Below are positions 1 to 64,000 of a stretch of 64,000 nt of DNA, piece after piece. The DNA comes from an uncultured Oscillospiraceae bacterium (GTDB lineage Bacteria > Bacillota > Clostridia > Oscillospirales > Oscillospiraceae). The position numbers and the translations under genes are program-made. Position 1 is the stretch's first letter. Every line of letters starts with the position of its first letter. The stretch covers positions 62,001 through 126,000 of the forward strand of contig CANQRM010000006.1 of NCBI GenBank assembly GCA_947626265.1, written 5' to 3'. The notes below the pieces were generated by a model. It was not told where the DNA came from. It made no database searches and saw nothing but the letters and a program-made list of their open reading frames with translations.

Positions 1-749
1 GCCAGTTCCAGCATCGTGAACTCCCCGGGATTGCCCAGATTCACCGGGCCCGTTACCTCCCCGGGGGCGGCCATCATCCGGCATATCCCCTCCAGCAGGT
101 CGTCCACATAGCAGAAGCTCCGGGTCTGTTTCCCGTCGCCGTATACCGTGATGGGCTCGCCCCGCAGGGCCTGGTTCACGAAGTTGCTGATGACCCGCCC
201 GTCGTGGGGGTCCATCCCGGGACCGTAGGTGTTGAAGATGCGCGCCACCTTGACCTTCGTCCCGTACCGGCGGTGGTAGTCGAAGCACAGCGTCTCCGCC
301 GCCCGCTTCCCCTCGTCGTAGCAGGCCCGGGGCCCGTCCGGGTCCACGCTGCCCCGGTATGTCTCCGGCTGGGGATGGACCTGGGCGTCGCCATAGACCT
401 CCGAGGTGGAGAACTGCAGCACCGCGGCGTCGTTTTGCCGCGCCAGCTCCAGCATGTTCAGCATCCCGAAGACGCTGGTCTTCAGGGTGTGCACCGGGTC
501 CGTCTGATAGGCAGGCGGGCTGGCCGGGCAGGCCGCGTTGTATATCTGGTCCGCCGCCAGATCGATGGGCTCCACGATATCGTGTTCGATGAACTGAAAA
601 TTGGGCAGGCCCATCAGCTCCCGGATGTTCTCCATCCGGCCTGTCTGGAGGTTATCCAGGCAGATGATATAGTTGTCCGGGTCCTTCGCCAGCCGTTTGC
701 ACAGGTTGGACCCCAGAAAACCCGCGCCGCCGGTCACCAATATCCGCAT
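1..749 (-). CDS. UDP-glucuronate decarboxylase-like NAD-dependent epimerase (partial, C-terminus off window)
   Basis: The gene starts at an ATG at 749 and runs off the left edge, leaving about 249 residues. It is a short-chain dehydrogenase/epimerase with an N-terminal Rossmann motif ([10 protein letters not shown]), a STSEVYGD serine motif and the catalytic YDEGKR tyrosine-lysine pair. YDEGKR in this setting is typical of UDP-glucuronate decarboxylase (UXS), which makes UDP-xylose. Placement 11 bp behind UDP-glucose dehydrogenase fits this: one makes UDP-glucuronate and the next consumes it. It is the most distal visible gene of the capsule operon. A dTDP-glucose 4,6-dehydratase-like activity is the main alternative. 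The family is seen; the exact substrate is inferred. Confidence 0.85.
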
Positions 750-760
750 ATGCTCCGTCC

Positions 761-1987
761 TCAATCTCGCCGGAACAGGTCCCGGGTATAGAGCTTATCC
801 GCCGCCGGCGCCAGCTCCTCCTCATACCGGTTGGCAAGGATCACGTCGCACCCGGCCAGGAAGCGTTCCAGGTCGTTGTTCACCGCATAGCCGTTGAAGC
901 TGGTCTGTCCTGCCAGTGTCGGCTCATAGACGACGATGCTCACGCCCTCGCCGGCCAGGCGTTCCATGACGCCCTGCACGGCGCTGTCCCGGAAGTTGTC
1001 GCTGCCGGACTTCATGATGAGCCGGTACACGCCCGCCACGGGCTTGTCCTTCCCCGCCAGGTGCTTCATCACCTGGGCGGCGATGTGGTCCTTGCGCGCG
1101 TCGTTGGTCTCCACGACGGCCCGGATGAGCCGCTGGGGCATATCCGCGCAGCCGGCCAGCAGCTGCTTCGTGTCCTTGGGGAAGCAGTAGCCCCCGTAGC
1201 CGAAGGAGGGGTTATTGTAGTGGTCCCCGATCCGCCAGTCCATGCACACGCCCTGGATGACCTCCCGGGCGTTCAGGCCGTTCAGCTCCGCGTAGGTATC
1301 CAGCTCGTTAAAAAAGCCCACCCGCATGGCGAGGTAGGCGTTGGCAAACAGCTTTGCCGCCTCCGCCTCCGTGGAGCCCATCACCAGCACGGACACGTCC
1401 CTGTTCAGGGCCGCAGCCTTCAGAAGTTCACCGAACCCCTCCGCGGCCTTCACCATCTCTTCGTCGGCCATATCCGTGCCCACGATGATCCGCCGGGGAT
1501 AGAGGTTGTCGTACAGGCCCTTGCCCTCCCGGAGAAATTCCGGGCTGAACAGGATGTTCCGGCGCCCCGTCTTCTCCCGCAGGCTCTTCGTATAGCCCAC
1601 CGGTACGGTGGACTTGATCACGATGAGCGCCTCTGGGGCATACGCCGCGGCCTTGCGCACCACGTCCTCCACCGCGGAGGTATCGAAGCGCCGGGTCTGC
1701 GGGTCGTAGTTGGTAGGGGCCGCCACGATGACCAGATCGGCCCCCGTATAGGCCTCCCGCTCATCCACCGTCACCGTCAGGTCCAGCTCTTTCTCCGCCA
1801 GAAACCGCTCCAGCTCCGCATCGCGGATGGGCGATCTTTTCCCGGCGTTCACTAGGTCTGCCTTTTCCTGATGCCTGCACACGGCGTATACCTTGTGCTC
1901 CTGGGCCAGCATCACCGCCAGGCTCAGGCCCACATACCCGATGCCCGCCACCGCTATTTTGTTGATGGTCGTCTGTCTCTTCTCCAT
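761..1987 (-). CDS. ugd: UDP-glucose 6-dehydrogenase
   Basis: This 408-aa protein oxidises UDP-glucose to UDP-glucuronate with NAD+. The N-terminus carries the GIGYVG dinucleotide-binding motif near residues 15-20. The middle has the family KSTVPVGYT and FSPEFLREG segments, and the catalytic cysteine sits in GGYCFPKDT near residue 268. An upstream in-frame ATG at 2143 would add 52 residues inside the LCP gene. The ATG at 1987 is preferred because the dehydrogenase fold begins directly there. It lies between the LCP ligase and the UXS-like gene, so it supplies uronic acid or pentose precursors to the surface polysaccharide. Confidence 0.93.
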
Positions 1988-2018
1988 GGTCTCTTTCTGA
2001 AATGCTCCTATTTCCGGC

Positions 2019-3032
2019 TCACCCCGCCGGCAGGTAGAACAGCTCCAGCGCCAGATCCAGGAGCGCGTCCTCATCCGGGTGGAACTCGGTGTATTCTCTG
2101 TGAAGGATCTCCCCCTCCGGCACGATAAAGCCGGCCAGGGCATAGTCCGCCAGGCCCTGGGCGTAGGCGGACAGCTCGTCCACCTTACAGTCCGTCACCA
2201 GATAGTCCGCGATGGCGTCAAATACCGTCAGGACAAAGCCCGGCTCTTCCCTCACGCCGTCCCGCAGGACCTCTGTCAAGCCCTCCATATACGCCCGCTG
2301 CCGGCGCATGCGGGCGGTGTTGGCGTCGTCCGTCATCGTATAGCGGGCGTGGACGAAGTTGAAGGCGTGCTCCCCCATGAGGGTGACCGTCGCGCCCTTT
2401 ATAAGGGTGTCGTCCACGCCGGTGAAGTCGTCCTCCACCGTCACCGTCACGCCGCCCACGGCGTCGTTGAGGGCGGTGACGCCGCCCATGGCGAGGCTGA
2501 CGTAGTTGTCAACGCGCGCCCCGTAGAGGAGCCGGGATACCGCGTCGGCGGTGTTCCGGCAGCGTATCTCCGGGGTGGTCCCGTAGTCATGGGCCAGGCA
2601 TATCTGCTCCAGGGCCGTGCCCGCGGGCCGGTCGTTCCCGTCCAGGATGGTCACCTCGGCCATAGTGTTGCGGTCGATCTGCAGAAGCGTGCATGTCCTG
2701 GCGCCCCGGTCGAATATAGCCAGCACGATAAGGTCCGCCTGACTGGACACGAACGCGCCCTCGTCCTCGTCCGTGGCCATATCGTCCGTGCCCAGGATGA
2801 GGAGCGTGGACAGCTCCTCATTGCGCCGGTACCGCTTGCCGTCTACCGTCATGACATAGGCATCCTCCCCGCCGGAAGCAGCGGCGTCCTCCGTCTGAAT
2901 GGAGCGGGTGCCAGCCCCCTCCGGCGGGGCCTCTATGCGTTTTTCCAGCCGGGAGAGGGCAGCGACGCCCGCTGCGGCCAGCACGGCCACTGCCAGCGCT
3001 GTCAATATGACTTTCAGCGTGGACCGCTTCAT
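2019..3032 (-). CDS. LytR-CpsA-Psr (LCP) family cell-wall polymer ligase
   Basis: The 337-aa protein has a short cytoplasmic start, one membrane segment at about residues 8-27 and an extracellular LCP domain. The LILGTDDM, LLQIDRNTM and RYTMTDDANTARMRRQ segments match the LCP core that binds polyprenyl-pyrophosphate glycopolymers with conserved Arg and Asp residues. LCP enzymes transfer capsule or teichoic acid chains to peptidoglycan on the outer face of the membrane. Here it sits among capsule regulators and sugar-nucleotide enzymes, so attachment of this operon's polymer is the likely job. The start at 3032 was chosen because the upstream in-frame extension overlaps the SPQTG gene in another frame and lacks a signal. 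Confidence 0.9.
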   Translation of the reverse strand: MKRSTLKVILTALAVAVLAAAGVAALSRLEKRIEAPPEGAGTRSIQTEDAAASGGEDAYVMTVDGKRYRRNEELSTLLILGTDDMATDEDEGAFVSSQADLIVLAIFDRGARTCTLLQIDRNTMAEVTILDGNDRPAGTALEQICLAHDYGTTPEIRCRNTADAVSRLLYGARVDNYVSLAMGGVTALNDAVGGVTVTVEDDFTGVDDTLIKGATVTLMGEHAFNFVHARYTMTDDANTARMRRQRAYMEGLTEVLRDGVREEPGFVLTVFDAIADYLVTDCKVDELSAYAQGLADYALAGFIVPEGEILHREYTEFHPDEDALLDLALELFYLPAG

Positions 3033-3042
3033 GCCGGGTCTG

Positions 3043-3348
3043 TCACCGGGTCTTTTTGGCGCGGGCGAAAGCGAAGCAGCAGCCGGCGCAGAGGATGGCG
3101 ATCGCCGCGGCCGCGGCCCATCCCGCCCATTCAAAACCCGTCTGGGGAGACGTGGGCGCGATGGAGCCGGAAGCGCCGCCCTCGCCGCCGGGGTTACCGC
3201 CTTCGCCGCCGGGGTTACCACCTTCTCCGCCAGGGCCGTCAACAGCGCCGCCGGGGCCCACACTGGCGCCGTCGCCGGCCGCCAGCACGGGGATGGCCAG
3301 CGCGAACAGCATGGTCAGCACGATCATGATCGCGAGAAATTTCTTCAT
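3043..3348 (-). CDS. small secreted protein with SPQTG sortase signal
   Basis: This 101-aa protein has an N-terminal signal peptide (ending near VLAAG), a glycine-rich middle with three NPGGEGG-like repeats, and a C-terminal sorting signal: SPQTG, a hydrophobic stretch and a basic tail ending AKKTR. That is the layout of a sortase substrate. The SPxTG variant is known for Clostridioides difficile class B sortase, which accepts (S/N)PxTG. The class B-like sortase gene directly upstream is the obvious partner. A GGAGGA ribosome-binding site precedes ATG 3348. The function of the glycine-rich body is unknown; it could be a spacer or a very small wall anchor. The sorting signal is seen; the pairing is inferred. 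Confidence 0.82.
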   Translation of the reverse strand: MKKFLAIMIVLTMLFALAIPVLAAGDGASVGPGGAVDGPGGEGGNPGGEGGNPGGEGGASGSIAPTSPQTGFEWAGWAAAAAIAILCAGCCFAFARAKKTR

Positions 3349-3391
3349 AGTCCGGGTCCTCCATTCATAATTAACGCTTTTATTGGCACGG

Positions 3392-4201
3392 TCACGGGAG
3401 CAGCGCCCCCATGACCAGATAGCGCCTGGTCCTGTCCACCTTCAGGCACGTGGACAAAATGATGATCCTGTCGCCGAACGCGGGCCGGGCGTCCCTGTCC
3501 AGCTGGGCGTCCGCGTCGGTGATAGCGTATATGCCGTCAAAGAAAGCGTCGAAGTCCTCTTCATCAGCAAAATCGTGGGCGTACAGGATGTGCTCGTTGG
3601 AATAGGGCACCGCGGCAAATATCCTGTAGTTCCGCTCTTTCTCCGGGGTATAGACGGTGATCGACCGGTGCTCGGCAAAGAACGCGGGGTCGGAAAAATC
3701 GTCCCTGAGAGCGCCGAACATGGTGCCGGAGGCCATGCGGTGGCCGTACAGAACGGTGACGGGGTCTGAAAAGTCAGTGCCGTTGTACGTCTTCTGGGAG
3801 AAGATGGCGCCGTTGGCGGAGTAATTGCCGTCGCTGTCATGGGTCAGGTAGAAGTCGTCGTCGCTCCCATGCTGCACCACCGGATAGTCGACGGGCGTTC
3901 CCTCCACCTGAAGCCAAGCATAGATGTCGCCGTTGACGGCCCGCAGCGCCTCAAAGTCCACGGGGCTTATATAGGGCTCCGGCGTGGGGCTCGGCACGGC
4001 GGTAGGCGCCGCTGTGGCCGTCGGCCCCGGGGAGGGGGTGGGGGTGGGCGCCTGCGTGGGGACGGCCGACGCAACCGGCGCCAAGGCCTGGGACTGCGCC
4101 GGCGGCGTATAGAGGGTCCGGCTGTATATGTATACGCCGCAGCCGATGGCACACAGCAGGAAAAAGCAGCCCAAAACCAGGAACACACGCCGTCTATTCA
4201 T
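3392..4201 (-). CDS. srtB: class B-like sortase
   Basis: The 269-aa transpeptidase has one N-terminal membrane anchor (residues 6-27), a Pro/Thr/Ala-rich linker (about 40-75) and the sortase domain. The catalytic His is in LYGHRM (His154), the Cys in ILSTC (Cys252), and the Arg follows in KVDRTRR. Sortases cleave the sorting signal of exported proteins and join them to the peptidoglycan cross-bridge. The first 8 nt overlap the 3' end of the PHP phosphatase gene, which suggests translational coupling. Position inside a capsule operon, next to a single small SPQTG substrate, is unusual. ATG 4201 is preferred over an in-frame codon further upstream because the membrane anchor starts there. Confidence 0.9.
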   Translation of the reverse strand: MNRRRVFLVLGCFFLLCAIGCGVYIYSRTLYTPPAQSQALAPVASAVPTQAPTPTPSPGPTATAAPTAVPSPTPEPYISPVDFEALRAVNGDIYAWLQVEGTPVDYPVVQHGSDDDFYLTHDSDGNYSANGAIFSQKTYNGTDFSDPVTVLYGHRMASGTMFGALRDDFSDPAFFAEHRSITVYTPEKERNYRIFAAVPYSNEHILYAHDFADEEDFDAFFDGIYAITDADAQLDRDARPAFGDRIIILSTCLKVDRTRRYLVMGALLP

Positions 4202-4910
4202 CGAAACATCCTTCGTCTCCGGCCAGGAGCGCGTCTCCCCCGGCGGCAAACCGCGCCAGGGCGTCCCGCCCCAGTTTTTTCTCTATGCACGCCATGGCCT
4301 GCCCCAGGTCCGGCGGCCGGTCCGTCAGGTCATGGGCGTCCGAGCCCAGAAACTGCACCTGCCCCCGGCGGAGCATCCCCATGGCCCGGTGGGCCGTGCG
4401 GCGGGAGCGGAAGAACGCCCCGTTGCACTGGATGAGCGTGCCCAGGTCGAAAAAGGCCTCCATGGTCCGCCGGGGCTGTATGGCCAGGTACCGCTCGATA
4501 TGGGCCGCCGCCACGCGCAGGCCGTCCCGCTGGAGGCTCTGCACCTCCTGAAGGACCCTGTCGGTCCAGGGCGCGAAGGGCATCTCCAGCAGAAGCAGGT
4601 CCGTCCCCTCCAGGCATAGCCCATCCAGTCCGTCCGCGGCACTCATGCCGCTGAAATACAGCGCCTCGGCCCCCAGCCGCACCCGGGGCAGATCATCTCT
4701 ACCTTCCGTGGCCTCATTGAGCTTTTCATATGCCTCCTGACGCCGGCGTAAAAACCGTGCAATGCTGTTTTCCGCGGCATAGAAGTGGGGCGTGGCTGCC
4801 ACGGTGTCCACACCGCAGGCGGCGCTGCGCTCCAGCATGCCCAGGGAGGTCTCAACGTCCCGGCTTCCGTCGTCCATGCCTGGCAGGACGTGCATGTGGA
4901 AATCCGTCAT
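4194..4910 (-). CDS. cpsB: PHP-family tyrosine-protein phosphatase (CpsB/YwqE type)
   Basis: The 238-aa protein begins with the metal-binding DFHMHVLPGMDDG motif, followed by TPHFY, HIERY and GSDAHDL. These are the PHP-domain histidines and aspartates of the manganese-dependent CpsB/CapC/YwqE phosphatases. Such enzymes remove phosphate from the tyrosine-rich tail of the partner kinase CpsD and so tune capsule chain length. It overlaps the kinase gene by 4 nt and the sortase gene by 8 nt, so the four genes are tightly coupled. The length matches the family. Confidence 0.92.
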   Translation of the reverse strand: MTDFHMHVLPGMDDGSRDVETSLGMLERSAACGVDTVAATPHFYAAENSIARFLRRRQEAYEKLNEATEGRDDLPRVRLGAEALYFSGMSAADGLDGLCLEGTDLLLLEMPFAPWTDRVLQEVQSLQRDGLRVAAAHIERYLAIQPRRTMEAFFDLGTLIQCNGAFFRSRRTAHRAMGMLRRGQVQFLGSDAHDLTDRPPDLGQAMACIEKKLGRDALARFAAGGDALLAGDEGCFDE

Positions 4911-5683
4911 CTTCCGCCGCCATACTGGCCGGAGGCGTAATAGCCCTTCCTGTAGTAGCCTTTTTTGTAGTACTTCCTCTCGCCGGAGGCCGCGCCGTTG
5001 AACACGAAGCCCAGCACATGGGCCTCCGCCAGGCGCAGCTGGCGCATGGTGTCCGCCAGGCCGCCCCGGACCGCGTGGCCCGCCCGGACCACCACGATCA
5101 CGCCGTCCACCAGCCGCGAGGCCACGATGGCGTCCGTGACCGCCGTCACAGGCGGCAGGTCCAGGATGACGAAATCGTACCGCTCCCTGACCTTCTGCAA
5201 AAACGTCCCGGCCCGGACGGAGCCCAGAAGCTCCGAGGGGTTGGGGGGGATATCCCCGGCCACCAGCACGTCGAAGGAGACCTCCCGCTCCCCCGCCGTC
5301 ACCCGATACTGCCGTATGGCATTGGAGGCGTTCTCCGCGCCCACCAGCACGTTGGAAAGGCCGGGCCTCGCCGGGAGAGCCAGCCGGCCCGCCATGCTGG
5401 GCATGCGCATATCCCCCTCGATGAGCAGGATGTCCCGGCCCGTCTCGGCAAAGGTGTAGGCCAGGTTGATGGCCGTGAGGCTCTTGCCCTCGCCGCGGAA
5501 GGAGCTGGTCACGCCCAGGATGTGGGACTCGTTCCCGCCGGGGAAGGAGAACATCACGTTGGTGCGCAGCAGCTTATAGGCCTCCGCCGCCGCGAAGTTC
5601 AGCTTCGGCCCGATCATATAGCGGCGCTCGGCCGTGTACCTGCCGGCGGACGTCGACAGCGCTTTCTTATCGCTCCTGGCCAT
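4907..5683 (-). CDS. cpsD: bacterial tyrosine kinase (CpsD/CapB type)
   Basis: This 258-aa cytoplasmic BY-kinase has a Walker A motif (SSFRGEGKS, about residues 60-68), a Walker A' motif (LLIEGDMRMP, about 86-95) and a Walker B motif (VILDLPP). Its C-terminus is a tyrosine cluster (YYKKGYYRKGYYASGQY) of the kind that is autophosphorylated. In Gram-positive bacteria the kinase works with a separate membrane activator, here the CpsC protein encoded just upstream with a 17-nt overlap. The partner phosphatase follows. An AGGAGG site precedes ATG 5683. Confidence 0.94.
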   Translation of the reverse strand: MARSDKKALSTSAGRYTAERRYMIGPKLNFAAAEAYKLLRTNVMFSFPGGNESHILGVTSSFRGEGKSLTAINLAYTFAETGRDILLIEGDMRMPSMAGRLALPARPGLSNVLVGAENASNAIRQYRVTAGEREVSFDVLVAGDIPPNPSELLGSVRAGTFLQKVRERYDFVILDLPPVTAVTDAIVASRLVDGVIVVVRAGHAVRGGLADTMRQLRLAEAHVLGFVFNGAASGERKYYKKGYYRKGYYASGQYGGGR

Positions 5684-6557
5684 GACCTGCGCCCTCCTTT
5701 TCCTGTTCCTTCATCTGCTCCCGGCCGTGCTCACGCCCGGGCGCCGGTGCGGCCGGCGTCCGGGGCCGGCGGGGCTGTCCGCTCCCGCCGGTGCGCCTGG
5801 GCCGGCCGGCGGACGCGGGACCGCGGGAATAGTAGCTGTCCCCGCCGTCCTCTGCCAGCATATCCGGCACCACCGCCAGCAGCGGGACGTCGGGATAGGT
5901 CTGGGCCAGATAGCCCTCCTCATGGATCTGGTCGTCGAACAGGTACCGCAGGATCACCACGGCCGCCGCGAAGAGAAATCCCGCCAGCGCGCCGATCACG
6001 GTGTTCAGCGTAAAGCTGGGAGATGTCCGCTCCGACGGCACCACCGCGTAGTCCACGATGCGCACGTCGCTGCCGTCCACGATGGACGCGATGCGCTCCG
6101 GCAGCACCTGGGCGATGGTGTTGGCGATGCGCTCCGCCTCATAGGGGTCCGGGCTGGTGACGTTGATGTCGAATATCTCCGTGGAGTTGACCGGCCCGGA
6201 CTCGATCATGTCATAGAGCTCTTCATAGTCGTATTCCAGGTTTTCCCGGGCTATGATGTCCTCCAGGGTGGTGCGGCTCTTGAGGATGACCACATAGGTG
6301 TCCACCAGGCTCTGGGCCGCCGTCAGCTCGGAGGAGGAGATGCTGAAGGACCCGCCCACGGAGATGTTGGAGTTGTTGACGTACATCATGGCCGTAGAGG
6401 TGTACTGGGGGGTGATGAGGAAATAGCTGATGCCAAAGGCGGCCGCCGCCGCCAAAAGCGTGACGGCGATGATCGCCCCGGCCTTGCGCAGCAATATCTG
6501 CCCCAGCTTCAAAAGGTCGATCTCGATCTCATCTGTTTCCGGTCGGTCGTTATACAT
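5667..6557 (-). CDS. cpsC: polysaccharide chain-length determinant / kinase activator (Wzz-CpsC family)
   Basis: The 296-aa membrane protein has two transmembrane segments (about residues 25-48 and 180-200) flanking an extracellular Wzz-type domain. The first segment is followed by the family ITPQYTSTAMMYV region. It sets polymer length and activates CpsD. The C-terminal 90 residues are unusually long, Pro/Arg/Gly-rich and highly charged, more than the short tail usually needed to touch the kinase. It is the first gene of the operon and starts 61 bp from the near end of the invertible segment at 6619-6849, so switching should act on it directly. Confidence 0.9.
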   Translation of the reverse strand: MYNDRPETDEIEIDLLKLGQILLRKAGAIIAVTLLAAAAAFGISYFLITPQYTSTAMMYVNNSNISVGGSFSISSSELTAAQSLVDTYVVILKSRTTLEDIIARENLEYDYEELYDMIESGPVNSTEIFDINVTSPDPYEAERIANTIAQVLPERIASIVDGSDVRIVDYAVVPSERTSPSFTLNTVIGALAGFLFAAAVVILRYLFDDQIHEEGYLAQTYPDVPLLAVVPDMLAEDGGDSYYSRGPASAGRPRRTGGSGQPRRPRTPAAPAPGREHGREQMKEQEKEGAGHGQER

Positions 6558-6618
6558 GTCTTCTCCTGCCTGCCATATCCTTTTCCGGCCCGTTCCGCGT
6601 CACGGGAACGTGGTAATT

Positions 6619-6637
6619 AAAGTAGAGGTTTTGTGAC
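6619..6637 (+). repeat. left inverted repeat (IRL) of the invertible segment
   Basis: This 19-bp copy reads AAAGTAGAGGTTTTGTGAC on the plus strand. Match to the right copy ends abruptly on both sides, as expected for a recombination site rather than a decayed duplication. Confidence 0.9.
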
Positions 6638-6732
6638 ACCCGTTCAGCCATGGAGCCCGTTCGGGCGTAGCAGATACAATAATATCATTTAGAGCTTATC
6701 AGACGCCGGCCAAAAATTCAATAGTTTCTGCT

Positions 6733-6762
6733 TATTTGGTAAGTTTTTTTGCCTATTTGGTA
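6733..6762. repeat. two direct TATTTGGTA repeats, 21 bp apart
   Basis: TATTTGGTA occurs at 6733-6741 and again at 6754-6762, with T7 between. The 21-bp period equals two helical turns, so both copies face the same side of the DNA. This suits a dimeric regulator or an accessory recombination site in the middle of the invertible segment. The repeat is seen; the role is a guess. Confidence 0.55.
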
Positions 6763-6830
6763 TCTGTTCGATGGAAATTATGTAAACTTTCTGCGCGGCG
6801 TTGACCCTCCGCTCTGCCCGAAAATGTCCC

Positions 6831-6849
6831 GTCACAAAACCTCTACTTT
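6831..6849 (-). repeat. right inverted repeat (IRR), overlapping the recombinase stop codon
   Basis: This is the exact inverted copy of 6619-6637. Its bases encode the last residues KVEVL and the TGA stop of the recombinase, so strand exchange here regenerates the same C-terminus in either orientation. Confidence 0.9.
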
Positions 6850-7443
6850 TTGAGCCGGCCGGCGGCGTTCCATCCACCGGATGAAGGTCTGATGGGACAC
6901 GCCCAGGCGCTTTGCCGCGGCCCGGGCTGAGATGGCTCCCGCCGCCCAGGCGGCGCCCATCTCCTCCAGTTCCTCCGGCGGCTCCAGCGGCCGCCGCCCA
7001 AACCGGACGCCCCGGGCCTTTGCCGCCGCGATGCCCTCCGCCTGGCGCTGGCGGATGAACTCCCGCTCCGTCTGGGCCACATAGGACAAAAGCTGCAGGA
7101 CGATGTCCGCGATCAGCGTCCCCGTCAGGTCCTTGTCCCGCCGGGTATCCAGAAGGGGCATGTCCAGCACGACGACGGCCACCCGTCTCTCCTTTGTGAG
7201 TATCCGCCACTGCTCCAATATCTCCTCATAGTTTCTTCCCAGCCGGTCGATGCTCTTGATCACAAGGGTGTCCTCCGGCTTCAGTTTTCGCAGCAGCCGC
7301 CGGTAGGCCGGGCGGTCGAAGTCCTTGCCGGACTGCTTGTCGGCGTAGACGCGCCCGTCCTCCACGCCGAAGCTCTCCATGGCGAGCCGCTGCCGGTCCA
7401 GATTCTGGTCCCGGCTGGATACACGGATATATCCGTATGTCAT
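6832..7443 (-). CDS. small serine recombinase (resolvase/invertase family)
   Basis: The 203-aa protein has the resolvase catalytic domain at the N-terminus: YIRVSS with the nucleophile serine near residue 9, then DRLGRN with the conserved arginines. A long helix rich in Glu and Arg follows, and the C-terminus is a helix-turn-helix (SARAAAKRLGVSHQTFIRW). Length and layout are those of Hin/Gin/Tn3-type enzymes, not the large integrases. The start at 7443 is fixed by an AAGGAGG site 8 nt upstream; in-frame ATGs further upstream lack one. Its 3' end lies in the right inverted repeat, so it most likely inverts the adjacent segment. It is transcribed towards cpsC, so read-through could also reach the capsule genes. 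Confidence 0.92.
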   Translation of the reverse strand: MTYGYIRVSSRDQNLDRQRLAMESFGVEDGRVYADKQSGKDFDRPAYRRLLRKLKPEDTLVIKSIDRLGRNYEEILEQWRILTKERRVAVVVLDMPLLDTRRDKDLTGTLIADIVLQLLSYVAQTEREFIRQRQAEGIAAAKARGVRFGRRPLEPPEELEEMGAAWAAGAISARAAAKRLGVSHQTFIRWMERRRPAQKVEVL

Positions 7444-7509
7444 GTTCGCTTCCTCCTTCATGGCATACAGTATACCCGCCAATCCGCAGGGCCCGCACGG
7501 TGGGCTGAT

Positions 7510-7555
7510 AAAAAAGCCGAGGGAGACGATTTCTTTGCGAAATGTCTCCCTCGGG
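7510..7555 (-). terminator. rho-independent terminator
   Basis: An 11-bp perfect stem (7517-7527 with 7544-7554) is followed on the minus strand by six T. It closes the operon ending in the methyltransferase-STAS gene and insulates the recombinase. Confidence 0.85.
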
Positions 7556-7587
7556 TGCGTCTTTCTTCTTAGCCGGCTCCGGCGCAT

Positions 7588-7620
7588 AAGCAAGAGGCCC
7601 CCCATCCGGGGAGCCTCTTG
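7588..7620. other. stem-loop after the methyltransferase-STAS gene
   Basis: GCAAGAGGC and GCCTCTTGC pair around a C/G-rich centre with one mismatch. There is no T-run on either side, so it is probably an mRNA 3'-end stabiliser placed before the true terminator. Confidence 0.5.
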
Positions 7621-7627
7621 CTGTGTG

Positions 7628-8938
7628 TCAGGGCCGCCAGTCACTCAGGGTCCCGAAGATGATCTGCCCTCCTGTATCACCGCTGCCGCCGGCAACGGCT
7701 TCCACGTCGTCGTCGGACAGCGCGCCATCGGCGGACACGAAGAACTGGCTGAAGCCGGTGTCCTCCAATATGGCGGCAACGGCGGCGTTCACATTCGTGA
7801 GCCGGAAGTGGCCCTCGCCCATCTGCTTATACATGATGAGCATGACCCGCAGGCCCGCGGAGGAGGTGTATTCCAGGTTCTTGAGGTCCAGGGTGATGTC
7901 CTTCACGGCGGTGGGGATGTCCCAGAACGCATTCAAAAGCGCCGGGGCGCTGATGGAGTCCATCCGGCCCGCGAGACGTACGGTGAGCGCGTCCCCGTTC
8001 AGTTCCTGGTCGATGGCGAGCCCGCCGGCCCCCGTTCCGGCGGGCTGGGCAGCCTTCGCGCCGCTGGGGGTCATGATCCACACATTGATCTTCTCCAGGG
8101 CCGCGGCAATGGCCGCTCTCTGTTCCGGCGTGCAGGCGTAGAGGGTCCGCAGGCCCATGTTGGCCACGCCGGTGATGGGCCGTCGCTCCACAGAAAGGCC
8201 CATGCTCTCCAAAAACGTGATCTTCTCCTCGTCACTGGCGAACACGGGCGCGTGGTCCGCGTCGGCGGTCTTCTTGTTCACCTGGGAATTCACCAGCTTC
8301 AGGAACTTTTCCCCCTGGCCGCCGGTGACCGCCTGGATGATGGCGAAGAAGTAGTGGTCGCTCTCAAAGTCCGTGGTGACCCAGCAGCCGCCCCGCTGAG
8401 CCAGAAGCGCGGCGAAATTCTTGACCATGGCGGTCATCTCGTTCTTGTCCAGGTACGCCACCAGCCCCTCGCAGTCGATGGTGACGGGCCCCTCCGGCAG
8501 CTGCGCGGCCGCGGCCGCGACGCTCTCGCCGTTGGTCACGTCCACCGCCCGGAACAGCGCCTTGCCGCCCAGCAGCTCCTTCGACACCCGGGCCATGTCC
8601 TCCACCACCGCGGGCAGGTCGCCGCCCACGTAGTTATAGCCCCGGTCCATCAGGTACTTGGCCTTGGGCGTATAGCCGCAGGCCAGGTCCAGCACGTTCT
8701 TGTTCCCCGCCTGCTCGATGAGCCGGTTGGCCAGGGCATAGCGCAGCTCGATGGTGATGGCGCCGATGCGCTTCAAAAGCTCGTACTCTTTGCCCTTGGC
8801 GTCCACGTGGGGCATCTGCTCAAAGCCCAGCGCCTTCTCAAAGGCGATGGAGTCCTCGTTGCCCACGGCGCTCAAGAGCGTCAGAGTCATCTTCGCGGTG
8901 TTGAACACAGGGTTCGTAAGTTCATAAAGCTCGTTCAT
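7628..8938 (-). CDS. SAM-dependent methyltransferase - STAS fusion with C-terminal double-glycine leader-like tail
   Basis: The 436-aa protein joins three parts. Residues 1 to about 290 look like a class I methyltransferase; VLDLACGYTPKAKYL is the SAM-binding glycine motif. Residues about 305-400 form a STAS domain of the anti-sigma-factor-antagonist type, with LEYTSSAGLRVML containing the serine that RsbW-like kinases phosphorylate. The last 30 residues contain LSDDDVEAVAGG followed by 18 residues, very like the leader of a GG-processed peptide but at the wrong end. It is the last gene of an operon that begins with a MATE-RsbW-like fusion, so the two could form a kinase/antagonist pair. The methylated substrate is unknown. 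Confidence 0.8.
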   Translation of the reverse strand: MNELYELTNPVFNTAKMTLTLLSAVGNEDSIAFEKALGFEQMPHVDAKGKEYELLKRIGAITIELRYALANRLIEQAGNKNVLDLACGYTPKAKYLMDRGYNYVGGDLPAVVEDMARVSKELLGGKALFRAVDVTNGESVAAAAAQLPEGPVTIDCEGLVAYLDKNEMTAMVKNFAALLAQRGGCWVTTDFESDHYFFAIIQAVTGGQGEKFLKLVNSQVNKKTADADHAPVFASDEEKITFLESMGLSVERRPITGVANMGLRTLYACTPEQRAAIAAALEKINVWIMTPSGAKAAQPAGTGAGGLAIDQELNGDALTVRLAGRMDSISAPALLNAFWDIPTAVKDITLDLKNLEYTSSAGLRVMLIMYKQMGEGHFRLTNVNAAVAAILEDTGFSQFFVSADGALSDDDVEAVAGGSGDTGGQIIFGTLSDWRP

Positions 8939-8985
8939 AGGTGGTCTCCTTTCGTTCCTATCCAGATGGTCATTTCACATATTAA

Positions 8986-9213
8986 CTATCGTCTCGCCTG
9001 CCGTACTGTATAGCCTTTTTTCCGGCGATCTTCCATGCAGCTTGGACACAATGAACAGTTCACATCGCCGCACAGACAGTGCTGAACGCTCTTGTCCTGC
9101 CGGAGACAATCAATGCATATCAAATACTGTTCGGTGCTGTCGTCTGTCCCTCCGGACACCGCGCCCAAGGCCTCGTCGGGCAGGGCCTCATAGCTCTTTT
9201 TATTGTTCTCCAC
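8986..9213 (-). CDS. Cys-rich small peptide with double-glycine leader
   Basis: A 75-aa protein starts at GTG 9213, chosen because AAAGGAG lies 7 nt upstream; longer in-frame starts lack a site. Residues 1-22 look like a secretion leader ending LPDEALGAVSGG. The remaining 53 residues hold seven cysteines in CIDC, HCLC, NC, LC and SC pairs plus a basic tail. A GG-cleaved bacteriocin, RiPP precursor or signalling peptide is the leading reading. A small zinc-ribbon protein is the main alternative because of the CxxC spacing. It is flanked by an ATP-grasp ligase and a methyltransferase, both common peptide-modifying classes. A promoter motif at 9241-9266 recurs near another peptide gene. Confidence 0.7.
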   Translation of the reverse strand: MENNKKSYEALPDEALGAVSGGTDDSTEQYLICIDCLRQDKSVQHCLCGDVNCSLCPSCMEDRRKKGYTVRQARR

Positions 9214-9240
9214 GACAGTTCTCCTTTCTGGCTTCTGTCC

Positions 9241-9266
9241 CTTTATACGACCCACCGGGGCAAAAG
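9241..9266 (-). promoter_or_regulatory. two-box promoter motif, copy A
   Basis: On the minus strand it reads CTTTTGCCC, 8 bp, CGTATAAAG, then GGACAG. It is 28 bp upstream of the Cys-rich peptide start. Copies with identical boxes and the same 8-bp gap are at 41240-41265 and 42592-42617. TATAAA may serve as a -10 box, but no TTGACA-like -35 is present, which suggests an activator or alternative sigma factor. Confidence 0.7.
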
Positions 9267-9287
9267 AGCCGGAAAAAACGCTTTTTC

Positions 9288-10226
9288 TCATGCGTCCTCC
9301 CTGCTGTTCCACGCGGACAGCAATATGTCCTCCACCATTTCCTCGTAGGCTATCCCGGAATACTCCGCCGCCCGGGGCATGAGACTCTCCCGCTTCAGCC
9401 CCGGCACCGCGTTGATCTCCAAGGTGTAGATGCGGCTGTCAGCGTGGCTCACCATGAAGTCCACACGGGCCACATCCTTCGCGCCGGTCACTTTGAATAC
9501 CTTCTCCGCTGTCCGCTCCATTTCATGCAGGAGCTTTTCTTCCAGCTTCGGCGGCTCCACGCCGTACTCGCCAGTGAACAGCGTCAGGTCGTTCTTCTTA
9601 TGCACCCGCGCGCCGGACAGCGTCTCCACCCCTTCCACGCACTTGAGGGTGACGAGCCTGCCCTCCTTCTCAAAGAGTCCCACGGTGTAGAACCCGCCGT
9701 CGATAAATTCCTCCAGAAGGATGGGGTCGTCATACTGAAACACATGGGCCATCTTGGGCAGGTCCTCCGGGGAGCGGATGAGCTCGATGCCGAAGCTGCC
9801 GCCCTGGCTGGGCGCCTTCGCCACGAAAGGATAACCCAGCGCGGAATAGTCAAAATCTCCCCGCTCGTATTCCTCCTTCCGCAGGATGGTCCACCGGGGC
9901 GTGGGCACGCCGTAGTGGTCGAAGAGGAATTTGCAGAGTATCTTGTCGTTGATGAGCATGGCCGCGTGGGTCCGGCTGCCGGTATAGGGGATGCCCTCGT
10001 GGTCCAGCATGGCCTGCAGCGTGCCGTCACCGTGGTACTTTCCCTGCACGCAGAGGTAGACGATGTCGGCTTTCTCCTTCCGCAGGGTGTGGACCATGTC
10101 CCGGCCGTATTCCAGCATGCACACGTCGTAGCCCTTCTGCCGCAGGACCTCTTCTATGCTCCTGGCGTTCTTCGTGGAGGCATGCGCCTCGCTGGAGGTC
10201 CCGCCGTATACGATGGCAACTTTCAT
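9288..10226 (-). CDS. D-alanine-D-alanine ligase-like ATP-grasp enzyme
   Basis: The 312-aa protein opens with VAIVYGGTSSEAHAS and continues with IPYTGS, FVAKAPSQGGSFGI, ILLEEFIDG and VDFMVS...YTLEINAVPGL. These are the Ddl-type ATP-grasp landmarks, including the magnesium-binding Glu/Asn. Family members join two amino acids with ATP. It lies between a MATE-RsbW-like transporter and a GG-leader peptide, away from any murein gene. It may therefore be a specialised dipeptide or peptide ligase rather than the cell's main Ddl. The gap to the upstream transporter gene is 37 bp, so co-transcription is likely. Confidence 0.82.
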   Translation of the reverse strand: MKVAIVYGGTSSEAHASTKNARSIEEVLRQKGYDVCMLEYGRDMVHTLRKEKADIVYLCVQGKYHGDGTLQAMLDHEGIPYTGSRTHAAMLINDKILCKFLFDHYGVPTPRWTILRKEEYERGDFDYSALGYPFVAKAPSQGGSFGIELIRSPEDLPKMAHVFQYDDPILLEEFIDGGFYTVGLFEKEGRLVTLKCVEGVETLSGARVHKKNDLTLFTGEYGVEPPKLEEKLLHEMERTAEKVFKVTGAKDVARVDFMVSHADSRIYTLEINAVPGLKRESLMPRAAEYSGIAYEEMVEDILLSAWNSREDA

Positions 10227-10263
10227 ATGTTTATACTCCTTTTCTTTCCGGGGAAGCCCGGTA

Positions 10264-12033
10264 TCAGATGGTGATGAGCAGGTTGTTCATATCCATCGTG
10301 TTGGTATAGGTCACGTCCTTGGACAGGGCCAGCACCATGCGTATGCCCACGTTCTCCTCCGGGCGTTCCGGGTCCAGGGTCCAGGAACGGACCTTTTCCT
10401 TCAGGTCGAACTTGGCGCAGTCGTCCCGCAGCCGCAGCAGCACGTCTCCGTCCCGCAGCACGACCCGGATGTCCACGCTGTGCCGCTTTCCGTCGGCAAA
10501 GCCGTAGGTCACGGTGTTGCCCGCCATCTCCTCCACGCACAGCGCCGCCAGATAGCTTCTCCGCCGGTCCACGCCGTGACCGGTGCAGAAGGCGTTTATC
10601 GCCTCGGAGATGCCGATGACCTGCTCGAGGCCTGTGACGGACACGGATATGTAGTCGCTCTCAGGAAGGCTGAAGCCCCGGGGCAGGAACAGGAGCTTTT
10701 CCGCCCCCTTCGCGTCCGTATCGCGCCGCAGCGCGCCGCACAGGAGGAACACCGCCAGCGTCAGAAGCTGGCTTATGCAATAGGCCGCCCACACGCCGTT
10801 GATGCCGAACAGCTTTCCCAGCACGGCCACGCACGCCACCAGGCTTATGAGCTCGTTGCCGATGTTGATGATATAGGCGCGGCGCCGGTCCCCCAGGGCC
10901 GTCAGGTAATTGCCCACGCACATGTTCACCGCCATGGGCGGCAGGGACAGGGCAAACCAGCGCAGCGCGCTGGCCGCCATCTTTTTGGCCTCCGGCGAGT
11001 CCGGCAGATAGAACGCCGCCAGGGCGGGCGCGAACAGGATCACGGCCCCGGCGATGACGCTCATCAGGCCGACGGCGTACCACAGCGTCACACGCACGGT
11101 CTGCTTCAGGCCGTTCACGTCCTTCTCCCCCGCGTACACGCCGGTCATCAGCATCACCGCCCCGGCCATGCCCACGATGGGGCTGCGGACCACCAGCTTC
11201 ACGTTGCTCTGCGCCGACAGAGCCGACAGCCCCGCCGTGGCGGCCACGGACAGGACGATGCTGTTGATGAGGATGGGCCCCACGGCCCGGCATATCTGGG
11301 TGGCGCCGCTGGGAAGGCCTCCCGCGACGATCTTCGGCGTCAGCCGCCAGTTCATGCCCTTGGCCCGGAAGTGGAAGAGCCTGTCTTTCTTCCTGAAATG
11401 GGTCAGAAGCACCGCCAGGGCCGTATAGTTGCTGACCGCCGTGCCCAGGCCCAGCAGGCCCATCTTCATCACGACCATAAACAGCACGTCGCCGATTATG
11501 TCCACCACCGTGATGGTCAGGCTTGCCACGGTGGTCCGTTTCGCCCCGCCGTCCAGCTGGACGATGGGCGAGAGGATGGCCACCATGATGAAACCCGGCG
11601 TGCCGCTGAACAGGCCTATGAGATAGGCCCTGGCGTAGGGCAGAAGCTCCGCCGAGGCGCCCCGGGCGCCCAGGAGCCGCGCGAAGGGCCCCGCCAGAAT
11701 GATCCCCGCTGCCGTCAGCACACAGGACAGTACCATCCCCAGTGTGCAGCCGAGGGAGAATACCCGGTCCGCCTCGTCCAGCCGGCCGCTTCCCACGCTG
11801 CGGGCGCACATGGTCTGGCAGCTGGTCATCAGCACGCCGCTGATGACGGCGGCAATGCTGTAATAGGGCGTACATATGCCCAGGGCGGCCAGCTCCGCCG
11901 CGCCCAGCAGCCGCCCGGCCATGGCTCCGTCCACCAGGGTCGCCGCGGCATGGGCCAGTTCCATCATGGTCATCACGATCATGGCGCCGAAAAACTGCTT
12001 ATAGATCACAGATGATGTATGGGCTTTTTCCAT
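10264..12033 (-). CDS. MATE-family transporter fused to an RsbW-like ATPase domain
   Basis: The 589-aa protein has a twelve-helix MATE transporter (about residues 1-440) and a cytoplasmic C-terminal domain (about 460-589). That domain matches HATPase_c_2 anti-sigma kinases: an N-box with CVEEMAGNTVTYGF, a nucleotide segment LRLRDDCAKFDL and a G2-like NVGIRMV. MATE pumps export drugs or metabolites in exchange for Na+ or H+, but a fused anti-sigma-type kinase is not part of the classical family. The operon partner carries a STAS domain, the normal substrate of such kinases. A sigma-A-like promoter and tandem repeats lie upstream. Transport substrate unknown. Confidence 0.85.
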   Translation of the reverse strand: MEKAHTSSVIYKQFFGAMIVMTMMELAHAAATLVDGAMAGRLLGAAELAALGICTPYYSIAAVISGVLMTSCQTMCARSVGSGRLDEADRVFSLGCTLGMVLSCVLTAAGIILAGPFARLLGARGASAELLPYARAYLIGLFSGTPGFIMVAILSPIVQLDGGAKRTTVASLTITVVDIIGDVLFMVVMKMGLLGLGTAVSNYTALAVLLTHFRKKDRLFHFRAKGMNWRLTPKIVAGGLPSGATQICRAVGPILINSIVLSVAATAGLSALSAQSNVKLVVRSPIVGMAGAVMLMTGVYAGEKDVNGLKQTVRVTLWYAVGLMSVIAGAVILFAPALAAFYLPDSPEAKKMAASALRWFALSLPPMAVNMCVGNYLTALGDRRRAYIINIGNELISLVACVAVLGKLFGINGVWAAYCISQLLTLAVFLLCGALRRDTDAKGAEKLLFLPRGFSLPESDYISVSVTGLEQVIGISEAINAFCTGHGVDRRRSYLAALCVEEMAGNTVTYGFADGKRHSVDIRVVLRDGDVLLRLRDDCAKFDLKEKVRSWTLDPERPEENVGIRMVLALSKDVTYTNTMDMNNLLITI

Positions 12034-12072
12034 TTTCCTCTCCCCGTCTTAAGGCAATATTCAACCTGTTAA

Positions 12073-12101
12073 ATTTTATCACGGCCGCCGGGGTCCTTCA
12101 A
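12073..12101 (-). promoter_or_regulatory. promoter of the MATE-RsbW operon
   Basis: On the minus strand TTGAAG (12096-12101) and TAAAAT (12073-12078) are separated by 17 bp, about 40 bp from the MATE fusion start. Confidence 0.6.
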
Positions 12102-12110
12102 CGAGGGGAG

Positions 12111-12152
12111 CCTGACGTTTTCGCAGTCAGACCTGACGTTTGCGAAGTGGGC
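12111..12152. repeat. tandem 21-bp direct repeat between the MATE operon and spoIIID
   Basis: Two consecutive 21-bp units start at 12111 and 12132, both opening CCTGACGTTT and then CG.AGT. The pair lies just upstream of the MATE-operon -35 box, where an activator would bind, and about 80 bp before spoIIID. Confidence 0.55.
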
Positions 12153-12229
12153 CGCTGTCCTTTCCCCGGTTCTAACGGCATATCCCCGGCGCATAGACTG
12201 TGGCAAGTAAACGCAGCGGGGTGGTATGA

Positions 12230-12478
12230 GTGCGAGAGGATATCGAACAGCGGGCCCGGGACCTGGCCCTGTACATCGTGGAGAACAACGCCACCGTCCG
12301 GGACGCAGCGACCCATTTTCGGGTCTCCAAATCTACCGTGCACAAGGACCTCACGGAGAGGCTTCGACACGTGGACCGGCCTCTGTACGCCCAGGCCCGG
12401 GCGGTGCTGGAGCAGAACAAGGCCGAGCGGCACCTGCGGGGCGGCGAGGCCACGCGCAGGAAATACAAGGGAAGATGA
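12230..12478 (+). CDS. spoIIID: sporulation transcriptional regulator SpoIIID
   Basis: The 82-aa DNA-binding protein has the SpoIIID helix-turn-helix (VRDAATHFRVSKSTVHKDLTERL) and the very conserved C-terminal motif NKAERHLRGGEATRRKY. In Bacillus and clostridia it acts in the mother cell, modulating sigma-E genes and switching on sigK. The start is GTG 12230 with only a weak G-rich site upstream, and the length equals that of the family. CATAGACT at 12192-12199 resembles a sigma-E -10 box (CATACAnT), but no good -35 was seen. Its presence marks the organism as a spore former. Confidence 0.95.
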   Translation: MREDIEQRARDLALYIVENNATVRDAATHFRVSKSTVHKDLTERLRHVDRPLYAQARAVLEQNKAERHLRGGEATRRKYKGR

Positions 12479-12486
12479 CATACGAC

Positions 12487-12525
12487 GAGGGGGAACGCCA
12501 AAAGGCGCTCCCCCTCCGCTTTTTC
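12487..12525 (+). terminator. rho-independent terminator of spoIIID
   Basis: GAGGGGGA..GCC and GGC..TCCCCCTC pair around AAAA and are followed by CGCTTTTT. Confidence 0.85.
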
Positions 12526-12554
12526 TTGACAGGTCCAGGCGTAAATGGTAAGTT
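12526..12554 (+). promoter_or_regulatory. promoter for the methionine gamma-lyase-like gene
   Basis: TTGACA at 12526-12531, a 17-bp spacer and TAAGTT at 12549-12554 precede the AAAGGAG site and ATG 12584. Confidence 0.55.
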
Positions 12555-12583
12555 TGGTAAGGTCATTCACAAAGGAGACAGAT

Positions 12584-13876
12584 ATGGACGAGATATACGC
12601 TTCTCTGGGCCTGGGCCCAGAGGTATACGCCTTCGGCGGGAAGGTGCTGGCGGGGCTCACAGGCCGCTTCGCCGCCATCGACGCTGTCGCGGAATATAAC
12701 CAGGCCAAGGTCCTCAGGGCCATGCAGGCCAGCAGGGTCAGCGGGGCCTGCTTCGCCACCAGCACCGGCTACGGCTACAACGACCTGGGCCGGGAGACAT
12801 TGGAGGCGGTGTACGCCGCGGTGTTCCACACCGAGGCAGCGCTGGTGCGGCCTCAGATCACCTGCGGCACCCACGCCCTGGCCCTGGCCCTGGGGGCCGT
12901 GCTCCGGCCGGGGGACGAGCTTTTATCCCCCGTGGGCACGCCCTACGACACCCTGGAGGAGGTCATCGGCATCCGCCCCTCCCTGGGGTCCCTGGCCGAG
13001 TTCGGCATAAGCTACCGGCAGGCGGACTTAAAGCCCGACGGCAGCTTCGACTATGACGCCATCCGGGCCGCCATCAGCGATAAGACGAAACTGGTCACCA
13101 TCCAGCGCTCCAAGGGCTACGCCACCCGCCCCAGCTTCTCCGTGGAGCAGATCGGCGAGCTCATCGCCTTCTGTAAGAGCGTGAAGCCGGACGTGCTGTG
13201 CATGGTGGACAACTGCTACGGCGAGTTCGTGGAGATGCGGGAGCCCTCCGACGTGGGGGCGGACATGACCGTGGGCTCCCTCATCAAAAACCCCGGCGGG
13301 GGTCTCGCCGCCGCGGGGGGCTATATATGCGGCACAACGGCATGCGTGGAGGCCTGCGCCCGGCGGCTCACCGCCCCGGGGCTTGGCAAAGAAGTGGGCG
13401 CGAATCTCGGCCAGCTGCCCGCCATGTACCAGGGCCTGTTCCTGGCTCCCACGGTGACGGCGGGGGCCCTCAAGGGTGCCGTGTTCGCCGCCAACGTCTA
13501 TGAAAAGCTGGGCTTTGCCTGCGTGCCCAATGCCGCGGAACCCCGCCACGACATCATCCAGGCGGTGACCCTGGGCTCCGCGGAGCGTATGGAGGCCTTC
13601 TGTCTGGGCATCCAGGCCGCCGCGCCGGTGGACAGCCACGTCACCCCCGTGCCCTGGCCCATGCCGGGCTACGACAGCGACGTCATCATGGCCGCCGGGG
13701 CCTTCGTGCAGGGCTCCTCTATTGAGCTCTCCGCCGACGGGCCCATCCGGCCGCCCTACGCCGTGTACTTCCAGGGCGGGCTCACCTGGTACCACGCCAA
13801 GGTAGGCATTCTCATGAGCTTACAGAAACTATACGAAAGAGGCCTTGTGAGCCTCAAGGAGATAAAAAATGAGTAA
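12584..13876 (+). CDS. PLP-dependent methionine gamma-lyase-like protein (YnbB/aluminium-resistance family)
   Basis: The 430-aa protein belongs to the cystathionine-synthase fold group seen as YnbB, often annotated as aluminium resistance protein. Visible landmarks are the GYGYNDLGRETLE N-terminal region, QITCGTHALALAL, the SPVGTPYDTLEEVIG segment, TIQRSKGY and the likely PLP lysine in SLIKNPGGG. A carbon-sulphur lyase reaction on methionine or cysteine is the usual inference. AAAGGAG before ATG 12584 decides the start; the longer frame from 12545 has no site. It overlaps the next gene by 8 nt, which suggests coupling to a DMT transporter. Confidence 0.85.
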   Translation: MDEIYASLGLGPEVYAFGGKVLAGLTGRFAAIDAVAEYNQAKVLRAMQASRVSGACFATSTGYGYNDLGRETLEAVYAAVFHTEAALVRPQITCGTHALALALGAVLRPGDELLSPVGTPYDTLEEVIGIRPSLGSLAEFGISYRQADLKPDGSFDYDAIRAAISDKTKLVTIQRSKGYATRPSFSVEQIGELIAFCKSVKPDVLCMVDNCYGEFVEMREPSDVGADMTVGSLIKNPGGGLAAAGGYICGTTACVEACARRLTAPGLGKEVGANLGQLPAMYQGLFLAPTVTAGALKGAVFAANVYEKLGFACVPNAAEPRHDIIQAVTLGSAERMEAFCLGIQAAAPVDSHVTPVPWPMPGYDSDVIMAAGAFVQGSSIELSADGPIRPPYAVYFQGGLTWYHAKVGILMSLQKLYERGLVSLKEIKNE

Positions 13877-14798
13877 TAGCTGGTTCTGGCTTTCCGTTAT
13901 AGCGCTGCTCTGCTGGAGCGGCTCCGACCTGTTTTCCAAGATCGGCTGCCGGGACCAGAAGGACAAGACCTCCCACCTGAAGATGGTGATGGCCGTGGGT
14001 GTGGTCATGGGCGTCCACGCCGCCATAGAGGTGTTCGTCCAGGGCGTGCACATCGACATGCACACCATCGTCACCTACCTGCCCGTGAGCCTCCTGTACA
14101 TCTTCTCCATGGCCCTGGGGTATCTGGGCCTGCGGTACATAGAGCTCAGCGTTTCCTCCCCCATCTGTAACTCCTCCGGCGCACTGGTGGCCATCCTCAC
14201 CCTCGTCACCGCGGGCCTTGGCTCCATCTCGGGCCTGCAGCTGGGCGCCACGGCGCTGGTGTGCGTGGGCGTGGTGGGTCTCGGCTTCGTGGACATGCAC
14301 GAGGACGACGAGGCCCGGGCCGCCCGGCAGAGCATCTCCAATTATAAATACGCCAAGAGCTTTATCGCCATATTGCTGCCCATCCTCTACTGCGTGCTGG
14401 ACGCCGCCGGCACCTTCGCCGACAGCCTGGTGCTGGAGACCTTGGACGAGGACAGCGCCAACGTGGCCTACGAGCTGACGTTCCTGGCCGCGGGGGCGGT
14501 GTGCTTCATTATTTTGCTCTGTAAGCACGAGAAGTTCACCCTCCGGCAGGAGACGCCCAAGTACGTGGGCGCATGTTTTGAGACCGCGGGGCAGCTGGCC
14601 TATATCTACGCCATCGCGGACAGCGAGCACGTGGCCATGTCCGCGCCCATCATCTCCGGCTACTGCCTGGCCTCGGTCATCTGGAGCCGCATTTTCCTCA
14701 AGGAAAAGCTTTCGTGGAAGCATTACCTCATGATCGGCCTCGCCATCGTGGGCATTATCCTGCTCGGTCTTTCTGACGGGCTCACGGGCGACGTGTAG
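13869..14798 (+). CDS. DMT-superfamily (EamA-like) transporter
   Basis: The 309-aa protein has about ten hydrophobic helices in two EamA-like halves. The second half ends with a typical SAPIISGYCLASVIWSRIFLKEKL segment, in which FLKEKL is the common motif before the last helix. Such transporters move small metabolites or amino acids across the membrane. The 8-nt overlap with the PLP enzyme suggests they share a substrate or product, perhaps a sulphur amino acid. That link is inference. Confidence 0.82.
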   Translation: MSNSWFWLSVIALLCWSGSDLFSKIGCRDQKDKTSHLKMVMAVGVVMGVHAAIEVFVQGVHIDMHTIVTYLPVSLLYIFSMALGYLGLRYIELSVSSPICNSSGALVAILTLVTAGLGSISGLQLGATALVCVGVVGLGFVDMHEDDEARAARQSISNYKYAKSFIAILLPILYCVLDAAGTFADSLVLETLDEDSANVAYELTFLAAGAVCFIILLCKHEKFTLRQETPKYVGACFETAGQLAYIYAIADSEHVAMSAPIISGYCLASVIWSRIFLKEKLSWKHYLMIGLAIVGIILLGLSDGLTGDV

Positions 14799-14878
14799 GC
14801 CGGAGGGCTCTGCTCCCCCAAAATGATACTAAACCCGGACGATTTCTGCCAGATCCGGGTGTATGAATTGTATAACGA

Positions 14879-14905
14879 TGCCTCACCGGTATTGCCGGTG
14901 GGGCA
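14879..14905 (+). terminator. hairpin at the boundary with the phage remnant
   Basis: TGCCTCACCGG and CCGGTGGGGCA form an 11-bp stem with one G-T pair, followed by ATTCTTATAAT. It probably ends the DMT-transporter transcript. TATAAT could also be a -10 box for the tail-fibre gene. Confidence 0.5.
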
Positions 14906-14927
14906 ATTCTTATAATGGGGGGAGAAC

Positions 14928-16346
14928 ATGGCAGATAAGACGATAGGCGAACTGCCGTCAGCATCGGCGATCTACGACGACTCGCTCCTGGTGATGGAGC
15001 AGCAGGGCGAGGCCCGGAGCGTTTTGGGATCGCTGTTCAGGGGATTCGCGGAGGCGGCAGCAAAGGAGCACGCGGATATCGCCAGGGGGCATATGGACGC
15101 CGCCAGGGCCAGCGCGGCCGTAGCGGCGGAAAGTCTGGCCAGGCTGAACGGCCAGGCGGAGCTTGCCGAAGAAGCAAGGAAAGGCGCAGAGGCGGCCCGG
15201 GAGGCCATTGAGGACATGACCGTGAGCGCGGAGACGCTCCCGTGCTGGAGCGAAGCGACGGCTGTCAAGACGGCAACGGAGAGTTCCTTCAGCATCCACT
15301 TTGGCATCCCGGCCGGCCGGGGATTCACCATTCTTGGCCGGTACGACAGCCGGGAGGAACTGGAGGCCGCCGTGCCCGACCCGGCCGTGGGCGACGCCTA
15401 CCAGGTGGGCGCCGGGGCGCCCTATGACGTGTACATCTACGACGATGTGAACGGCTGGGTAAACAGCGGGCCCATCAACGTGGACCTGCCGGCGCATCTC
15501 ATCGTGGGCGAGGACAGTGATCTGGGAACGGTTCTGTCGCTGAATGCCGATACGTTGGAAGGGCATCCGGCTGGATATTTTGTATCTGATTCGAAAATGA
15601 CGGCAGAACTTGCGAAAAAGCAGGATGTGATCCCGTATTATACGAATCCTAATCTGCTTGATAACTGGTATTTCGTCGGTGGCGGGTCTCAACAAGGTGG
15701 TAGTCAGTTTCCCATCAATTGGAGAGGACAGACGGAGTATACAATATCAAGTTATACGATTGATAGATGGGCAATTAACCAATCGGAAAACATACGGGCT
15801 AAAATAGAGGCTGACGGCATTTTGCTTACAAATAATACCAGCGATCAATATCCACAGTTTTTCGAAATCATAGAGGGGCTTGATACTGATAGGCAATATA
15901 CAGCAAGCGTTCTGTATACTGTCGTATCCGGCGCAGGATCGCTTAGTCTTGGCCAGCATAACGAACCTTGGTTAAGTGAATTCGTGACCCTTTATCCGGA
16001 GGGTGTTGCTTCTGTTACATCCACCGTGGAGGAAGATTTGAGGGGGCAGCATCGAGTATCGATAACTGTCGCTCCTAATTCCTCAATAAAAATAAAGGCC
16101 GTCAAGCTCGAACTTGGCTCCACGCAGACCCTCGCTCACAAAGAAGGCGACGCATGGGTGCTGAACGAGATGCCGAATTACGCTGAAGAGCTGGCGAAGT
16201 GCCAGCGGTATTATCAAGTATTCAAAACCGAGGAAAAGCGTCCTGTAGAGGCGGAGGACTTTAGGCCAGTCATGCGCATAAAGCCAGCGCTGGGCGCTAT
16301 CGAAGTAAGCGGCGTGACATACTACACGGCTGATGCCAATCTATAG
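14928..16346 (+). CDS. phage tail-fibre-like protein 1
   Basis: The 472-aa protein starts after a GGGGGGAG site. Residues 30-90 form an Ala-rich helical stretch, followed by a short beta-type phage fibre segment (about 125-180, GIPAGRGFTILGRYDS). From about residue 235 it carries the module NLLDNWYFVGGGSQQGG, also present in the next gene. A second shared block near residue 400 (KLELGSTQTLAHKEGDAWVLNE, followed by AKCQRYYQV) is typical of tail fibres of clostridial and lactococcal phages. The C-terminal end is likely the receptor-binding part. The gene changes from GC-rich to AT-rich near its middle, which suggests module exchange. Confidence 0.75.
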   Translation: MADKTIGELPSASAIYDDSLLVMEQQGEARSVLGSLFRGFAEAAAKEHADIARGHMDAARASAAVAAESLARLNGQAELAEEARKGAEAAREAIEDMTVSAETLPCWSEATAVKTATESSFSIHFGIPAGRGFTILGRYDSREELEAAVPDPAVGDAYQVGAGAPYDVYIYDDVNGWVNSGPINVDLPAHLIVGEDSDLGTVLSLNADTLEGHPAGYFVSDSKMTAELAKKQDVIPYYTNPNLLDNWYFVGGGSQQGGSQFPINWRGQTEYTISSYTIDRWAINQSENIRAKIEADGILLTNNTSDQYPQFFEIIEGLDTDRQYTASVLYTVVSGAGSLSLGQHNEPWLSEFVTLYPEGVASVTSTVEEDLRGQHRVSITVAPNSSIKIKAVKLELGSTQTLAHKEGDAWVLNEMPNYAEELAKCQRYYQVFKTEEKRPVEAEDFRPVMRIKPALGAIEVSGVTYYTADANL

Positions 16347-16357
16347 GGGGTGACGAC

Positions 16358-17422
16358 ATGCCTGAACAAGCAAAAATTATGACCCTCCATGACCACGACA
16401 CGGGGAAGCCCATTGCACCTCGTACCGTCGTCGAAGCCTTGTCCGGCGAGGGGAAGAAATGGAACTATGTTGGGTTCGCGGAGGATAATGTCGTCGGCGT
16501 TGTAGAGGGGACCTGGCCTTGCAATAGGAACCTGCTAGATAACTGGTATTTCGTTGGTGGTGGGTCTCAGCAGGACGGTGGACAGTTTCCAATAAATCAG
16601 AGGGCCAAAACGAAGTATTCCGATACCGGTTATACAATAGATAGGTGGATCAATACAGTTGACAGCTCGTCCGTATCGGTAAACAGCCAGGATGGGGTGC
16701 TTGAAATAACGAATCCTGGAAATATATCTTTCGGTATTCTTCAGGTTGTAGACATGAAAATACTTGAGCCGATGACTGTGACCTTATCTGTATTGTATAA
16801 AGGCTCTGTGTCTATCGGTTATTGGTCCAGCGGCTATAATCGGACCAACAAGACAAGTAATGAGTGGGACATAGCCGCTTTTACTTACGAAATACCGACA
16901 AGCTACGAGCCCGTCTATCGTGTATACTGTCCGCACATTAGCGCGCAAGAAGGAATGAGCGTACAGATCGCCGCCGCCAAGCTGGAACTCGGCTCCCAGC
17001 AGACCCTGGCCCATAAAGAGGGCGACACGTGGGTGTTGAATGAGATACCGGATTATGGCACGGAATTGGCGAAGTGTCAGAGGTACCAACAGGTTCTTTC
17101 AAAATGGGAAGGATATCCTCAACCGATCGGAACATTTATTACGTTAAATGCAGAGGGCCTTACGCGGTTTCATATACCCCTTCCCGTCCCTCTTCGATGT
17201 CCTCCGGCAATTATTCTGATTGGATCGCTTCGCTTAGAAGCTGTTTTTCCAGATGAAAATTTTATTACTCTTTCTCTCGACAATACTGATGGGATGTCTG
17301 CTGAACTAGGAGTAAACTCAATATCTTTATTGAAACAAATTCCCGGGCTGAAAGCAGGCATGGTTGGGCGTTTCGATGGTAGTTTGAATGCTGGATATAT
17401 TATTTTGGATTCTAACATTTGA
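16358..17422 (+). CDS. phage tail-fibre-like protein 2 (paralogue)
   Basis: The 354-aa protein repeats the two blocks of its neighbour: NLLDNWYFVGGGSQQ near residue 58 and KLELGSQQTLAHKEGD near residue 210, each followed by the same WVLNE...AKCQRY pattern. The N-terminus (LHDHDTGKPIAPRT) and the C-terminal 100 residues are different. The two genes look like a tandem duplication whose ends have been swapped, as expected for variable receptor-binding proteins. Much of the gene is AT-rich compared with the chromosome. Confidence 0.72.
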   Translation: MPEQAKIMTLHDHDTGKPIAPRTVVEALSGEGKKWNYVGFAEDNVVGVVEGTWPCNRNLLDNWYFVGGGSQQDGGQFPINQRAKTKYSDTGYTIDRWINTVDSSSVSVNSQDGVLEITNPGNISFGILQVVDMKILEPMTVTLSVLYKGSVSIGYWSSGYNRTNKTSNEWDIAAFTYEIPTSYEPVYRVYCPHISAQEGMSVQIAAAKLELGSQQTLAHKEGDTWVLNEIPDYGTELAKCQRYQQVLSKWEGYPQPIGTFITLNAEGLTRFHIPLPVPLRCPPAIILIGSLRLEAVFPDENFITLSLDNTDGMSAELGVNSISLLKQIPGLKAGMVGRFDGSLNAGYIILDSNI

Positions 17423-17440
17423 GGCTGAGGTGACAATTAT

Positions 17441-17794
17441 ATGACTGAATTTATGTTTTATAACAAGCATTACATAACCGTGGACGAGCAAAACCGTGTC
17501 ATTGACGGCTGGTCGGACGGGCCGCTGCGGGACAAGCCTACAGAGGGTGCCGTCTGCATCAACAATAAGGGACGATACCAGTTCCAGCTGTTCCCGGGCG
17601 GAGAGGAAAACCCGCCCCTGCGGACCATGGACGGGATACCGCTGTACAAGTGGGACGGTGAGACTGTACATAAGCGGAGCGAGGAGGATATCGAAGCCGA
17701 CCGGGCGCTGATACCGCCCCCTCCGCCCAGTGAGATGGAGAAACTCAGAGCCGACGTGGACTATATTGCTGTGATGGGAGGTGTCGACCTGTGA
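17441..17794 (+). CDS. phage-associated protein upstream of XkdX
   Basis: This 117-aa protein of unknown function has a beta-rich start (YNKHYITVDEQNRVIDGWSDG) and a Pro-rich region near residues 95-101. Proteins like this commonly sit between tail fibres and XkdX in phages of Firmicutes. It overlaps the XkdX start codon by 4 nt, so the two are translationally coupled. Confidence 0.65.
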   Translation: MTEFMFYNKHYITVDEQNRVIDGWSDGPLRDKPTEGAVCINNKGRYQFQLFPGGEENPPLRTMDGIPLYKWDGETVHKRSEEDIEADRALIPPPPPSEMEKLRADVDYIAVMGGVDL

Positions 17795-17925
17795 ACGTGT
17801 ATGAGCTGGCGAAAAAGTATTACCCCGCCCTGTGGCCGAAGGAGCGCATCGAGGCGCTGGTCAGGGCCGGGAAGCTGACGGAGGAAGAGGCGAAGGAAGT
17901 GACCGGAGAGGATGATGACATGTGA
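17791..17925 (+). CDS. xkdX: XkdX-family phage protein
   Basis: A 44-aa protein beginning at GTG 17791 reads MNVYELAKKYYP, then LWPKERIEALVRAGKLT, ending EEEAKEVTGEDDDM. The ...W..ERI..LV..GKLT..EY/EEI-type pattern and tiny size match XkdX proteins of PBSX-like phages. The start overlaps the preceding stop and the stop overlaps the next GTG start, so all three genes are read as a chain. Confidence 0.8.
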   Translation: MNVYELAKKYYPALWPKERIEALVRAGKLTEEEAKEVTGEDDDM

Positions 17926-18191
17926 GCGACGCGGTAGTGTCCGCCCTCATCACCGGCGGGCTGGCCCTGGCCGGGACCATGGCGGGGGCCTATTTTTCCA
18001 ACCGGCGGGCGGGCGCCCTCATCGAGTACCGGCTCAAGAAGCTGGAGGAGAAGGTGGACAAGCACAATAACGTGGTGGAGCGGACCTACGCCCTGGAGGA
18101 AAAGGCAGCCATCCACGAGGAAAAGCTGAAGGTGGCCGATCACCGCATCGGCGACCTGGAACGACAGGCCGGGCACGGCAGCCCGGCCTGA
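17922..18191 (+). CDS. XhlA-like phage lysis accessory protein
   Basis: The 89-aa protein starts at GTG 17922 inside the XkdX stop region. It has an N-terminal hydrophobic segment (residues 6-25) and then a charged coiled coil (LKKLEEKVDKHNNVVERTYALEEK). This resembles the haemolysin XhlA group that helps the holin and endolysin. The order XkdX, XhlA, holin, amidase matches PBSX-type lysis cassettes, although the hydrophobic segment is at the N-terminus rather than the C-terminus. Confidence 0.65.
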   Translation: MSDAVVSALITGGLALAGTMAGAYFSNRRAGALIEYRLKKLEEKVDKHNNVVERTYALEEKAAIHEEKLKVADHRIGDLERQAGHGSPA

Positions 18192-18213
18192 TATTTTTAT
18201 GGAGGTACATAGC

Positions 18214-18438
18214 ATGAAGCTGAATGACAAAGTATACGACATTCTCAAGTGGGTGACCATGGTGGTCATCCCGGCGCTGACGGCGGCCTATGTGGGTCTC
18301 GCGGCCATATGGGGCTTCCCCTGTGCCGCTGAGGTGAGTAAGACCTCCGCCGTGGTGTGCACGCTTCTGGGCGCGCTGCTGGGCGTGAGCACGGCCCAGT
18401 ACAACAAGGAGATGAATGACGATGGCGACGGCCGGTGA
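18214..18438 (+). CDS. phage holin, Dp-1 type
   Basis: The 74-aa protein has two hydrophobic helices (about residues 12-32 and 42-62) and the motif KWVTMVVIPALTAAYVGLAAIWGFP, with GVSTAQYNKE at the end. This matches the Dp-1-like holin family, which makes the membrane lesion that releases the endolysin. The ATG at 18214 was chosen because GGAGG lies 8 nt upstream; an earlier in-frame ATG at 18199 overlaps that site. The end overlaps the endolysin gene. Confidence 0.8.
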   Translation: MKLNDKVYDILKWVTMVVIPALTAAYVGLAAIWGFPCAAEVSKTSAVVCTLLGALLGVSTAQYNKEMNDDGDGR

Positions 18439-19177
18439 TGTCATGGAAAAGCTGGCCGCGCTGGCCGGGGAGGACGAGGCGGCGGTGGGGTCCAATAACA
18501 CCGCCGTCAACAAATTCTTCGGCGCCGTGGGCCAGGCCTACTGCGGCTATTCCCTGCTGTACGCCTTCACCAAGGCGGGCAGCTCTCTCTTAAACGGCTC
18601 CGGCGCCTGGAACGTGGGTTCTCTCGCCCGGTTCTGCGAATCAAAGGGCTGGCGGGTCAGCTTCCCCCAGGTGGGCGACATCTTCGTCATGCGCGCCGGA
18701 GGCTATGAAAACGGCCACACCGGGTTCGTGTATGAGGTGCTGGGCAGCGGGTATTTCATCACCCTGGAAGGCAACTACGGCGCGGTGAAGGCCACGGCAG
18801 CGGAGGCGAAAAGCGGCACCGGCGCGAGTTTCGAAGGCATCGGCTACCGGAAGGCGCCCGTCAGCGGGGACTATAAATTCTACCGCCCGCCCTACACGGC
18901 GGCGGCCGCCGCCCCGGCGGAGAAAACGGGCTCTGCGGTGACCGTGAGCGTGAACACCCTCCAGACCGGCAGCGCCGGGGCGCAGGTCGTGACAGTCCAG
19001 CGCCTCCTCGCCGCCGGGGGCTGCAAGGGCGCGGACGGAAAGACTATCCAGGCGGACGGAGAATTCGGCCCCAACACGGCCTGGGCCGTGAAAGCGGCCC
19101 AAGGGAAGCTGGGCCTCGCCGCGGACGGCGTGGTGGGCAGAAACACCTGGGAGGGCCTGTTGAAAAAGCTGGCATAA
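18416..19177 (+). CDS. phage endolysin: CHAP amidase/endopeptidase with peptidoglycan-binding domain
   Basis: The 253-aa protein has a CHAP-type catalytic domain (about residues 20-150) with the cysteine in AYCGYSL, the histidine in GHTGFV and the polar residue in LEGN. A Pro/Ala linker is followed by a PG_binding_1 domain (about 180-253) with QRLLAAGG, DGEFGPNTAWAVKAAQ and DGVVGRNTW. It cleaves host peptidoglycan at the end of phage growth. ATG 18422 is an alternative start with better spacing from AAGGAG. There is no signal peptide, as expected for a holin-dependent enzyme. Confidence 0.85.
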   Translation: MTMATAGDVMEKLAALAGEDEAAVGSNNTAVNKFFGAVGQAYCGYSLLYAFTKAGSSLLNGSGAWNVGSLARFCESKGWRVSFPQVGDIFVMRAGGYENGHTGFVYEVLGSGYFITLEGNYGAVKATAAEAKSGTGASFEGIGYRKAPVSGDYKFYRPPYTAAAAAPAEKTGSAVTVSVNTLQTGSAGAQVVTVQRLLAAGGCKGADGKTIQADGEFGPNTAWAVKAAQGKLGLAADGVVGRNTWEGLLKKLA

Positions 19178-19222
19178 GCGGCCCCGGGCGCATAGGATGG
19201 ACGGAAGGGGGAGTCGGACATA

Positions 19223-19441
19223 TTGAGACGGCTCATAGCGGCGGCCGCGGTGGCGGCGTTCATGGCGGCGGCAGGCTCCGCCGCACCCCGGCAGCGGCCC
19301 CATGAGGCCTGGGAGGACATGTGCCCCGCCCAGCTCACCTGGGTGGCGGAGGGCATTAGCGAGCAGATAAGCGAGCTTAAGGACGACCTTGCCTATGTGT
19401 GGCAGCTGCAGGCTGAGAAGATGGCCGAGGCAAAAAAATGA
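19223..19441 (+). CDS. small secreted protein of unknown function
   Basis: A 72-aa protein begins at TTG 19223, with GGGGGAG about 10 nt upstream. It has a signal-peptide-like start (RRLIAAAAVAAFMAAAGSAA) and then a charged helical part containing one cysteine. It follows the endolysin by 45 bp and could belong to the phage cassette or be a chromosomal exported peptide. No family was recognised. Confidence 0.5.
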   Translation: MRRLIAAAAVAAFMAAAGSAAPRQRPHEAWEDMCPAQLTWVAEGISEQISELKDDLAYVWQLQAEKMAEAKK

Positions 19442-19444
19442 CAC

Positions 19445-19478
19445 GCGCCCCGCCGGGATGACCCGGCGGGGCGCTTTT
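19445..19478. terminator. bidirectional terminator
   Basis: GCGCCCCGCCGGG and CCCGGCGGGGCGC pair around ATGA and are followed by TTTT on the plus strand. It separates the phage cassette from the convergent rubrerythrin gene. Confidence 0.8.
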
Positions 19479-19494
19479 GCTGTCTGTCTGTCTA

Positions 19495-20031
19495 TCAGTA
19501 GTTCTCGGCGTGGACCTCGAAATAGGCCTGAGGATGGTTGCAGGTGGGGCAGATCTCGGGGGCGGCGGTGCCCACCACGATGTGGCCGCAGTTGCGGCAC
19601 TCCCACACCTTGACCTCGCTCTTGGCAAAGACCTGGGCGGTCTCCACGTTCTTCAGAAGGGCGCGGTAGCGCTCCTCATGGCTCTTCTCGATGGCGGCCA
19701 CCAGGCGGAAGCGGGCGGCCAGCTCGGGGAAGCCCTCCTCCTCGGCGGTTTTGGCGAAGCCGGCGTACATGTCGGTCCACTCGTAGTTCTCCCCGTCCGC
19801 GGCGGCGGCCAGGTTTTCAGCGGTGGAGCCGATGCCCTCCAGCTCCTTGAACCAGAGCTTGGCGTGCTCCTTCTCGTTGTCGGCGGTCTTCTGGAACAGG
19901 GCCGCGATCTGCTCGAAGCCCTCCTTCTTGGCCTTGGAGGCGAAGTAGGTGTACTTGTTGCGGGCCTGGCTCTCGCCGGCAAAAGCGGCTTCCAGGTTCT
20001 TCTCGGTCTGGGTACCGGCATATTTGCTCAT
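19495..20031 (-). CDS. rbr: rubrerythrin
   Basis: The 178-aa protein has an N-terminal ferritin-like four-helix di-iron domain, with glutamates in [23 protein letters not shown] and [11 protein letters not shown]-terminal rubredoxin domain has two CxxC pairs (CRNCGH and CPTCNH). It reduces hydrogen peroxide in the cytoplasm of anaerobes. It is a single-gene unit with its own promoter and a GGAG site before ATG 20031. Confidence 0.95.
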
Positions 20032-20071
20032 GATACATTCTCCTTCGTGTCGTATTTTGCGCCCCGTATCC

Positions 20072-20096
20072 CCTGAGGATACGGGCTTTTTCGTGC
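20072..20096 (-). other. 5'-leader stem-loop of rubrerythrin mRNA
   Basis: CCCGTATCC and GGATACGGG pair around a short loop between the rubrerythrin promoter and its start codon. It could control mRNA stability or translation. On the plus strand it is followed by CTTTTT, so it may instead be a terminator remnant. Confidence 0.4.
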
Positions 20097-20104
20097 ATAT
20101 CTGG

Positions 20105-20134
20105 ATTTTACCATACCCCGACCGCCGCTGTCAA
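20105..20134 (-). promoter_or_regulatory. promoter of rubrerythrin
   Basis: On the minus strand TTGACA (20129-20134) and TAAAAT (20105-20110) are 18 bp apart. Confidence 0.7.
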
Positions 20135-20164
20135 TCGGCTCCCCCGCGCCCGCAGCCCCAAGAC

Positions 20165-20206
20165 TTGCATTTTTGGGTGGGGTATGGTAATATACTAAAA
20201 TTAGTA
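20165..20206 (+). promoter_or_regulatory. promoter and palindromic operator of uppP
   Basis: TTGCAT (20165-20170), a 17-bp spacer and TAATAT (20188-20193) are followed at once by the perfect palindrome TACTAAAATTAGTA (20193-20206). The palindrome covers the expected transcription start, a classical repressor position. Confidence 0.55.
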
Positions 20207-20250
20207 AACATAATGCCGTAGTCTGTGGTCTCACAGGCGGAGGAGGAGCT

Positions 20251-21099
20251 ATGTCTATCCTGTACGCGGCGCTGCTGGGTCTGGTCCAGGGGGTGGCGGA
20301 ATTTCTGCCCATCTCCAGCTCCGGCCATCTGGCGCTGCTGGAAAATATCCTGGGCGGGACCGGCCTCATGGAGCTGGACGGGAGCGCGTTTTTCAATATC
20401 CTGCTCCACCTGGCCACCTTGGTGGCCGTGGTCATCGCCTACTGGCCGGACATCGTGGACATGGTATATGAAGTGGGCGATATGGCCGGGGACCTGGTCC
20501 ACCGCCGGAGCCTGTCCGCCCGGGGAAAGCCCACCCGTCGGCTTATCTATATGATCTTGCTGGCCACGGTGCCGCTGTTCGTCATCGTGCCCTTCAACGA
20601 CGCCATCGAAAAGCTCAACGCCATCCCCTGGTTCATCGGCGCTGCCCTCATTTTGACGGGCACGCTCTTGTACATATCCGACCGCCTGCCCCGGGGCAAA
20701 AAGACGGAAAAGACCATGACCTGGCTGGACGCCGTCATCATCGGCCTCGCCCAGGGTCTGGCCACCATGCCGGGCCTCTCCCGCTCCGGCACCACCATCG
20801 CCGCCGGCATGGGCCGGGGGCTGAAGCGCAGCTTTGCGGTGCGGTTCTCCTTCCTCATGAGCCTGGTGTCCGTGTCCGGCGCGGTAGTGCTGGAGGTGAT
20901 GAACGTGGTGCAGGAGGGCATCAACGCCGCCATGCTCCCGGCCTACGCCGTGGGCATGCTGGTGGCGGGGTTCACGGGGTACCTCTCCATCCGGCTTTTA
21001 CAGCGCATCGTCCGCAAGGGCCGGTTCGGCGGCTTTGCCTATTACTGCTGGTTCGTGGGCGTGATCAGCATCATCGTCTGGTTCCGGCTGAGCGCATGA
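20251..21099 (+). CDS. uppP: undecaprenyl-diphosphatase
   Basis: The 282-aa integral membrane protein removes a phosphate from undecaprenyl pyrophosphate, recycling the lipid carrier of wall synthesis. The BacA/UppP signatures are GLVQGVAEFLPISSSGHL near the N-terminus and MPGLSRSGTTI near residue 175. About eight hydrophobic segments are visible and the length is that of the family. GGAGGAGG lies close to ATG 20251. The carrier also serves the capsule and wall polymers encoded at the left of the window. Overexpressed UppP gives bacitracin resistance in other bacteria. Confidence 0.94.
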   Translation: MSILYAALLGLVQGVAEFLPISSSGHLALLENILGGTGLMELDGSAFFNILLHLATLVAVVIAYWPDIVDMVYEVGDMAGDLVHRRSLSARGKPTRRLIYMILLATVPLFVIVPFNDAIEKLNAIPWFIGAALILTGTLLYISDRLPRGKKTEKTMTWLDAVIIGLAQGLATMPGLSRSGTTIAAGMGRGLKRSFAVRFSFLMSLVSVSGAVVLEVMNVVQEGINAAMLPAYAVGMLVAGFTGYLSIRLLQRIVRKGRFGGFAYYCWFVGVISIIVWFRLSA

Positions 21100-21116
21100 T
21101 AGTTTCGAGGTAACAT

Positions 21117-24059
21117 ATGGCACAGAAGAAGACTTCCACGGGCCGCACGGCGGCGAAAAAGCCGACCGCATCGTCCCGCAGCGGAGGAACGAAGAAGAAA
21201 ACTGCATCCACCGCCGGCCGCAAGACCACCGGCGGCAGCCGCGGCTCCGCCGCCAAAAAGGCCCCGGCCAAGTCCGGGTCCCGTTCCGCGGCTTCATCCC
21301 GGAGCACATCCGCCCGGACCAATACCGCCGCCCGCAGCGGCGGCAGCCGTGCCGCGGCGCCCCGCTATGAGCGGCCCATGGCCCGGCAGATCGGCGCGGT
21401 GGCGCTGCTGTTCGTGGGGCTCATCGCGGTCATCGCCTACTTCCCGGTGGACGGCTGGCTCATCGGCGCGGTGAGAAAGCTCTTTTTCGGCCTGTCCGGC
21501 TGGGGCTTTTACCTGTGGCCGGTGTGCATCCTCTGGGCCGCCGGCATCCTGGGCTTCCATCAGGACAAGCCCGCGGCGGTCAGGGTCACCTGCGTGCTCT
21601 GCCTGCCCCTGGTGTTCGGCGCGTTCATCCACGCGCTGCTGTGCGCCCGGGAGGGCGTGTTCGTCTCCGGCATGGGCTACGGATTGCAGCTTCTCTGGCG
21701 GCTGGGCCAGGACGTGACGGAGCACTGCGGCGGCGTCATCGGCGGCACCGTGGGCATCGCCTTAAAGACCTCCATCGGCCTCATCGGCAGCTTCATCGTG
21801 CTGGTGGTGGCGTTTTTGCTGCTGCTCCTGCGGGGGCTGGACCTGTCCGCGGCGGAGATCGTGGACCAGCTGCAGAACCGGGAGAAGCCGGACGACGATT
21901 ATGCCCTGGACCCAGATGAATACGACGACGATGACGACTATCCCTTCAGCTATGAACCGGAGCCCAGGGTAAAGGACGAGGACGTGCTCTTCCCCATGGA
22001 CGGCGGCAAGCGCTACCGGGTCATCGAGCCGCCCCCTGTCAACATGCCCGCGCCCAAAAAGGCGGCGGAGCCCGCCCCCAAAAAGCCCCGGCGCAATTTC
22101 TACGACCAGAGCAGGGAGGCGGACAAGGAGCAGCTGTTCGCGGACTTTGACGTGGACCCGGACGCCCTGGCCAAGGTGAACGCCGCCCTGGCCGCCAAGA
22201 CGGCGAAGCAGAAGGCGGACAAGTCCGCCGCCCTGCGCTCCGAGGCCAAGAAGAAGGCCGCCGGTCCCACGGAGGACGTAAAGCCCCTCACCGTGGAGGA
22301 GGCCGCGGACATCGCCGGGGTGGAGATACACTCCGGGGACATGGACAGCGCCGCCGCCCCCGGCAAGCCGGAAAAGCTGAAGATAGACAAGGACGCTGAG
22401 GCCGCGGCTGTGGCCCGGGAGATAGCGGCCGACGCCGCCGAGGACAAGCCCGAGTACGTCTTCCCTCCGGTGGACCTTCTCAACGCCAGCGGCGACGAGC
22501 GCTACGACGCGGACGACGCCGACGGCATGGAGGAGCAGCTGGAGAGCGCCGTGCGCTCCTTCGGCGTGGGCGCCAGCGTGGTGGGCGCGGTCCACGGCCC
22601 CACCATCACCCGCTACGAACTGAAACTGGACCAGGGCGTGAAGCTCAACAAAATAACCAACCTGGCCGGGGACATCGCTTTGAGCCTCGGCGTAAAGAGC
22701 GTGCGCATCGCCCCCGTGCCCGACAAGATATCCACCGTGGGCGTGGAGGTGCCCAACAAGAGCGTGCGCACCGTGTGGCTGGGCGACCTGGTGGACTCTC
22801 CCGTGTTCAGAGAGTCGAAAAACAAGCTCACCGTAGCCCTGGGCCGGGACATCGGCGGCAACGTGGTGGTCTCGAACATCGCCAAGATGCCCCACCTTCT
22901 CATCGCCGGCACCACCGGCTCCGGCAAGAGCGTGTGCGTCAATTCCATGATACTGAGCCTGCTCTACAAATCCACCCCCGACGAGGTCCGCATGATCATG
23001 ATAGACCCCAAGATGGTGGAATTCGTGGTCTACAACGGCATGCCCCACCTGTACGTCCCCGTGGTCACCGACGCGAAAAAGGCGGCGGGGGCCCTGCAGT
23101 GGGCGGTGGTGGAGATGCTAAAGCGCTACCGCCTGTTCTCCGAGACCGGCGTGCGGGAGCTCCAGGGCTACAACGCCCTCATGAAGGAGCGGGGCGAGCA
23201 GACCCTGCCCCAGGTGGTCATCTTCATCGACGAGCTGGCGGACCTGATGATGGTAGCCTCCAAGGAGGTGGAGGAGGCCATATGCCGGGTGGCCCAAATG
23301 GGCCGCGCCGCAGGCATGCACCTGGTCATCGCCACCCAGAGCCCCCGTGCCGACGTCATCACCGGCCTCATGAAGGCCAATATCCCCAGCCGCATCGCCC
23401 TGTCCGTGTCCGGCCCCTTGGAGAGCCGCATCATCCTGGACCAGCAGGGCGCGGAAAAGCTCCTGGGAAACGGCGACATGCTCTACTCCCCCATCGGCAG
23501 CAAGCCGGTGCGCCTGCAGGGCGCCTTCGTCACCGACGAGGAGCGGGAGGAGATCATCAACTTCGTGAAAAAAGAGGCCGAGGCGGAGTACTCCGACGAG
23601 ATCCTGGCGGAGATCGAAAAGGCCGCCGCGGACAAGGACCAAAAGAACGCCCCCACCGAGGAGGAAGCCTCCGACAAGAGCGACTATGACGAGCTTTTGC
23701 CCCAGGCGGTGGACGTGATATTCGAGACAAAGCAGGCCTCCGTATCCATGCTCCAGCGGCGGCTGAAGCTGGGCTATTCCCGGGCCGCCCGGCTCATCGA
23801 CCAGCTGGAGGAGGTGGGCGTGGTGGGTCCCTACGAGGGCTCCAAGCCCCGGCAGATCGTCATCACCAAGCAGCAATGGCAGGAGATGCAGTACGCCCAC
23901 GGCACCGCGCCGGTGGACACCATCGCCCGGGAGTTCGCCGAGGTATCCGAGAGCGACGAGTTCGCCCCCACCGCGGAGGAGGAGCCGGAGGAAAAGCTCA
24001 TGGACGGGCCCGACAACGCCGGTGACGAGGGCGATGACGGGGAGGACGACCTGCTGTGA
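21117..24059 (+). CDS. ftsK: DNA translocase FtsK/SpoIIIE
   Basis: The 980-aa motor moves DNA through the division or sporulation septum. Residues 1-85 are a low-complexity Lys/Ala/Ser/Thr tail, unusually basic for the family. Four or more membrane helices follow (about 92-240), then an acidic linker (about 245-480). The motor has Walker A LLIAGTTGSGKSV (about 593-605) and Walker B IFIDELADL (about 700). The C-terminal gamma winged-helix domain (about 860-935) contains RRLKLGYSRAARLIDQLE. The last 40 residues are acidic. The gene starts 17 bp after uppP and overlaps mrnC. Confidence 0.95.
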   Translation: MAQKKTSTGRTAAKKPTASSRSGGTKKKTASTAGRKTTGGSRGSAAKKAPAKSGSRSAASSRSTSARTNTAARSGGSRAAAPRYERPMARQIGAVALLFVGLIAVIAYFPVDGWLIGAVRKLFFGLSGWGFYLWPVCILWAAGILGFHQDKPAAVRVTCVLCLPLVFGAFIHALLCAREGVFVSGMGYGLQLLWRLGQDVTEHCGGVIGGTVGIALKTSIGLIGSFIVLVVAFLLLLLRGLDLSAAEIVDQLQNREKPDDDYALDPDEYDDDDDYPFSYEPEPRVKDEDVLFPMDGGKRYRVIEPPPVNMPAPKKAAEPAPKKPRRNFYDQSREADKEQLFADFDVDPDALAKVNAALAAKTAKQKADKSAALRSEAKKKAAGPTEDVKPLTVEEAADIAGVEIHSGDMDSAAAPGKPEKLKIDKDAEAAAVAREIAADAAEDKPEYVFPPVDLLNASGDERYDADDADGMEEQLESAVRSFGVGASVVGAVHGPTITRYELKLDQGVKLNKITNLAGDIALSLGVKSVRIAPVPDKISTVGVEVPNKSVRTVWLGDLVDSPVFRESKNKLTVALGRDIGGNVVVSNIAKMPHLLIAGTTGSGKSVCVNSMILSLLYKSTPDEVRMIMIDPKMVEFVVYNGMPHLYVPVVTDAKKAAGALQWAVVEMLKRYRLFSETGVRELQGYNALMKERGEQTLPQVVIFIDELADLMMVASKEVEEAICRVAQMGRAAGMHLVIATQSPRADVITGLMKANIPSRIALSVSGPLESRIILDQQGAEKLLGNGDMLYSPIGSKPVRLQGAFVTDEEREEIINFVKKEAEAEYSDEILAEIEKAAADKDQKNAPTEEEASDKSDYDELLPQAVDVIFETKQASVSMLQRRLKLGYSRAARLIDQLEEVGVVGPYEGSKPRQIVITKQQWQEMQYAHGTAPVDTIAREFAEVSESDEFAPTAEEEPEEKLMDGPDNAGDEGDDGEDDLL

Positions 24060-24466
24060 CGGACGTGTTCGCGCCCTTGGACGAGGGCACATTGCAGGAG
24101 CTCGGCCCCCTGGAGCTTGCTCATGTGGGCGACGGGGTCTATGAGCTTCTGGTGCGCACCCATCTGGCCCGCCAAGGGGGCGGGAAGGTGGGCGACAAGC
24201 ACCGGGCGGCAGTGGCCTATGTCTCCGCCCCGGCCCAGGCCGCCGCGGCGGAGCGGCTGCAAAGCGTCCTCACCGAAGAGGAACAGCACATATTCCACCG
24301 GGGCCGGAACGCCCATGTCCACGGCTGCCCCGCCGGATGCACCCCCGCCCAGTACCACGCCGCCACGGCGTTGGAAGCCCTGTTCGGCTGGCTGTGGCTG
24401 TCGGGCCGGCAGGACCGGGCGGGCGAGCTCTTCGAGCGCATATTGGAGGAAGACCATGCCTCTTGA
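24056..24466 (+). CDS. mrnC: Mini-ribonuclease III
   Basis: The 136-aa protein is a dimeric RNase III catalytic domain without the double-stranded RNA-binding domain. ELAHVGDGVYELLVR is the family signature carrying the metal-binding acidic residues. HGCPAGCTPAQYHAATALEALFGWL is the second motif. In Bacillus the enzyme trims 23S rRNA precursors. It starts at GTG 24056, overlapping the ftsK stop by 4 nt, and overlaps rqcH, so the three genes are coupled. Confidence 0.88.
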   Translation: MTDVFAPLDEGTLQELGPLELAHVGDGVYELLVRTHLARQGGGKVGDKHRAAVAYVSAPAQAAAAERLQSVLTEEEQHIFHRGRNAHVHGCPAGCTPAQYHAATALEALFGWLWLSGRQDRAGELFERILEEDHAS

Positions 24467-26042
24467 CGCTGTATTCATAACGGAACTGGGTCGGGAGCTT
24501 GACCAGACGCTCACCGGTATGAAGATCGACCGTGTCCACCAGCCGGAAAAGGACACGGTCGTGCTGGCTCTGCGGGGAAACGGGGGCGGCGCGCGGCTTC
24601 TCATATGCTTCGGCTCCGGCTCCGCCCGGATATGCCTCACCCGGGCGGAGTATGAAAACCCCGCCCAACCGCCCATGTTCTGCATGCTTCTGCGGAAATA
24701 CCTCTTAGGCGCCCGCGTCACGGCGGTGACTCAGCCGGAGAAAGAGCGGATGCTCCTTCTGGAACTGGCCGCCTTCGACGAGATGGGCCAGGCCGTGGGC
24801 CGCACCCTGGCGGTAGAGCTCTTAGGCCGGAACGCCAACCTCATTTTGGTGGATGGCGACGGGCGCATCCTGGACGCCGCCCGGCGGATAGATGAGGAGA
24901 TGAGCCCCCTGCGGCAGCTGATGCCGGGGCTTAAATACCGCCTGCCTCCCAAGCCCGAGCCGGGGAAATTCTCCGGTCTCTCCCCCCTCATCCGCCGGGA
25001 GATGGAGTGGCGGGGCCTGCCCGCAGAGATCGAGAGTTTGGACGGGTTGGAGCGCACCCCCACCATGCTGGTGGAGGACGGCGCGGCAAAGGACTTCACG
25101 TTCCTTCCCATATTGCAGTACGGCCCCCGGGTGGAGAGCGTCTCCTATCCCGGCTGGTCCGCCCTTTTGGAGGCTTTCTACGCCGAGAAGGACCGGGTCG
25201 AGCACCTGAAGAGCCGGGCCCGGAGCCTCACCAAGCTGGTCCGGGGCGCCAAGAACCGGGCGGAGAAGAAGCTGGCCCTGCGGACCCAGGAACTGGCCGC
25301 CACCGCCGATCGGGAGACGGACAAGCGCCGGGCGGACCTGATCACCGCGAACATCTGGCGGATGAAGCCCGGGATGGCCAGCGTCACCCTGGAGGATTTC
25401 TACGAGCCGGACAGCCCTGAGGTGACCATCCCCCTGGACGCCCGCAAGTCCCCCCAGCAGAACGCGGCCCAGTATTATAAACAGTACACCAAGAAGAAGA
25501 CCGCCCGGGAGCACCTGACCGCCCTTATACAGGAGAACCAGGTGGAGGCGGAATATCTGGCCTCTATTGCCGCGGAGCTGGACCGGGCCCAGAGCCAGGC
25601 GGACCTGGACAGCATCCGCCAGGAGCTGGTCCAGGCGGGCTACGTCCGGGAGGCGAAAAGCAAGGGCAAGCGCCGGGAAAAGCCCGCCCAGCCCATGCGG
25701 TTTACCACGAGCGCGGGCCTGGAGGTACTGGTGGGGCGCAACAACCTGCAAAACGACGAACTGACGCTGCGCACCGCCCGGCGGACGGACCTTTGGCTGC
25801 ATGTGCAGAAGCTCCACGGCTCCCACGTCATCCTCCGTTGCGAGGGCAATGAGCCCGACGAGCGGAGCGTATACGAGGCTGCCTGCCTCGCGGCCTTCTA
25901 TTCCGAGGGGGGCCAGGCGGGGCGGGTGGCGGTGGACGTCACCCAGGCCCGATGCGTGAAAAAGCCCAGGGGCGCCCGCCCCGGCATGGTGATCTACACT
26001 GACCAGCGCACCGTCATGGCGGAGCCCAAAAAGGAGATATGA
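24456..26042 (+). CDS. rqcH: NFACT-family ribosome quality-control protein RqcH
   Basis: The 528-aa protein has an NFACT-N domain at the start, a central coiled-coil part (about residues 250-430) and an NFACT-R domain at the end, with VGRNNLQNDELT, DLWLHVQKLHGSHVIL and ARPGMV. RqcH binds split 50S subunits with stalled chains and recruits tRNA-Ala to add C-terminal alanine tails; related proteins were called fibronectin-binding proteins. ATG 24456 follows a GGAGGA site. The frame open from 24117 runs through mrnC and was rejected. Confidence 0.92.
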   Translation: MPLDAVFITELGRELDQTLTGMKIDRVHQPEKDTVVLALRGNGGGARLLICFGSGSARICLTRAEYENPAQPPMFCMLLRKYLLGARVTAVTQPEKERMLLLELAAFDEMGQAVGRTLAVELLGRNANLILVDGDGRILDAARRIDEEMSPLRQLMPGLKYRLPPKPEPGKFSGLSPLIRREMEWRGLPAEIESLDGLERTPTMLVEDGAAKDFTFLPILQYGPRVESVSYPGWSALLEAFYAEKDRVEHLKSRARSLTKLVRGAKNRAEKKLALRTQELAATADRETDKRRADLITANIWRMKPGMASVTLEDFYEPDSPEVTIPLDARKSPQQNAAQYYKQYTKKKTAREHLTALIQENQVEAEYLASIAAELDRAQSQADLDSIRQELVQAGYVREAKSKGKRREKPAQPMRFTTSAGLEVLVGRNNLQNDELTLRTARRTDLWLHVQKLHGSHVILRCEGNEPDERSVYEAACLAAFYSEGGQAGRVAVDVTQARCVKKPRGARPGMVIYTDQRTVMAEPKKEI

Positions 26043-26070
26043 AAAAGCACCCCGACCGGGGTGCTTTTTT
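26042..26070. terminator. bidirectional terminator
   Basis: AAAAAGCACCCC and GGGGTGCTTTTTT form a stem that closes both rqcH and the convergent SLH-like gene. Confidence 0.9.
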
Positions 26071-26071
26071 G

Positions 26072-27223
26072 TTACTTCCCTGTAATCAATCGGATGGCGC
26101 CGGCCAGCAGGTCCGCCGCGCCGGCCCTTGTGAGGACCGCCTCCACGTCCTGCCGGTCACGGACCATGACACCGCAGGCGGTGAGGTTGGCCACGGCCTG
26201 GGCCCAGTCGGCCCCGGCGTTGTCCTCGCCCACATAGGCCGCCGCGCTGACCACGTTGGTCACGCCCAGGACCGCGTTCAATGTCACGCAGGCCTCCCCC
26301 ACGGTGACGGCCCCGGCGGGGTCAAAGCTGGCGCCCATGCCCTCCCCCTGGCCGGAAATATAGCCGTTCATGAGGGCGGTGGCCACGTAGGGCTTCAGCC
26401 ACGGGCCGATGGCGCCGTCGTCCATAAAGCCGGTGGAGGTGACACCCTTCAAGATGTCACAGTCCGCCGCGGCCATGCACATGGACAAAAACTCGCCCCG
26501 GCTCAGCTCCACATCCGGGCTGAACACGTAGCTTTCGCCCACCTTCTCGCCGGTGAACACCCCGTTCTCCGCCAGGACCAGGGCGGCGTACTCGCTGCCG
26601 CTGCCGGCGAGGTCGGAGTAGGTGACCTTGGTCTTCTGCTTGATGAGCTTGATGATGACCGTGCCCTCCTGGGAGGCGTTGCCGAAGCTGTCCACGGCCC
26701 GGAAACCGAAGTAGTCCTTGCCCCGCTTGCCCTCCTTGGGGGTGTAGACGAAGTAGCCCTCCGGGGAGATGTCCACGGCGCCCTTCATGGGCTGGGTGCA
26801 GACTTCAAAGGTCACGGCGTCCCCGTCCGGGTCATGGGCGGTGAGCTGGCCGCCCACGGACACGCCCCGGTAGGTCTCGATCTGCTGATTCTCCACCACG
26901 GGGGCGGTGTTGGCGGCGTTGGGCTCGGTAGCGCCCCCGCCCACGGAAAGGATATTCTGCTCCGGCACATAGGCCGCCGCGCTGGGACTGGGCGAGGCGT
27001 TGGCATCCGGCGTGGCCGTGGGCTCCGCCGAGGCGTTGGCATCCGGCGTGACCTCGGTCCCGCCGCCGGCGGACGCGGCCCGGCTCACGTTGGGCGTGGA
27101 CGAGGGGGCCAGGGTGCCTACAGGGTAGGCGGCCTCATCCCGGAGAGGGCCCGCGGCGAAGGCCGGGGCCGCGCCCAGGACCAGGAGGATAACCAGGACC
27201 CATGCGATAGCTGTTCGTTTCAT
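26072..27223 (-). CDS. secreted protein with Ig/cadherin-like and SLH-like domains
   Basis: The 383-aa protein has a signal peptide (residues 1-24) and a Thr/Ser/Pro/Ala-rich linker with near repeats of PDANASAEPT. Residues about 110-195 form a cadherin-type Ig domain (GVSVGGQLTAHDPDGDAVTFEV, with GYFVYTP following). A C-terminal region (about 200-383) looks like three degenerate S-layer homology modules, with SRGEFLSMCMAA and AVANLTACGVM segments. It is likely held at the wall by the SLH modules. GGAGG sits 8 nt before ATG 27223. Confidence 0.8.
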   Translation of the reverse strand: MKRTAIAWVLVILLVLGAAPAFAAGPLRDEAAYPVGTLAPSSTPNVSRAASAGGGTEVTPDANASAEPTATPDANASPSPSAAAYVPEQNILSVGGGATEPNAANTAPVVENQQIETYRGVSVGGQLTAHDPDGDAVTFEVCTQPMKGAVDISPEGYFVYTPKEGKRGKDYFGFRAVDSFGNASQEGTVIIKLIKQKTKVTYSDLAGSGSEYAALVLAENGVFTGEKVGESYVFSPDVELSRGEFLSMCMAAADCDILKGVTSTGFMDDGAIGPWLKPYVATALMNGYISGQGEGMGASFDPAGAVTVGEACVTLNAVLGVTNVVSAAAYVGEDNAGADWAQAVANLTACGVMVRDRQDVEAVLTRAGAADLLAGAIRLITGK

Positions 27224-27395
27224 GTAACGACCTCCATGTGATGATGTACCCTTATTCTGTACGGGACGGGAGTGAAATATTCCCAGCCCGGCGGCATCGG
27301 GGCAGGCTTGCGCACTTTGGTAAATCATACACGGGGAGGTGGACAGATATTCCTTTTTCCGGCGGTCGCGGCCCCTCCCGGGCCGGAAAAATCAC

Positions 27396-27423
27396 TTGAC
27401 AATCGGCCGTGACGTGCTATAAT
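27396..27423 (+). promoter_or_regulatory. promoter of tRNA-Leu
   Basis: TTGACA (27396-27401), 16 bp and TATAAT (27418-27423) lie 13 bp upstream of the tRNA. Confidence 0.9.
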
Positions 27424-27436
27424 TATCAAGCGTCAT

Positions 27437-27523
27437 GCGGGGTTGCTGGAATTGGCAGACAGGCAGGCTTGAGGTGCCTGTGTTCATCTGGACGTGTGGG
27501 TTCAAGTCCCATACCCCGCACCA
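27437..27523 (+). tRNA. tRNA-Leu (anticodon GAG)
   Basis: A complete class II tRNA of 87 nt including an encoded CCA. The acceptor arms GCGGGGT and ACCCCGC pair, the anticodon stem CAGGC/GCCTG encloses loop TTGAGGT (anticodon GAG, reading CUC and CUU), the long variable arm follows, and the T-arm has GTGGGTTCAAGTCCCAT. Confidence 0.95.
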
Positions 27524-27562
27524 AAGACCGGAGAGCAGCAAATGCTGCTCTCCGGTCTTTTT
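27524..27562 (+). terminator. terminator of tRNA-Leu
   Basis: AAAGACCGGAGAGCAGCA pairs with TGCTGCTCTCCGGTCTTT and is followed by TTATT. Confidence 0.9.
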
Positions 27563-27574
27563 ATTATCAGATAA

Positions 27575-27607
27575 CGAAAAACACCCCACACAGCGGGGTG
27601 TTTTTCG
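27575..27607 (-). terminator. terminator of the 2125-aa surface protein gene
   Basis: CGAAAAACACCCC pairs with GGGGTGTTTTTCG around a short loop, giving a T-run on the minus strand. Confidence 0.85.
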
Positions 27608-27620
27608 TTTCTTTCATTTC

Positions 27621-30600
27621 TTATCCCTTGTGGCTCAGACCGTCGGACCAGAGGCCCCTGGCGGCGCTGTAGCTGCCCCAGCCCTCGTTCCAGGTGCACT
27701 TGCCGGATTCGCCGGACTTGGTGCTGAACCAGCCCGTGCCCACCGCGGCGTTATAGGTCCACTGGAAGCCCGTGAGCATCTTGCCGATCTCGCCCTTGGT
27801 GTTGGTGGGCTGCAGGAGGTACCAGCCGTACCCGCCATGCAGGTCGTCCAGGTACTGGAACCCGGTCAGCATCTTCCCGTCCGCACCCACGTAGTACCAG
27901 TTATTGTCCCAGGCGGACGCGCCGTCGATCTTGCCCACCCAGTAATTGGCCACCAGCTTGTTGTTCTTGTAGAAGTACCACGCGCCGGTGGTCCTGTCAT
28001 AGCTCCAGCCCGTGCCGGAAGCGGGCGCGGGATGGGTATCCGAGGGCTCATCCCCGGGCGTCGGGGTGGGCGTGGGTGTCGGGGTGGGCGTGGGCGTGGG
28101 GTCCGGCCAGGGCAGGCCGCCGCCGCTGCTGCCGCCGCTGCTGCCGCTGCCGCTGCTGCCGCTGCCGCTGCTGCCGCTGCCGCTGCCGCTGCCGGGCGTA
28201 TACTCCTCGACCTTCTTTTCGGACACGCCGAAGGCGTAGACGGAGAACTGATTGGCCCGGATGACGAGGACGCCGTCCTCCAGGTAATAGCACTCATAGC
28301 CCGCGTTGGCCCCCACGGCGGCGCTCACTCTTTCCATGCGCTCCGCCGCGCCGTTATGATAGCGGTACACGAATACGTGCTCTTCCTTCGCCTCGAAACC
28401 GGCCAGCTCCGTCTGCATCGCCCCGGAGATGGGGAAGCGCAGGGTGAGAAGACCGGGGGTCTGGGTGACGGGCTCTTTGTCGTAGTCCGTTCTGCTGCCC
28501 GTGGCGTCGTAGGTGGAGGTCTCCTTCGTGATGGTCACGTCCACATAGTCGGCATCGTCCCCGCCGGCGCCCAGCTCCTTATCGATCATCTGCCCGATGG
28601 CTTTCACGGCGGCCGCCTCTGCCGGGTCTTCTGTGTCCTTAGCGACCTTATCCGACTTCAGCGTGATATCGATGGACGTGACGGAGCCGTCGCTGCCGGC
28701 GGTGGCGGTCTGCTTCTCTTTGTCGGAGATGGCGGCGGTCAGATCGTCCACCGCGGGGAGGCGGTCGCCCTCCATGGACGTGGACACCAGCGCCTCGTTG
28801 AAGGCGAACGTCTGCTCACCCTCCACGTGGCTCACCGTCAGTTTGTCCGTCATGGTGAGCTCTACTATTCCCTCATATTCATATACGATCGTCACGTTAT
28901 ACATGCCGTAGGGCAGGTCGGGGAACGTCACCTGGCCGTCTTTCGTCGTCTTGGACACGGTCTTGGCGCCGCTTTCGGTCACGGCCGTGACGGTCACCGT
29001 CGCGCCGTTGATGAGGTTGCCGCCGCTGTCCTTGACGGTGATGGTCATATCGCCCAGCTGGTTGACCCTGCCGCCGTTCTCGGCGGCGGTCACCTCGCCC
29101 TTCACGGTCACATGGCCCTTGGTGGCGCTGATATCGCCGTTCCCGGCCACATTCAATGTCGCGCCGTCGTATCCGCCGGTGACGGTGACATTCCCGCCGC
29201 CGACATCATAGGTGATGCTCTCGTTGGGGCCGAGGCGCAGGCCGTCGACCGGGGGCTCGACGACCTTGGAAACCTTCCCCACCATATCGACCGAGCCGTC
29301 CTGATGGATCGTGACGGTAGCGCTCTCAGAGCCAGTGTTCGTAAAGGACTTGCCGTCTATGAACGTGTAATTTTTGGGTGGGTCTTTTTCCAGCGTCACG
29401 ACGATGCTGCCGTCTTTGGTCACTTCGATGATATCTTCATTCCCGGCGTTGACGGTCGTCGCGCCCACACGCAGGCCGTTGTTCCCGCTGTCGCCAAACA
29501 CGACCGTCGCGCCGCCTTCCGGCTTCGGGGTGATCGTCACGTCGCCTCTCATATCCATGACCACTTCCACGCCGCCGGCGCTCACGCCGTACACGGTCAC
29601 GTAGTCGTGCACCGTCAGGGAGCCGGTGATGTCGAACCCGGCGCCGGTCACGTTGACGGGGCTTTCGCTGCTGAGGGTCACGTTTTTTTCGATCTTCTGC
29701 TGCTCGTCCAGCACCACGTTCCGCCGCACGGTGATCGTCCCGCCGTCCGCATTGGCATTGGCCTTTGCGATGGCGTCCTCAAGGGTGAGGAAGTACTCGC
29801 CGTCCATCTCCGCCTCGGCGTCCTGGATGACGATGGGGCCGACCCTGGCGGGCTCCGTGCTCTTATAGTTCTCGCCGCCATCCACCTTGTACCAGACATA
29901 GTACGTCCCGGCGGCCTTGCCGGTGACATCGGCGATCTGGTCCGTCCACTCGGCGTTGGCGGCCGGCGCGGCGGCGGTATTCGTCACCGTGTACATCATC
30001 GTGCCGTGTTCGGCGCTGCCCGCCGTCTTCACCAGCGTCTGGTCTATATCCTGATAGAACAACAGGTCCTCCGCGGCCACAGGCGGGGTCACCGTACCCA
30101 CATCGCCCTTTCCGATGGTGACGGCGATGCACTGGGGGTCGACGCTGTCGTAGTTGTCGTTGCCCACCACCTTGTACCAGACGTAGTATGTCCCGGCGTC
30201 TGTGCCGACGATCTCGGCGGCGATCTCCGCACCGGTGACCCACCCCTCCTGGGGCTCGGTCCCGTCGGCATTGCCCAGGGCGTAATACATCGTGCCGTGT
30301 TCGGCGGAGCCCGCCGTCACCAGCGCCTGGTCGGTGTCGGCTTTATAGGTCAGGCCCGTCACAGGCTTGGGCGGGGTCGCGTCCGCCAGGGCCGGGACGA
30401 TGGTGACGGTGATATACTCATCCGATATCTCGGAGTCCCGCCAGTTGAAGTTGCCCTTCGCCATCCACCAGATGTAATAGGTCCCCGCATTCAGCGCCGT
30501 GGGAACGTCGCCGCTGAAATCGGAGGGCTCCGGCGGCGTCCCGGGGTCGGACTGCTTCACCGCGTAAGCTATCCAGCCGCCGGGGGCGGCCTCGCCGGGG

Positions 30601-33600
30601 GTCACCAGGGCCTGGTTTTCGCCGGTATAGGTCAGGCCGGATTTGCCCGCGGGCGCCGTTGTCACGGCGGCGTCTTTGATCTCGTGTACCGTGACGTTGG
30701 CGATCCACACGTCGCTTATCACCCAATGAGGCCAATCATAATACCAATCCCTGTGCATAACATCCCAGCCCCACACATCTACGCCGGCGTTGGGGTCACC
30801 ACTTTGGAAGTAGCCATAGCCATCCTGCACCATACCCAGCAGGAGCGTTCCCAGCTCACCCTCGCCCTGAGTGTAATAATAGTGATAATAGTACACCTTG
30901 AGCCTATCGAATGTACCGCCGGTGAGCTTCACATCATAGTTTACATGACTTCCATGGCTGTAGCTGTTGTATAAGCAGTTGAAATGGCCGCCGGAGATAT
31001 TCGCGAAGCAGGCGCCCTCGATCGTCACATCTCTGAGATTGCCGCCGGAAACATTCAGCCAGCTTCTTCCGTTCCACAGCCCGCCGTTGGACCTGACATG
31101 CACATCGCCGATGTTCGCGCCTTCGCGGACGTTCACTTCGATGGCTACGGCGTCCATGTTCCCGACCGTGCCGCCGGAGATATTCAGCGTGCTGTATTTA
31201 TTATACCAGGGGTTGTCATTCCAGGTATGTACCTCTCCGACCTCGCCGTTGATGATATCCACCGTGCTGCCGTTGTCGATGTTCAGGGTCCCGATGCTGC
31301 CGCCGGTGACCGCCAGATGGCCGCCGTCGTTGACCTGCAGGGTCCCCACGCTGCCGCCGGTGATCGCCGCGTCGCCGCTGCCGCCGTCGATGTGCAGTCT
31401 TTCGATAGTGCCGCTCTGGACGGTCAGCCGGCCGCCTTGTACGTGCAGGTCGCCCTTGACTGTTGTGTCTTTGCCGGTGACGGTGGTGATGGTGATATTG
31501 CCCCCCGTCATGATGACTTCGGCCGCCTTCGTATCTTTCAGGATCAATATCGTGGCGCTGGGCATGTTCTGGGCGGCCGCTATGGCGCTGGCAAAGGAGC
31601 TGTAGTAGACATCGCCGTTCAGCACAGCCTCAGAGCCCGTTTGTTTGACCGTCACTTCATTCAGCGTCTTATAATTCGTAAGGTACGGGCTCGAGGGCTC
31701 CAGCAGCTCGTAGCCGGTGGTGGGAAAGTACATATAATATCCGTATCCGTTGTCATTATCCAGCAGCTCCAGCAGTTTCATCGTTCCCTTTTCGACACTG
31801 ATCGTGTGATACGTGCCGCCGGTGAGCGTCACCTTGCCGCTGATGGCTTCCAGGGTCCCGATATTGCCGTCCAGGACGGCCAGCGTGCCGCCGTCGACGG
31901 TCACGTTATCCAGGAACATTTTCCCGTCCACCGTCAGGGAGCCGGTCCCGGCAACGGTGAGCTTCCCGGTCACGAGACAGTATCCGGTATCGTTCTTCAG
32001 GGTCACGGGTTTCTCGATCACTACATCCTTGGTCAGCTCCGAGGAGGACAGCAGGTTGACGGTCCCGTTCCCCTTTTCTATGGCCTCCTCCAGCGTGGTA
32101 TAGTAGACGCCGTCGGACTCCGCCACGGCCACTTGGATGGTGACGGGTATGCATACCGCCGGAACGTCGGCGTAACCGTCGAAGCCCTTGACCTTGTACC
32201 AGACATAATAGGTCCTCGCGCTGACCCCGGTGACCCAGGTATAGTCCTCCCTCCAGGCGCTCCCGTCCGCGGGTTCGACGTCGACGAGGCTCTGGGCGTA
32301 CATCACCGTGCCGCCGTTGGACTCGCCCGCTGACTTCAGCAGCTGCTGGGAGCGGCCGTTCCAGACCAGGTTCTCCCTGGGCTCGGGCGGGGTCAGGATC
32401 TCCAGCGCGTCCGTGGTGATCGTGACCTGGACGCTCCCGGGCTCGCTGGGCGTATAGTTATCTTTATTGGCTTCATTGCCCGCCGCCCGGTACCAGACGG
32501 TATAGTTCCCCGCTTTCTTGGCAGTGGGGATGGCGGGGCTGTAGGAGCCCTCCTCATTGGTGAGGCTGTACTGTATCTCGCATTCCGCGTCAACGGCCGC
32601 GCCCGCCTTCACCAGTTCCTGTTCCTCGCCGGTATATTTCAGCCCCTCTATCACCGTGGGCGCCGTCTCGACCTGGGCCTGCTTCGGGGCGACGCGGATC
32701 GTGCTGTCCCCGCCCCATATGCCCGCTATATTATCTTTTAGGTTAGGCTTGACCCGCCACCAGACATAGTATTCCCCGGCGTCTTTCACCTCGGGGACAT
32801 CAGCCGTCCACGCGGCGTCTTCCTCCCCAGGGCGCGTATTCTCATCCTTCCTCAGGGCATACTCTAAGCCTTCGCCGGAACCGCCCGTGAAAAGCGGATA
32901 CTCTTCGCCGTCGAAAGTCCAGCCATTGACGGCTGTCGGCGCTTTATAGACGGGTATTTGCCTCACCGCCACATTGGATAAATACGGGGTTTCTTGCACC
33001 CCCAGCAAATAGTCATTCCGGGTATAGCAGTGGCCCTCAGCAAGCGAACTCTGCAACCGGTATACGTCCCAAGCATCAAAACTATGAGGAGGAGTATAAA
33101 AATTATGGATTTCACTATAAAAACCGCCGGATAGCGTTACCTCTCCTTCACGCGGCATGCTTAATACTGCGACCACGACGTCGCCGCTGCACCTAAGAAT
33201 CGGAAAAATCGGATGCTCTCCATCAGGGGTTATTCTGGCATAATGGCCGCTCCTCAGGTCCGCTGTACCGAATATCTTCAGTCCTTCCCTCAAATTGACT
33301 TTCGTGCCTATCAGCGTCGCTCCGGCATCCACGAGCGTGGAAAAATCATTGTCACCGACAGTAGGAGAATTATCTGTGATCGTCAGCTCGCCCGCTCCGT
33401 ATTCGCCATTACTCTTCTCGCCGAGATGGACTGTGCCGCTGTGGAGCTGGAGGCCCGGGTTTTTGATGATTGTGCCCGTAGTGTAGTCTGTGTTGGGGCC
33501 GACAGTGACAGTCACGCCCTCCGGAACATCCGTGTAGACGTACAGCGTCGCGTTTCTATCCCACGACAGTCTCGTATCGTAGCCGCCGCAGTCTTTCGCC

Positions 33601-33998
33601 ACTCTGATGGACGCGGTGGACGTGGCCTCCCGTGCCTTCGCCCAGCCTTTTTCCAAAGTGTCAAACGTCTGTGCTGGCCTATTGTCCACGGTGACCTCTA
33701 CCACATAGGTCTCATCCACGGGCATGGGCTGGTCCTCCGCCTCCGGGGCGGGCTCGTCCTGGACAGGCTCCGCCGCGGGCATGGGCTCGTCCACGGCCGC
33801 CGCCTCTTCCGGGTCAGGCTCTTCCGCCGGGGCGGGCTCCTCCGCGGGCGCCGCCTCTTCCGGGACAGGGTCCGCCGGGGCCGCCTCCATGGGCACCGGG
33901 TCCTCCGGCGCCATGGGCTCCTCCGCCGCGAGGACCGGGGCCGCCAGCCCCAGCACCATCACAAACGCCAGCAACAGACTCAACGCGCGCTTTTTCAT
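27621..33998 (-). CDS. giant secreted surface protein A (2125 aa) with beta-helix and cell-wall-binding repeats
   Basis: The protein has a signal peptide (about residues 1-25), an acidic Pro/Ala/Glu-rich stretch (about 26-105) and a first beta-rich region. Repeated Ig-like units of about 80 residues contain GTYYVWYKV-type ends. Two regions of short SGGTVG/VTVDGG/LTGGTY repeats are typical of right-handed beta-helices. The C-terminus has a Gly/Ser linker, a Thr-Pro linker and choline-binding-like aromatic repeats (GAWYFYKNNKLV, NNWYYVGADGKMLTGFQYLD). It has no sortase signal, so non-covalent wall binding is likely. GGAGGG precedes ATG 33998. It is paralogous to the 2182-aa neighbour. Adhesin or S-layer-type function is inferred only from architecture. 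Confidence 0.85.
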   Translation of the reverse strand: MKKRALSLLLAFVMVLGLAAPVLAAEEPMAPEDPVPMEAAPADPVPEEAAPAEEPAPAEEPDPEEAAAVDEPMPAAEPVQDEPAPEAEDQPMPVDETYVVEVTVDNRPAQTFDTLEKGWAKAREATSTASIRVAKDCGGYDTRLSWDRNATLYVYTDVPEGVTVTVGPNTDYTTGTIIKNPGLQLHSGTVHLGEKSNGEYGAGELTITDNSPTVGDNDFSTLVDAGATLIGTKVNLREGLKIFGTADLRSGHYARITPDGEHPIFPILRCSGDVVVAVLSMPREGEVTLSGGFYSEIHNFYTPPHSFDAWDVYRLQSSLAEGHCYTRNDYLLGVQETPYLSNVAVRQIPVYKAPTAVNGWTFDGEEYPLFTGGSGEGLEYALRKDENTRPGEEDAAWTADVPEVKDAGEYYVWWRVKPNLKDNIAGIWGGDSTIRVAPKQAQVETAPTVIEGLKYTGEEQELVKAGAAVDAECEIQYSLTNEEGSYSPAIPTAKKAGNYTVWYRAAGNEANKDNYTPSEPGSVQVTITTDALEILTPPEPRENLVWNGRSQQLLKSAGESNGGTVMYAQSLVDVEPADGSAWREDYTWVTGVSARTYYVWYKVKGFDGYADVPAVCIPVTIQVAVAESDGVYYTTLEEAIEKGNGTVNLLSSSELTKDVVIEKPVTLKNDTGYCLVTGKLTVAGTGSLTVDGKMFLDNVTVDGGTLAVLDGNIGTLEAISGKVTLTGGTYHTISVEKGTMKLLELLDNDNGYGYYMYFPTTGYELLEPSSPYLTNYKTLNEVTVKQTGSEAVLNGDVYYSSFASAIAAAQNMPSATILILKDTKAAEVIMTGGNITITTVTGKDTTVKGDLHVQGGRLTVQSGTIERLHIDGGSGDAAITGGSVGTLQVNDGGHLAVTGGSIGTLNIDNGSTVDIINGEVGEVHTWNDNPWYNKYSTLNISGGTVGNMDAVAIEVNVREGANIGDVHVRSNGGLWNGRSWLNVSGGNLRDVTIEGACFANISGGHFNCLYNSYSHGSHVNYDVKLTGGTFDRLKVYYYHYYYTQGEGELGTLLLGMVQDGYGYFQSGDPNAGVDVWGWDVMHRDWYYDWPHWVISDVWIANVTVHEIKDAAVTTAPAGKSGLTYTGENQALVTPGEAAPGGWIAYAVKQSDPGTPPEPSDFSGDVPTALNAGTYYIWWMAKGNFNWRDSEISDEYITVTIVPALADATPPKPVTGLTYKADTDQALVTAGSAEHGTMYYALGNADGTEPQEGWVTGAEIAAEIVGTDAGTYYVWYKVVGNDNYDSVDPQCIAVTIGKGDVGTVTPPVAAEDLLFYQDIDQTLVKTAGSAEHGTMMYTVTNTAAAPAANAEWTDQIADVTGKAAGTYYVWYKVDGGENYKSTEPARVGPIVIQDAEAEMDGEYFLTLEDAIAKANANADGGTITVRRNVVLDEQQKIEKNVTLSSESPVNVTGAGFDITGSLTVHDYVTVYGVSAGGVEVVMDMRGDVTITPKPEGGATVVFGDSGNNGLRVGATTVNAGNEDIIEVTKDGSIVVTLEKDPPKNYTFIDGKSFTNTGSESATVTIHQDGSVDMVGKVSKVVEPPVDGLRLGPNESITYDVGGGNVTVTGGYDGATLNVAGNGDISATKGHVTVKGEVTAAENGGRVNQLGDMTITVKDSGGNLINGATVTVTAVTESGAKTVSKTTKDGQVTFPDLPYGMYNVTIVYEYEGIVELTMTDKLTVSHVEGEQTFAFNEALVSTSMEGDRLPAVDDLTAAISDKEKQTATAGSDGSVTSIDITLKSDKVAKDTEDPAEAAAVKAIGQMIDKELGAGGDDADYVDVTITKETSTYDATGSRTDYDKEPVTQTPGLLTLRFPISGAMQTELAGFEAKEEHVFVYRYHNGAAERMERVSAAVGANAGYECYYLEDGVLVIRANQFSVYAFGVSEKKVEEYTPGSGSGSGSSGSGSSGSGSSGGSSGGGLPWPDPTPTPTPTPTPTPTPGDEPSDTHPAPASGTGWSYDRTTGAWYFYKNNKLVANYWVGKIDGASAWDNNWYYVGADGKMLTGFQYLDDLHGGYGWYLLQPTNTKGEIGKMLTGFQWTYNAAVGTGWFSTKSGESGKCTWNEGWGSYSAARGLWSDGLSHKG
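27631..28445 (-). repeat. long direct repeat shared with the paralogue, copy 1
   Basis: The 3' end of gene A is nearly the same as 34201-34998 in gene B. By eye 28191-28445 is identical to 34744-34998 over 255 bp; the linker between the blocks differs. This suggests recent duplication or gene conversion. Confidence 0.85.
28107..28198 (-). repeat. GGC/AGC triplet-type repeat coding the Gly/Ser linker
   Basis: Runs of GCTGCC and GCTGCCGCT units encode a (GS)n linker before LPWPDP. The matching region of the paralogue is shorter, so the tract length varies. Confidence 0.7.
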
Positions 33999-34062
33999 AT
34001 ATGTATCCCTCCTGTGACGCTTTTTTGGCATAAAAATGTGAGGACATATTATGTTATCTTAT

Positions 34063-34121
34063 ATTGTACCCCCCCCCGCGGGGTTTGCAATAACAATTCA
34101 GGTTCGATTTTCCGCATTTCG
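34063..34121 (-). promoter_or_regulatory. promoter of surface protein A with G9 spacer tract and 29-bp upstream element
   Basis: On the minus strand the 29-bp element (34093-34121; boxes CGAAATG and CCTGAATTG at its ends) is followed by TTGCAA (34085-34090), a 16-bp spacer and TACAAT (34063-34068). The spacer contains nine consecutive G (plus-strand C9 at 34069-34077). CCTGAATTG is exactly 25 bp from the -10 box, as in two other promoters here. Confidence 0.8.
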
Positions 34122-34146
34122 CGTCACAGAAGGCCCTGAAACGCAC

Positions 34147-34177
34147 AAAAAGGGGAGCGGACACAAGTCCGCTCCCC
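34147..34177 (-). terminator. terminator of surface protein B gene
   Basis: GGGGAGCGGAC pairs with GTCCGCTCCCC around TTGT and is followed by TTTTT on the minus strand. Confidence 0.9.
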
Positions 34178-34194
34178 TCAAGGTCATTTTATTA

Positions 34195-37100
34195 TCAGCC
34201 TCTATGCGCCAACCCGTCGGACCAGAGGCCCCTGGCGGCGTTATAGCTGCCCCAGCCCTCGTTCCAGGTGCACTTGCCGGCGGAGCCGTTTTTCGTGCTG
34301 AACCAGCCCGTGCCCACCGCGGCGTCATAGGTCCACTGGAAGCCCGTGAGCATCTTGCCGATCTCGCCCTTGGCATTGGTGGGCTGCAGGAGATACCAGC
34401 CGTAGCCGCCGTGCAGGTCGTCCAGGTACTGGAACCCGGTGAGCATCTTCCCGTCCGCGCCCACATAGTACCAGTTATTGTCCCAGGCGGACGCGCCGTC
34501 GATCTTGCCTACCCAGTAGTTGGCCACCAGCTTGTTGTTCTTGTAGAAGTACCACGCGCCGGTAGTCCTGTCATAGCTCCAGCCCGTGCCGGAGGCGGGC
34601 GCGGGGTGGGTATCCGAAGGTTCATCCCCGGGCGTCGGGGTGGGCGTGGGGGTCGGGGTGGGCGTCGGCGTGGGCGTAGGCGTGGGGTCCGGCCAGGGCA
34701 GGCCGCCGCCGCTGCCGCCGCCGCCGCTGCTGCTGCCGCCGCTGCCGGGCGTATACTCCTCGACCTTCTTTTCGGACACGCCGAAGGCGTAGACGGAGAA
34801 CTGATTGGCCCGGATGACGAGGACGCCGTCCTCCAGGTAATAGCACTCATAGCCCGCGTTGGCCCCCACGGCGGCGCTCACTCTTTCCATGCGCTCCGCC
34901 GCGCCGTTATGATAGCGGTACACGAATACGTGCTCTTCCTTCGCCTCGAAACCGGCCAGCTCCGTCTGCATCGCCCCGGAGATGGGGAAGCGCAGGGTCA
35001 GGAGCTTTTCGGTCCGGGTGACGGGCACCGCCTCGCCTTTTTTCACCGGGTCCTCGCCCTCTTTGACGGTGTACTCCTGCTTCGTGATGGTCACGTCCAC
35101 ATAGTCGGTGACGCTGCTCTCAATGGTCTCGCCGGCGGCGCCGGTGCCGCCCAGCTCCTGCCCGATCTTCTCCTGGATGTCCTGGACGGCGGCCCGCTGT
35201 TCAGCGGAGCCCTTGTTCTCGGTGACCTTGTTCGACGTCAGCGTGATCTCGATGGAGGTCTCGCTGGCGGCGGTGGCCGACTGTTTCTCCGCGTCGGTGA
35301 TGGCGTCGGTCAGGTTTTCCACCGCGGGCCTCCTGTTGCCCGCCATAGCCGTGGACACCAGCAGCAGGTCGAAGGTGAATTCCTTTTCACCGGCGGTGCG
35401 GCTCACCGTCAGGCTGCCTGTCGCGGTGAGCTCTATCCCGCCCTCGTTGTTTATCCCGCCCACTTTGTATACGACCGTCACGTCATAGACGCCGTAGGGC
35501 AGGTCGCTGAACGACGCCTTGCCGCCGGCGGTCTTCTTCTCCGTGCCCTTCGCCGTATCGCCGCCGGGCGCGGTCTCAGTCCCGGTCCAGGTCTCAGTCT
35601 CAGCCTCGCCATTGACGGCCGTGACGGTCACCGTCGCGCCGTCGATGGGATCGCCGTTGGTGTCCCGGACGTAGATGAGTATGTCGCCCAGCTGGGTGGC
35701 GCTGGCCTCTTCCACAGCGGCCACGTCCACGTCGCCCTTCACGCCCACGTCACCGGCGGTGACGGTCACATTGCCCTTCCAGTCGATATCCACGGTCCCG
35801 CCTTCGGCTCCGCCCCGGAGGGTGACGGTCTTGCCGCCGGCCGTATAGTCGACGCGGTCGCCCGGGGCAAGGCGCAGGCCCATGGCCGGGACGTTGACGG
35901 CCCAGGACACGCCGCTGTCCAGATGGAACGAGCCGTCCTGGTTGATCGTGACTTTGGCGGGCTCACTGCCGTTGTTCGTATAGGTCCTGCCGTCGATGGT
36001 CATGGTATCGCCGCTTTTCAGCGTCACGATGACGCTGCCGGCGCTGTTCACCGTGACCTCGTCTCCGGGCTCGCCGCTGACGGTCGTCGCGCCCACCTGC
36101 AGGACGTTGTCCGCCGCGCTTTCGTCAAACCTGACCCTGGCGCCGCCGCCCTCCGGGGTAACGGTCACGTTGCCCTTCATATTCATGGGCACGCTCACGC
36201 TGCCGGCCCTCACCCCGGTCACGGTCACAAAGTCGTTCACCGTCAGGGAGCCGCCCGCGCCCAGGATGAACGTGTCGCCGTCATTGCTGCCGTTCACGAA
36301 GACGGGGTCCGCGCTGCCGAGGGTCACGGCTTTCGTCAGCGTTATCGGGGCATCCAGCAACGCGTTCTGCCGCACGGTGATCACGTCGGCCCCATTGGCG
36401 TACGTGACGGCGTCTTTAAGGGTGGAATAAAACGATGTGTCAATATTCGCCGCGGCGTCGTTGATGGTGACGGGGCCGACCTTATCGGGCTCCGCGTCGT
36501 TATAGTTATTGCCGCCCTCCACCTTGTACCAGACGTAGTAGGTCCCGGCGGCCGTGCCGGTGACGTCGGCGATCTTGTCCGTCCACACGGCGTTGGCCGC
36601 GGGCGCGGCGTCGGACTCCGTCACCGCGTAATACATCGTGCAGCCCTCGGGGACATTGCCCAGGCTGGTCAGGAGCGCCTTCGGCGTGTTGTCGAAGGGA
36701 ATGTTCTCTGCCACCACCGCGGGCGCTGTCACCGTGGGGTCGGCCTTTTTGATGGTGACGGGCAGGCACCAGGGCCCGGCATGATCATAGCTTCCGCTGT
36801 TGGGCACGGCCTTGTACCAGACGTAGTACGTCCCGGCGTCTGTCCCCTTTTCGATAGCCTCATACGTCTTCCACGCGCTGTCGTCCGTGGGCTCGTCGTA
36901 GGTCTTCGTCACCGCGTACTGCATCGTGCCGTTGTTACCTTCGACGGAGCCGCCCTCTTTCAGGAGCTCCTGCTCCCCGCCTGTATAGACCAGGTCCTCC
37001 GCCGCCTCGGGCGGGGTCACTGTCATATCGGCCCGTTCGATGGTGACCTCGATGGGAGAATCCGTCTCCGGCGGGATGTAGTCGTTGTAGCCATCTTCGC

Positions 37101-40100
37101 CCTCGACCATCCACCAGACATAGTAGGTCCCGACCTCTTCCCTCTTGGGTATCTTATCGGAAAAGCTGTCTGCACCCGGCTTCTCGGTCTTGTTTTCCGT
37201 CACCGCGTACTTCATCGTGCCATGGGAGACCGTCCCTTCGATGACCAGGTCCTGTTCTTTGCCCTTCTCATAGACGAGCCACCAGCCCAGCGGCTTCTCG
37301 ACCACGGTGGCCGGGGCCTTGGCCCTCACTGTGACGTTTTTGAGCACTATGCTCAGGGGCACGCCCTTCCCGTCTTTATCGAAGTAGGCACAGCCATCCG
37401 CCAGCATACTCTGCAAGATCGTTTTATCCGGCGCAGCGATCTGCGCATACGTACCGCCGCTGAGCACCAGCCCGTTTCCCTGGGCGCAGCGCAGCCCGGC
37501 GATGATCGTGCCGCCGGAGATAGTCCCGGTGAAGCTTTGGACGACGTCCAGTAACTCCCCGTCCGTGCCGACCGTGCCGCCGTACATGTCCAGCATGCGC
37601 AGGCCGGAGACCGAGCCGATGACCGCGCTGCCGGATATCTTCACTGAGACGCCGCCGCTGCCGTTCGCGATGCTCAGGCTCCCGACCGTGCCGCCGGAGA
37701 ATTTCGCCTTGACCGGGCCCTCATCAACAAAGCTGATGGAACTGTTTTCGACCTTCATCCTGCCGACATCCGCGCTGCCGGAGACAGTCACCGTGCTGCC
37801 TCCCCTGACCCTGACGGTCAGTTCCTCGACCGTGCCGCCGGAGATGGCCGCATCGCCGGACTGCGTGACAGTCATACTGCCGACGCTGCCGCCGGAGATG
37901 GTGACCCCCTGGCCGTTTTGAGAGGTCAGCTCGCTGACCGTGCCGCCGGAGATATTCAGGGTGGTGTTGCGTCCGGCTGTCAGCCTGCCCACCGTGCCGC
38001 TGGACATGGACATATTGCCATTGAGATCGAGCGTCATGGTCCCGACGCGGCCGCCGCTGACGGTCACCGTACCGCCGTCTCCGGCCGTCGCCGTCGTGAC
38101 CTCGCCGGAGACGGCCGCCGTGCCGCCGTTGACGGTCAGGGTAGTGACCGCGGCGGACGCGGTGACGCTGCCGCCGTTGACGGTCAGGGTGGTGACCGCG
38201 GCGGATACGGCCGCCGTACCGCCGCTGACCGTCAGGCTTTTGACCTCGCCGCCGGAGACGGTCAGACTGCCTTCGCCGCTTACCGTCACATTCCCGAGCC
38301 CGGCGCCGTTGACGGCCAGGCTGCCGCCGGAGAGGGTCAGGCCGCCGCCCACGGCATAGCCGTTGCCCTGGAGGGTGATATTGCCCTGGCTCACGGTGAC
38401 GTCGGCTGCCGCCGTGTCACGCAGCAGCGTGACCGTGGCGCTGCCCAGCTCCTGGGCTCTCGCCATGGCCTCCGCCAGAGTGGCGAAGCCGCCCTGGCCG
38501 GACACGATCGCCTCACTGTCCCCCGCTTTTACCGTCACGTTGACCAGACTGTCGTCGTTCACCAGGTCGCTTTCCGACACGGGCCGTTCGGTCCATACGT
38601 CGTTACGGTAGTCGTAATACTTTTCATAGAACTTATAGTCCTTATCCGGGTCCAGCAGGTCCTTCAGGGACACTTCTTCCTCCACCGTGATAAGGTTGTA
38701 TGTGCCGCCGGTGAGCGTCGCTTTCCCGCTTTGGACCTGCAGCCAGCCGATGCTGCCGCCGGCGATGGTCACAGTGCCGCCCCTGACGTCCACGTCCTCG
38801 ACCTCCGTGCCCTCGCCCACAGTGGCGGTAGCGCCCTTGCCGACGTACATGCTGGTGACCTGGCCGCTTTTCACTTCGAACGTGATAGGCTCCTCAGCAT
38901 TCGTATACTGGGACAGGGTCGCCACCCTGCCGCCGTCGACGGTCACGGCCCCGGCCCTGGCATGCACATCGGCCACATACACGTTCCCCTTCACCGTCAG
39001 GGAGCCGCCGCTCATGATCTCCAGGTCCGCCTGCACGCTTCTGCTGCCGTAGGACTGGAGGGTGACCGGCTTCCTGATCTCTGCCCCAAAGACTCCGGCG
39101 ACATGCTCATAGTCATTGTACGCCACATCCCCCTCCAGCCAGATGTTCCCGGCGCGCTCATCTTCGCTTTCGTTGGCCGCCTTGATGGTATCCTGGAAGG
39201 TATGGAAATACCCGCCCGCTTCGTTATACGCCAAGGCGTTCTCCACGACGACATGGATAGGCACGCCCTCCTCCGGGAAACCAAATCCATCCGCCGGCTT
39301 GTTATTTACATTGTCAAATATCCTCCAATAGACGTCGTATTCCATGCGCCTGTTGCGATAGCCCCAGCTTTCGTCGACGGTCTCGGGTATCTCATCGGAC
39401 CACTGGGACCACTTTTCCGAACCTTCGAGCCTGTATTGAAATTTATAGTCGCCGCCCTCCGCCGGGAAGGTGCCCGCGTTCACCAGCGCCTGGGGCTGGT
39501 TGTTCCAGACCAGGCCCTCTCTCGCCGTGGGCGCTTCATATTCCTCCGGCAGACCCGCTTCGATGCGGACTTCGATGGGGCCGCCCCTGTCGCCCGCAAA
39601 CCCGCCGCCCGGCAGGACCCGCCACCAGACATAGTACCGCCCCGCCGGGCGGTCCTTGGTGGTGGGCACAGCGGTACCCCAGTCGCCCTCACTGGGCTCG
39701 GTATTATCTGTGGTCACGGCGTACTCCATGTCGGCGGAGCTGCTCTCTTCGCCTTCCGTGACGAGGTCAACAGGCTCTGTTGAGTTGTATTTTATGCCGG
39801 TATTCCCCTCGGGCGGTTTGACCTTCGGGTCCATCAGGACCTTCACGTTATAAAGCTCGCGTGCGCGGTTAGCGTCGTAGCTGGCCACCTTGTAACTGTT
39901 GTCGCCATTGGCAAAGCAGCGGCCCGCCGCCAGCATATCCAGCATGGAAACGCTCGCGTTGTCCATATGGAGCTTGCTGTATGTACCGCCGGACAGCGTC
40001 ACTACGCCCTGTCCTATTCTTATATCATATTCTGTCGCGGTCAGGACCCCATAGATCGCGACATTGCTGCCGCATGTCAGCGTCCCGTGCGTATCGGCCG

Positions 40101-40743
40101 TGCCCATCACGGTCACGTCCCCGCTGATCGCAAAGCCACCCGCCGCGGTCCCTTCCGGGTTCGCGCCGAAGTGGACCGTGCCGTCGGTGATTATGATGCC
40201 TTCGTAAGGAGCCCCATTCCAAAGGGTCGAGGTGGCGGGGACAGTGACAGTCACGGGCTCAGCCGCGTAGATGTAGATCTCCACATTTTTTTCCAGACGC
40301 AGCGTATTGTAGGCGCCGCTGCCGCAGTCTTTCAGCAGCTCGATGCACGCTGTGCCGCCCTCATTGACCGCGCACGCCGCGTACCATGCCTCCGACAGGG
40401 AATCATACCCCTGCACGGAGACGGCGTTATCCCCGGCGGGAGCTCCGTCATAGAGACTGACCATCGCCACAGGGTCCTCCTCCGTGGGCGCGGGCACATC
40501 CCCAGCGGGCTCCTCCACCGCCGGCATGGGCTCATCCACCGCCGCGGGAGCGGGGGCATATTCCTCCTCCGCGGGGATGGGCGCCGCGGGGTCGGCCGTC
40601 TCCTCCGGCGCGGGCGCCACAGGGGCCATGGGCGCGGCGGCGCTCTCCTCCGCCGGGAGAAACTCCTCCGCCCCGATGGCGGGTACCGCCAGGCCGACGG
40701 CCATCACGACCGCCAGAAACAGACTTAACGCGCGCTTTTTCAT
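34195..40743 (-). CDS. giant secreted surface protein B (2182 aa), paralogue of A
   Basis: The protein begins with a signal peptide and an acidic Ala/Pro/Glu-rich stretch. Ig-like units ending in YYVWWRV or YYVWYKV alternate with a long beta-helix region (about residues 540-1080) made of SGGTV, VTVSGG and LTVNGG repeats. More Ig-like units follow, then a Gly/Ser-rich linker, a Thr-Pro repeat linker and aromatic wall-binding repeats matching protein A. The N-terminal two thirds have diverged while the last part is almost identical. Both genes have the same kind of promoter and 5' leader. A role as a large adhesin or surface scaffold is likely but unproven. Confidence 0.85.
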   Translation of the reverse strand: MKKRALSLFLAVVMAVGLAVPAIGAEEFLPAEESAAAPMAPVAPAPEETADPAAPIPAEEEYAPAPAAVDEPMPAVEEPAGDVPAPTEEDPVAMVSLYDGAPAGDNAVSVQGYDSLSEAWYAACAVNEGGTACIELLKDCGSGAYNTLRLEKNVEIYIYAAEPVTVTVPATSTLWNGAPYEGIIITDGTVHFGANPEGTAAGGFAISGDVTVMGTADTHGTLTCGSNVAIYGVLTATEYDIRIGQGVVTLSGGTYSKLHMDNASVSMLDMLAAGRCFANGDNSYKVASYDANRARELYNVKVLMDPKVKPPEGNTGIKYNSTEPVDLVTEGEESSSADMEYAVTTDNTEPSEGDWGTAVPTTKDRPAGRYYVWWRVLPGGGFAGDRGGPIEVRIEAGLPEEYEAPTAREGLVWNNQPQALVNAGTFPAEGGDYKFQYRLEGSEKWSQWSDEIPETVDESWGYRNRRMEYDVYWRIFDNVNNKPADGFGFPEEGVPIHVVVENALAYNEAGGYFHTFQDTIKAANESEDERAGNIWLEGDVAYNDYEHVAGVFGAEIRKPVTLQSYGSRSVQADLEIMSGGSLTVKGNVYVADVHARAGAVTVDGGRVATLSQYTNAEEPITFEVKSGQVTSMYVGKGATATVGEGTEVEDVDVRGGTVTIAGGSIGWLQVQSGKATLTGGTYNLITVEEEVSLKDLLDPDKDYKFYEKYYDYRNDVWTERPVSESDLVNDDSLVNVTVKAGDSEAIVSGQGGFATLAEAMARAQELGSATVTLLRDTAAADVTVSQGNITLQGNGYAVGGGLTLSGGSLAVNGAGLGNVTVSGEGSLTVSGGEVKSLTVSGGTAAVSAAVTTLTVNGGSVTASAAVTTLTVNGGTAAVSGEVTTATAGDGGTVTVSGGRVGTMTLDLNGNMSMSSGTVGRLTAGRNTTLNISGGTVSELTSQNGQGVTISGGSVGSMTVTQSGDAAISGGTVEELTVRVRGGSTVTVSGSADVGRMKVENSSISFVDEGPVKAKFSGGTVGSLSIANGSGGVSVKISGSAVIGSVSGLRMLDMYGGTVGTDGELLDVVQSFTGTISGGTIIAGLRCAQGNGLVLSGGTYAQIAAPDKTILQSMLADGCAYFDKDGKGVPLSIVLKNVTVRAKAPATVVEKPLGWWLVYEKGKEQDLVIEGTVSHGTMKYAVTENKTEKPGADSFSDKIPKREEVGTYYVWWMVEGEDGYNDYIPPETDSPIEVTIERADMTVTPPEAAEDLVYTGGEQELLKEGGSVEGNNGTMQYAVTKTYDEPTDDSAWKTYEAIEKGTDAGTYYVWYKAVPNSGSYDHAGPWCLPVTIKKADPTVTAPAVVAENIPFDNTPKALLTSLGNVPEGCTMYYAVTESDAAPAANAVWTDKIADVTGTAAGTYYVWYKVEGGNNYNDAEPDKVGPVTINDAAANIDTSFYSTLKDAVTYANGADVITVRQNALLDAPITLTKAVTLGSADPVFVNGSNDGDTFILGAGGSLTVNDFVTVTGVRAGSVSVPMNMKGNVTVTPEGGGARVRFDESAADNVLQVGATTVSGEPGDEVTVNSAGSVIVTLKSGDTMTIDGRTYTNNGSEPAKVTINQDGSFHLDSGVSWAVNVPAMGLRLAPGDRVDYTAGGKTVTLRGGAEGGTVDIDWKGNVTVTAGDVGVKGDVDVAAVEEASATQLGDILIYVRDTNGDPIDGATVTVTAVNGEAETETWTGTETAPGGDTAKGTEKKTAGGKASFSDLPYGVYDVTVVYKVGGINNEGGIELTATGSLTVSRTAGEKEFTFDLLLVSTAMAGNRRPAVENLTDAITDAEKQSATAASETSIEITLTSNKVTENKGSAEQRAAVQDIQEKIGQELGGTGAAGETIESSVTDYVDVTITKQEYTVKEGEDPVKKGEAVPVTRTEKLLTLRFPISGAMQTELAGFEAKEEHVFVYRYHNGAAERMERVSAAVGANAGYECYYLEDGVLVIRANQFSVYAFGVSEKKVEEYTPGSGGSSSGGGGSGGGLPWPDPTPTPTPTPTPTPTPTPTPGDEPSDTHPAPASGTGWSYDRTTGAWYFYKNNKLVANYWVGKIDGASAWDNNWYYVGADGKMLTGFQYLDDLHGGYGWYLLQPTNAKGEIGKMLTGFQWTYDAAVGTGWFSTKNGSAGKCTWNEGWGSYNAARGLWSDGLAHRG
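34201..34998 (-). repeat. long direct repeat shared with the paralogue, copy 2
   Basis: This copy matches 27631-28445. The two copies are in direct orientation about 6.5 kb apart, so recombination between them could delete or fuse the intervening gene. Confidence 0.85.
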
Positions 40744-40799
40744 ATGGGTGACCCTCCTTGGATGCGTTTTGGGGCATATGTATGCATTATGTTATCTTA

Positions 40800-40858
40800 A
40801 TTGTAACACCCCTCGGCGTATTCGCAACAACAATTCAGGTTCGATTTTCCACATTTCG
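40800..40858 (-). promoter_or_regulatory. promoter of surface protein B with 29-bp upstream element
   Basis: On the minus strand the element at 40830-40858 is followed by TTGCGA (40822-40827), 16 bp and TACAAT (40800-40805). It differs from the protein A element at only one base inside the 29 bp and has the same 25-bp gap to the -10 box. The spacer has G4 here rather than G9. Confidence 0.8.
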
Positions 40859-40871
40859 GGACAAACAGGCA

Positions 40872-40900
40872 TAAATAAGGCCCCCTCTGACGAGGGGGCT
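40872..40900 (-). terminator. terminator of the Nif11-type peptide gene
   Basis: GCCCCCTC and GAGGGGGC pair around GTCA, followed by TTATTTAT on the minus strand. Confidence 0.75.
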
Positions 40901-40917
40901 GTCGCTGTGCGTGGGGG

Positions 40918-41166
40918 TCAGACAAGCTCCGTGGCCTCCGGCTTCCACTGATTCGCCCCGCCGTTTTTGGTGGTGACGGAAACGACACCGCCGGCGACGG
41001 CCGCCACGGCCTCGTCGGACAGCTCGCCGCCGGCAGCCGCCTTGAGCTTCTCAAAAAGCTCCTGCGCCTTCTCCAGGGCCAGCTCCGTGCCGTACTCCTT
41101 GGCGATGGCGATCACGTCCTCCGCGGACTTCGCCTCCTTCAGTTTCGCGAGCATCTCTCCGTTCAT
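40918..41166 (-). CDS. Nif11-type leader peptide (RiPP/bacteriocin precursor-like)
   Basis: This 82-aa protein has an amphipathic helical leader (KLKEAKSAEDVIAIAKEYG) ending ELSDEAVAAVAGG at residue 60. The core is 22 residues without cysteine. The leader matches the Nif11-like class of precursor peptides, which are modified and then cut after GG by a peptidase-ABC exporter. No cyclase or exporter with a C39 peptidase is in the window, so the processing enzymes must lie elsewhere if it is used. AAAGGAG precedes ATG 41166. The two-box motif lies 74 bp upstream. Confidence 0.8.
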   Translation of the reverse strand: MNGEMLAKLKEAKSAEDVIAIAKEYGTELALEKAQELFEKLKAAAGGELSDEAVAAVAGGVVSVTTKNGGANQWKPEATELV

Positions 41167-41239
41167 CGTTGTATCTCCTTTCTGGACTTGTGTATTCGAA
41201 ACGCACCGATGCGCCGTTTCCTCATTTCCTGTTCTGTCT

Positions 41240-41265
41240 CTTTATACGACTCAGCAGGGCAAAAG
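41240..41265 (-). promoter_or_regulatory. two-box promoter motif, copy B
   Basis: CTTTTGCCC, 8 bp, CGTATAAAG on the minus strand, followed by AGACAG. It sits between the terminator of the lipoprotein gene and the Nif11-type peptide gene. Confidence 0.7.
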
Positions 41266-41271
41266 GGCCAA

Positions 41272-41303
41272 GGGGGCGGCAAAATATTTTTTCCCGCCCC
41301 CGG
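41272..41303 (-). terminator. terminator of the lipoprotein gene
   Basis: GGGGGCGG and CCGCCCCC enclose an A/T-rich inner hairpin. It is directly followed by the two-box motif of the next gene. Confidence 0.6.
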
Positions 41304-41326
41304 CCATGTTCCGGGACTGTGCGGGT

Positions 41327-42451
41327 TTATGCCGCGGGGGCCTCCACCGCCATACCGGCCAGGATGGGAGCCAGGACCGCCCCGACGGCGTCGCCCAGCA
41401 GCATCTGCAGGTCCGCCGGCAGCGGGCTCTCCTCGCCGGCGGCGTTCAGCTCGCTGAGATTCACGGCGCTCGCCAGGTCCACGGCGTCAGGGCCGAAGGC
41501 CTCGCCCGCGACGGCGTGCTTGCTCAGGGTGAACTGCACGTCGAAATGGCCCTCGCCCATGTCGCCCATGACGTCAACGGACAGGTTCCTGCCGTCCTCG
41601 CCGCCGGTCACGATGTAGTACAGGCCGTTGTAGCCGTCGGTCTCGCCGTCGGAGGCGATGACGAACATATAGCCCACGCCGGCGTCCACATCGCCCTGGC
41701 CCACATAGAAAGCGGCCTCCAGCGTCGCGTCCACGTTCTCGTCCTTCAGCATCTCCACGTTGGGGATGGGCTTGCCGTTCATGGTCATGTTGCCCAGGAC
41801 CTTCAGAAGGCCTTCCTTGTCCACGCTGATGCCGGTCATCTTATACTCGCCCGCGGGCAGCAGCACCTCGCCGGTATCCGGGTCAGTGACGTCCTCGTCG
41901 ATGGTGATGATCTGGTCGGCGTTGATGCTCTCCTTCAGGATCTCCTGGATGCTTTCGGTATTCACCTCGAGCCCGGCGGGAGGCGTCTCCACGGGCGCCG
42001 CCGTGGCCTCGGGGGCCTCGGCCGCGGCCTGCTCCGCGCGGGCGAAGAAGTCATAGATGCTCTGGGCCGCCGCGTTGGCGTCCATGTTCTGCAGCTTCTC
42101 CACCAGCACGTCCCGCAGCCCGGCCAGGCCGGTGGCCATCTCCATCACCGGGTCGATGACATAGTCCTTGTGGCCCAGGGTGGGGCTGTCGAGATGGATG
42201 ACGTACAGGTCGTCCACCTGGGTGAAGCCGATCTCGCAGGCCCGCTCATCGCCGTTGTCAATGTGCACCACCAGGGCGTCGTCCATCACGTCCACGCCGA
42301 TCTCCAGACCGGACAGGTCGATGTTCGTCTCGCCCGTCACCACGGAGACGCCGGACAGGCTGTAGCAGGTGCCGGCCCCGGGACCCTCCGTAAAGGCGCA
42401 GGCACTCAGCATCAGCACGGCGCTCAGGATGACAGCCAACAACTTTCTCAT
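41327..42451 (-). CDS. lipoprotein of unknown function
   Basis: The 374-aa protein has a lipoprotein signal peptide with lipobox LSAC near residue 18. After the anchor it has a beta-rich part (about 30-125), a Ala/Glu/Pro-rich linker (about 140-160), a second beta-rich part (about 165-310) and a hydrophobic C-terminus. No enzyme motif was recognised. Its promoter shares the 29-bp element with the two giant surface proteins and it also has the two-box motif upstream, so it belongs to both groups. Confidence 0.8.
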   Translation of the reverse strand: MRKLLAVILSAVLMLSACAFTEGPGAGTCYSLSGVSVVTGETNIDLSGLEIGVDVMDDALVVHIDNGDERACEIGFTQVDDLYVIHLDSPTLGHKDYVIDPVMEMATGLAGLRDVLVEKLQNMDANAAAQSIYDFFARAEQAAAEAPEATAAPVETPPAGLEVNTESIQEILKESINADQIITIDEDVTDPDTGEVLLPAGEYKMTGISVDKEGLLKVLGNMTMNGKPIPNVEMLKDENVDATLEAAFYVGQGDVDAGVGYMFVIASDGETDGYNGLYYIVTGGEDGRNLSVDVMGDMGEGHFDVQFTLSKHAVAGEAFGPDAVDLASAVNLSELNAAGEESPLPADLQMLLGDAVGAVLAPILAGMAVEAPAA

Positions 42452-42504
42452 TTTTCTTGTTCCTCCTTGAATATGATTTTGTACCGCGTGAAAGCGATAC
42501 TTAG

Positions 42505-42563
42505 ATTATATCATTATTTTCCCGCCGCCGCACATCAATTCAGGTTCGTATTCGGCCATTTCG
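42505..42563 (-). promoter_or_regulatory. promoter of the lipoprotein gene with 29-bp upstream element
   Basis: TATAAT (42505-42510 on the minus strand) is 25 bp from CCTGAATTG (42536-42544), which ends the element at 42535-42563. No good -35 hexamer is present, so the element probably binds an activator that replaces it. Confidence 0.75.
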
Positions 42564-42591
42564 CGTCCGCGCGCATGGGTCTGTCCTGTTT

Positions 42592-42617
42592 CTTTATACG
42601 TTTTGCGGGGGCAAAAG
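42592..42617 (-). promoter_or_regulatory. two-box promoter motif, copy C
   Basis: CTTTTGCCC, 8 bp, CGTATAAAG, then AAACAG on the minus strand, 141 bp upstream of the lipoprotein start. Confidence 0.7.
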
Positions 42618-42688
42618 GGATAAAAAAGAATCTTTGTTGCCAATTTAACGTTTTCGATGCTATAATCATACCGCGCCGCTTTACCCGC

Positions 42689-42717
42689 ACAATTCAGGGC
42701 GGATTTTTGTTGATTCG
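42689..42717 (-). promoter_or_regulatory. degenerate fourth copy of the 29-bp element
   Basis: ACAATTCAGG at one end and TTCG at the other match the full copies with equal length, but the centre differs. TATAGC lies 25 bp away on the minus strand. Confidence 0.4.
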
Positions 42718-42873
42718 GGACAGGGGCATTGCAAAAACTTCTCGCATCCTTTTAAATATCATACATGTATCAAATGGCGCATGCGTCCTCCCGGTCGTCG
42801 CCCGGTCCGGGACGGCGCGCCTGCGCCGGCGGCAGAGGAAGAAACGACATGTATGAGATGAAAGGAGAACCAA

Positions 42874-43128
42874 ATGGAAGAGATCCTCAAAAACGCGATG
42901 AACGGCAAGGAACTGGATCTGGACGAGCTGCAGAAGGTGACCGGCGGCGTCATGATAGACGCGTCGCAGGTGGCCGCCCTTATGAATGAGCACTGCTACT
43001 CGTGCAAATATGAGAATAAGAATACGGAATGCATGAGTTACCTGGGTACAGTGATCACGGCTCTCCAGAACGCGGGCCCTGGCGGCAAGGTAGACGTCAG
43101 CTGCCCCAAGGGCCTGGTCAAGCTGTAA
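42874..43128 (+). CDS. small peptide with double-glycine leader
   Basis: The 84-aa protein starts after GAAAGGAG. Residues 1-25 form a short leader ending LDLDELQKVTGG, as in lanthipeptide and class II bacteriocin precursors. The 59-residue remainder has four cysteines (HCYSCKYENKNTEC and VSC) and a hydrophobic helix. It lies 90 bp upstream of a single-chain ABC importer with an RsbW-like tail and divergently from a lipoprotein. An exported signal or bacteriocin is plausible; the target is unknown. Confidence 0.72.
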   Translation: MEEILKNAMNGKELDLDELQKVTGGVMIDASQVAALMNEHCYSCKYENKNTECMSYLGTVITALQNAGPGGKVDVSCPKGLVKL

Positions 43129-43159
43129 AGGGCGGATACATACCTATCGGGCGGGCAAG

Positions 43160-43181
43160 GGGGCGCGCGAAAGCGCGCCCC
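43160..43181 (+). other. 9-bp hairpin with GAAA tetraloop
   Basis: GGGGCGCGC and GCGCGCCCC pair perfectly around GAAA between the peptide and transporter genes. No T-run follows, so it more likely sets relative mRNA stability of the two genes than ends transcription. Confidence 0.65.
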
Positions 43182-43218
43182 GGCGCATGTTGAAAACGAA
43201 GAGAGGAACGCAGAAAGC

Positions 43219-46200
43219 ATGAAGAACATAGTCAAACGATCAGGAGCGCTGCTGCTGGCATTATTGCTGGTATTGGCGCTGGCGGGCTGCGGGGAAAAGG
43301 ACGACGCGTTAACGTCCCTGGAGCAGCTGAACGAGAAGGGGCGCGTCATCGGCGTGGCCCAGGGCTCGGAGGGGGACATGGCCTCGGAAAAGGCCTTTCC
43401 CAACGCCACCCTCAGCCGCTACACCAGCAGCGTGACGGCGTATCTGGCCGTGCAGCAGGGGAAGCTGGACGCCTTCGCCTTCGACCGGACTATGCTCCGC
43501 TTCGCCCTGGCCAACGGCCTGGAGGGGCTCACGCTCCTGGACGAGACCCTGGGAGACGTGACGGATATCGCCATCGGCATATCCCGCCAGTCGGATATCC
43601 CCGGCCTCACGGATAAGATAAATGAGTTCCTGGCGGGCCTGGAGGCGGACGGGACCCTGGACGACATGAAGAGCCGCTGGATAGACCAGGCGGACGAGAC
43701 CATGCCCGACATCCCCCTGCCGGAGGACCCAAAGGAGACCCTGACCGTGGGCACCACGGGGATGGTGCAGCCCTTCAGCTACTACAAGGACAACCAGCTC
43801 TGGGGCTTCGACATCGAGATGGCCACCCGGGCCGCGGCTTGGCTGGGCATGGACGTGGAATTTCGCATCTACGACTTCGACGGCGTCATCGCCGCGGCCC
43901 AGGCCGGCGTCATCGACTGCATCATGACCAACCTGAACATCACCGCCGAGCGGCAGGAGGTCATCGACTTCTCCACGCCCATCTATGACACCGAGACGGC
44001 CCTTCTGGTGAAGGCCCCGGAGGGCGCGGCCGCGGCGGCGGACGTCATCACCGAGATATCCCAATTGAACGGCAAGCGCATCGGCGTCGAGACGGGCACC
44101 ACCTTTGATGCCATGACCGATAAGTTCTTCAAGGACCCCCAGAAGTCCTACTACAACACCTTTACCGATATGGTGGAGGCCATACGCCAGGGGAAGCTGG
44201 ACGGCTTCCTCATGGATGAGCCCACGGCAACGGTGCTGTGCGCCCGGGCCGGCGGCGTGCGCTACCTGCCGGAGATGCTCACAAGCGAGGACTACGCCTT
44301 CGCCTTCCCCAAGACGGACGGCGCCGCGGCATTGCGGGACGAGCTGAACGAGTACATGGCCCAGCTCCGGGAGGACGGGACCCTGGACGAGATGATCGCC
44401 ACCTGGACCGGCACGGACGAGTCCGCCAAGACGCTGGAAGACCCCACGGATATCCCCGCCACCAACGGCAGGACCTTGGAATACGCCACCTCCGGTGACC
44501 TGGAGCCTCTCTCTTACCTGAAGAGCGGTCAGGCCATGGGTTATGAGGTGGACATCGTGACCCGCTTCTGCATGGATAAGGGCTACGGCCTGCACGTGCA
44601 GATCGTGGACTTCGCGCCCCGCCTGGCCGGCCTGCAGGCGGGCAAGTACGATCTGGGCTCCGGCGGCATCTCCGTCACCGAGGAGCGCTCGGAGAATATG
44701 TACTTCTCCGATCCCGACTACGCCGGCGGCGTGGTGGTCGTGGTGGCCAGCGGCGAGGATACCGAGAGCGGCGGGTTCTTCGCGGGGCTGGCCGAGAGCT
44801 TTGACAAGACCTTCGTCCGGGAAAACCGCTGGGAGATGATCCTCTCCGGCCTGGGCATCACCGCCATCATATCCCTGTTCTCCGCCCTGTTCGGCACTAT
44901 CCTCGGCTTCGGTCTTTGCATGGTGCGGCGCAGCCGCTATAAGCTCCCCTCCGGCATCGTGGCGGCCTTCATCCGCCTTATCCAGGGCATCCCCGTGCTG
45001 GTGCTGCTGATGGTGCTGTTCTACATCGTGTTCGCCAACGTGGGCATAAGCGGCGTGGTGGTGGCCATCGTGGCCTTCTCCATCAACTTCGCGGCCTATG
45101 TGTCCGAGATGATGCGCATGGGCATCGCCGCGGTGGACCAGGGCCAGTGGGAGGCCGCCCAGGCCATCGGCTTCGACCGGGTGAAGACCTTCACCAAGAT
45201 CATCGCCCCCCAGGCCGCCCGGCACATCCTCCCCGTCTACCGGGGCGAGTTCATCTCCATGGTGAAGATGACCTCTGTGGTGGGCTATATCGCGGTGCAG
45301 GACCTGACGAAGGTCACGGACCTCATCCGCAGCCGGACCTTCGAGGCGTTCTTCCCCCTGCTGGCCTCTGCGGTCATCTACTTCCTGCTGGCGTGGCTGC
45401 TCACGTCGGTGCTGACCGTGCTGGAGAAGAAGCTGGACCCCAAGCGCAGGCCCCGGAAGCAGTATGATGTGACCGTGGAGCCCCCCGCCCCCGCCCGGTT
45501 CGAGAACACCGACGGGCCCATCATCACCTTCTCCCATCTCAAAAAGGTCTACCCCAACGCCACGCCCCTGAAGGACGTGAACGCCGAGGTGCGCAAGGGC
45601 GACGTGGTCACCATCATTGGCCCCTCCGGCACCGGCAAGAGCACGCTCCTGCGCTGCCTGAACCGCCTGGAGACCCCCACCGAGGGCAGCATCCTGGCTT
45701 TCGGCCAGGAGATGACCACCGCCAAGCCCGCCCAATTGAGCGCCGTGCGCCGGCGGATGGGCATGGTGTTCCAGTCCTTCAACCTCTTCGGCCACCTGAC
45801 CGTCATGGAGAACATCATCCTTGGCCCCATGCTCCTGAAAGGCGTGTCCGAGCAGGACGCGGTGGCGAGAGCCATGCACCTTCTGCGCCTGGTGGGCATG
45901 GAGGAGCGGGCCGACCGGTATCCCGACGAGCTGTCCGGCGGCCAGAAGCAGCGGGTGGCCATTGCCCGCACCCTGGCCATGGAGCCGGAGGTGGTGCTCT
46001 TCGACGAGCCCACCAGCGCCCTGGACCCCACCATGGTGGGCGAGGTGCTGGGGGTCATCAAGGGCCTGGCCGCCCAGGGCATGACCATGCTCATCGTCAC
46101 CCACGAGATGCGCTTCGCGCGGGACGTGTCCACCCGGGTCTTTTACATGGACCAGGGCGAGATATACGAGGAAGGGCCTCCCAGCCAGATCTTCGACGCG

Positions 46201-46626
46201 CCCCAGCGGGAGCGGACCCGCGCCTTCATCCTGCGCATCCGCACCTGGGAGCACGCCGTGCACCGCAAGGATTTCGACTTCCAGGACATGACCACCTCTT
46301 TGAGCATGTTCTGCATGCGCCAGGGCATGACCGCCCGGCAGATGTACGTGGCCCAGCTGGTGGTGGAGGAGATCATGATGAACGTGCTCCTGCCCGCCGC
46401 CGAAGGGCTTTCAGACCCGGACATCCGGCTGCGGCTGGACTGCTCCGAGGGCGGCGGCATCATGAAGCTGGCGGTGGAGTACCCGGCCATCCCCGGCGAG
46501 CCTTTGGCGGGGCTTGAGAAGGAGGACACCGACGACCTGACCGGGATGCTGCTGCGCCGGTACGTGACGGATATGCACGTAGACGCCGCCGGCCACCGGG
46601 GCGAATTCACCCTCCGGGCGGTGTGA
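43219..46626 (+). CDS. single-chain polar amino-acid ABC importer with RsbW-like C-terminal domain
   Basis: The 1135-aa protein fuses a whole transporter. A lipoprotein signal (LAGC, Cys24) is followed by half an SBP_bac_3 domain (about residues 33-155), a complete one (about 172-405) and another half (about 425-510). Then come the permease (about 535-745, EAA-type loop near 645) and a GlnQ-type ATPase (about 765-1010, Walker [30 protein letters not shown]). The last 115 residues resemble an anti-sigma HATPase: [12 protein letters not shown] is the N-box, but the G1 region is degraded. Glutamine or another polar amino acid is the likely substrate. The order is unlike the usual separate GlnH/P/Q genes. 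Confidence 0.85.
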
Positions 46627-46640
46627 CACCAAGACATACG

Positions 46641-46676
46641 AAGAACAGCCCCAACAAACGGGGCTGTTCTTTTTTG
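46641..46676 (+). terminator. terminator of the ABC importer gene
   Basis: AGAACAGCCCC pairs with GGGGCTGTTCT and is followed by TTTTT. Confidence 0.9.
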
Positions 46677-46687
46677 CGCTTATGGGG

Positions 46688-46745
46688 TTGACAAGTCCAC
46701 ACTATTGTGGTAGTGTGGATATATAAACTATTGCAATAGTGTGGA
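46688..46745 (+). promoter_or_regulatory. promoter and operators of the blaI-blaR1-like pair
   Basis: TTGACA (46688-46693), 17 bp and a TG-extended TAGTGT (46711-46716) overlap the dyad CACACTA-N6-TAGTGTG (46698-46717). A second dyad, ACTATTGCAATAGT (about 46727-46740), lies in the leader. Paired dyads of this kind fit BlaI/MecI-type repressors. Confidence 0.7.
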
Positions 46746-46759
46746 AGGAAGTACACGAT

Positions 46760-47113
46760 ATGAAGCTATTCGACTCGGAGCTGAAGGTGATGGACGTGCT
46801 GTGGCGCAGCGGCGACACCACCGCCAAGGAGATAAGCAACATCCTGGCGGCGTCCGTTGGCTGGAACATGAACACCACCTACACGGTCATCAAAAAATGC
46901 GTCGCCAAGGGGGCCATCCGCCGCTCAGAACCCAACTTTCTCTGCCACGCCCTCATATCCAAGGACGAGGTCCGCGCCGAGGAGGCCGGTGAGCTGATGA
47001 CGAAGCTGTTCGACGGCTCGCCGGACCTGCTGTTCGCCTCCCTGCTGGGGGGCAAGGCCCTGTCCAAGGAGCAGATCGACAGGCTCCGGGCCTGGATAGA
47101 CCAGCAGGAGTGA
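46760..47113 (+). CDS. blaI: BlaI/MecI-family transcriptional repressor
   Basis: The 117-aa protein has the winged-helix DNA-binding domain (LKVMDVLWRSGDTTAKEISNIL, with the recognition helix near NMNTTYTVIKKCV) and a C-terminal dimerisation helix. Family members repress beta-lactamase or other genes until cut by the M56 membrane peptidase, encoded 6 bp downstream. ATG 46760 was chosen because AAGGAAG is 10 nt upstream. The two dyads in its promoter suggest self-repression. Confidence 0.9.
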   Translation: MKLFDSELKVMDVLWRSGDTTAKEISNILAASVGWNMNTTYTVIKKCVAKGAIRRSEPNFLCHALISKDEVRAEEAGELMTKLFDGSPDLLFASLLGGKALSKEQIDRLRAWIDQQE

Positions 47114-47119
47114 GAGACC

Positions 47120-48535
47120 ATGAGCCTTGTGGAAATGAGCCTGGCGGGCGGGGCCATTATCCTGGCCGCCGCCGTCATCCGGGCGCTGGGACGTGACCGG
47201 CTGCCCCCGGGGACCTTTACGGCGCTGTGGGCCTTGGCGGTGCTGCGGCTGACGGCGCCGACGCGCCTTCCCTTCCGGTTCAGCCTGTTCACCCTGGTGC
47301 GGCGGCTGGTGCCCCATACCGCCGGGCCGGAACCCGTCCCCGCCGCCATTACGGCGCCGGGGCAAGCGGCGCAAGCAGTTAACATAACACTAGATTCCGC
47401 CCTCCCCGGCCGGGGCACGCCCTTCCCCGTCATGACAGTGCTGTGGCTGGCGGGCATGGCTGTCTGCGGAGTAGTATTCGCCGTCTCCTACATCCGGGCC
47501 CGGCGGACCTTTCGAACGGCTGAACCCGTGACAGGTGGTCACGCCTTGGATTGGCTCGCGGCCCATCCCCTGCGCCGGCGGGTATCCCTGCGCCGGTCGG
47601 ATAAGATAAGCGCACCCCTGACCTATGGCGTCCTGCGGCCCGTGATATTGCTGCCCGCCGCCATGGATGGGGCGGATGAAAAGACTCTGGCCTATGTGCT
47701 GGCCCATGAGATGGCCCACATCCGCCGCTTTCACGCTTTGGCCAAGCTCATTTTAGCGGCTGTAGCGTGCCTGCACTGGTTCAATCCCCTGGTGTGGCTT
47801 ATGCTGGTGCTGGCGGGCCGGGACATGGAGATATGCTGCGACAGGGCGGTGGTCCTATCCCTGGACCGGGATGCCCGGAAGGACTACGCACGGACGCTGC
47901 TGGACATGGAGGAGCGCCGGGGCGGATATGCCGCCGCCAGCGGCTTTTCCAGAAACGCTATCGAAGAAAGGATACATGCTGTTATGAAGATACGAAAAAA
48001 ATCATTTTGGAGCGCCCTGCTGGCCCTGGCGCTGGTGCTTGGCGTGGGGGCGGTGTTCGCCACCGCCGCCGAGCCGGAGGACACCGCCGCGCCCGGCGCT
48101 TTTACCGGCGATGTGCTGGCGTCCTCAAATGGGACCGTCTATGTATACACTGAGGATGGCGAGCCCATCGCCCTGACCCGGGAGGAATACGAGGCGCTCA
48201 TCGACCCGGTGGAAGTGGAGTGGTGGACCACCAAGGAATACGCGGCGTGGCTGGAGCAGGAGAAGAAAGACCTGCAGGCGTGCCTGGGCCAGCGAGCCTG
48301 GACCAACACCGACGGCTGGTTCACCTGGACCCAAGAGAAGATCGACGAGGCCATCGAGATGTATGAGCAGACCCTGGAGGACATCGAAAACGGCCTGCTG
48401 GTGTCCAAAACCGTGGACGGCAGCGGAGACGTCATACTGGCCCAGGGTTCTGACCTGACGGACCGGCTTGACCAGATAGACGGGGCGCTGGCCCTCTCCT
48501 TCGCCGCGCCGCCGACCGAGCCTGCGGCGGAGTAG
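47120..48535 (+). CDS. M56-family (BlaR1/MecR1-like) membrane metalloprotease with unusual sensor domain
   Basis: The 471-aa protein has N-terminal membrane helices, a cytoplasmic zinc protease domain with HEMAH near residue 195, and a further helix (about 298-318). The extracellular C-terminal 150 residues lack the penicillin-binding STxK and KTG motifs of BlaR1. They are instead acidic and rich in Trp and Glu. It probably senses something other than beta-lactams, then cleaves the BlaI-like repressor. No beta-lactamase gene is nearby. Confidence 0.85.
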   Translation: MSLVEMSLAGGAIILAAAVIRALGRDRLPPGTFTALWALAVLRLTAPTRLPFRFSLFTLVRRLVPHTAGPEPVPAAITAPGQAAQAVNITLDSALPGRGTPFPVMTVLWLAGMAVCGVVFAVSYIRARRTFRTAEPVTGGHALDWLAAHPLRRRVSLRRSDKISAPLTYGVLRPVILLPAAMDGADEKTLAYVLAHEMAHIRRFHALAKLILAAVACLHWFNPLVWLMLVLAGRDMEICCDRAVVLSLDRDARKDYARTLLDMEERRGGYAAASGFSRNAIEERIHAVMKIRKKSFWSALLALALVLGVGAVFATAAEPEDTAAPGAFTGDVLASSNGTVYVYTEDGEPIALTREEYEALIDPVEVEWWTTKEYAAWLEQEKKDLQACLGQRAWTNTDGWFTWTQEKIDEAIEMYEQTLEDIENGLLVSKTVDGSGDVILAQGSDLTDRLDQIDGALALSFAAPPTEPAAE

Positions 48536-48576
48536 GCAAAGAAAGGCCCCCTTGTGCAAAGGGGGCCATAATATGA

Positions 48577-48610
48577 GGGCCTGCCGCGGGTTTTGCGGCA
48601 GGCCCTTTTC
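48577..48610. terminator. bidirectional terminator
   Basis: GGGCCTGCCGC pairs with GCGGCAGGCCC and is followed by TTTT. A second stem (GGCCCCC/GGGGGCC, 48545-48567) lies just before it. They separate the convergent M56 and MATE genes. Confidence 0.8.
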
Positions 48611-48630
48611 ATCTATTCTCTTATATTCTC

Positions 48631-50082
48631 TTATGACGCGTGGCGGTCACGGTGGAGCCGGGCGGGATAGAGGTGGTCGATGTCCCGGCGGCGGACGAAC
48701 TCCCGCACGGGCCGGTGGTGCTCCACCTCAAAGCGCTCCCGCTGGCGATGCAGCCGCCGGATGCACATCACGCAGGCGGGGATGAGGAACGCGTCCGCCA
48801 TCACCCAGGCCGCCGGGGAGGCGAAGCAGGCCGCCGTGAACCCCCACAGGGGCACGGCCACGGCGCCCACCAGCGCCCGGGCCGCCATCTCGAACACCCC
48901 GGACAGGATGGCCAGCACGCTGTAGCCCATGCCCTGGATGGCGAAGCGGACGATGTTCACCAACGCCAGGGGGAAGAAGAACCCGGTGCTGGTGCGCACA
49001 TACTGGCTCACCAGGGGGATGAGGGAGGCGGCCTCCGCCTCCTGGGCCGGGTCGATGAACCAGGCCGCGCATACCGGCGCGAAGGCCAGCATGGCCCCAA
49101 AGGCGGCGATGGAGTATATGAGCCCCAGCAGCGCGCAGTCCCGGATGCCCTTGCCCAGCCGATCCAGCTTGGCCGCGCCCACGTTCTGGCCGCAGTAGGT
49201 GGCCATGGCGGCGCCCATGGCGTCGAAGGGGCAGGCCAAAAAGCCGTACAGCCGGCCGCCGGCGGCGGTGGCCGCCACGCAGAGGCTGCCCAGGCCGTTC
49301 ACGGCGGACTGGAGGATGATGGAGCCGATGGCGGTGACGGAGTACTGAAGTCCCATGGGCACGCCCATGGCGCAGAGATCCTTACACAGGCGGCCATTGA
49401 ACCGCCGCTCCTCCCGGCTGGCCCGGAGGATGGGGAACTTCCGCCGCACGGTCAGAAGGCAGGCAAGGCCGGAAAGGGCCTGGCTCGCCACCGTGGCCAC
49501 CGCGGCCCCGGCCACGCCCATGTGGCCCCAGAGGATCAGCGCCACGTCCAGGCCGATGTTCAATATGGAGGACATGGCCAGGAAGTACACCGGCGTGCGG
49601 CTGTCGCCCAGGGAGCGGATGACGCCCGCCAGCAGGTTATAGAGGAACGTGGCGGGGATGCCCATGAAGATGATGAATATATAATTGTATGCGTCGGCGA
49701 AGATGTCCGAGGGCGTGCCCATGGCGGTGAGGATGGCCCGGCAGGCAAGGCCGGTGACCACGGTCATCACCAGGGCGAAGACGGCGGACATGTACGCCCC
49801 GTTCATCACGTAGCTTCTCATGCGCCCGTGCTCCCCGGCGCCCATCTCCCGGGCTACGGGGATGGCGAAGCCACTGCATATGCCCATGCCGAAGCCGATG
49901 ATGAGGAAGTTGATGGACCCGGTGGCGCCCACGGCCGCCAGGGCTTTGGCCCCCAGGAGCCGGCCCACGATGAGGGTGTCCACCATGTTATACATCTGCT
50001 GGAACAGCAGCCCCAGCAGCGTGGGGATCGTAAAGCCCAGAATGAGCTTCATGGGCTCGCCTTTTGTCAAGTCTTTGGTCAT
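48631..50082 (-). CDS. MATE-family efflux transporter
   Basis: The 483-aa protein has twelve hydrophobic helices and MATE landmarks: a start with GEPMKLILGFTIPTLLGLLFQQMYNMVDTLIVG, and PVAREMGAG and GDSRTPVYF later. It exports cationic or other small molecules. Unlike the MATE fusion at 10264-12033 it ends with a short basic tail and no RsbW-like domain. GGAGG precedes ATG 50082. It is a single-gene unit. Confidence 0.9.
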   Translation of the reverse strand: MTKDLTKGEPMKLILGFTIPTLLGLLFQQMYNMVDTLIVGRLLGAKALAAVGATGSINFLIIGFGMGICSGFAIPVAREMGAGEHGRMRSYVMNGAYMSAVFALVMTVVTGLACRAILTAMGTPSDIFADAYNYIFIIFMGIPATFLYNLLAGVIRSLGDSRTPVYFLAMSSILNIGLDVALILWGHMGVAGAAVATVASQALSGLACLLTVRRKFPILRASREERRFNGRLCKDLCAMGVPMGLQYSVTAIGSIILQSAVNGLGSLCVAATAAGGRLYGFLACPFDAMGAAMATYCGQNVGAAKLDRLGKGIRDCALLGLIYSIAAFGAMLAFAPVCAAWFIDPAQEAEAASLIPLVSQYVRTSTGFFFPLALVNIVRFAIQGMGYSVLAILSGVFEMAARALVGAVAVPLWGFTAACFASPAAWVMADAFLIPACVMCIRRLHRQRERFEVEHHRPVREFVRRRDIDHLYPARLHRDRHAS

Positions 50083-50425
50083 GAATGACCTCCTGATAGG
50101 AAAAAATGCTGTGGCCCCGGGCGCGGTCCCCCGCCCCGCAGGTCACGGAAATTATAGTAGCCCGCTTTGGATAAATCCAGTTCAAAAATTCATGATTTTT
50201 ACCAAAACGGACCCGCTCATTTTGTGCAACAATTCCCCTCCGACCCCAAAATATAGGCCCCTCCGCCCTGCTTTTTCGACCTCATTAGCAGAACAGCTAA
50301 AAAATGTGTTGGTTATTTAGCTAACATTTCCCCTTGACGGGGTGGTAACGTTTAGTGTATATTTCACAATATAAGACACTGGAATCGTTCCCGGTAAGGT
50401 TTCCAGCCCCCCTTGGAAGGAGGAC
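50083..50425. promoter_or_regulatory. divergent intergenic region between the MATE and lacI-type genes
   Basis: No gene is seen. A -10-like TATAAT at 50151-50156 faces the MATE gene. The inverted repeat AGCTAAA (50295-50301) and TTTAGCT (50316-50322) is a candidate operator. TTGACG (50334-50339), 18 bp and TATATT (50358-50363) form the promoter of the LacI-family gene. Confidence 0.6.
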
Positions 50426-51448
50426 ATGCCCTTGACGATCAAGGATATCGCGGCCTACTGCGGCGTCAGCACCAGCACGGTCTCAAGGGTATTGAACGAC
50501 CACCCGGACGTGAGCCCGGCGGTGCGGGACCAGGTGAACGAGGCCATTCAGGCTCTCCACTTTGTGCCCAACAACAGCGCCCGGGCCCTTGTCTCCACCC
50601 GCTCCACCGCCATCGGCGTGGTGAGCCGTGGCGTGGATAACCCCTTCCTGTCCTCCCTCATCCGGGTCCTGGGCCGGGAGATACACGACCAGGGCTACAC
50701 CATGGTCCTGCACCAGATCTCCACCCAGGCCGACGAGATACGGGCCGCGGCCCTTTTGGAACGGGAGAAAAAGCTCCTGGGCGTCATCTTCCTGGGCGGC
50801 CGGTTCAATTATACGAAAGAAGAACTGGAACCGCTCACGGTGCCCTTCGTCTGCTGCACCTACACCAACACCTTCGGAGACCTCACCGAGGACGACTACT
50901 CCTCCGTCAGCATCCGGGACGAGGACGAGGCCGCCAAGGCGGTGCAGTACCTGGTGGACCGGGGCCACCGGCGCATCGCCATGATACTGGACGACCCGGC
51001 GGACTACTCCATCGGCCAGCTCCGGTTCCAGGGCTACAAACGGGCCCTGGCCGCGGCGGGCATAGACTATGACCCGGCCCTCGCCGTCTTCACTGGCGAC
51101 TACGCCATGGACGCGGCCTACGACTACACCATGCGCCTTATAGACTCCGGCGCGGACTTCACCGCGATCCTGGCCATCTCGGACGCCATCGCCATCGCCG
51201 CCATCAAGGCCCTGACGGACCGGGGCCGTCGGGTGCCGGAGGACTGCTCCGTCATCGCCATCGACGGGATGGAGCTTTCCGCCTACACGGTGCCCACCCT
51301 CACCACATTGCGCCAGCCCGCCGAGGAGATGGCCCTGGAGAGCGCCCGGATGCTCATCGGCCTCATCGAGGGCACCGCCCCCCACCGGCATGTGCTGATG
51401 GAGACCACCCTCCGCCCCGGCGACTCCGTGGCCGACATCAGCGCGTAA
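50426..51448 (+). CDS. LacI-family transcriptional regulator of the maltodextrin locus
   Basis: The 340-aa protein has the LacI helix-turn-helix (TIKDIAAYCGVSTSTVSRVLN) and hinge helix (NNSARALVS), followed by a periplasmic-binding-protein-like sensor domain. It lies directly upstream of an ABC sugar importer and malQ, so it likely controls them in response to maltose or maltodextrin. An inverted repeat upstream of its promoter may be its own operator. GGAAGGAGG precedes ATG 50426. Confidence 0.92.
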   Translation: MPLTIKDIAAYCGVSTSTVSRVLNDHPDVSPAVRDQVNEAIQALHFVPNNSARALVSTRSTAIGVVSRGVDNPFLSSLIRVLGREIHDQGYTMVLHQISTQADEIRAAALLEREKKLLGVIFLGGRFNYTKEELEPLTVPFVCCTYTNTFGDLTEDDYSSVSIRDEDEAAKAVQYLVDRGHRRIAMILDDPADYSIGQLRFQGYKRALAAAGIDYDPALAVFTGDYAMDAAYDYTMRLIDSGADFTAILAISDAIAIAAIKALTDRGRRVPEDCSVIAIDGMELSAYTVPTLTTLRQPAEEMALESARMLIGLIEGTAPHRHVLMETTLRPGDSVADISA

Positions 51449-51508
51449 AACACGTATCACTTCGGCTTTCCGCCGCGTGAAATATATTTTATGAAAGGAA
51501 TACCCACC

Positions 51509-52798
51509 ATGAAAAAAGCGCTCGCACTCATCCTTGCCCTGGTCATGTGCCTGAGCCTGTCCGCCGTGGCCTTCGCCGCCGACGGGGGTTCCGTGTACTA
51601 CCTGAACTTCAAGCCCGAGGCCGATCAGGCCTGGCAGGACCTGGCGAAGGTCTACACCGAGCAGACCGGCGTCGAGGTGAAGGTCGTCACCGCCGCCTCC
51701 GGCACCTACTCCGACACCCTGACCGCCGAGATGGCCAAGACCGAGGCCCCCACCATCTTCAACATCGGCAACGCCTCCGGCATGACCGACTGGGGCGACT
51801 ACGCCCTGGACCTGACCGACACCAGCATCTACGCTGAGCGCGTCAACGACGACTACGTCCTGTTCGACGAAGCCGGCGCCCCCAAGGCTCTGGGTTACTG
51901 CTATGAGTCCTTCGGCATCATCGTGAACAAGGCCCTGCTGGAGCAGGCCGGCCACTCCCTGGACGAGATCACCGACTTCGCCTCCCTGAAGGCCGTGGCC
52001 GACGACATCCATGCCCGCGCGGGCGAGCTGGGCTTCGACGCCTTCTCCGCTCCCGGCCTGGACGGCTCCTCCTCCTGGCGCTTCTCCGGCCACCTGGCCA
52101 ACATCCCTCTGTACTACGAGTACAAGGACGCCGGCCTGAACGTGGGCTCCCTGCCCGCTGAGATCACCGGCGCGTATCTGGACAACTTCCGCAACATCTG
52201 GGATCTGTACATCACCGACACCGCCGCCGATCCCACCAGCCTGTCCACCAGCACCGGCGACGAGTCCGAGGCCGAGTTCGGCCAGGGCAAGGCCGTGTTC
52301 TATCAGAACGGCGACTGGGAGTTCGCCAACCTGACCGGCAACTTCGGCATGAACCCCGATGACCTGACCATGATCCCCATCTACTGCGGTGTGGACGGCG
52401 AGGACAAGGCCGGCCTGAACTCCGGCACCGAGAACTGCTGGGCCATCAACGCCAAGGCCTCCGAGGAAGACATCCAGGCCTCCATCGACTTCCTGACCTG
52501 GGTCGTCACCAGCGAAGAGGGCACCAAGATGCTGGCTGAGCAGTTCAGCGGCATCCCCTTCCAGCATGCTTCCGCCGGCGCCAACGTGTTCGGCGCCGCC
52601 GCCAAGGCCTATGCCGAGGCCGGCAACTACACCATGTTCTGGGCCTTCAACGATACCCCCAACGTGGACAGCTGGCGCGCCACTGTCGTCACCGCTCTGA
52701 CCGCTTACTCCGCGGCTCCCTCCGATGAGCTGTGGGCCGACGTGGTCGCGGCGTTCGTGGACGGCTGGGCTTACGAGTACAGCGTCGTCAACGGCTGA
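51509..52798 (+). CDS. sugar ABC transporter substrate-binding protein
   Basis: The 429-aa extracellular binding protein has a signal peptide (residues 1-22, cut near AFA-ADGG) and a type 1 SBP fold: TEQTGVEVKVVTAASGTYSDTL near the N-terminus, APTIFNIGN, and a C-terminal EEGTKML...SGIPFQH helix pair. It should bind maltodextrins. No lipobox is visible, which is odd because a Gram-positive SBP normally needs a lipid anchor. The start at 51509 gives a clean KK plus hydrophobic signal; the frame has an earlier ATG at 51491. Codon choice is strongly biased, suggesting high expression. Confidence 0.9.
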   Translation: MKKALALILALVMCLSLSAVAFAADGGSVYYLNFKPEADQAWQDLAKVYTEQTGVEVKVVTAASGTYSDTLTAEMAKTEAPTIFNIGNASGMTDWGDYALDLTDTSIYAERVNDDYVLFDEAGAPKALGYCYESFGIIVNKALLEQAGHSLDEITDFASLKAVADDIHARAGELGFDAFSAPGLDGSSSWRFSGHLANIPLYYEYKDAGLNVGSLPAEITGAYLDNFRNIWDLYITDTAADPTSLSTSTGDESEAEFGQGKAVFYQNGDWEFANLTGNFGMNPDDLTMIPIYCGVDGEDKAGLNSGTENCWAINAKASEEDIQASIDFLTWVVTSEEGTKMLAEQFSGIPFQHASAGANVFGAAAKAYAEAGNYTMFWAFNDTPNVDSWRATVVTALTAYSAAPSDELWADVVAAFVDGWAYEYSVVNG

Positions 52799-52826
52799 TA
52801 ACCCCAGCGATCCCCTGTTATTTCCG

Positions 52827-52854
52827 GCAGGGGCGGGCACACGCCCGCCCCTGC
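52827..52854 (+). other. strong stem-loop between SBP and permease genes
   Basis: GCAGGGGCGGGC and GCCCGCCCCTGC pair over 12 bp around ACAC. No T-run follows. Such hairpins after SBP genes usually protect the upstream message and lower read-through, giving more SBP than permease. Confidence 0.75.
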
Positions 52855-52906
52855 TTCGGAATTTGCGCTTTCCTTGAACAACCCTATTTGAAAGCGAGGG
52901 ATACCC

Positions 52907-53821
52907 TTGAACCGAAAGAAACACCATGATACTTCCGTGCTGAGCAGCAACCTGATACGCCGGCCCATCCGCCGGTGGTTCCCGGTCTTTCTGCTGCCCA
53001 CGCTCGTCTGCTTCTGCATAGGCTTCCTCTGGCCCTTCGCACAGGGCATATACCTCTCCTTCTGCAACTTCAACACCCCCAAGGACGCCACCTGGGTGGG
53101 CTTTGGCAACTACGTGAAGGCCTTTAAGGACGCGGGCTTCATCCATGCGTTCAAGAACACTGCCCTGTTCGCCATCGTGTCCATCGTGCTCATCAACGTG
53201 CTGGCGTTCACCATCGCCTACGCGCTGACCCAGAAGATGCGGGGCGCGAACCTGTTCCGCACCGTGTTCTTCATGCCCAACCTCATCGGCGGCGTGGTCC
53301 TGGGCTACATCTGGTCCATGATCTTCGACGCCATCTTAAAGCACTACAGCACCTATCTCACCGCCAACGCCACCTACGGCTTCTGGGGCCTGGTGATACT
53401 GGTGGCCTGGCAGCAGATAGGCTACATGATGATCATCTACATCGCGGGCCTGCAGGCCGTGCCGGAGGACATGCTGGAGGCCGCCAAGATCGACGGCGCC
53501 AACAAGCGCCAGACCCTCTTCCGGGTGGTCATCCCCAACGTGATGCCCTCCATCACCATCTGCATGTTCCTGACCCTGACCAATTCCTTCAAGCTCTTTG
53601 ACCAGAACCTGGCCCTCACCGGCGGCGCCCCGTCTGTAATGATGAACGGCGGCAAGGTGAACATGACCGAGCTTCTGGCTTTGAATATCTACTCTACCTA
53701 TAACATCAATAAGAACTGGCACGGCGCGGCCCAGGCCAAGGCCGTGGTGTTCTTCATCCTGGTGGCCAGCCTGGCGATCGCCCAGCTCTCCGCCACCCGG
53801 AAAAAGGAGGTGCAGGCGTAA
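52907..53821 (+). CDS. sugar ABC transporter permease (MalF-like)
   Basis: The 304-aa protein has six hydrophobic helices and the permease EAA loop (EDMLEAAKIDGANKRQTLFRVVIPNVMPS). It begins at TTG 52907 after a weak GAGGGA site, and no better ATG is available before the first helix. The stop overlaps the next start by 1 nt. It forms the transport channel with the following permease. The ATPase subunit is not encoded here, so a shared MsmK-type ATPase elsewhere is likely. Confidence 0.9.
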   Translation: MNRKKHHDTSVLSSNLIRRPIRRWFPVFLLPTLVCFCIGFLWPFAQGIYLSFCNFNTPKDATWVGFGNYVKAFKDAGFIHAFKNTALFAIVSIVLINVLAFTIAYALTQKMRGANLFRTVFFMPNLIGGVVLGYIWSMIFDAILKHYSTYLTANATYGFWGLVILVAWQQIGYMMIIYIAGLQAVPEDMLEAAKIDGANKRQTLFRVVIPNVMPSITICMFLTLTNSFKLFDQNLALTGGAPSVMMNGGKVNMTELLALNIYSTYNINKNWHGAAQAKAVVFFILVASLAIAQLSATRKKEVQA

Positions 53822-54669
53822 TGAAGACCCGCCGTTATTCCAAGGGGAGCAGCATCCTCACCGCCTGTTTCATCGTGGTGGGCATATTGTGGATAATCCC
53901 CATCATCACGGTGGCCGTCAACGCCTTCAAGACCAACGCCGCCGTGAACCAGAACGCTTTCGCCCTGCCGAACTCCGAGTCCTTCGTGGGCTTTGACAAC
54001 TTCGTCAAGGGCATGACCTTCGGCAACTATCCCTTCTGGAAGAGCGTTTTCTACAGCCTCTTCATCACCCTGGTGTCCACCGGCCTCATCCTCATCTGCA
54101 CCTCCATGGCCGCCTGGTATATCTCCCGGGTGGGCAGCACCTTCACCAAGATCGTTTACTACCTCTGCCTGTTCTCCATGGTGGTGCCCTTCCAGATGGT
54201 GATGTTCACCCTGTCCACCACGGCGGACACCCTGAAGCTGAACACCCCCTGGACCATCCCCATCATCTACCTGGGCTTTGGGGCGGGCCTCGCGGTATTC
54301 ATGTTCACGGGCTTCGTGCACAGTATCCCCCTGGAGATCGAGGAGGCCGCGGTCATCGACGGGTGCAGCCCCATCCGCACCTTTTTCTCCGTGGTGTTCC
54401 CCATGCTCAAGCCCACCATGATATCCGTGGGCGTGCTGGAGATCATGTGGGTGTGGAACGACTATCTGCTTCCCTACCTGGTGCTGGACCGGACCAAGTA
54501 CATGACCATCCCCATCCACATCCAGTATCTGAAGGGCAGCTACGGCTCCGTTGACCTGGGCGCCACCATGGCGCTGATTTTGCTGAGCATCGTCCCCGTG
54601 GTGGTGTTCTACCTCACCTGCCAGAAGCATATCATCAAAGGCGTCGCCGCCGGCGCTGTGAAAGGATAA
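53821..54669 (+). CDS. sugar ABC transporter permease (MalG-like)
   Basis: The 282-aa protein has six helices and the EAA loop (EIEEAAVIDGCSPIRTFFSVVFPMLKP). It is the second half of the maltodextrin channel. Its ATG overlaps the stop of the first permease gene, which indicates coupled translation. The gene ends 9 bp before malQ. Confidence 0.9.
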   Translation: MKTRRYSKGSSILTACFIVVGILWIIPIITVAVNAFKTNAAVNQNAFALPNSESFVGFDNFVKGMTFGNYPFWKSVFYSLFITLVSTGLILICTSMAAWYISRVGSTFTKIVYYLCLFSMVVPFQMVMFTLSTTADTLKLNTPWTIPIIYLGFGAGLAVFMFTGFVHSIPLEIEEAAVIDGCSPIRTFFSVVFPMLKPTMISVGVLEIMWVWNDYLLPYLVLDRTKYMTIPIHIQYLKGSYGSVDLGATMALILLSIVPVVVFYLTCQKHIIKGVAAGAVKG

Positions 54670-54678
54670 TAAACACGT

Positions 54679-56160
54679 ATGCCTATCGAACGCTCTGCAG
54701 CGATCCTTCTGGCCGTCTCCTCCCTGCCCTCTCCCTACGGCATCGGCACCCTGGGCAAGGCAGCCTGTGAGTTCATCGACTTCCTGGCCGCCGCCGGGCA
54801 GAAATACTGGCAGATGCTGCCCGTGGGGCCCATCAGCTACGGAGACAGCCCCTACCAATCCTTCTCCGCTTTCGCGGGCAACCCCTATTACATAGACCCG
54901 GACATGCTCATCGCCGAGGGGCTCCTCACCGCCGATGAGGCCGCCGCCCCCTTCTGGGGCGGCGACCCAGGCCGGGTGGACTACGGCGCGGTGTATGAAA
55001 GCCGCTTCACCCTGCTGGAAAAGGCCTTCGACCGGGGCTGGGACCGGGATAGCGGCGCCGTGGCGGAATACGCCGAAAAGAACGCCGCCTGGCTGGACGA
55101 CTACGCCCTGTTCATGGCCCTGAAGCGCCATTTCGGCATGAAGGCCTGGACCGAATGGCCCGCGGACATACGCATGCGCCAGCCCGACGCCGTGGCCCAC
55201 TGGCGGCAGGAGCTGGACCGGGACGTGCGGTTTTTCATCTACCTGCAATATCTCTTCCAAAAGCAGTGGGACGCCCTCAAGGCCTACGCCGTCCAGAAGG
55301 GCGTGGGGCTCATCGGCGACCTGCCCATCTACGTGGCTATGGACTCGGCGGACGTGTGGGCAAGCCCCCAGAACTTCCAGCTGGACGGGGACAACGTGCC
55401 CACCGCCGTAGCGGGCGTGCCTCCCGACGCCTTCACCGCCGACGGTCAGCTCTGGGGCAACCCCCTCTATGACTGGGAGCGGATGCAGGCCGACGGCTTC
55501 TCCTGGTGGGAACGGCGCATGCGCTCCACCCTGGAGCGGTTCGACGTGGCCCGCATCGACCACTTCCGCGGCCTGGAGAGCTACTGGGCCGTGCCCTATG
55601 GGAACGCCACCGCCATCAACGGCAAATGGGTGCCCGGCCCCGGGGCCGCCTTTATCCAGATGCTCCGGGACAAATTCCCCGGCTGCAATATCATCGCCGA
55701 GGACCTGGGCTTCACTACCCCGGAGGTGCAGGCGCTGCTGGACCTGTCCGGCTTCCCGGGCATGAAGATACTCCAGTTCGCTTTCGACCACCGGGAGACC
55801 AGCAACTACCTGCCCCACTGCTATGGGGAGAACTGCATCTGCTACACCGGCACCCACGACAACACCACCGTCCGGGGCTGGCTGGCGGAGGCCCACCCCG
55901 CGGACGTGGCCAAGGCCAGGGCCTATCTGGGCCTGAGCGAGGCCGAGGGCTATGACTGGGGCATCCTCCGGGGCGGCATGGGCTCCGTGGCCCGGCTGTT
56001 CGTGGCCCAGATGCAGGATTACCTGGAGCTGGGGCCGGAGGCCCGGATGAATGTCCCGGGCATCCCCGACGGCAACTGGCAGTGGCGCATGCTGCCCGGC
56101 CAGGCCAGCCCCGCCCTCGCCCGTCGGATACGGAACCTGACTGTTCTCTTTGGACGGTAA
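54679..56160 (+). CDS. malQ: 4-alpha-glucanotransferase
   Basis: The 493-aa GH77 enzyme transfers glucan segments between maltodextrins in the cytoplasm. Landmarks are PYQSFSAFAGNPYYIDPD near residue 55, the nucleophile region RIDHFRGLESYW, the acid/base region IIAEDLGF and TGTHDNTT. Length is that of the bacterial enzyme. Being last in the LacI-SBP-permease operon, it processes the imported oligosaccharides. Confidence 0.95.
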   Translation: MPIERSAAILLAVSSLPSPYGIGTLGKAACEFIDFLAAAGQKYWQMLPVGPISYGDSPYQSFSAFAGNPYYIDPDMLIAEGLLTADEAAAPFWGGDPGRVDYGAVYESRFTLLEKAFDRGWDRDSGAVAEYAEKNAAWLDDYALFMALKRHFGMKAWTEWPADIRMRQPDAVAHWRQELDRDVRFFIYLQYLFQKQWDALKAYAVQKGVGLIGDLPIYVAMDSADVWASPQNFQLDGDNVPTAVAGVPPDAFTADGQLWGNPLYDWERMQADGFSWWERRMRSTLERFDVARIDHFRGLESYWAVPYGNATAINGKWVPGPGAAFIQMLRDKFPGCNIIAEDLGFTTPEVQALLDLSGFPGMKILQFAFDHRETSNYLPHCYGENCICYTGTHDNTTVRGWLAEAHPADVAKARAYLGLSEAEGYDWGILRGGMGSVARLFVAQMQDYLELGPEARMNVPGIPDGNWQWRMLPGQASPALARRIRNLTVLFGR

Positions 56161-56170
56161 AAGACAAACG

Positions 56171-56200
56171 AAAAGCGCCGCAGAGATGCGGCGCTTTTTT
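56171..56200. terminator. bidirectional terminator
   Basis: AAAGCGCCGC pairs with GCGGCGCTTT and is followed by T runs on both strands. It separates malQ from the convergent MFS gene. Confidence 0.9.
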
Positions 56201-56207
56201 CATGCTT

Positions 56208-57395
56208 TTATGAACGATCCGACGCGCGGCGGGAACCGCCAGCCCGGAGCTTGCGGTAGGCGAGCTCCAGCATGCCGATGTTCAGCGCGGCGAAGAGGGC
56301 GAGGTACAGAGGCATGACGGCAATGCCCACCCCCTGCTGGACGTGGCCGAATACCGTGGGCATGAGGGTGCTGCCCGTATAGGCCGATGCCATCTGCAGG
56401 CCGATGACCGCCGCGCTGTACTTTTTGCCGAAGTTGGCGGGGGCCATGTGCTGGATGGCGGGATAGACCGGGCCCATGCCCGTGCCGGTAAGGACGAAGC
56501 CCACAGCGGCCACGATATAGCCCTTGAAGGGCAGCGCCACCAGGGCCAGGCCCAGAAATTCCACGGCGACGCCCAGGCGGATGAGCCTCCGGTCCCCCAG
56601 CCTGTTGGAGATGAAACCGGAGATGAGCCGGCCCAGCATGAGCCCGCCGTAGACCAGTGAGCCGAAGGAGGCGATGAGCTCCCGGCTCATGCCCTGCTTC
56701 GTGCCGGCAAAGTAGCTGCTGGTCCAGAGAAAGGCGGTGGCCTCCCCGGCGCAGTAGGCGAAAAAGCCGATGAGCGTCAGCACCACCCCGGGCCGCTTCA
56801 AGGTCTCCGCTATCCCGGCGCTCTCCTCCGCCTCCTGCTCCCCGGGCCCCTGGCCCCGCTTCCACAGGGGCAGGGACAGCACGCATACCCCGAGGATGGC
56901 AAGCTGCAGATAGGCCGTCCAGCGGTAGCCCTCGTTCCAGCGGGCATACCGCAGGGCCAGGGCCATGAGGTTGGGGCTGATGACCGCCCCCAGGCCGTAA
57001 AAGCAGTGGAGAAAGTTCATCACCGAGGAGGAGTAGTGGTTGGCCACATAGTGATTCAGCGACGCGTCCACGCTCCCGGCCCCCAGGCCGTAGGGCACGG
57101 CGAAAAGGAAGAGCATCCAGTACTTCGTGCAGAAGGAAAAGCCCAAAAGCCCCGCCACGGTGAGGCCCGTGGACACGATGACGATCCAGGGCGTAGGCAG
57201 CTTTCGGATGAGCCGGGGGCTGGCCAGGGCCGACAGGATGGTCATGAACGCAATGGCCATGGACACATACCCGGCGTAGGAGGAGGGCACCTGAAAGGCG
57301 GTCTGCATGGTGGGCCAGGCGGAGCCCAAAAGGGAGTCGGGCAGCCCCAGGCTCACGAAGGCGAGATAAATGACGGCGACGAGCAGCGAACCCAT
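56208..57395 (-). CDS. MFS transporter
   Basis: The 395-aa protein has about twelve helices and the FGLPDSLLGSAWPTMQ-like start seen in bacterial sugar or fucose-permease-type MFS proteins. The centre has a charged loop of about 30 residues, and GLMLGRLISGFISNRLGDRRLIR is the MFS loop after helix eight. Substrate unknown. It is followed upstream by a phosphatase and nth genes on the same strand with gaps of 13 bp or less, so they are likely co-transcribed. Confidence 0.85.
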   Translation of the reverse strand: MGSLLVAVIYLAFVSLGLPDSLLGSAWPTMQTAFQVPSSYAGYVSMAIAFMTILSALASPRLIRKLPTPWIVIVSTGLTVAGLLGFSFCTKYWMLFLFAVPYGLGAGSVDASLNHYVANHYSSSVMNFLHCFYGLGAVISPNLMALALRYARWNEGYRWTAYLQLAILGVCVLSLPLWKRGQGPGEQEAEESAGIAETLKRPGVVLTLIGFFAYCAGEATAFLWTSSYFAGTKQGMSRELIASFGSLVYGGLMLGRLISGFISNRLGDRRLIRLGVAVEFLGLALVALPFKGYIVAAVGFVLTGTGMGPVYPAIQHMAPANFGKKYSAAVIGLQMASAYTGSTLMPTVFGHVQQGVGIAVMPLYLALFAALNIGMLELAYRKLRAGGSRRASDRS

Positions 57396-57408
57396 ATCTC
57401 TACGCTCC

Positions 57409-58140
57409 TTATTCCAGGTAATACTCTTCCAGCTTTTCGATCTCCTCCGGCCCCACGCTCAGGGCCATCTCCAGGTAGTGCCCGATGGAGCCGTACTCCA
57501 TCTCCACGCAGTCGAAGTAAAAGCGGATGTTCCGCTCGCAGACGAAAAAGACCTCTTTCATGAGGGCTCTCTGCGCCTCCGGGGCCCCGGCCAGGGCCTC
57601 CATCTGCTTTTGGGCGAACTGGTTGGTGAGCAGGTACTCGGCGATGACTGCGTCCCTGTCGAAGCCCAACGCGCTCATAAGCAGCGCCGCGCCCACGCCG
57701 GTGCGGTCCTTTCCCTGGGTGCAGTGCCACAGCACCGGCTTGCCCTCCGCCGCCAGCAGCTCCCGGAAGAAGGCCCCGTAGGCGTCGATGGCGAGAGGGT
57801 GCAGGCTCAAAAGCCGGTAGAACTGGTGGAACACCTCCCGGACCTCCAAGGGGTCCTGGCTCTTGATGGGGATATACACCTCCAGATCCGGCACCGGGGG
57901 AATGTGGAAGTTTTTCGCCCCGGGCACGGGCCTGTCCGGGTGCCGGGCCCGCTCCCGGTTGTCCCGCATGTCCACCACGAGGCCCAGGCCCATATCAGCG
58001 AGCTGCCTGATATCCCCGTCGGAGGCCCGGCCCAAGTGGCCGGTGCGCAGGAGCATGCCCTCCCGTATCCGGGCCCCATCGGGCCGTGTGAGGCCGCTCA
58101 GGTCCCGGGCGTTGTCGATATTTTCAAAATCCAAAAACAT
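57409..58140 (-). CDS. tyrosine-protein phosphatase (Y_phosphatase3 family)
   Basis: The 243-aa protein has the P-loop HCTQGKDRTGVGAALLM near residue 140, with Cys and Arg as catalytic residues. An N-terminal NARDLSGL start and VVDMRDNRERA are typical of the family that includes LipA-like and other secreted or cytosolic dual-specificity phosphatases. No signal peptide is visible. It directly abuts nth. Target unknown. Confidence 0.9.
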   Translation of the reverse strand: MFLDFENIDNARDLSGLTRPDGARIREGMLLRTGHLGRASDGDIRQLADMGLGLVVDMRDNRERARHPDRPVPGAKNFHIPPVPDLEVYIPIKSQDPLEVREVFHQFYRLLSLHPLAIDAYGAFFRELLAAEGKPVLWHCTQGKDRTGVGAALLMSALGFDRDAVIAEYLLTNQFAQKQMEALAGAPEAQRALMKEVFFVCERNIRFYFDCVEMEYGSIGHYLEMALSVGPEEIEKLEEYYLE

Positions 58141-58785
58141 TTATGTATGTTCCCTTTCATAGGTCTGACACCACTGCCTGACGCAGCACGCCTCGCACCT
58201 GGGCGCCCGGGCGGAGCACACCGCCCGGCCATGGTACACGATGCGGTGGCAGAAGTCGGAGCACCCCTCGGGCGGCAGAATGGCCCGCAGGGCGGTCTCT
58301 ATTTTGGGCGGGTCCTTCATATCGTCCACCAAGCCCATGCGGTTGGAGAGCCTGATGCAGTGGGTGTCCACCACCACGCTGCCGGGCTTGTGGTACACGT
58401 CGCCCAGGATGAGGTTGGCGCTCTTCCGCCCCACGCCGGGGAGCTTTAAGAGGTCCTCCATGTTGTCCGGCACCACGCCGCCGAAGTCATTGACCAGCAT
58501 CCGGGCGGCGGCCACGATGTCCCGGGCCTTGCCCCGGAAAAAGCCGCAGGAATGGATGTAGGGCTCCACGTCCTCGGGCTCCGCCGCGGCCATGGTCTCC
58601 GGGTCCGGGAACCGGGCGAACAGCGCCGGGGATATCATGTTCACCCGCTCGTCGGTGCACTGGGCGGCCAGGCGCACCTGCACCAGAAGCTGCCACGCCT
58701 CCTTGTAGTCCAGCGTGCAGTCCGCGAGAGGGTATTCCTCCGCAAGAGCGTTCACAATGTGTTCCACCTGTTCGGCCGTTCTCAT
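58141..58785 (-). CDS. nth: endonuclease III (DNA glycosylase/AP lyase)
   Basis: The 214-aa base-excision repair enzyme removes oxidised pyrimidines. The helix-hairpin-helix LPGVGRKSANLILG carries the catalytic lysine, and VDTHCIRLSNRMGL carries the catalytic aspartate. A C-terminal [4Fe-4S] cluster uses CSARAPRCEACCVRQWC. All key residues are present. Confidence 0.95.
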   Translation of the reverse strand: MRTAEQVEHIVNALAEEYPLADCTLDYKEAWQLLVQVRLAAQCTDERVNMISPALFARFPDPETMAAAEPEDVEPYIHSCGFFRGKARDIVAAARMLVNDFGGVVPDNMEDLLKLPGVGRKSANLILGDVYHKPGSVVVDTHCIRLSNRMGLVDDMKDPPKIETALRAILPPEGCSDFCHRIVYHGRAVCSARAPRCEACCVRQWCQTYEREHT

Positions 58786-58834
58786 AAGCTTTCCCCGCTT
58801 TCTGTATCTCTTTGAGAAATCTTATCACGGCCTG

Positions 58835-58863
58835 TTGCAAATTCCAAGGGTAATCTTTATAAT
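58835..58863 (+). promoter_or_regulatory. promoter of rarA
   Basis: TTGCAA (58835-58840), a 17-bp spacer and TATAAT (58858-58863) lie 34 bp before ATG 58897. Confidence 0.8.
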
Positions 58864-58896
58864 TTATGTATATCTTATTTTAAAGGACCTGACGCC

Positions 58897-60162
58897 ATGT
58901 ACCGTCCCCTTGCAGATGAATTTAGGCCCCAGACCCTGGACGACGTGTTTGGCCAGGAGCATATCCTGGGGGAAAACGGCATGCTCCGGCGCATCGCGGA
59001 GAGCGACCACATCCCCTGCATGATATTCTACGGCCCCTCCGGCACGGGCAAGACCACCGTGGCCCGCATCATCGCCCAGCGCACGGACAGGCCCCTGCGG
59101 CGATTGAACGCCACCACGGCGGGCCTGGCGGACATCAAGGCCATCATCGACGAGCTGGACACCCTCCTGGCCCCGGAGGGGGTGCTGCTGTACCTGGACG
59201 AGATACAGTACTTCAACAAAAAGCAGCAGCAGTCCCTTCTGGACTTCATCGAAAACGGGAAGATCACGCTGATCGCCTCCACTACGGAGAACCCCTATTT
59301 CTGCGTGTTCAACGCCATCCTCTCCCGGAGCACGGTCTTTGAGTTCAGGCAGCTCACGCCTGCCGATGTGAAAAAGGCCATGGAGCGGGTGCTGCGGCTC
59401 CTGCAGGAGCGGGACGGCGTCACCATTTCCCCGGAGGAAGGGGTACTGGACTACATCGCCTCCGCCTGCGGCGGGGACGTGCGAAAGAGCATCAACACCC
59501 TGGAGCTTCTCTACTCCACCGCCCACATGGGAAAGGCCGGCATGGCGTTCACCATGGCCGATGCCCGGGCCGTCACCCAGCGAAGCGCCATGCGCTACGA
59601 CAGGGACGGAGACGAACACTTTGACATCCTCTCGGCGCTGATGAAATCCATGCGGGGCTCGGACCCGGACGCGGCGCTGCACTACCTGGCCCGGTTTCTG
59701 GAGACCGGGGACCTTTTGGGCGCCTGCCGGCGCATCCTCTGCTCCGCCAGCGAGGACATAGGCCTTGCCTACCCCATGGCGGTGCCCATCGTGAAGGCAT
59801 GTGTGGACTCGGCGCTGCAGCTGGGCTTGCCCGAGGCCCGGCTGCCCCTTGCCGAGGCGGTCATATTCCTCGCCACCTGCCCCAAGTCCAACACCGGCTG
59901 CATGGCCATCGACGCGGCCATCGCCGACGTGAAGGCGGGCAAGTCCGGCCCCATCCCCCGGCAGCTTCAGAACGTCCACGCCGACGGCACGGGCTTTGAA
60001 CGGGAGCAGGGGTATCTCTACCCCCACAACTTTCCCAACCGGTGGGTGGCCCAGCAGTACCTGCCCGACAGCCTCAAGGACGCCCATTACTACGAATACG
60101 GCGACAACAAGACCGAACAGGCCGCGAAAAAGTATTGGGACCTGATCAAGGGGAAGGGTTGA
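58897..60162 (+). CDS. rarA: replication-associated recombination protein A (RarA/MgsA AAA+ ATPase)
   Basis: The 421-aa AAA+ ATPase acts at stalled replication forks. Walker A is GPSGTGKTTVAR near residue 45 and Walker B is LLYLDEIQYF near 105; sensor 1 is STTENPYFCV. The C-terminal part has the family segments RDGDEHFDILSALMKSMRGSDPDA and LLGACRRILCSASEDIGLAYP, ending in HNFPNRWVAQQYLPD. It faces nth divergently. Confidence 0.94.
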   Translation: MYRPLADEFRPQTLDDVFGQEHILGENGMLRRIAESDHIPCMIFYGPSGTGKTTVARIIAQRTDRPLRRLNATTAGLADIKAIIDELDTLLAPEGVLLYLDEIQYFNKKQQQSLLDFIENGKITLIASTTENPYFCVFNAILSRSTVFEFRQLTPADVKKAMERVLRLLQERDGVTISPEEGVLDYIASACGGDVRKSINTLELLYSTAHMGKAGMAFTMADARAVTQRSAMRYDRDGDEHFDILSALMKSMRGSDPDAALHYLARFLETGDLLGACRRILCSASEDIGLAYPMAVPIVKACVDSALQLGLPEARLPLAEAVIFLATCPKSNTGCMAIDAAIADVKAGKSGPIPRQLQNVHADGTGFEREQGYLYPHNFPNRWVAQQYLPDSLKDAHYYEYGDNKTEQAAKKYWDLIKGKG

Positions 60163-60206
60163 CCCGCCGGGCGAGGCCGCCCTATGCCAGTCCGATGCCC
60201 GGCGGG
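60163..60206. other. long inverted repeat after rarA
   Basis: CCCGCCGGGC (60163-60172) and GCCCGGCGGG (60197-60206) are perfect inverted repeats with a 24-nt loop and no T-run. The remaining bases to 60311 show nothing else recognisable. Confidence 0.5.
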
Positions 60207-60311
60207 AGCCGGCAGTGTGCCGGATGCGGTTGGTGAGCGAAGCGAACTTTAGCAGCAGGCATACTGTCGGGCCCGTCCGGGCAAAACCTGCGTCCTCAAA
60301 GGGCGGCCTAT

Positions 60312-60656
60312 TTACAGCACCCGCCCCTTCACCGTCGCGATGATCTCCCGCGCTTTCAGCACCTGGTCCGTGCGCACGTTCACGGTGAGCTTCGCCTGGC
60401 CGGCGGTGGCGGCGGTCCGCTCCATGGCGGCCCTTGAGCCCAGCACCGCCGCGTACATCTGCCCCGGCAGGACGCCTTCCGTCTGACGCCTGTCGAAGGC
60501 CGGGCCCATGGTCAGAAGGGGCATATCGTTTTCCGGCTTCCGCCGGGGCGCCCGCAGGTCCGCCACCGAGAACTCCACCCCGTTGCGCCGCAGGCGCATC
60601 AATGCCAGGTCCGCCCCATCCCGATCGTCAAATACAGCCGTGAGCTGCGTCGTCAT
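60312..60656 (-). CDS. small protein of unknown function (stress-protein-17M-like)
   Basis: The 114-aa protein has alternating short strands and helices, with TTQLTAVFDDRDGADLALMRLRRNGVEFSV at the start. This resembles the alpha/beta fold of heat-induced GsiB/YflT-type stress proteins, but the match is weak. ATG 60656 is preferred because AGAGG lies about 9 nt upstream, whereas ATG 60662 is too close to it. It is transcribed divergently from the radical SAM gene. Confidence 0.55.
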   Translation of the reverse strand: MTTQLTAVFDDRDGADLALMRLRRNGVEFSVADLRAPRRKPENDMPLLTMGPAFDRRQTEGVLPGQMYAAVLGSRAAMERTAATAGQAKLTVNVRTDQVLKAREIIATVKGRVL

Positions 60657-60710
60657 GAGCATACACCTCTTTCACGAGGTAGATTGCCCCATATCCAGGA
60701 GGAAAATACC

Positions 60711-61595
60711 ATGCGCTACGAAGGCGATATCTACCGTCCCCCCGGGGAGTGGAAGAGCTATCTGCTCCAATGCACCGTGGGCTGCTCCAACAATACCTGC
60801 ACCTTCTGCGACATGTACAAGGCCAAGCGGTATCATGTCCGGCCGCTGGAGGACGTTTTGGAGGACATCCAAATGGCCACCGGCACCTTCTGGCGGGAGG
60901 CGGAGACGGTATTTCTCTGCGACGGGGACGCCATCGACCTGCCCGTGGACTATCTTCTCGCGGTGCTGGCCGCACTCTACAAGTCCTTCCCCCGGCTGCG
61001 GCGGGTCACCACCTATGCCGGGCCCCTGTCCACATTGCGCAAGAGCCCCGAGGAGCTCCGGACTATCCGCGCCGCGGGCCTTCAGCGGGCTTACTTAGGC
61101 GTGGAGACGGGGGACGACGCCCTGCTGCGCCATGTGAAAAAGGGCGTGGGCGCCGAGGGCATGCTGGAGGCAGGAAGGCGACTGGTGGAGGCGGGGTTCG
61201 ACCTCTGGACCATCGTCATCACGGGCCTGGAGGGCGGCGACCGGGAGGCCCTGGAGCGAAACGCCGCCCTCACCGCGAAGATGATAAACGACATGGGCCC
61301 CAAGCACCTCTCCTCCATGACCTACATGCCCGTGGAGGGCACGCCCATGTATGAGGAGGTCCGGCGGGGGGAAATGACCCTGCAGACGCCTTTCGAGAGT
61401 CTGTTGGAGGTGCGCCGGCTGGTAGAGCAGATAGAGCTCAGCGGCCTTCATTACACCTCCAACCACGCCTCCAACTACCTGCCCATCAAGGGCACCTTGA
61501 AGGAGGACCGGGCACGGATATTGGCCCAGCTGGACCAGGTGCTGGCCGCCCATGATACCTCCCTTCTCCGGGACGACGCCATGAGGGGGCTTTGA
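60711..61595 (+). CDS. radical SAM protein
   Basis: The 294-aa protein carries a radical SAM cluster motif with an altered spacing, GCSNNTCTFC (Cx4Cx2C), preceded by another cysteine in CTVGC. GVETGDD and EGGDREALERNA follow, as in the Elp3-like/B12-independent radical SAM enzymes that lack a second domain. The reaction is unknown. AGGAGG precedes ATG 60711. The next gene starts 1 nt after its stop, so the two are coupled. Confidence 0.85.
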   Translation: MRYEGDIYRPPGEWKSYLLQCTVGCSNNTCTFCDMYKAKRYHVRPLEDVLEDIQMATGTFWREAETVFLCDGDAIDLPVDYLLAVLAALYKSFPRLRRVTTYAGPLSTLRKSPEELRTIRAAGLQRAYLGVETGDDALLRHVKKGVGAEGMLEAGRRLVEAGFDLWTIVITGLEGGDREALERNAALTAKMINDMGPKHLSSMTYMPVEGTPMYEEVRRGEMTLQTPFESLLEVRRLVEQIELSGLHYTSNHASNYLPIKGTLKEDRARILAQLDQVLAAHDTSLLRDDAMRGL

Positions 61596-61596
61596 C

Positions 61597-62253
61597 ATGA
61601 CCGATACTGTGAGAGCGGACGTGCAGACGCTTTGGGACTATATGCACGTGGATATGGCCCCCGCCAAATCCGACGTAATCGTGGGTTTCGGCTGCTATGA
61701 CGAGCTTATACCCCTCCGGGCGGCGGAGCTCTATAAGGCGGGATACGCCCCGCTGGTGGTGTTCTCCGGCGGGCTGGGACGCAACACCGCGGGGCTCTGG
61801 CACACCTCCGAGGCGGAGCGGTTCGCCGCCCTGGCCAGGGAGGCGGGGGTGCCGGAGAACGCTATTCTGCTGGAAACTCACTCGGCCAACGCCGCGGAGA
61901 ATTACCTGTTCACCAAGGCGCTGCTGGCGGAGGAAAATATCCCCGCCGTCCATGTGCTCGCGGTGCACAAGCCCTATATGGAGCGGCGGGTATTTGCCGC
62001 CGTGCCCATCTACTGGCCCGAGGCAGATTTCATCATCACCTCACCACAGGTCACCGTTGACGAGCACATCGCCGCCGCCCAGAAGGTGGGCATGACGGAG
62101 AAGGGCGTCATTGAGACGCTGGTCGGCGACGTGCAGCGCATGGCCCTCTACCCCTGCGCGGGCTACCAGATACCCCAGTTCATCCCGCCCGCCGTGCGGG
62201 AGGCCTACGACCGGCTCACCGCCGTGGGCTATACCGGCCAGCTCATCCAATAA
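61597..62253 (+). CDS. YdcF/DUF218-family protein
   Basis: The 218-aa protein has the YdcF-type core: DVIVGFGCYDELIPLRAAELYKAG, VFSGGLGRNTA, SEAERFAALAREAGVPENAILLE and the ANAAENYLF asparagine motif. YdcF binds SAM in vitro and related ElyC/SanA proteins affect wall carriers. No signal or membrane segment is visible here. Function unknown. Confidence 0.82.
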   Translation: MTDTVRADVQTLWDYMHVDMAPAKSDVIVGFGCYDELIPLRAAELYKAGYAPLVVFSGGLGRNTAGLWHTSEAERFAALAREAGVPENAILLETHSANAAENYLFTKALLAEENIPAVHVLAVHKPYMERRVFAAVPIYWPEADFIITSPQVTVDEHIAAAQKVGMTEKGVIETLVGDVQRMALYPCAGYQIPQFIPPAVREAYDRLTAVGYTGQLIQ

Positions 62254-62260
62254 AAGGGCC

Positions 62261-62290
62261 GCCGTCCCACAGTTTCGGGGCGGCGGTCTT
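62261..62290 (+). terminator. terminator after the YdcF gene
   Basis: CCGCCGTCCC and GGGGCGGCGG pair with one G-T pair and are followed by TCTT. Confidence 0.6.
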
Positions 62291-62316
62291 GACTTTGGCT
62301 TGAAATGGATTATAAT
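62289..62316 (+). promoter_or_regulatory. promoter of the 55-aa protein gene
   Basis: TTGACT (62289-62294), 16 bp and TATAAT (62311-62316). Confidence 0.8.
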
Positions 62317-62370
62317 AAATAATGTCCAATCTTATCAGCGCTTATAGTCTATGAAAGGGGGCTGTGCATC

Positions 62371-62538
62371 ATGGCGGACGAGTACAAGAAGCCGTATTTC
62401 ATCCTGTTCAACGGCATCACGGACACGCTGGCGTCGCTGGATGCCGGTAAACTGGGCGAGGCGCGGGAGAGGCTCATCCGAGCCCAGCAGGAGGCAGAGG
62501 ACGCGTACATCAGCGAAGAGGAAAGCAACGCAAGCTGA
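62371..62538 (+). CDS. conserved small protein of 55 aa
   Basis: The reading frame starts ATG 62371 after AAAGGGGG and encodes MADEYKKPYFILFNGITDTL followed by a charged helix with ARERLIRAQQEAEDAYISEEE. It has its own strong promoter and terminator, so it is a real gene despite its size. Similar peptides with PYFILFNGITDA-type starts are recalled from other Oscillospiraceae, but function is unknown. The charged helix suggests a partner protein. Confidence 0.75.
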   Translation: MADEYKKPYFILFNGITDTLASLDAGKLGEARERLIRAQQEAEDAYISEEESNAS

Positions 62539-62571
62539 AAGGCCGGGGGCGATGCCCCCGGCCTTCTTTTT
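62539..62571. terminator. bidirectional terminator
   Basis: AAGGCCGGGGGC pairs with GCCCCCGGCCTT and is followed by CTTTTT. It ends the 55-aa gene and the convergent greA. Confidence 0.9.
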
Positions 62572-63074
62572 CAGAACCTGCTGATCTCCATGGTATCGTC
62601 GTCGGCGCCCTTTTCCACGGCCCGTATCTGGGCCCAGTAGCCGCCGTCGCCCACCTTGATGAATACCCGGTCCCCTGCCTTATGGCCCAGCAGCGCCTGA
62701 CCCACGGGGGATTCCTTGCTGATGCGCCCCTTCATGGGGTCCTGGCGCAGGGTGGTCACCAGCGTGATGGTCATCTCCTCGTTCCGGTCCTCCGTGAAGA
62801 GGGTCACCTTGTCGAAAAGCCCCACCTCATCGTCGGCGCCCGCTTTGGCCTTGATGACCACCGCCGAGGCGATCATGCGCTTCAAGTACCGGATGCGGCT
62901 CTCGTTCTTGTTCTTGGCCTGCTTGGCGGCCTTGTACTCGAAGTTTTCCGACAGGTCCCCGAACCCCCGTGCGATCTGTACGTCCTCGATGAGCTTGGGG
63001 CGCAGCTCCGTCTCCCGGTAGTCTATCTCCTCCTGCATCTTGCGGATATCCACCGCCGTCAATTCGTCGTGCAT
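62571..63074 (-). CDS. greA: transcription elongation factor GreA
   Basis: The 167-aa protein has the N-terminal coiled coil (RETELRPKLIEDVQIARGFGDLSENFEYKAAKQAKN) that enters the RNA polymerase channel with acidic residues at its tip (GDLSENFEY). The C-terminal FKBP-like domain has SPVGQALLGHKAGD. It rescues backtracked polymerase by stimulating RNA cleavage. ATG 63074 is favoured because GGAGGG is 6 nt away; ATG 63080 abuts that site. Confidence 0.93.
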   Translation of the reverse strand: MHDELTAVDIRKMQEEIDYRETELRPKLIEDVQIARGFGDLSENFEYKAAKQAKNKNESRIRYLKRMIASAVVIKAKAGADDEVGLFDKVTLFTEDRNEEMTITLVTTLRQDPMKGRISKESPVGQALLGHKAGDRVFIKVGDGGYWAQIRAVEKGADDDTMEISRF

Positions 63075-63162
63075 GTGCATCCCTCCGCCCGTTACTTTAG
63101 TCCAGTTCGCCGAAAAAGTCAATCCGCCTTTGAGGGGCTTTTCCCCGGGTGGCGAAGTGTGC

Positions 63163-63177
63163 TATACTGTGCCCATG
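63163..63177 (+). promoter_or_regulatory. -10 box immediately upstream of folC (possible leaderless start)
   Basis: TATACT at 63163-63168 lies 6 bp before ATG 63175, and no ribosome-binding site is seen between or before. Transcription would begin at or beside the A of the start codon. Confidence 0.45.
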
Positions 63178-64000
63178 AATATGGATTTCCTCCAATTTTA
63201 TAACGATACGCCCAAGTTCACCCACGCCCCCGGCCTGCAGGTCATGCAGGCGCTCTGCGCCCAGCTGGGCGACCCGCAGCGGGCGCTTCGATGCGTGCAC
63301 ATCGCCGGCACCAACGGCAAGGGCTCCTGCGCCGCCATGGCAAGCGCCATGCTCCGGGCGGCGGGGTACAAGACGGGCCTCTACACCTCCCCGGACCTGA
63401 CCGGACCCTGGGAACGGATGCAGGTGAATGGAGTTTACATAAGTATATCCGACTTTGCCCGCGTCACCGCACAGGTGAAGGCCGCCTGTCAGGGCTTGGA
63501 AGAACCCAGCTACTTCGAGAAGATGACCGCCGCGGCGTTTTTGTGGTTCGCCGAGCAGGGCTGCGACTATGTGGTGTTGGAGACGGGCCTGGGGGGCCGG
63601 CTGGACGCCACGAATGTGATCGAAACGCCCGCTGTATCAGTGCTTATGCCCATCGGCATGGACCACACCGCCGTGCTGGGCTCTACCCTCGCCGCCATCG
63701 CCGGGGAGAAGGCGGGCATTATAAAGCCCGGCTGCCCCGCCGTCACGGCGGTCCAGCCCCCGGAGGCCCTGGCGGTCATCCGGGACCGGGCCAAAGCGGT
63801 GGGCGCGCCGTTGCATGAAGTTGACATAACAATTCTATTTCTTCTGTCCCACTCCCCCGCCGGACAGCGGTTCAACTATGACGGGATGGGGGACGTCTTT
63901 CTTCCCCTGCTGGGCCGATACCAGGCGGAGAACGCCTGCTCCGCCATCGAGGCGGGCCGGGCCCTGGGGCTTTCCGGGAACGCCATACAAAAGGGCCTGG
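63175..64000 (+). CDS. folC: folylpolyglutamate/dihydrofolate synthase (partial, C-terminus off window)
   Basis: About 275 residues of the Mur-ligase-type enzyme are present. Landmarks are HIAGTNGKGSCAAMAS (the ATP P-loop), GLYTSPDLTGPWERMQVNG, LETGLGGRLDATNV and GMDHTAVLGSTLAAIAGEKAGIIKPG. FolC adds glutamate to folates. ATG 63181 is an alternative start. The start is notable for the absence of a Shine-Dalgarno sequence and a -10 box just upstream. Confidence 0.92.
   Translation, partial: MNMDFLQFYNDTPKFTHAPGLQVMQALCAQLGDPQRALRCVHIAGTNGKGSCAAMASAMLRAAGYKTGLYTSPDLTGPWERMQVNGVYISISDFARVTAQVKAACQGLEEPSYFEKMTAAAFLWFAEQGCDYVVLETGLGGRLDATNVIETPAVSVLMPIGMDHTAVLGSTLAAIAGEKAGIIKPGCPAVTAVQPPEALAVIRDRAKAVGAPLHEVDITILFLLSHSPAGQRFNYDGMGDVFLPLLGRYQAENACSAIEAGRALGLSGNAIQKGL

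Follow-up and report, generated by a model that had tools for sequence, protein, structure and literature searches.

Genes and repeats of the locus

The left part of the window, as the whole analysed stretch of 64,000 nt is called here, carries co-directional genes that run from cpsC (6557) leftwards to about position 52669 of the contig (C6:52669), roughly 16 kb in all, and that would presumably be read as one transcript (Table 1). CpsB, CpsC, CpsD, a priming sugar transferase and Wzy, the components by which a Wzy-type capsule/EPS operon is recognised, were all found; no Wzx flippase was identified in the operon. We take the cpsB product to be a tyrosine phosphatase from what is known of its family. 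The sulfotransferase-like protein scored just under its cut-off. Apart from the cpsC gene of the window, no cpsC relative was detected in the assembly.

Table 1. Features of the locus in window coordinates, with the genes of the operon that lie beyond the window in the last line
Feature	Position	Strand	Basis or detail
NAD-dependent sugar-nucleotide epimerase/decarboxylase	1..764	-	named from sequence alone
UDP-glucose 6-dehydrogenase-like nucleotide sugar dehydrogenase	761..2143	-	family searches; start uncertain
LytR-CpsA-Psr (LCP) family glycopolymer transferase	2019..2945	-	PF03816; start uncertain
101-aa Gly-rich protein	3043..3348	-	SPQTG-like motif, membrane span, basic tail (read from sequence)
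Sortase, class-B-like	3392..4249	-	PF04203 met; TIGR03064 136.3 bits, below cut-off 153.75
cpsB, CpsB/CapC family	4194..4910	-	PF19567
cpsD, tyrosine autokinase	4907..5683	-	TIGR01007 158.2 bits, cut-off 108.05
cpsC, chain-length determinant / kinase adaptor (Wzz)	5667..6557	-	PF02706 Wzz, PF13807 GNVR; TIGR01006 143.6 bits, below cut-off 296
Left recombination site (predicted), operon side	6612..6637	-	26 bp, of which 19 bp (6619-6637) are common to the right site
Invertible segment (proposed)	6638..6830	none	193 bp between arms; flipped relatives
Predicted promoter toward cpsC	6693..6721	-	-35 TTGAAT 6721-6716, 17-nt spacer, -10 TAAGCT 6698-6693, TG extended -10; score 9.9
Two 17-bp direct repeats	6725..6762	-	21-bp spacing, directly upstream of -35; 88% alike
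Right recombination site (predicted)	6831..6856	+	26 bp, overlaps recombinase 3' end and stop codon
Small serine recombinase, 203 aa, proposed dedicated invertase	6832..7443	-	PF00239 108.7 bits, cut-off 23.3
Operon beyond the window	to ~C6:52669		Bac_transf (priming sugar transferase), DUF4422, LicD, GLF (UDP-galactopyranose mutase), GT2, GT1, GT2, Wzy_C, sulfotransferase-like

The 101-aa Gly-rich protein (3043-3348) had no Pfam or NCBIfam match, and from its sequence it is possibly a substrate of the sortase. Both genes lie inside the operon, and their products would be phase-variable together.

The recombinase has an intact open reading frame and carries the Resolvase N-terminal catalytic domain. 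Two C-terminal helix-turn-helix models scored below their cut-offs, HTH_50 with 24.4 bits (cut-off 27) and HTH_23 with 19.8 bits (cut-off 24.6). The nearest relatives of solved structure were Sin/Tn552 bin3, a DNA invertase and gamma-delta resolvase; the alignment with Sin covered residues 1-157, and RVSS and SIDRLGRNY were common to both proteins. The top NCBIfam model was that of the invertase Mpi (NF009949). The recombinase was not assigned to the Mpi family of master invertases because its 62.6 bits are far under the curated equivalog cut-off of 272. Master invertases of this kind have many target sites in the genome, whereas two local copies of the repeat were found here at up to 3 mismatches. 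Adjoining the recombinase is a protein with a C-terminal STAS domain, the first of a group (7628-12033). It is followed by an ATP-grasp ligase-like protein and by a MATE-like transporter that has a kinase-like tail, both of which were named from their sequence only. A phage-like gene run with fibre-like, holin-like and endolysin-like genes was read from the open reading frames at 14928-19177.

The DNA between cpsC and the recombinase is non-coding and is bracketed by a perfect inverted repeat of 19 bp, with arms at 6619-6637 and 6831-6849 spaced 193 nt apart. The repeat had been described in an earlier note on this DNA, and its coordinates and the shuffles described here agree with that description. 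A chance origin was ruled out: 100 dinucleotide-preserving shuffles of the window gave 0 matches at up to 3 mismatches, and the 3.2-Mb assembly contained none at this limit beyond the two local arms, a search that more divergent sites could escape. By the same search the recombinase has no second genomic target at up to 3 mismatches in the assembly. When the 19-mer was searched as a pattern in 300 family genomes at up to 2 mismatches, 3 of the 300 matched, one being the genome of the window itself; the other two gave single two-mismatch matches, which were treated as chance. The GC content of the segment is 45%, compared with 63% for the window, and about 2% of 193-nt stretches sampled every 10 nt were as GC-poor. 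The segment had also been called AT-rich, which holds only by comparison with its surroundings. The stop codon of the recombinase (TGA, 6832-6834) was confirmed to fall within the right arm. Since this part of the repeat is common to both sites, the recombinase protein would be identical in both states of the segment.

The functional sites are better described, as far as their sequence allows, as elements of 26 bp (6612-6637 and 6831-6856) that have the 19 bp in common. These were obtained by centring the repeat on its core. They centre on CT/AG and resemble the sites of relatives of the recombinase. Among left-site 26-mers of 31 relatives, chosen by the core pattern AAGTA[G/C]A or similar, 20 start with GG and 28 end with CC or AC. 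The right site is palindromic at 16 of 26 positions and the left site at 10 of 26, with a degenerate outer half. The inner edge of the repeat coincides with the exact edge of the 26-bp site, as would be expected if inversion swaps the inner half-sites.

Predicted promoter and orientation of the segment

A promoter reading toward cpsC was predicted in the segment, and the two direct repeats behind it may be activator sites that move with the promoter. The predicted -10 (TAAGCT) is poor by consensus, and a scan for consensus sigma-70 promoters over 6400-7700 found no site. From its sequence the promoter is thus a weak one, possibly dependent on an activator, and this step of the argument rests on homology and position. 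The consensus scan was superseded by a looser promoter score with a shuffle control; score and cut-off (12) were fixed after about a dozen segments had been read. The same promoter elements, the 17-bp repeats included, are kept at L005, a locus from the metagenome bin Lapin-018 (rabbit, by its name). The leader from the left repeat to cpsC (61 bp, 57% GC) has no obvious promoter by eye. As assembled, the window has the promoter directed toward cpsC, which is the ON orientation.

The orientation of the segment was compared among relatives. At L005 both 19-bp arms are unchanged, the segment is about 90% identical and the orientation is that of the window. The other orientation was found in the closely related genome G326, in which the cpsC region of contig C38 is 94% identical to the window at the DNA level. 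The 58 bp abutting the repeat before this cpsC matched the flipped L005 segment with a score of 47, which 0 of 10,000 shuffles reached, as against 19 for the unflipped segment, a chance-level score reached by 4999 of 10,000 shuffles. With the segment of the window the scores were 35 flipped (1 of 5000 shuffles) and 20 unflipped (1834 of 5000 shuffles). The flipped piece is these 58 bp only, at a contig end, and the sequence stops before any adjoining recombinase. The far end of C38 carries another locus (L145, G326:C38:1-4000) with a recombinase copy that is 97% identical over residues 1-151 and changed at its 3' end; it is followed by what reads as insertion-sequence-like DNA, in a gene order unlike that of the window.

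A second case was found in another species (G315), where a homologous segment lies in the opposite orientation before the gene of a giant surface protein (L173). Aligned with the segment of the window, it scored 55 flipped and 35 unflipped, the null maximum being 45 in 1000, and in this flipped alignment the predicted promoter of the window falls opposite the stronger L173 promoter. L173 was the only one of 12 segments besides L005 whose flipped alignment to the window segment beat the null; the other 11 stayed below the null maxima in both senses. Both orientations therefore exist across related genomes, many of them metagenome bins, as seen in the assemblies of G326 versus the window and L005, and of L173 versus the window. 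Orthologous switches before STAS/APH genes (L153, L148, L161 and L162) were considered as further flip pairs and rejected, being alike in orientation by eye.

The possibility was considered that the switch is decayed or locked, with an inactive recombinase or inactive sites and the locus fixed ON. The shared orientation of L005 and the degenerate outer half of the left site would fit such a state. However, neither the window nor L005 has lost any of the 19-bp arms despite the diverged segment, the recombinase reading frame is intact, and G326 has the other orientation, so a locked switch appears unlikely.

The contig ends of the surveyed loci were also examined. Contigs end within 150 bp on the 3' side of the related recombinases at 8 of 112 loci and on the 5' side at 0 of 112; of the eight 3' ends, three fall within the recombinase gene itself. 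Loci broken in this way on the 5' side would have been removed by the filter, and the comparison without the three is 5 versus 0. The corresponding 3' and 5' numbers were 12 versus 1 at 300 bp and 13 versus 4 at 500 bp. The contigs of L006, L031 and L154 end inside site-like sequence, and that of L147 ends 2 bp beyond its site. Such breaks 3' of the recombinases may be caused by mixed orientations in the sequenced material.

It is highly likely, as judged from sequence, that the locus has its own dedicated invertible-promoter switch, in which the recombinase flips the 193-bp segment and so turns the cpsC operon ON or OFF. The recombinase beside the repeat, presumably the acting enzyme, would bind and cut the sites 6612-6637 and 6831-6856 and invert the 193 bp between them. 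In the assembled orientation the promoter with its two activator-type repeats would read across the left site into cpsC, transcription starting at the predicted promoter, and would drive cpsC, cpsD and cpsB, the sortase, the LCP transferase, the precursor genes, the glycosyltransferases and Wzy. After inversion it would read away from the operon and antisense across the recombinase gene, leaving the operon OFF. Both states would be expected to coexist in one population, with capsule output changing as the segment inverts.

Upstream DNA was compared for 13 further cpsC loci in the genus, 12 of them with at least 500 bp; it held no recombinase in the stretch examined and gave a best repeat score of 11, and weak or partial cpsC matches were left out of this comparison. 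The other cpsC loci of G326 were likewise dismissed as additional switched capsules, since their upstream DNA lacked a recombinase and its repeat scores did not exceed 11. Judging by these loci, the switch seems to have been acquired by this operon in the lineage that comprises the window, L005 and G326.

Survey of recombinase relatives

Relatives of the recombinase were sought in genome contigs, from which the best 80 of 581 were taken; 32 of 35 genus genomes had a match at E<=0.001, a few of them weak. The survey comprised 112 loci after removal of matches that started after query residue 30, had less than 55% identity, had E above 1e-20 or were duplicates. The 104 loci with at least 150 bp of 3' DNA were searched for repeats, the 8 shorter ones being left out. 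A repeat pair scoring 14 or more was present 3' of the recombinase at 31 of 104 loci, in 5' DNA at 1 of 107 and in 8 of 600 random placements; at these control rates one or two of the 31 loci may be due to chance. With a score of 12 or more the numbers were 43 of 104, 2 of 107 and 23 of 600. In an earlier 5' control with looser limits a score of 16 was reached once.

A promoter score of at least 12 was obtained for 21 of the 31 segments with confident repeats, as against 2.3% of 3100 shuffles. The promoter pointed toward the recombinase (OFF) in 18 of these 21 and toward the downstream gene in 3. The 10 loci without a promoter reaching 12 include the window and L005. When the repeat cut-off was lowered to 12 (43 loci), the promoter was directed toward the recombinase at 26 loci and toward the gene at 3, and 14 had none. 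The claim of an invertible promoter before the CpsBCD operon thus gained support from the flipped end in G326, the opposite orientation of L173 and the strong promoter of these 21 loci. That the flipped state would read antisense into the recombinase, as the earlier note proposed, follows from the geometry and corresponds to the common assembled state of the relatives (18 of 21).

Inversion can also act through a leader or terminator, as at cwpV of C. difficile. The segment of the window could invert without carrying the main cpsC promoter; transcription of the operon would then come from the recombinase or from more distant upstream DNA, and inversion would alter a leader or terminator. The weak promoter of the window would agree with this, as would a small GC-rich hairpin read inside the segment and the co-directional arrangement of recombinase and cpsC, which makes read-through possible. 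However, no terminator-like site was called in a scan of the segment, 21 of the 31 confident-repeat loci have a strong directional promoter there, and the promoter of the window lies opposite that of L173 in the alignment. We regard control through a leader or terminator as improbable.

A resolvase or mobile-element recombinase that merely binds the repeat pair, with a fixed, regulatory segment that does not invert naturally, would be consistent with the presence of Sin and gamma-delta resolvase among the nearest solved relatives. It would also be consistent with the plasmid records holding recombinase relatives, at least 5000 in number, of which 4999 of the 5000 listed are below 60% identity. 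This explanation is opposed by the flipped segments in two related genomes, by sites that are inverted and not direct, by the nature of both flanking genes searched (cpsC and the STAS protein), neither of which is a mobile-element gene, and by the recurrence of the same layout ahead of unrelated genes, and is considered very unlikely. Identity to the recombinase was 69% at best in the phage collection and 62% at best among the matches listed from the plasmid collection.

From these sequence comparisons, a Gram-positive capsule/EPS operon very probably has a genuine invertible promoter at this locus, one that belongs to a portable family of serine-invertase switches in Clostridia. The position of the left site relative to the recombinase frame was determined for 46 loci, chosen for 3' DNA of 200 bp or more, a repeat score of 10 or higher and a left arm containing GTA or TAC. 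It lies inside the frame at 9, overlaps the stop codon at 8, the window included, and lies beyond it at 29. At the 9 loci with the site inside the frame, inversion would also rewrite the C-terminal tail of the recombinase.

The genes downstream of the switches were examined by Pfam searches with 28 proteins from 25 of the 43 loci, some of them encoded by the second gene after the repeat. Surface or secreted proteins recur, with isopeptide/prealbumin-fold proteins at L173, L178 and L057, S-layer-homology proteins at L016, L023 and L082, other secreted-looking repeat proteins at L050, L055 and L056, and flagellin at L080. Helicases were found at L074, where a priming sugar transferase follows, and at L011 and L137; a HerA-like ATPase at L043; a DNA methylase and an Eco57I-type protein at L084 and L015; and peptide-synthetase-like enzymes at L051 and L164. 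A symporter (L159), a conjugation coupling protein (L158) and, in the genome of the window itself, a STAS/phosphotransferase protein (L153) were also found. Three of the 28 proteins had no Pfam match (L081, L140 and L035), and for three others, L083 and the AP2-like proteins of L016 and L178, the only match fell under the curated cut-off. These downstream genes may all be controlled by inversion. Small proteins with the weak AP2 match are encoded by the first gene after the switch at L016:5808-6482 and L178:5854-6348, and similar starts are seen at L035 and L007.

A broader reading, which is offered tentatively and to which we give somewhat less than an even chance, is that these loci belong to a large family of portable cassettes in Clostridia, each with one enzyme, one switch and a site in or just past the 3' end of the recombinase gene; in some members inversion would also rewrite the C-terminal tail. 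In the OFF state a strong antisense promoter would fire over the recombinase gene as a latch, lowering recombinase output and biasing the switch to OFF; the basis for such a bias is the OFF assembly of 18 of the 21 strong-promoter loci. The cassette would have been placed before varied genes, namely capsule operons and genes for giant surface proteins, flagellin, restriction-modification, peptide synthetases and conjugation. As the survey suggests, a single type of cassette may govern many genes of surface and defence-related function among poorly cultured gut bacteria, and this would have consequences for their encounters with host immunity and phages. The antisense geometry offers a possible explanation, open to direct testing, of the prevalence of OFF among the assembled copies.

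Relation to known switches

Hin, Gin and Cin are small serine recombinases that act on 26-bp sites with a central dinucleotide. The recombinase of the window is likewise small and of the serine type, and the anatomy of its predicted 26-bp sites, with their CT/AG centre as the putative point of cleavage, would fit such a layout. It differs from Hin in lying outside its segment, with one site overlapping its stop codon, whereas the hin gene is inside its own invertible segment according to PMC5903667.

In the same paper, Mpi of Bacteroides fragilis is a serine recombinase that inverts segments at capsule polysaccharide loci, and it is exceptional as a single master enzyme that serves thirteen or more regions across the genome. 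The switch described here is alike in placing a serine recombinase at a capsule locus. However, it has one enzyme and one pair of sites, the repeat having no further copy in the assembly within 3 mismatches, and it belongs to a Gram-positive CpsBCD/Wzy operon and a recombinase far below the Mpi cut-off.

Invertible control of surface genes in Clostridia is known from the RecV switches of Clostridioides difficile (cwpV and flagella), as described in PMC5903667 and PMC2784873. The locus would share this kind of control but differs in the enzyme, RecV being a tyrosine recombinase (PMC5903667). Invertons of Clostridia in a defined gut community include elements near invertases and surface genes. 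In that study, inverton group 139, in which Clostridia predominate, is associated with recombinases of the tyrosine type, and 'serine' is not found as a word in the main text (PMC11892184). Akkermansia muciniphila has a phase-variable capsule that depends on an invertible element, the cps1 inverton, as was shown experimentally (PMC13343947, main text). It differs from the present locus in belonging to Verrucomicrobiota and in its repeat motif, and neither 'recombinase' nor 'serine' appears in the main text of the paper. Among inversion-positive Firmicutes species 14 of 15 were Clostridia, and recombinases are reported to be usually close to their switch (PMC5903667).

No report of a serine-invertase switch on a Clostridia capsule operon was recognised in a literature search that mostly did not extend to subscription papers. 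Capsule phase variation driven by inversion is already known from gut Bacteroides and, recently, from Akkermansia. If a CpsBCD-type operon has a dedicated serine-invertase switch, Gram-positive gut Clostridia would join this list, and the enzyme family and the 26-bp site to look for would be named.

Two further relatives of the recombinase are present in the genome of the window itself. One belongs to a second switch of the same kind on contig C42 (G000:C42, L153:5753-7183 and upstream DNA), with the promoter toward the recombinase; it precedes the gene of a protein with STAS and APH domains, and similar loci occur in three other genus genomes. The other, about 60% identical, lies on contig C63 (G000:C63, L154), which ends 34 bp past the stop codon, in site-like sequence.
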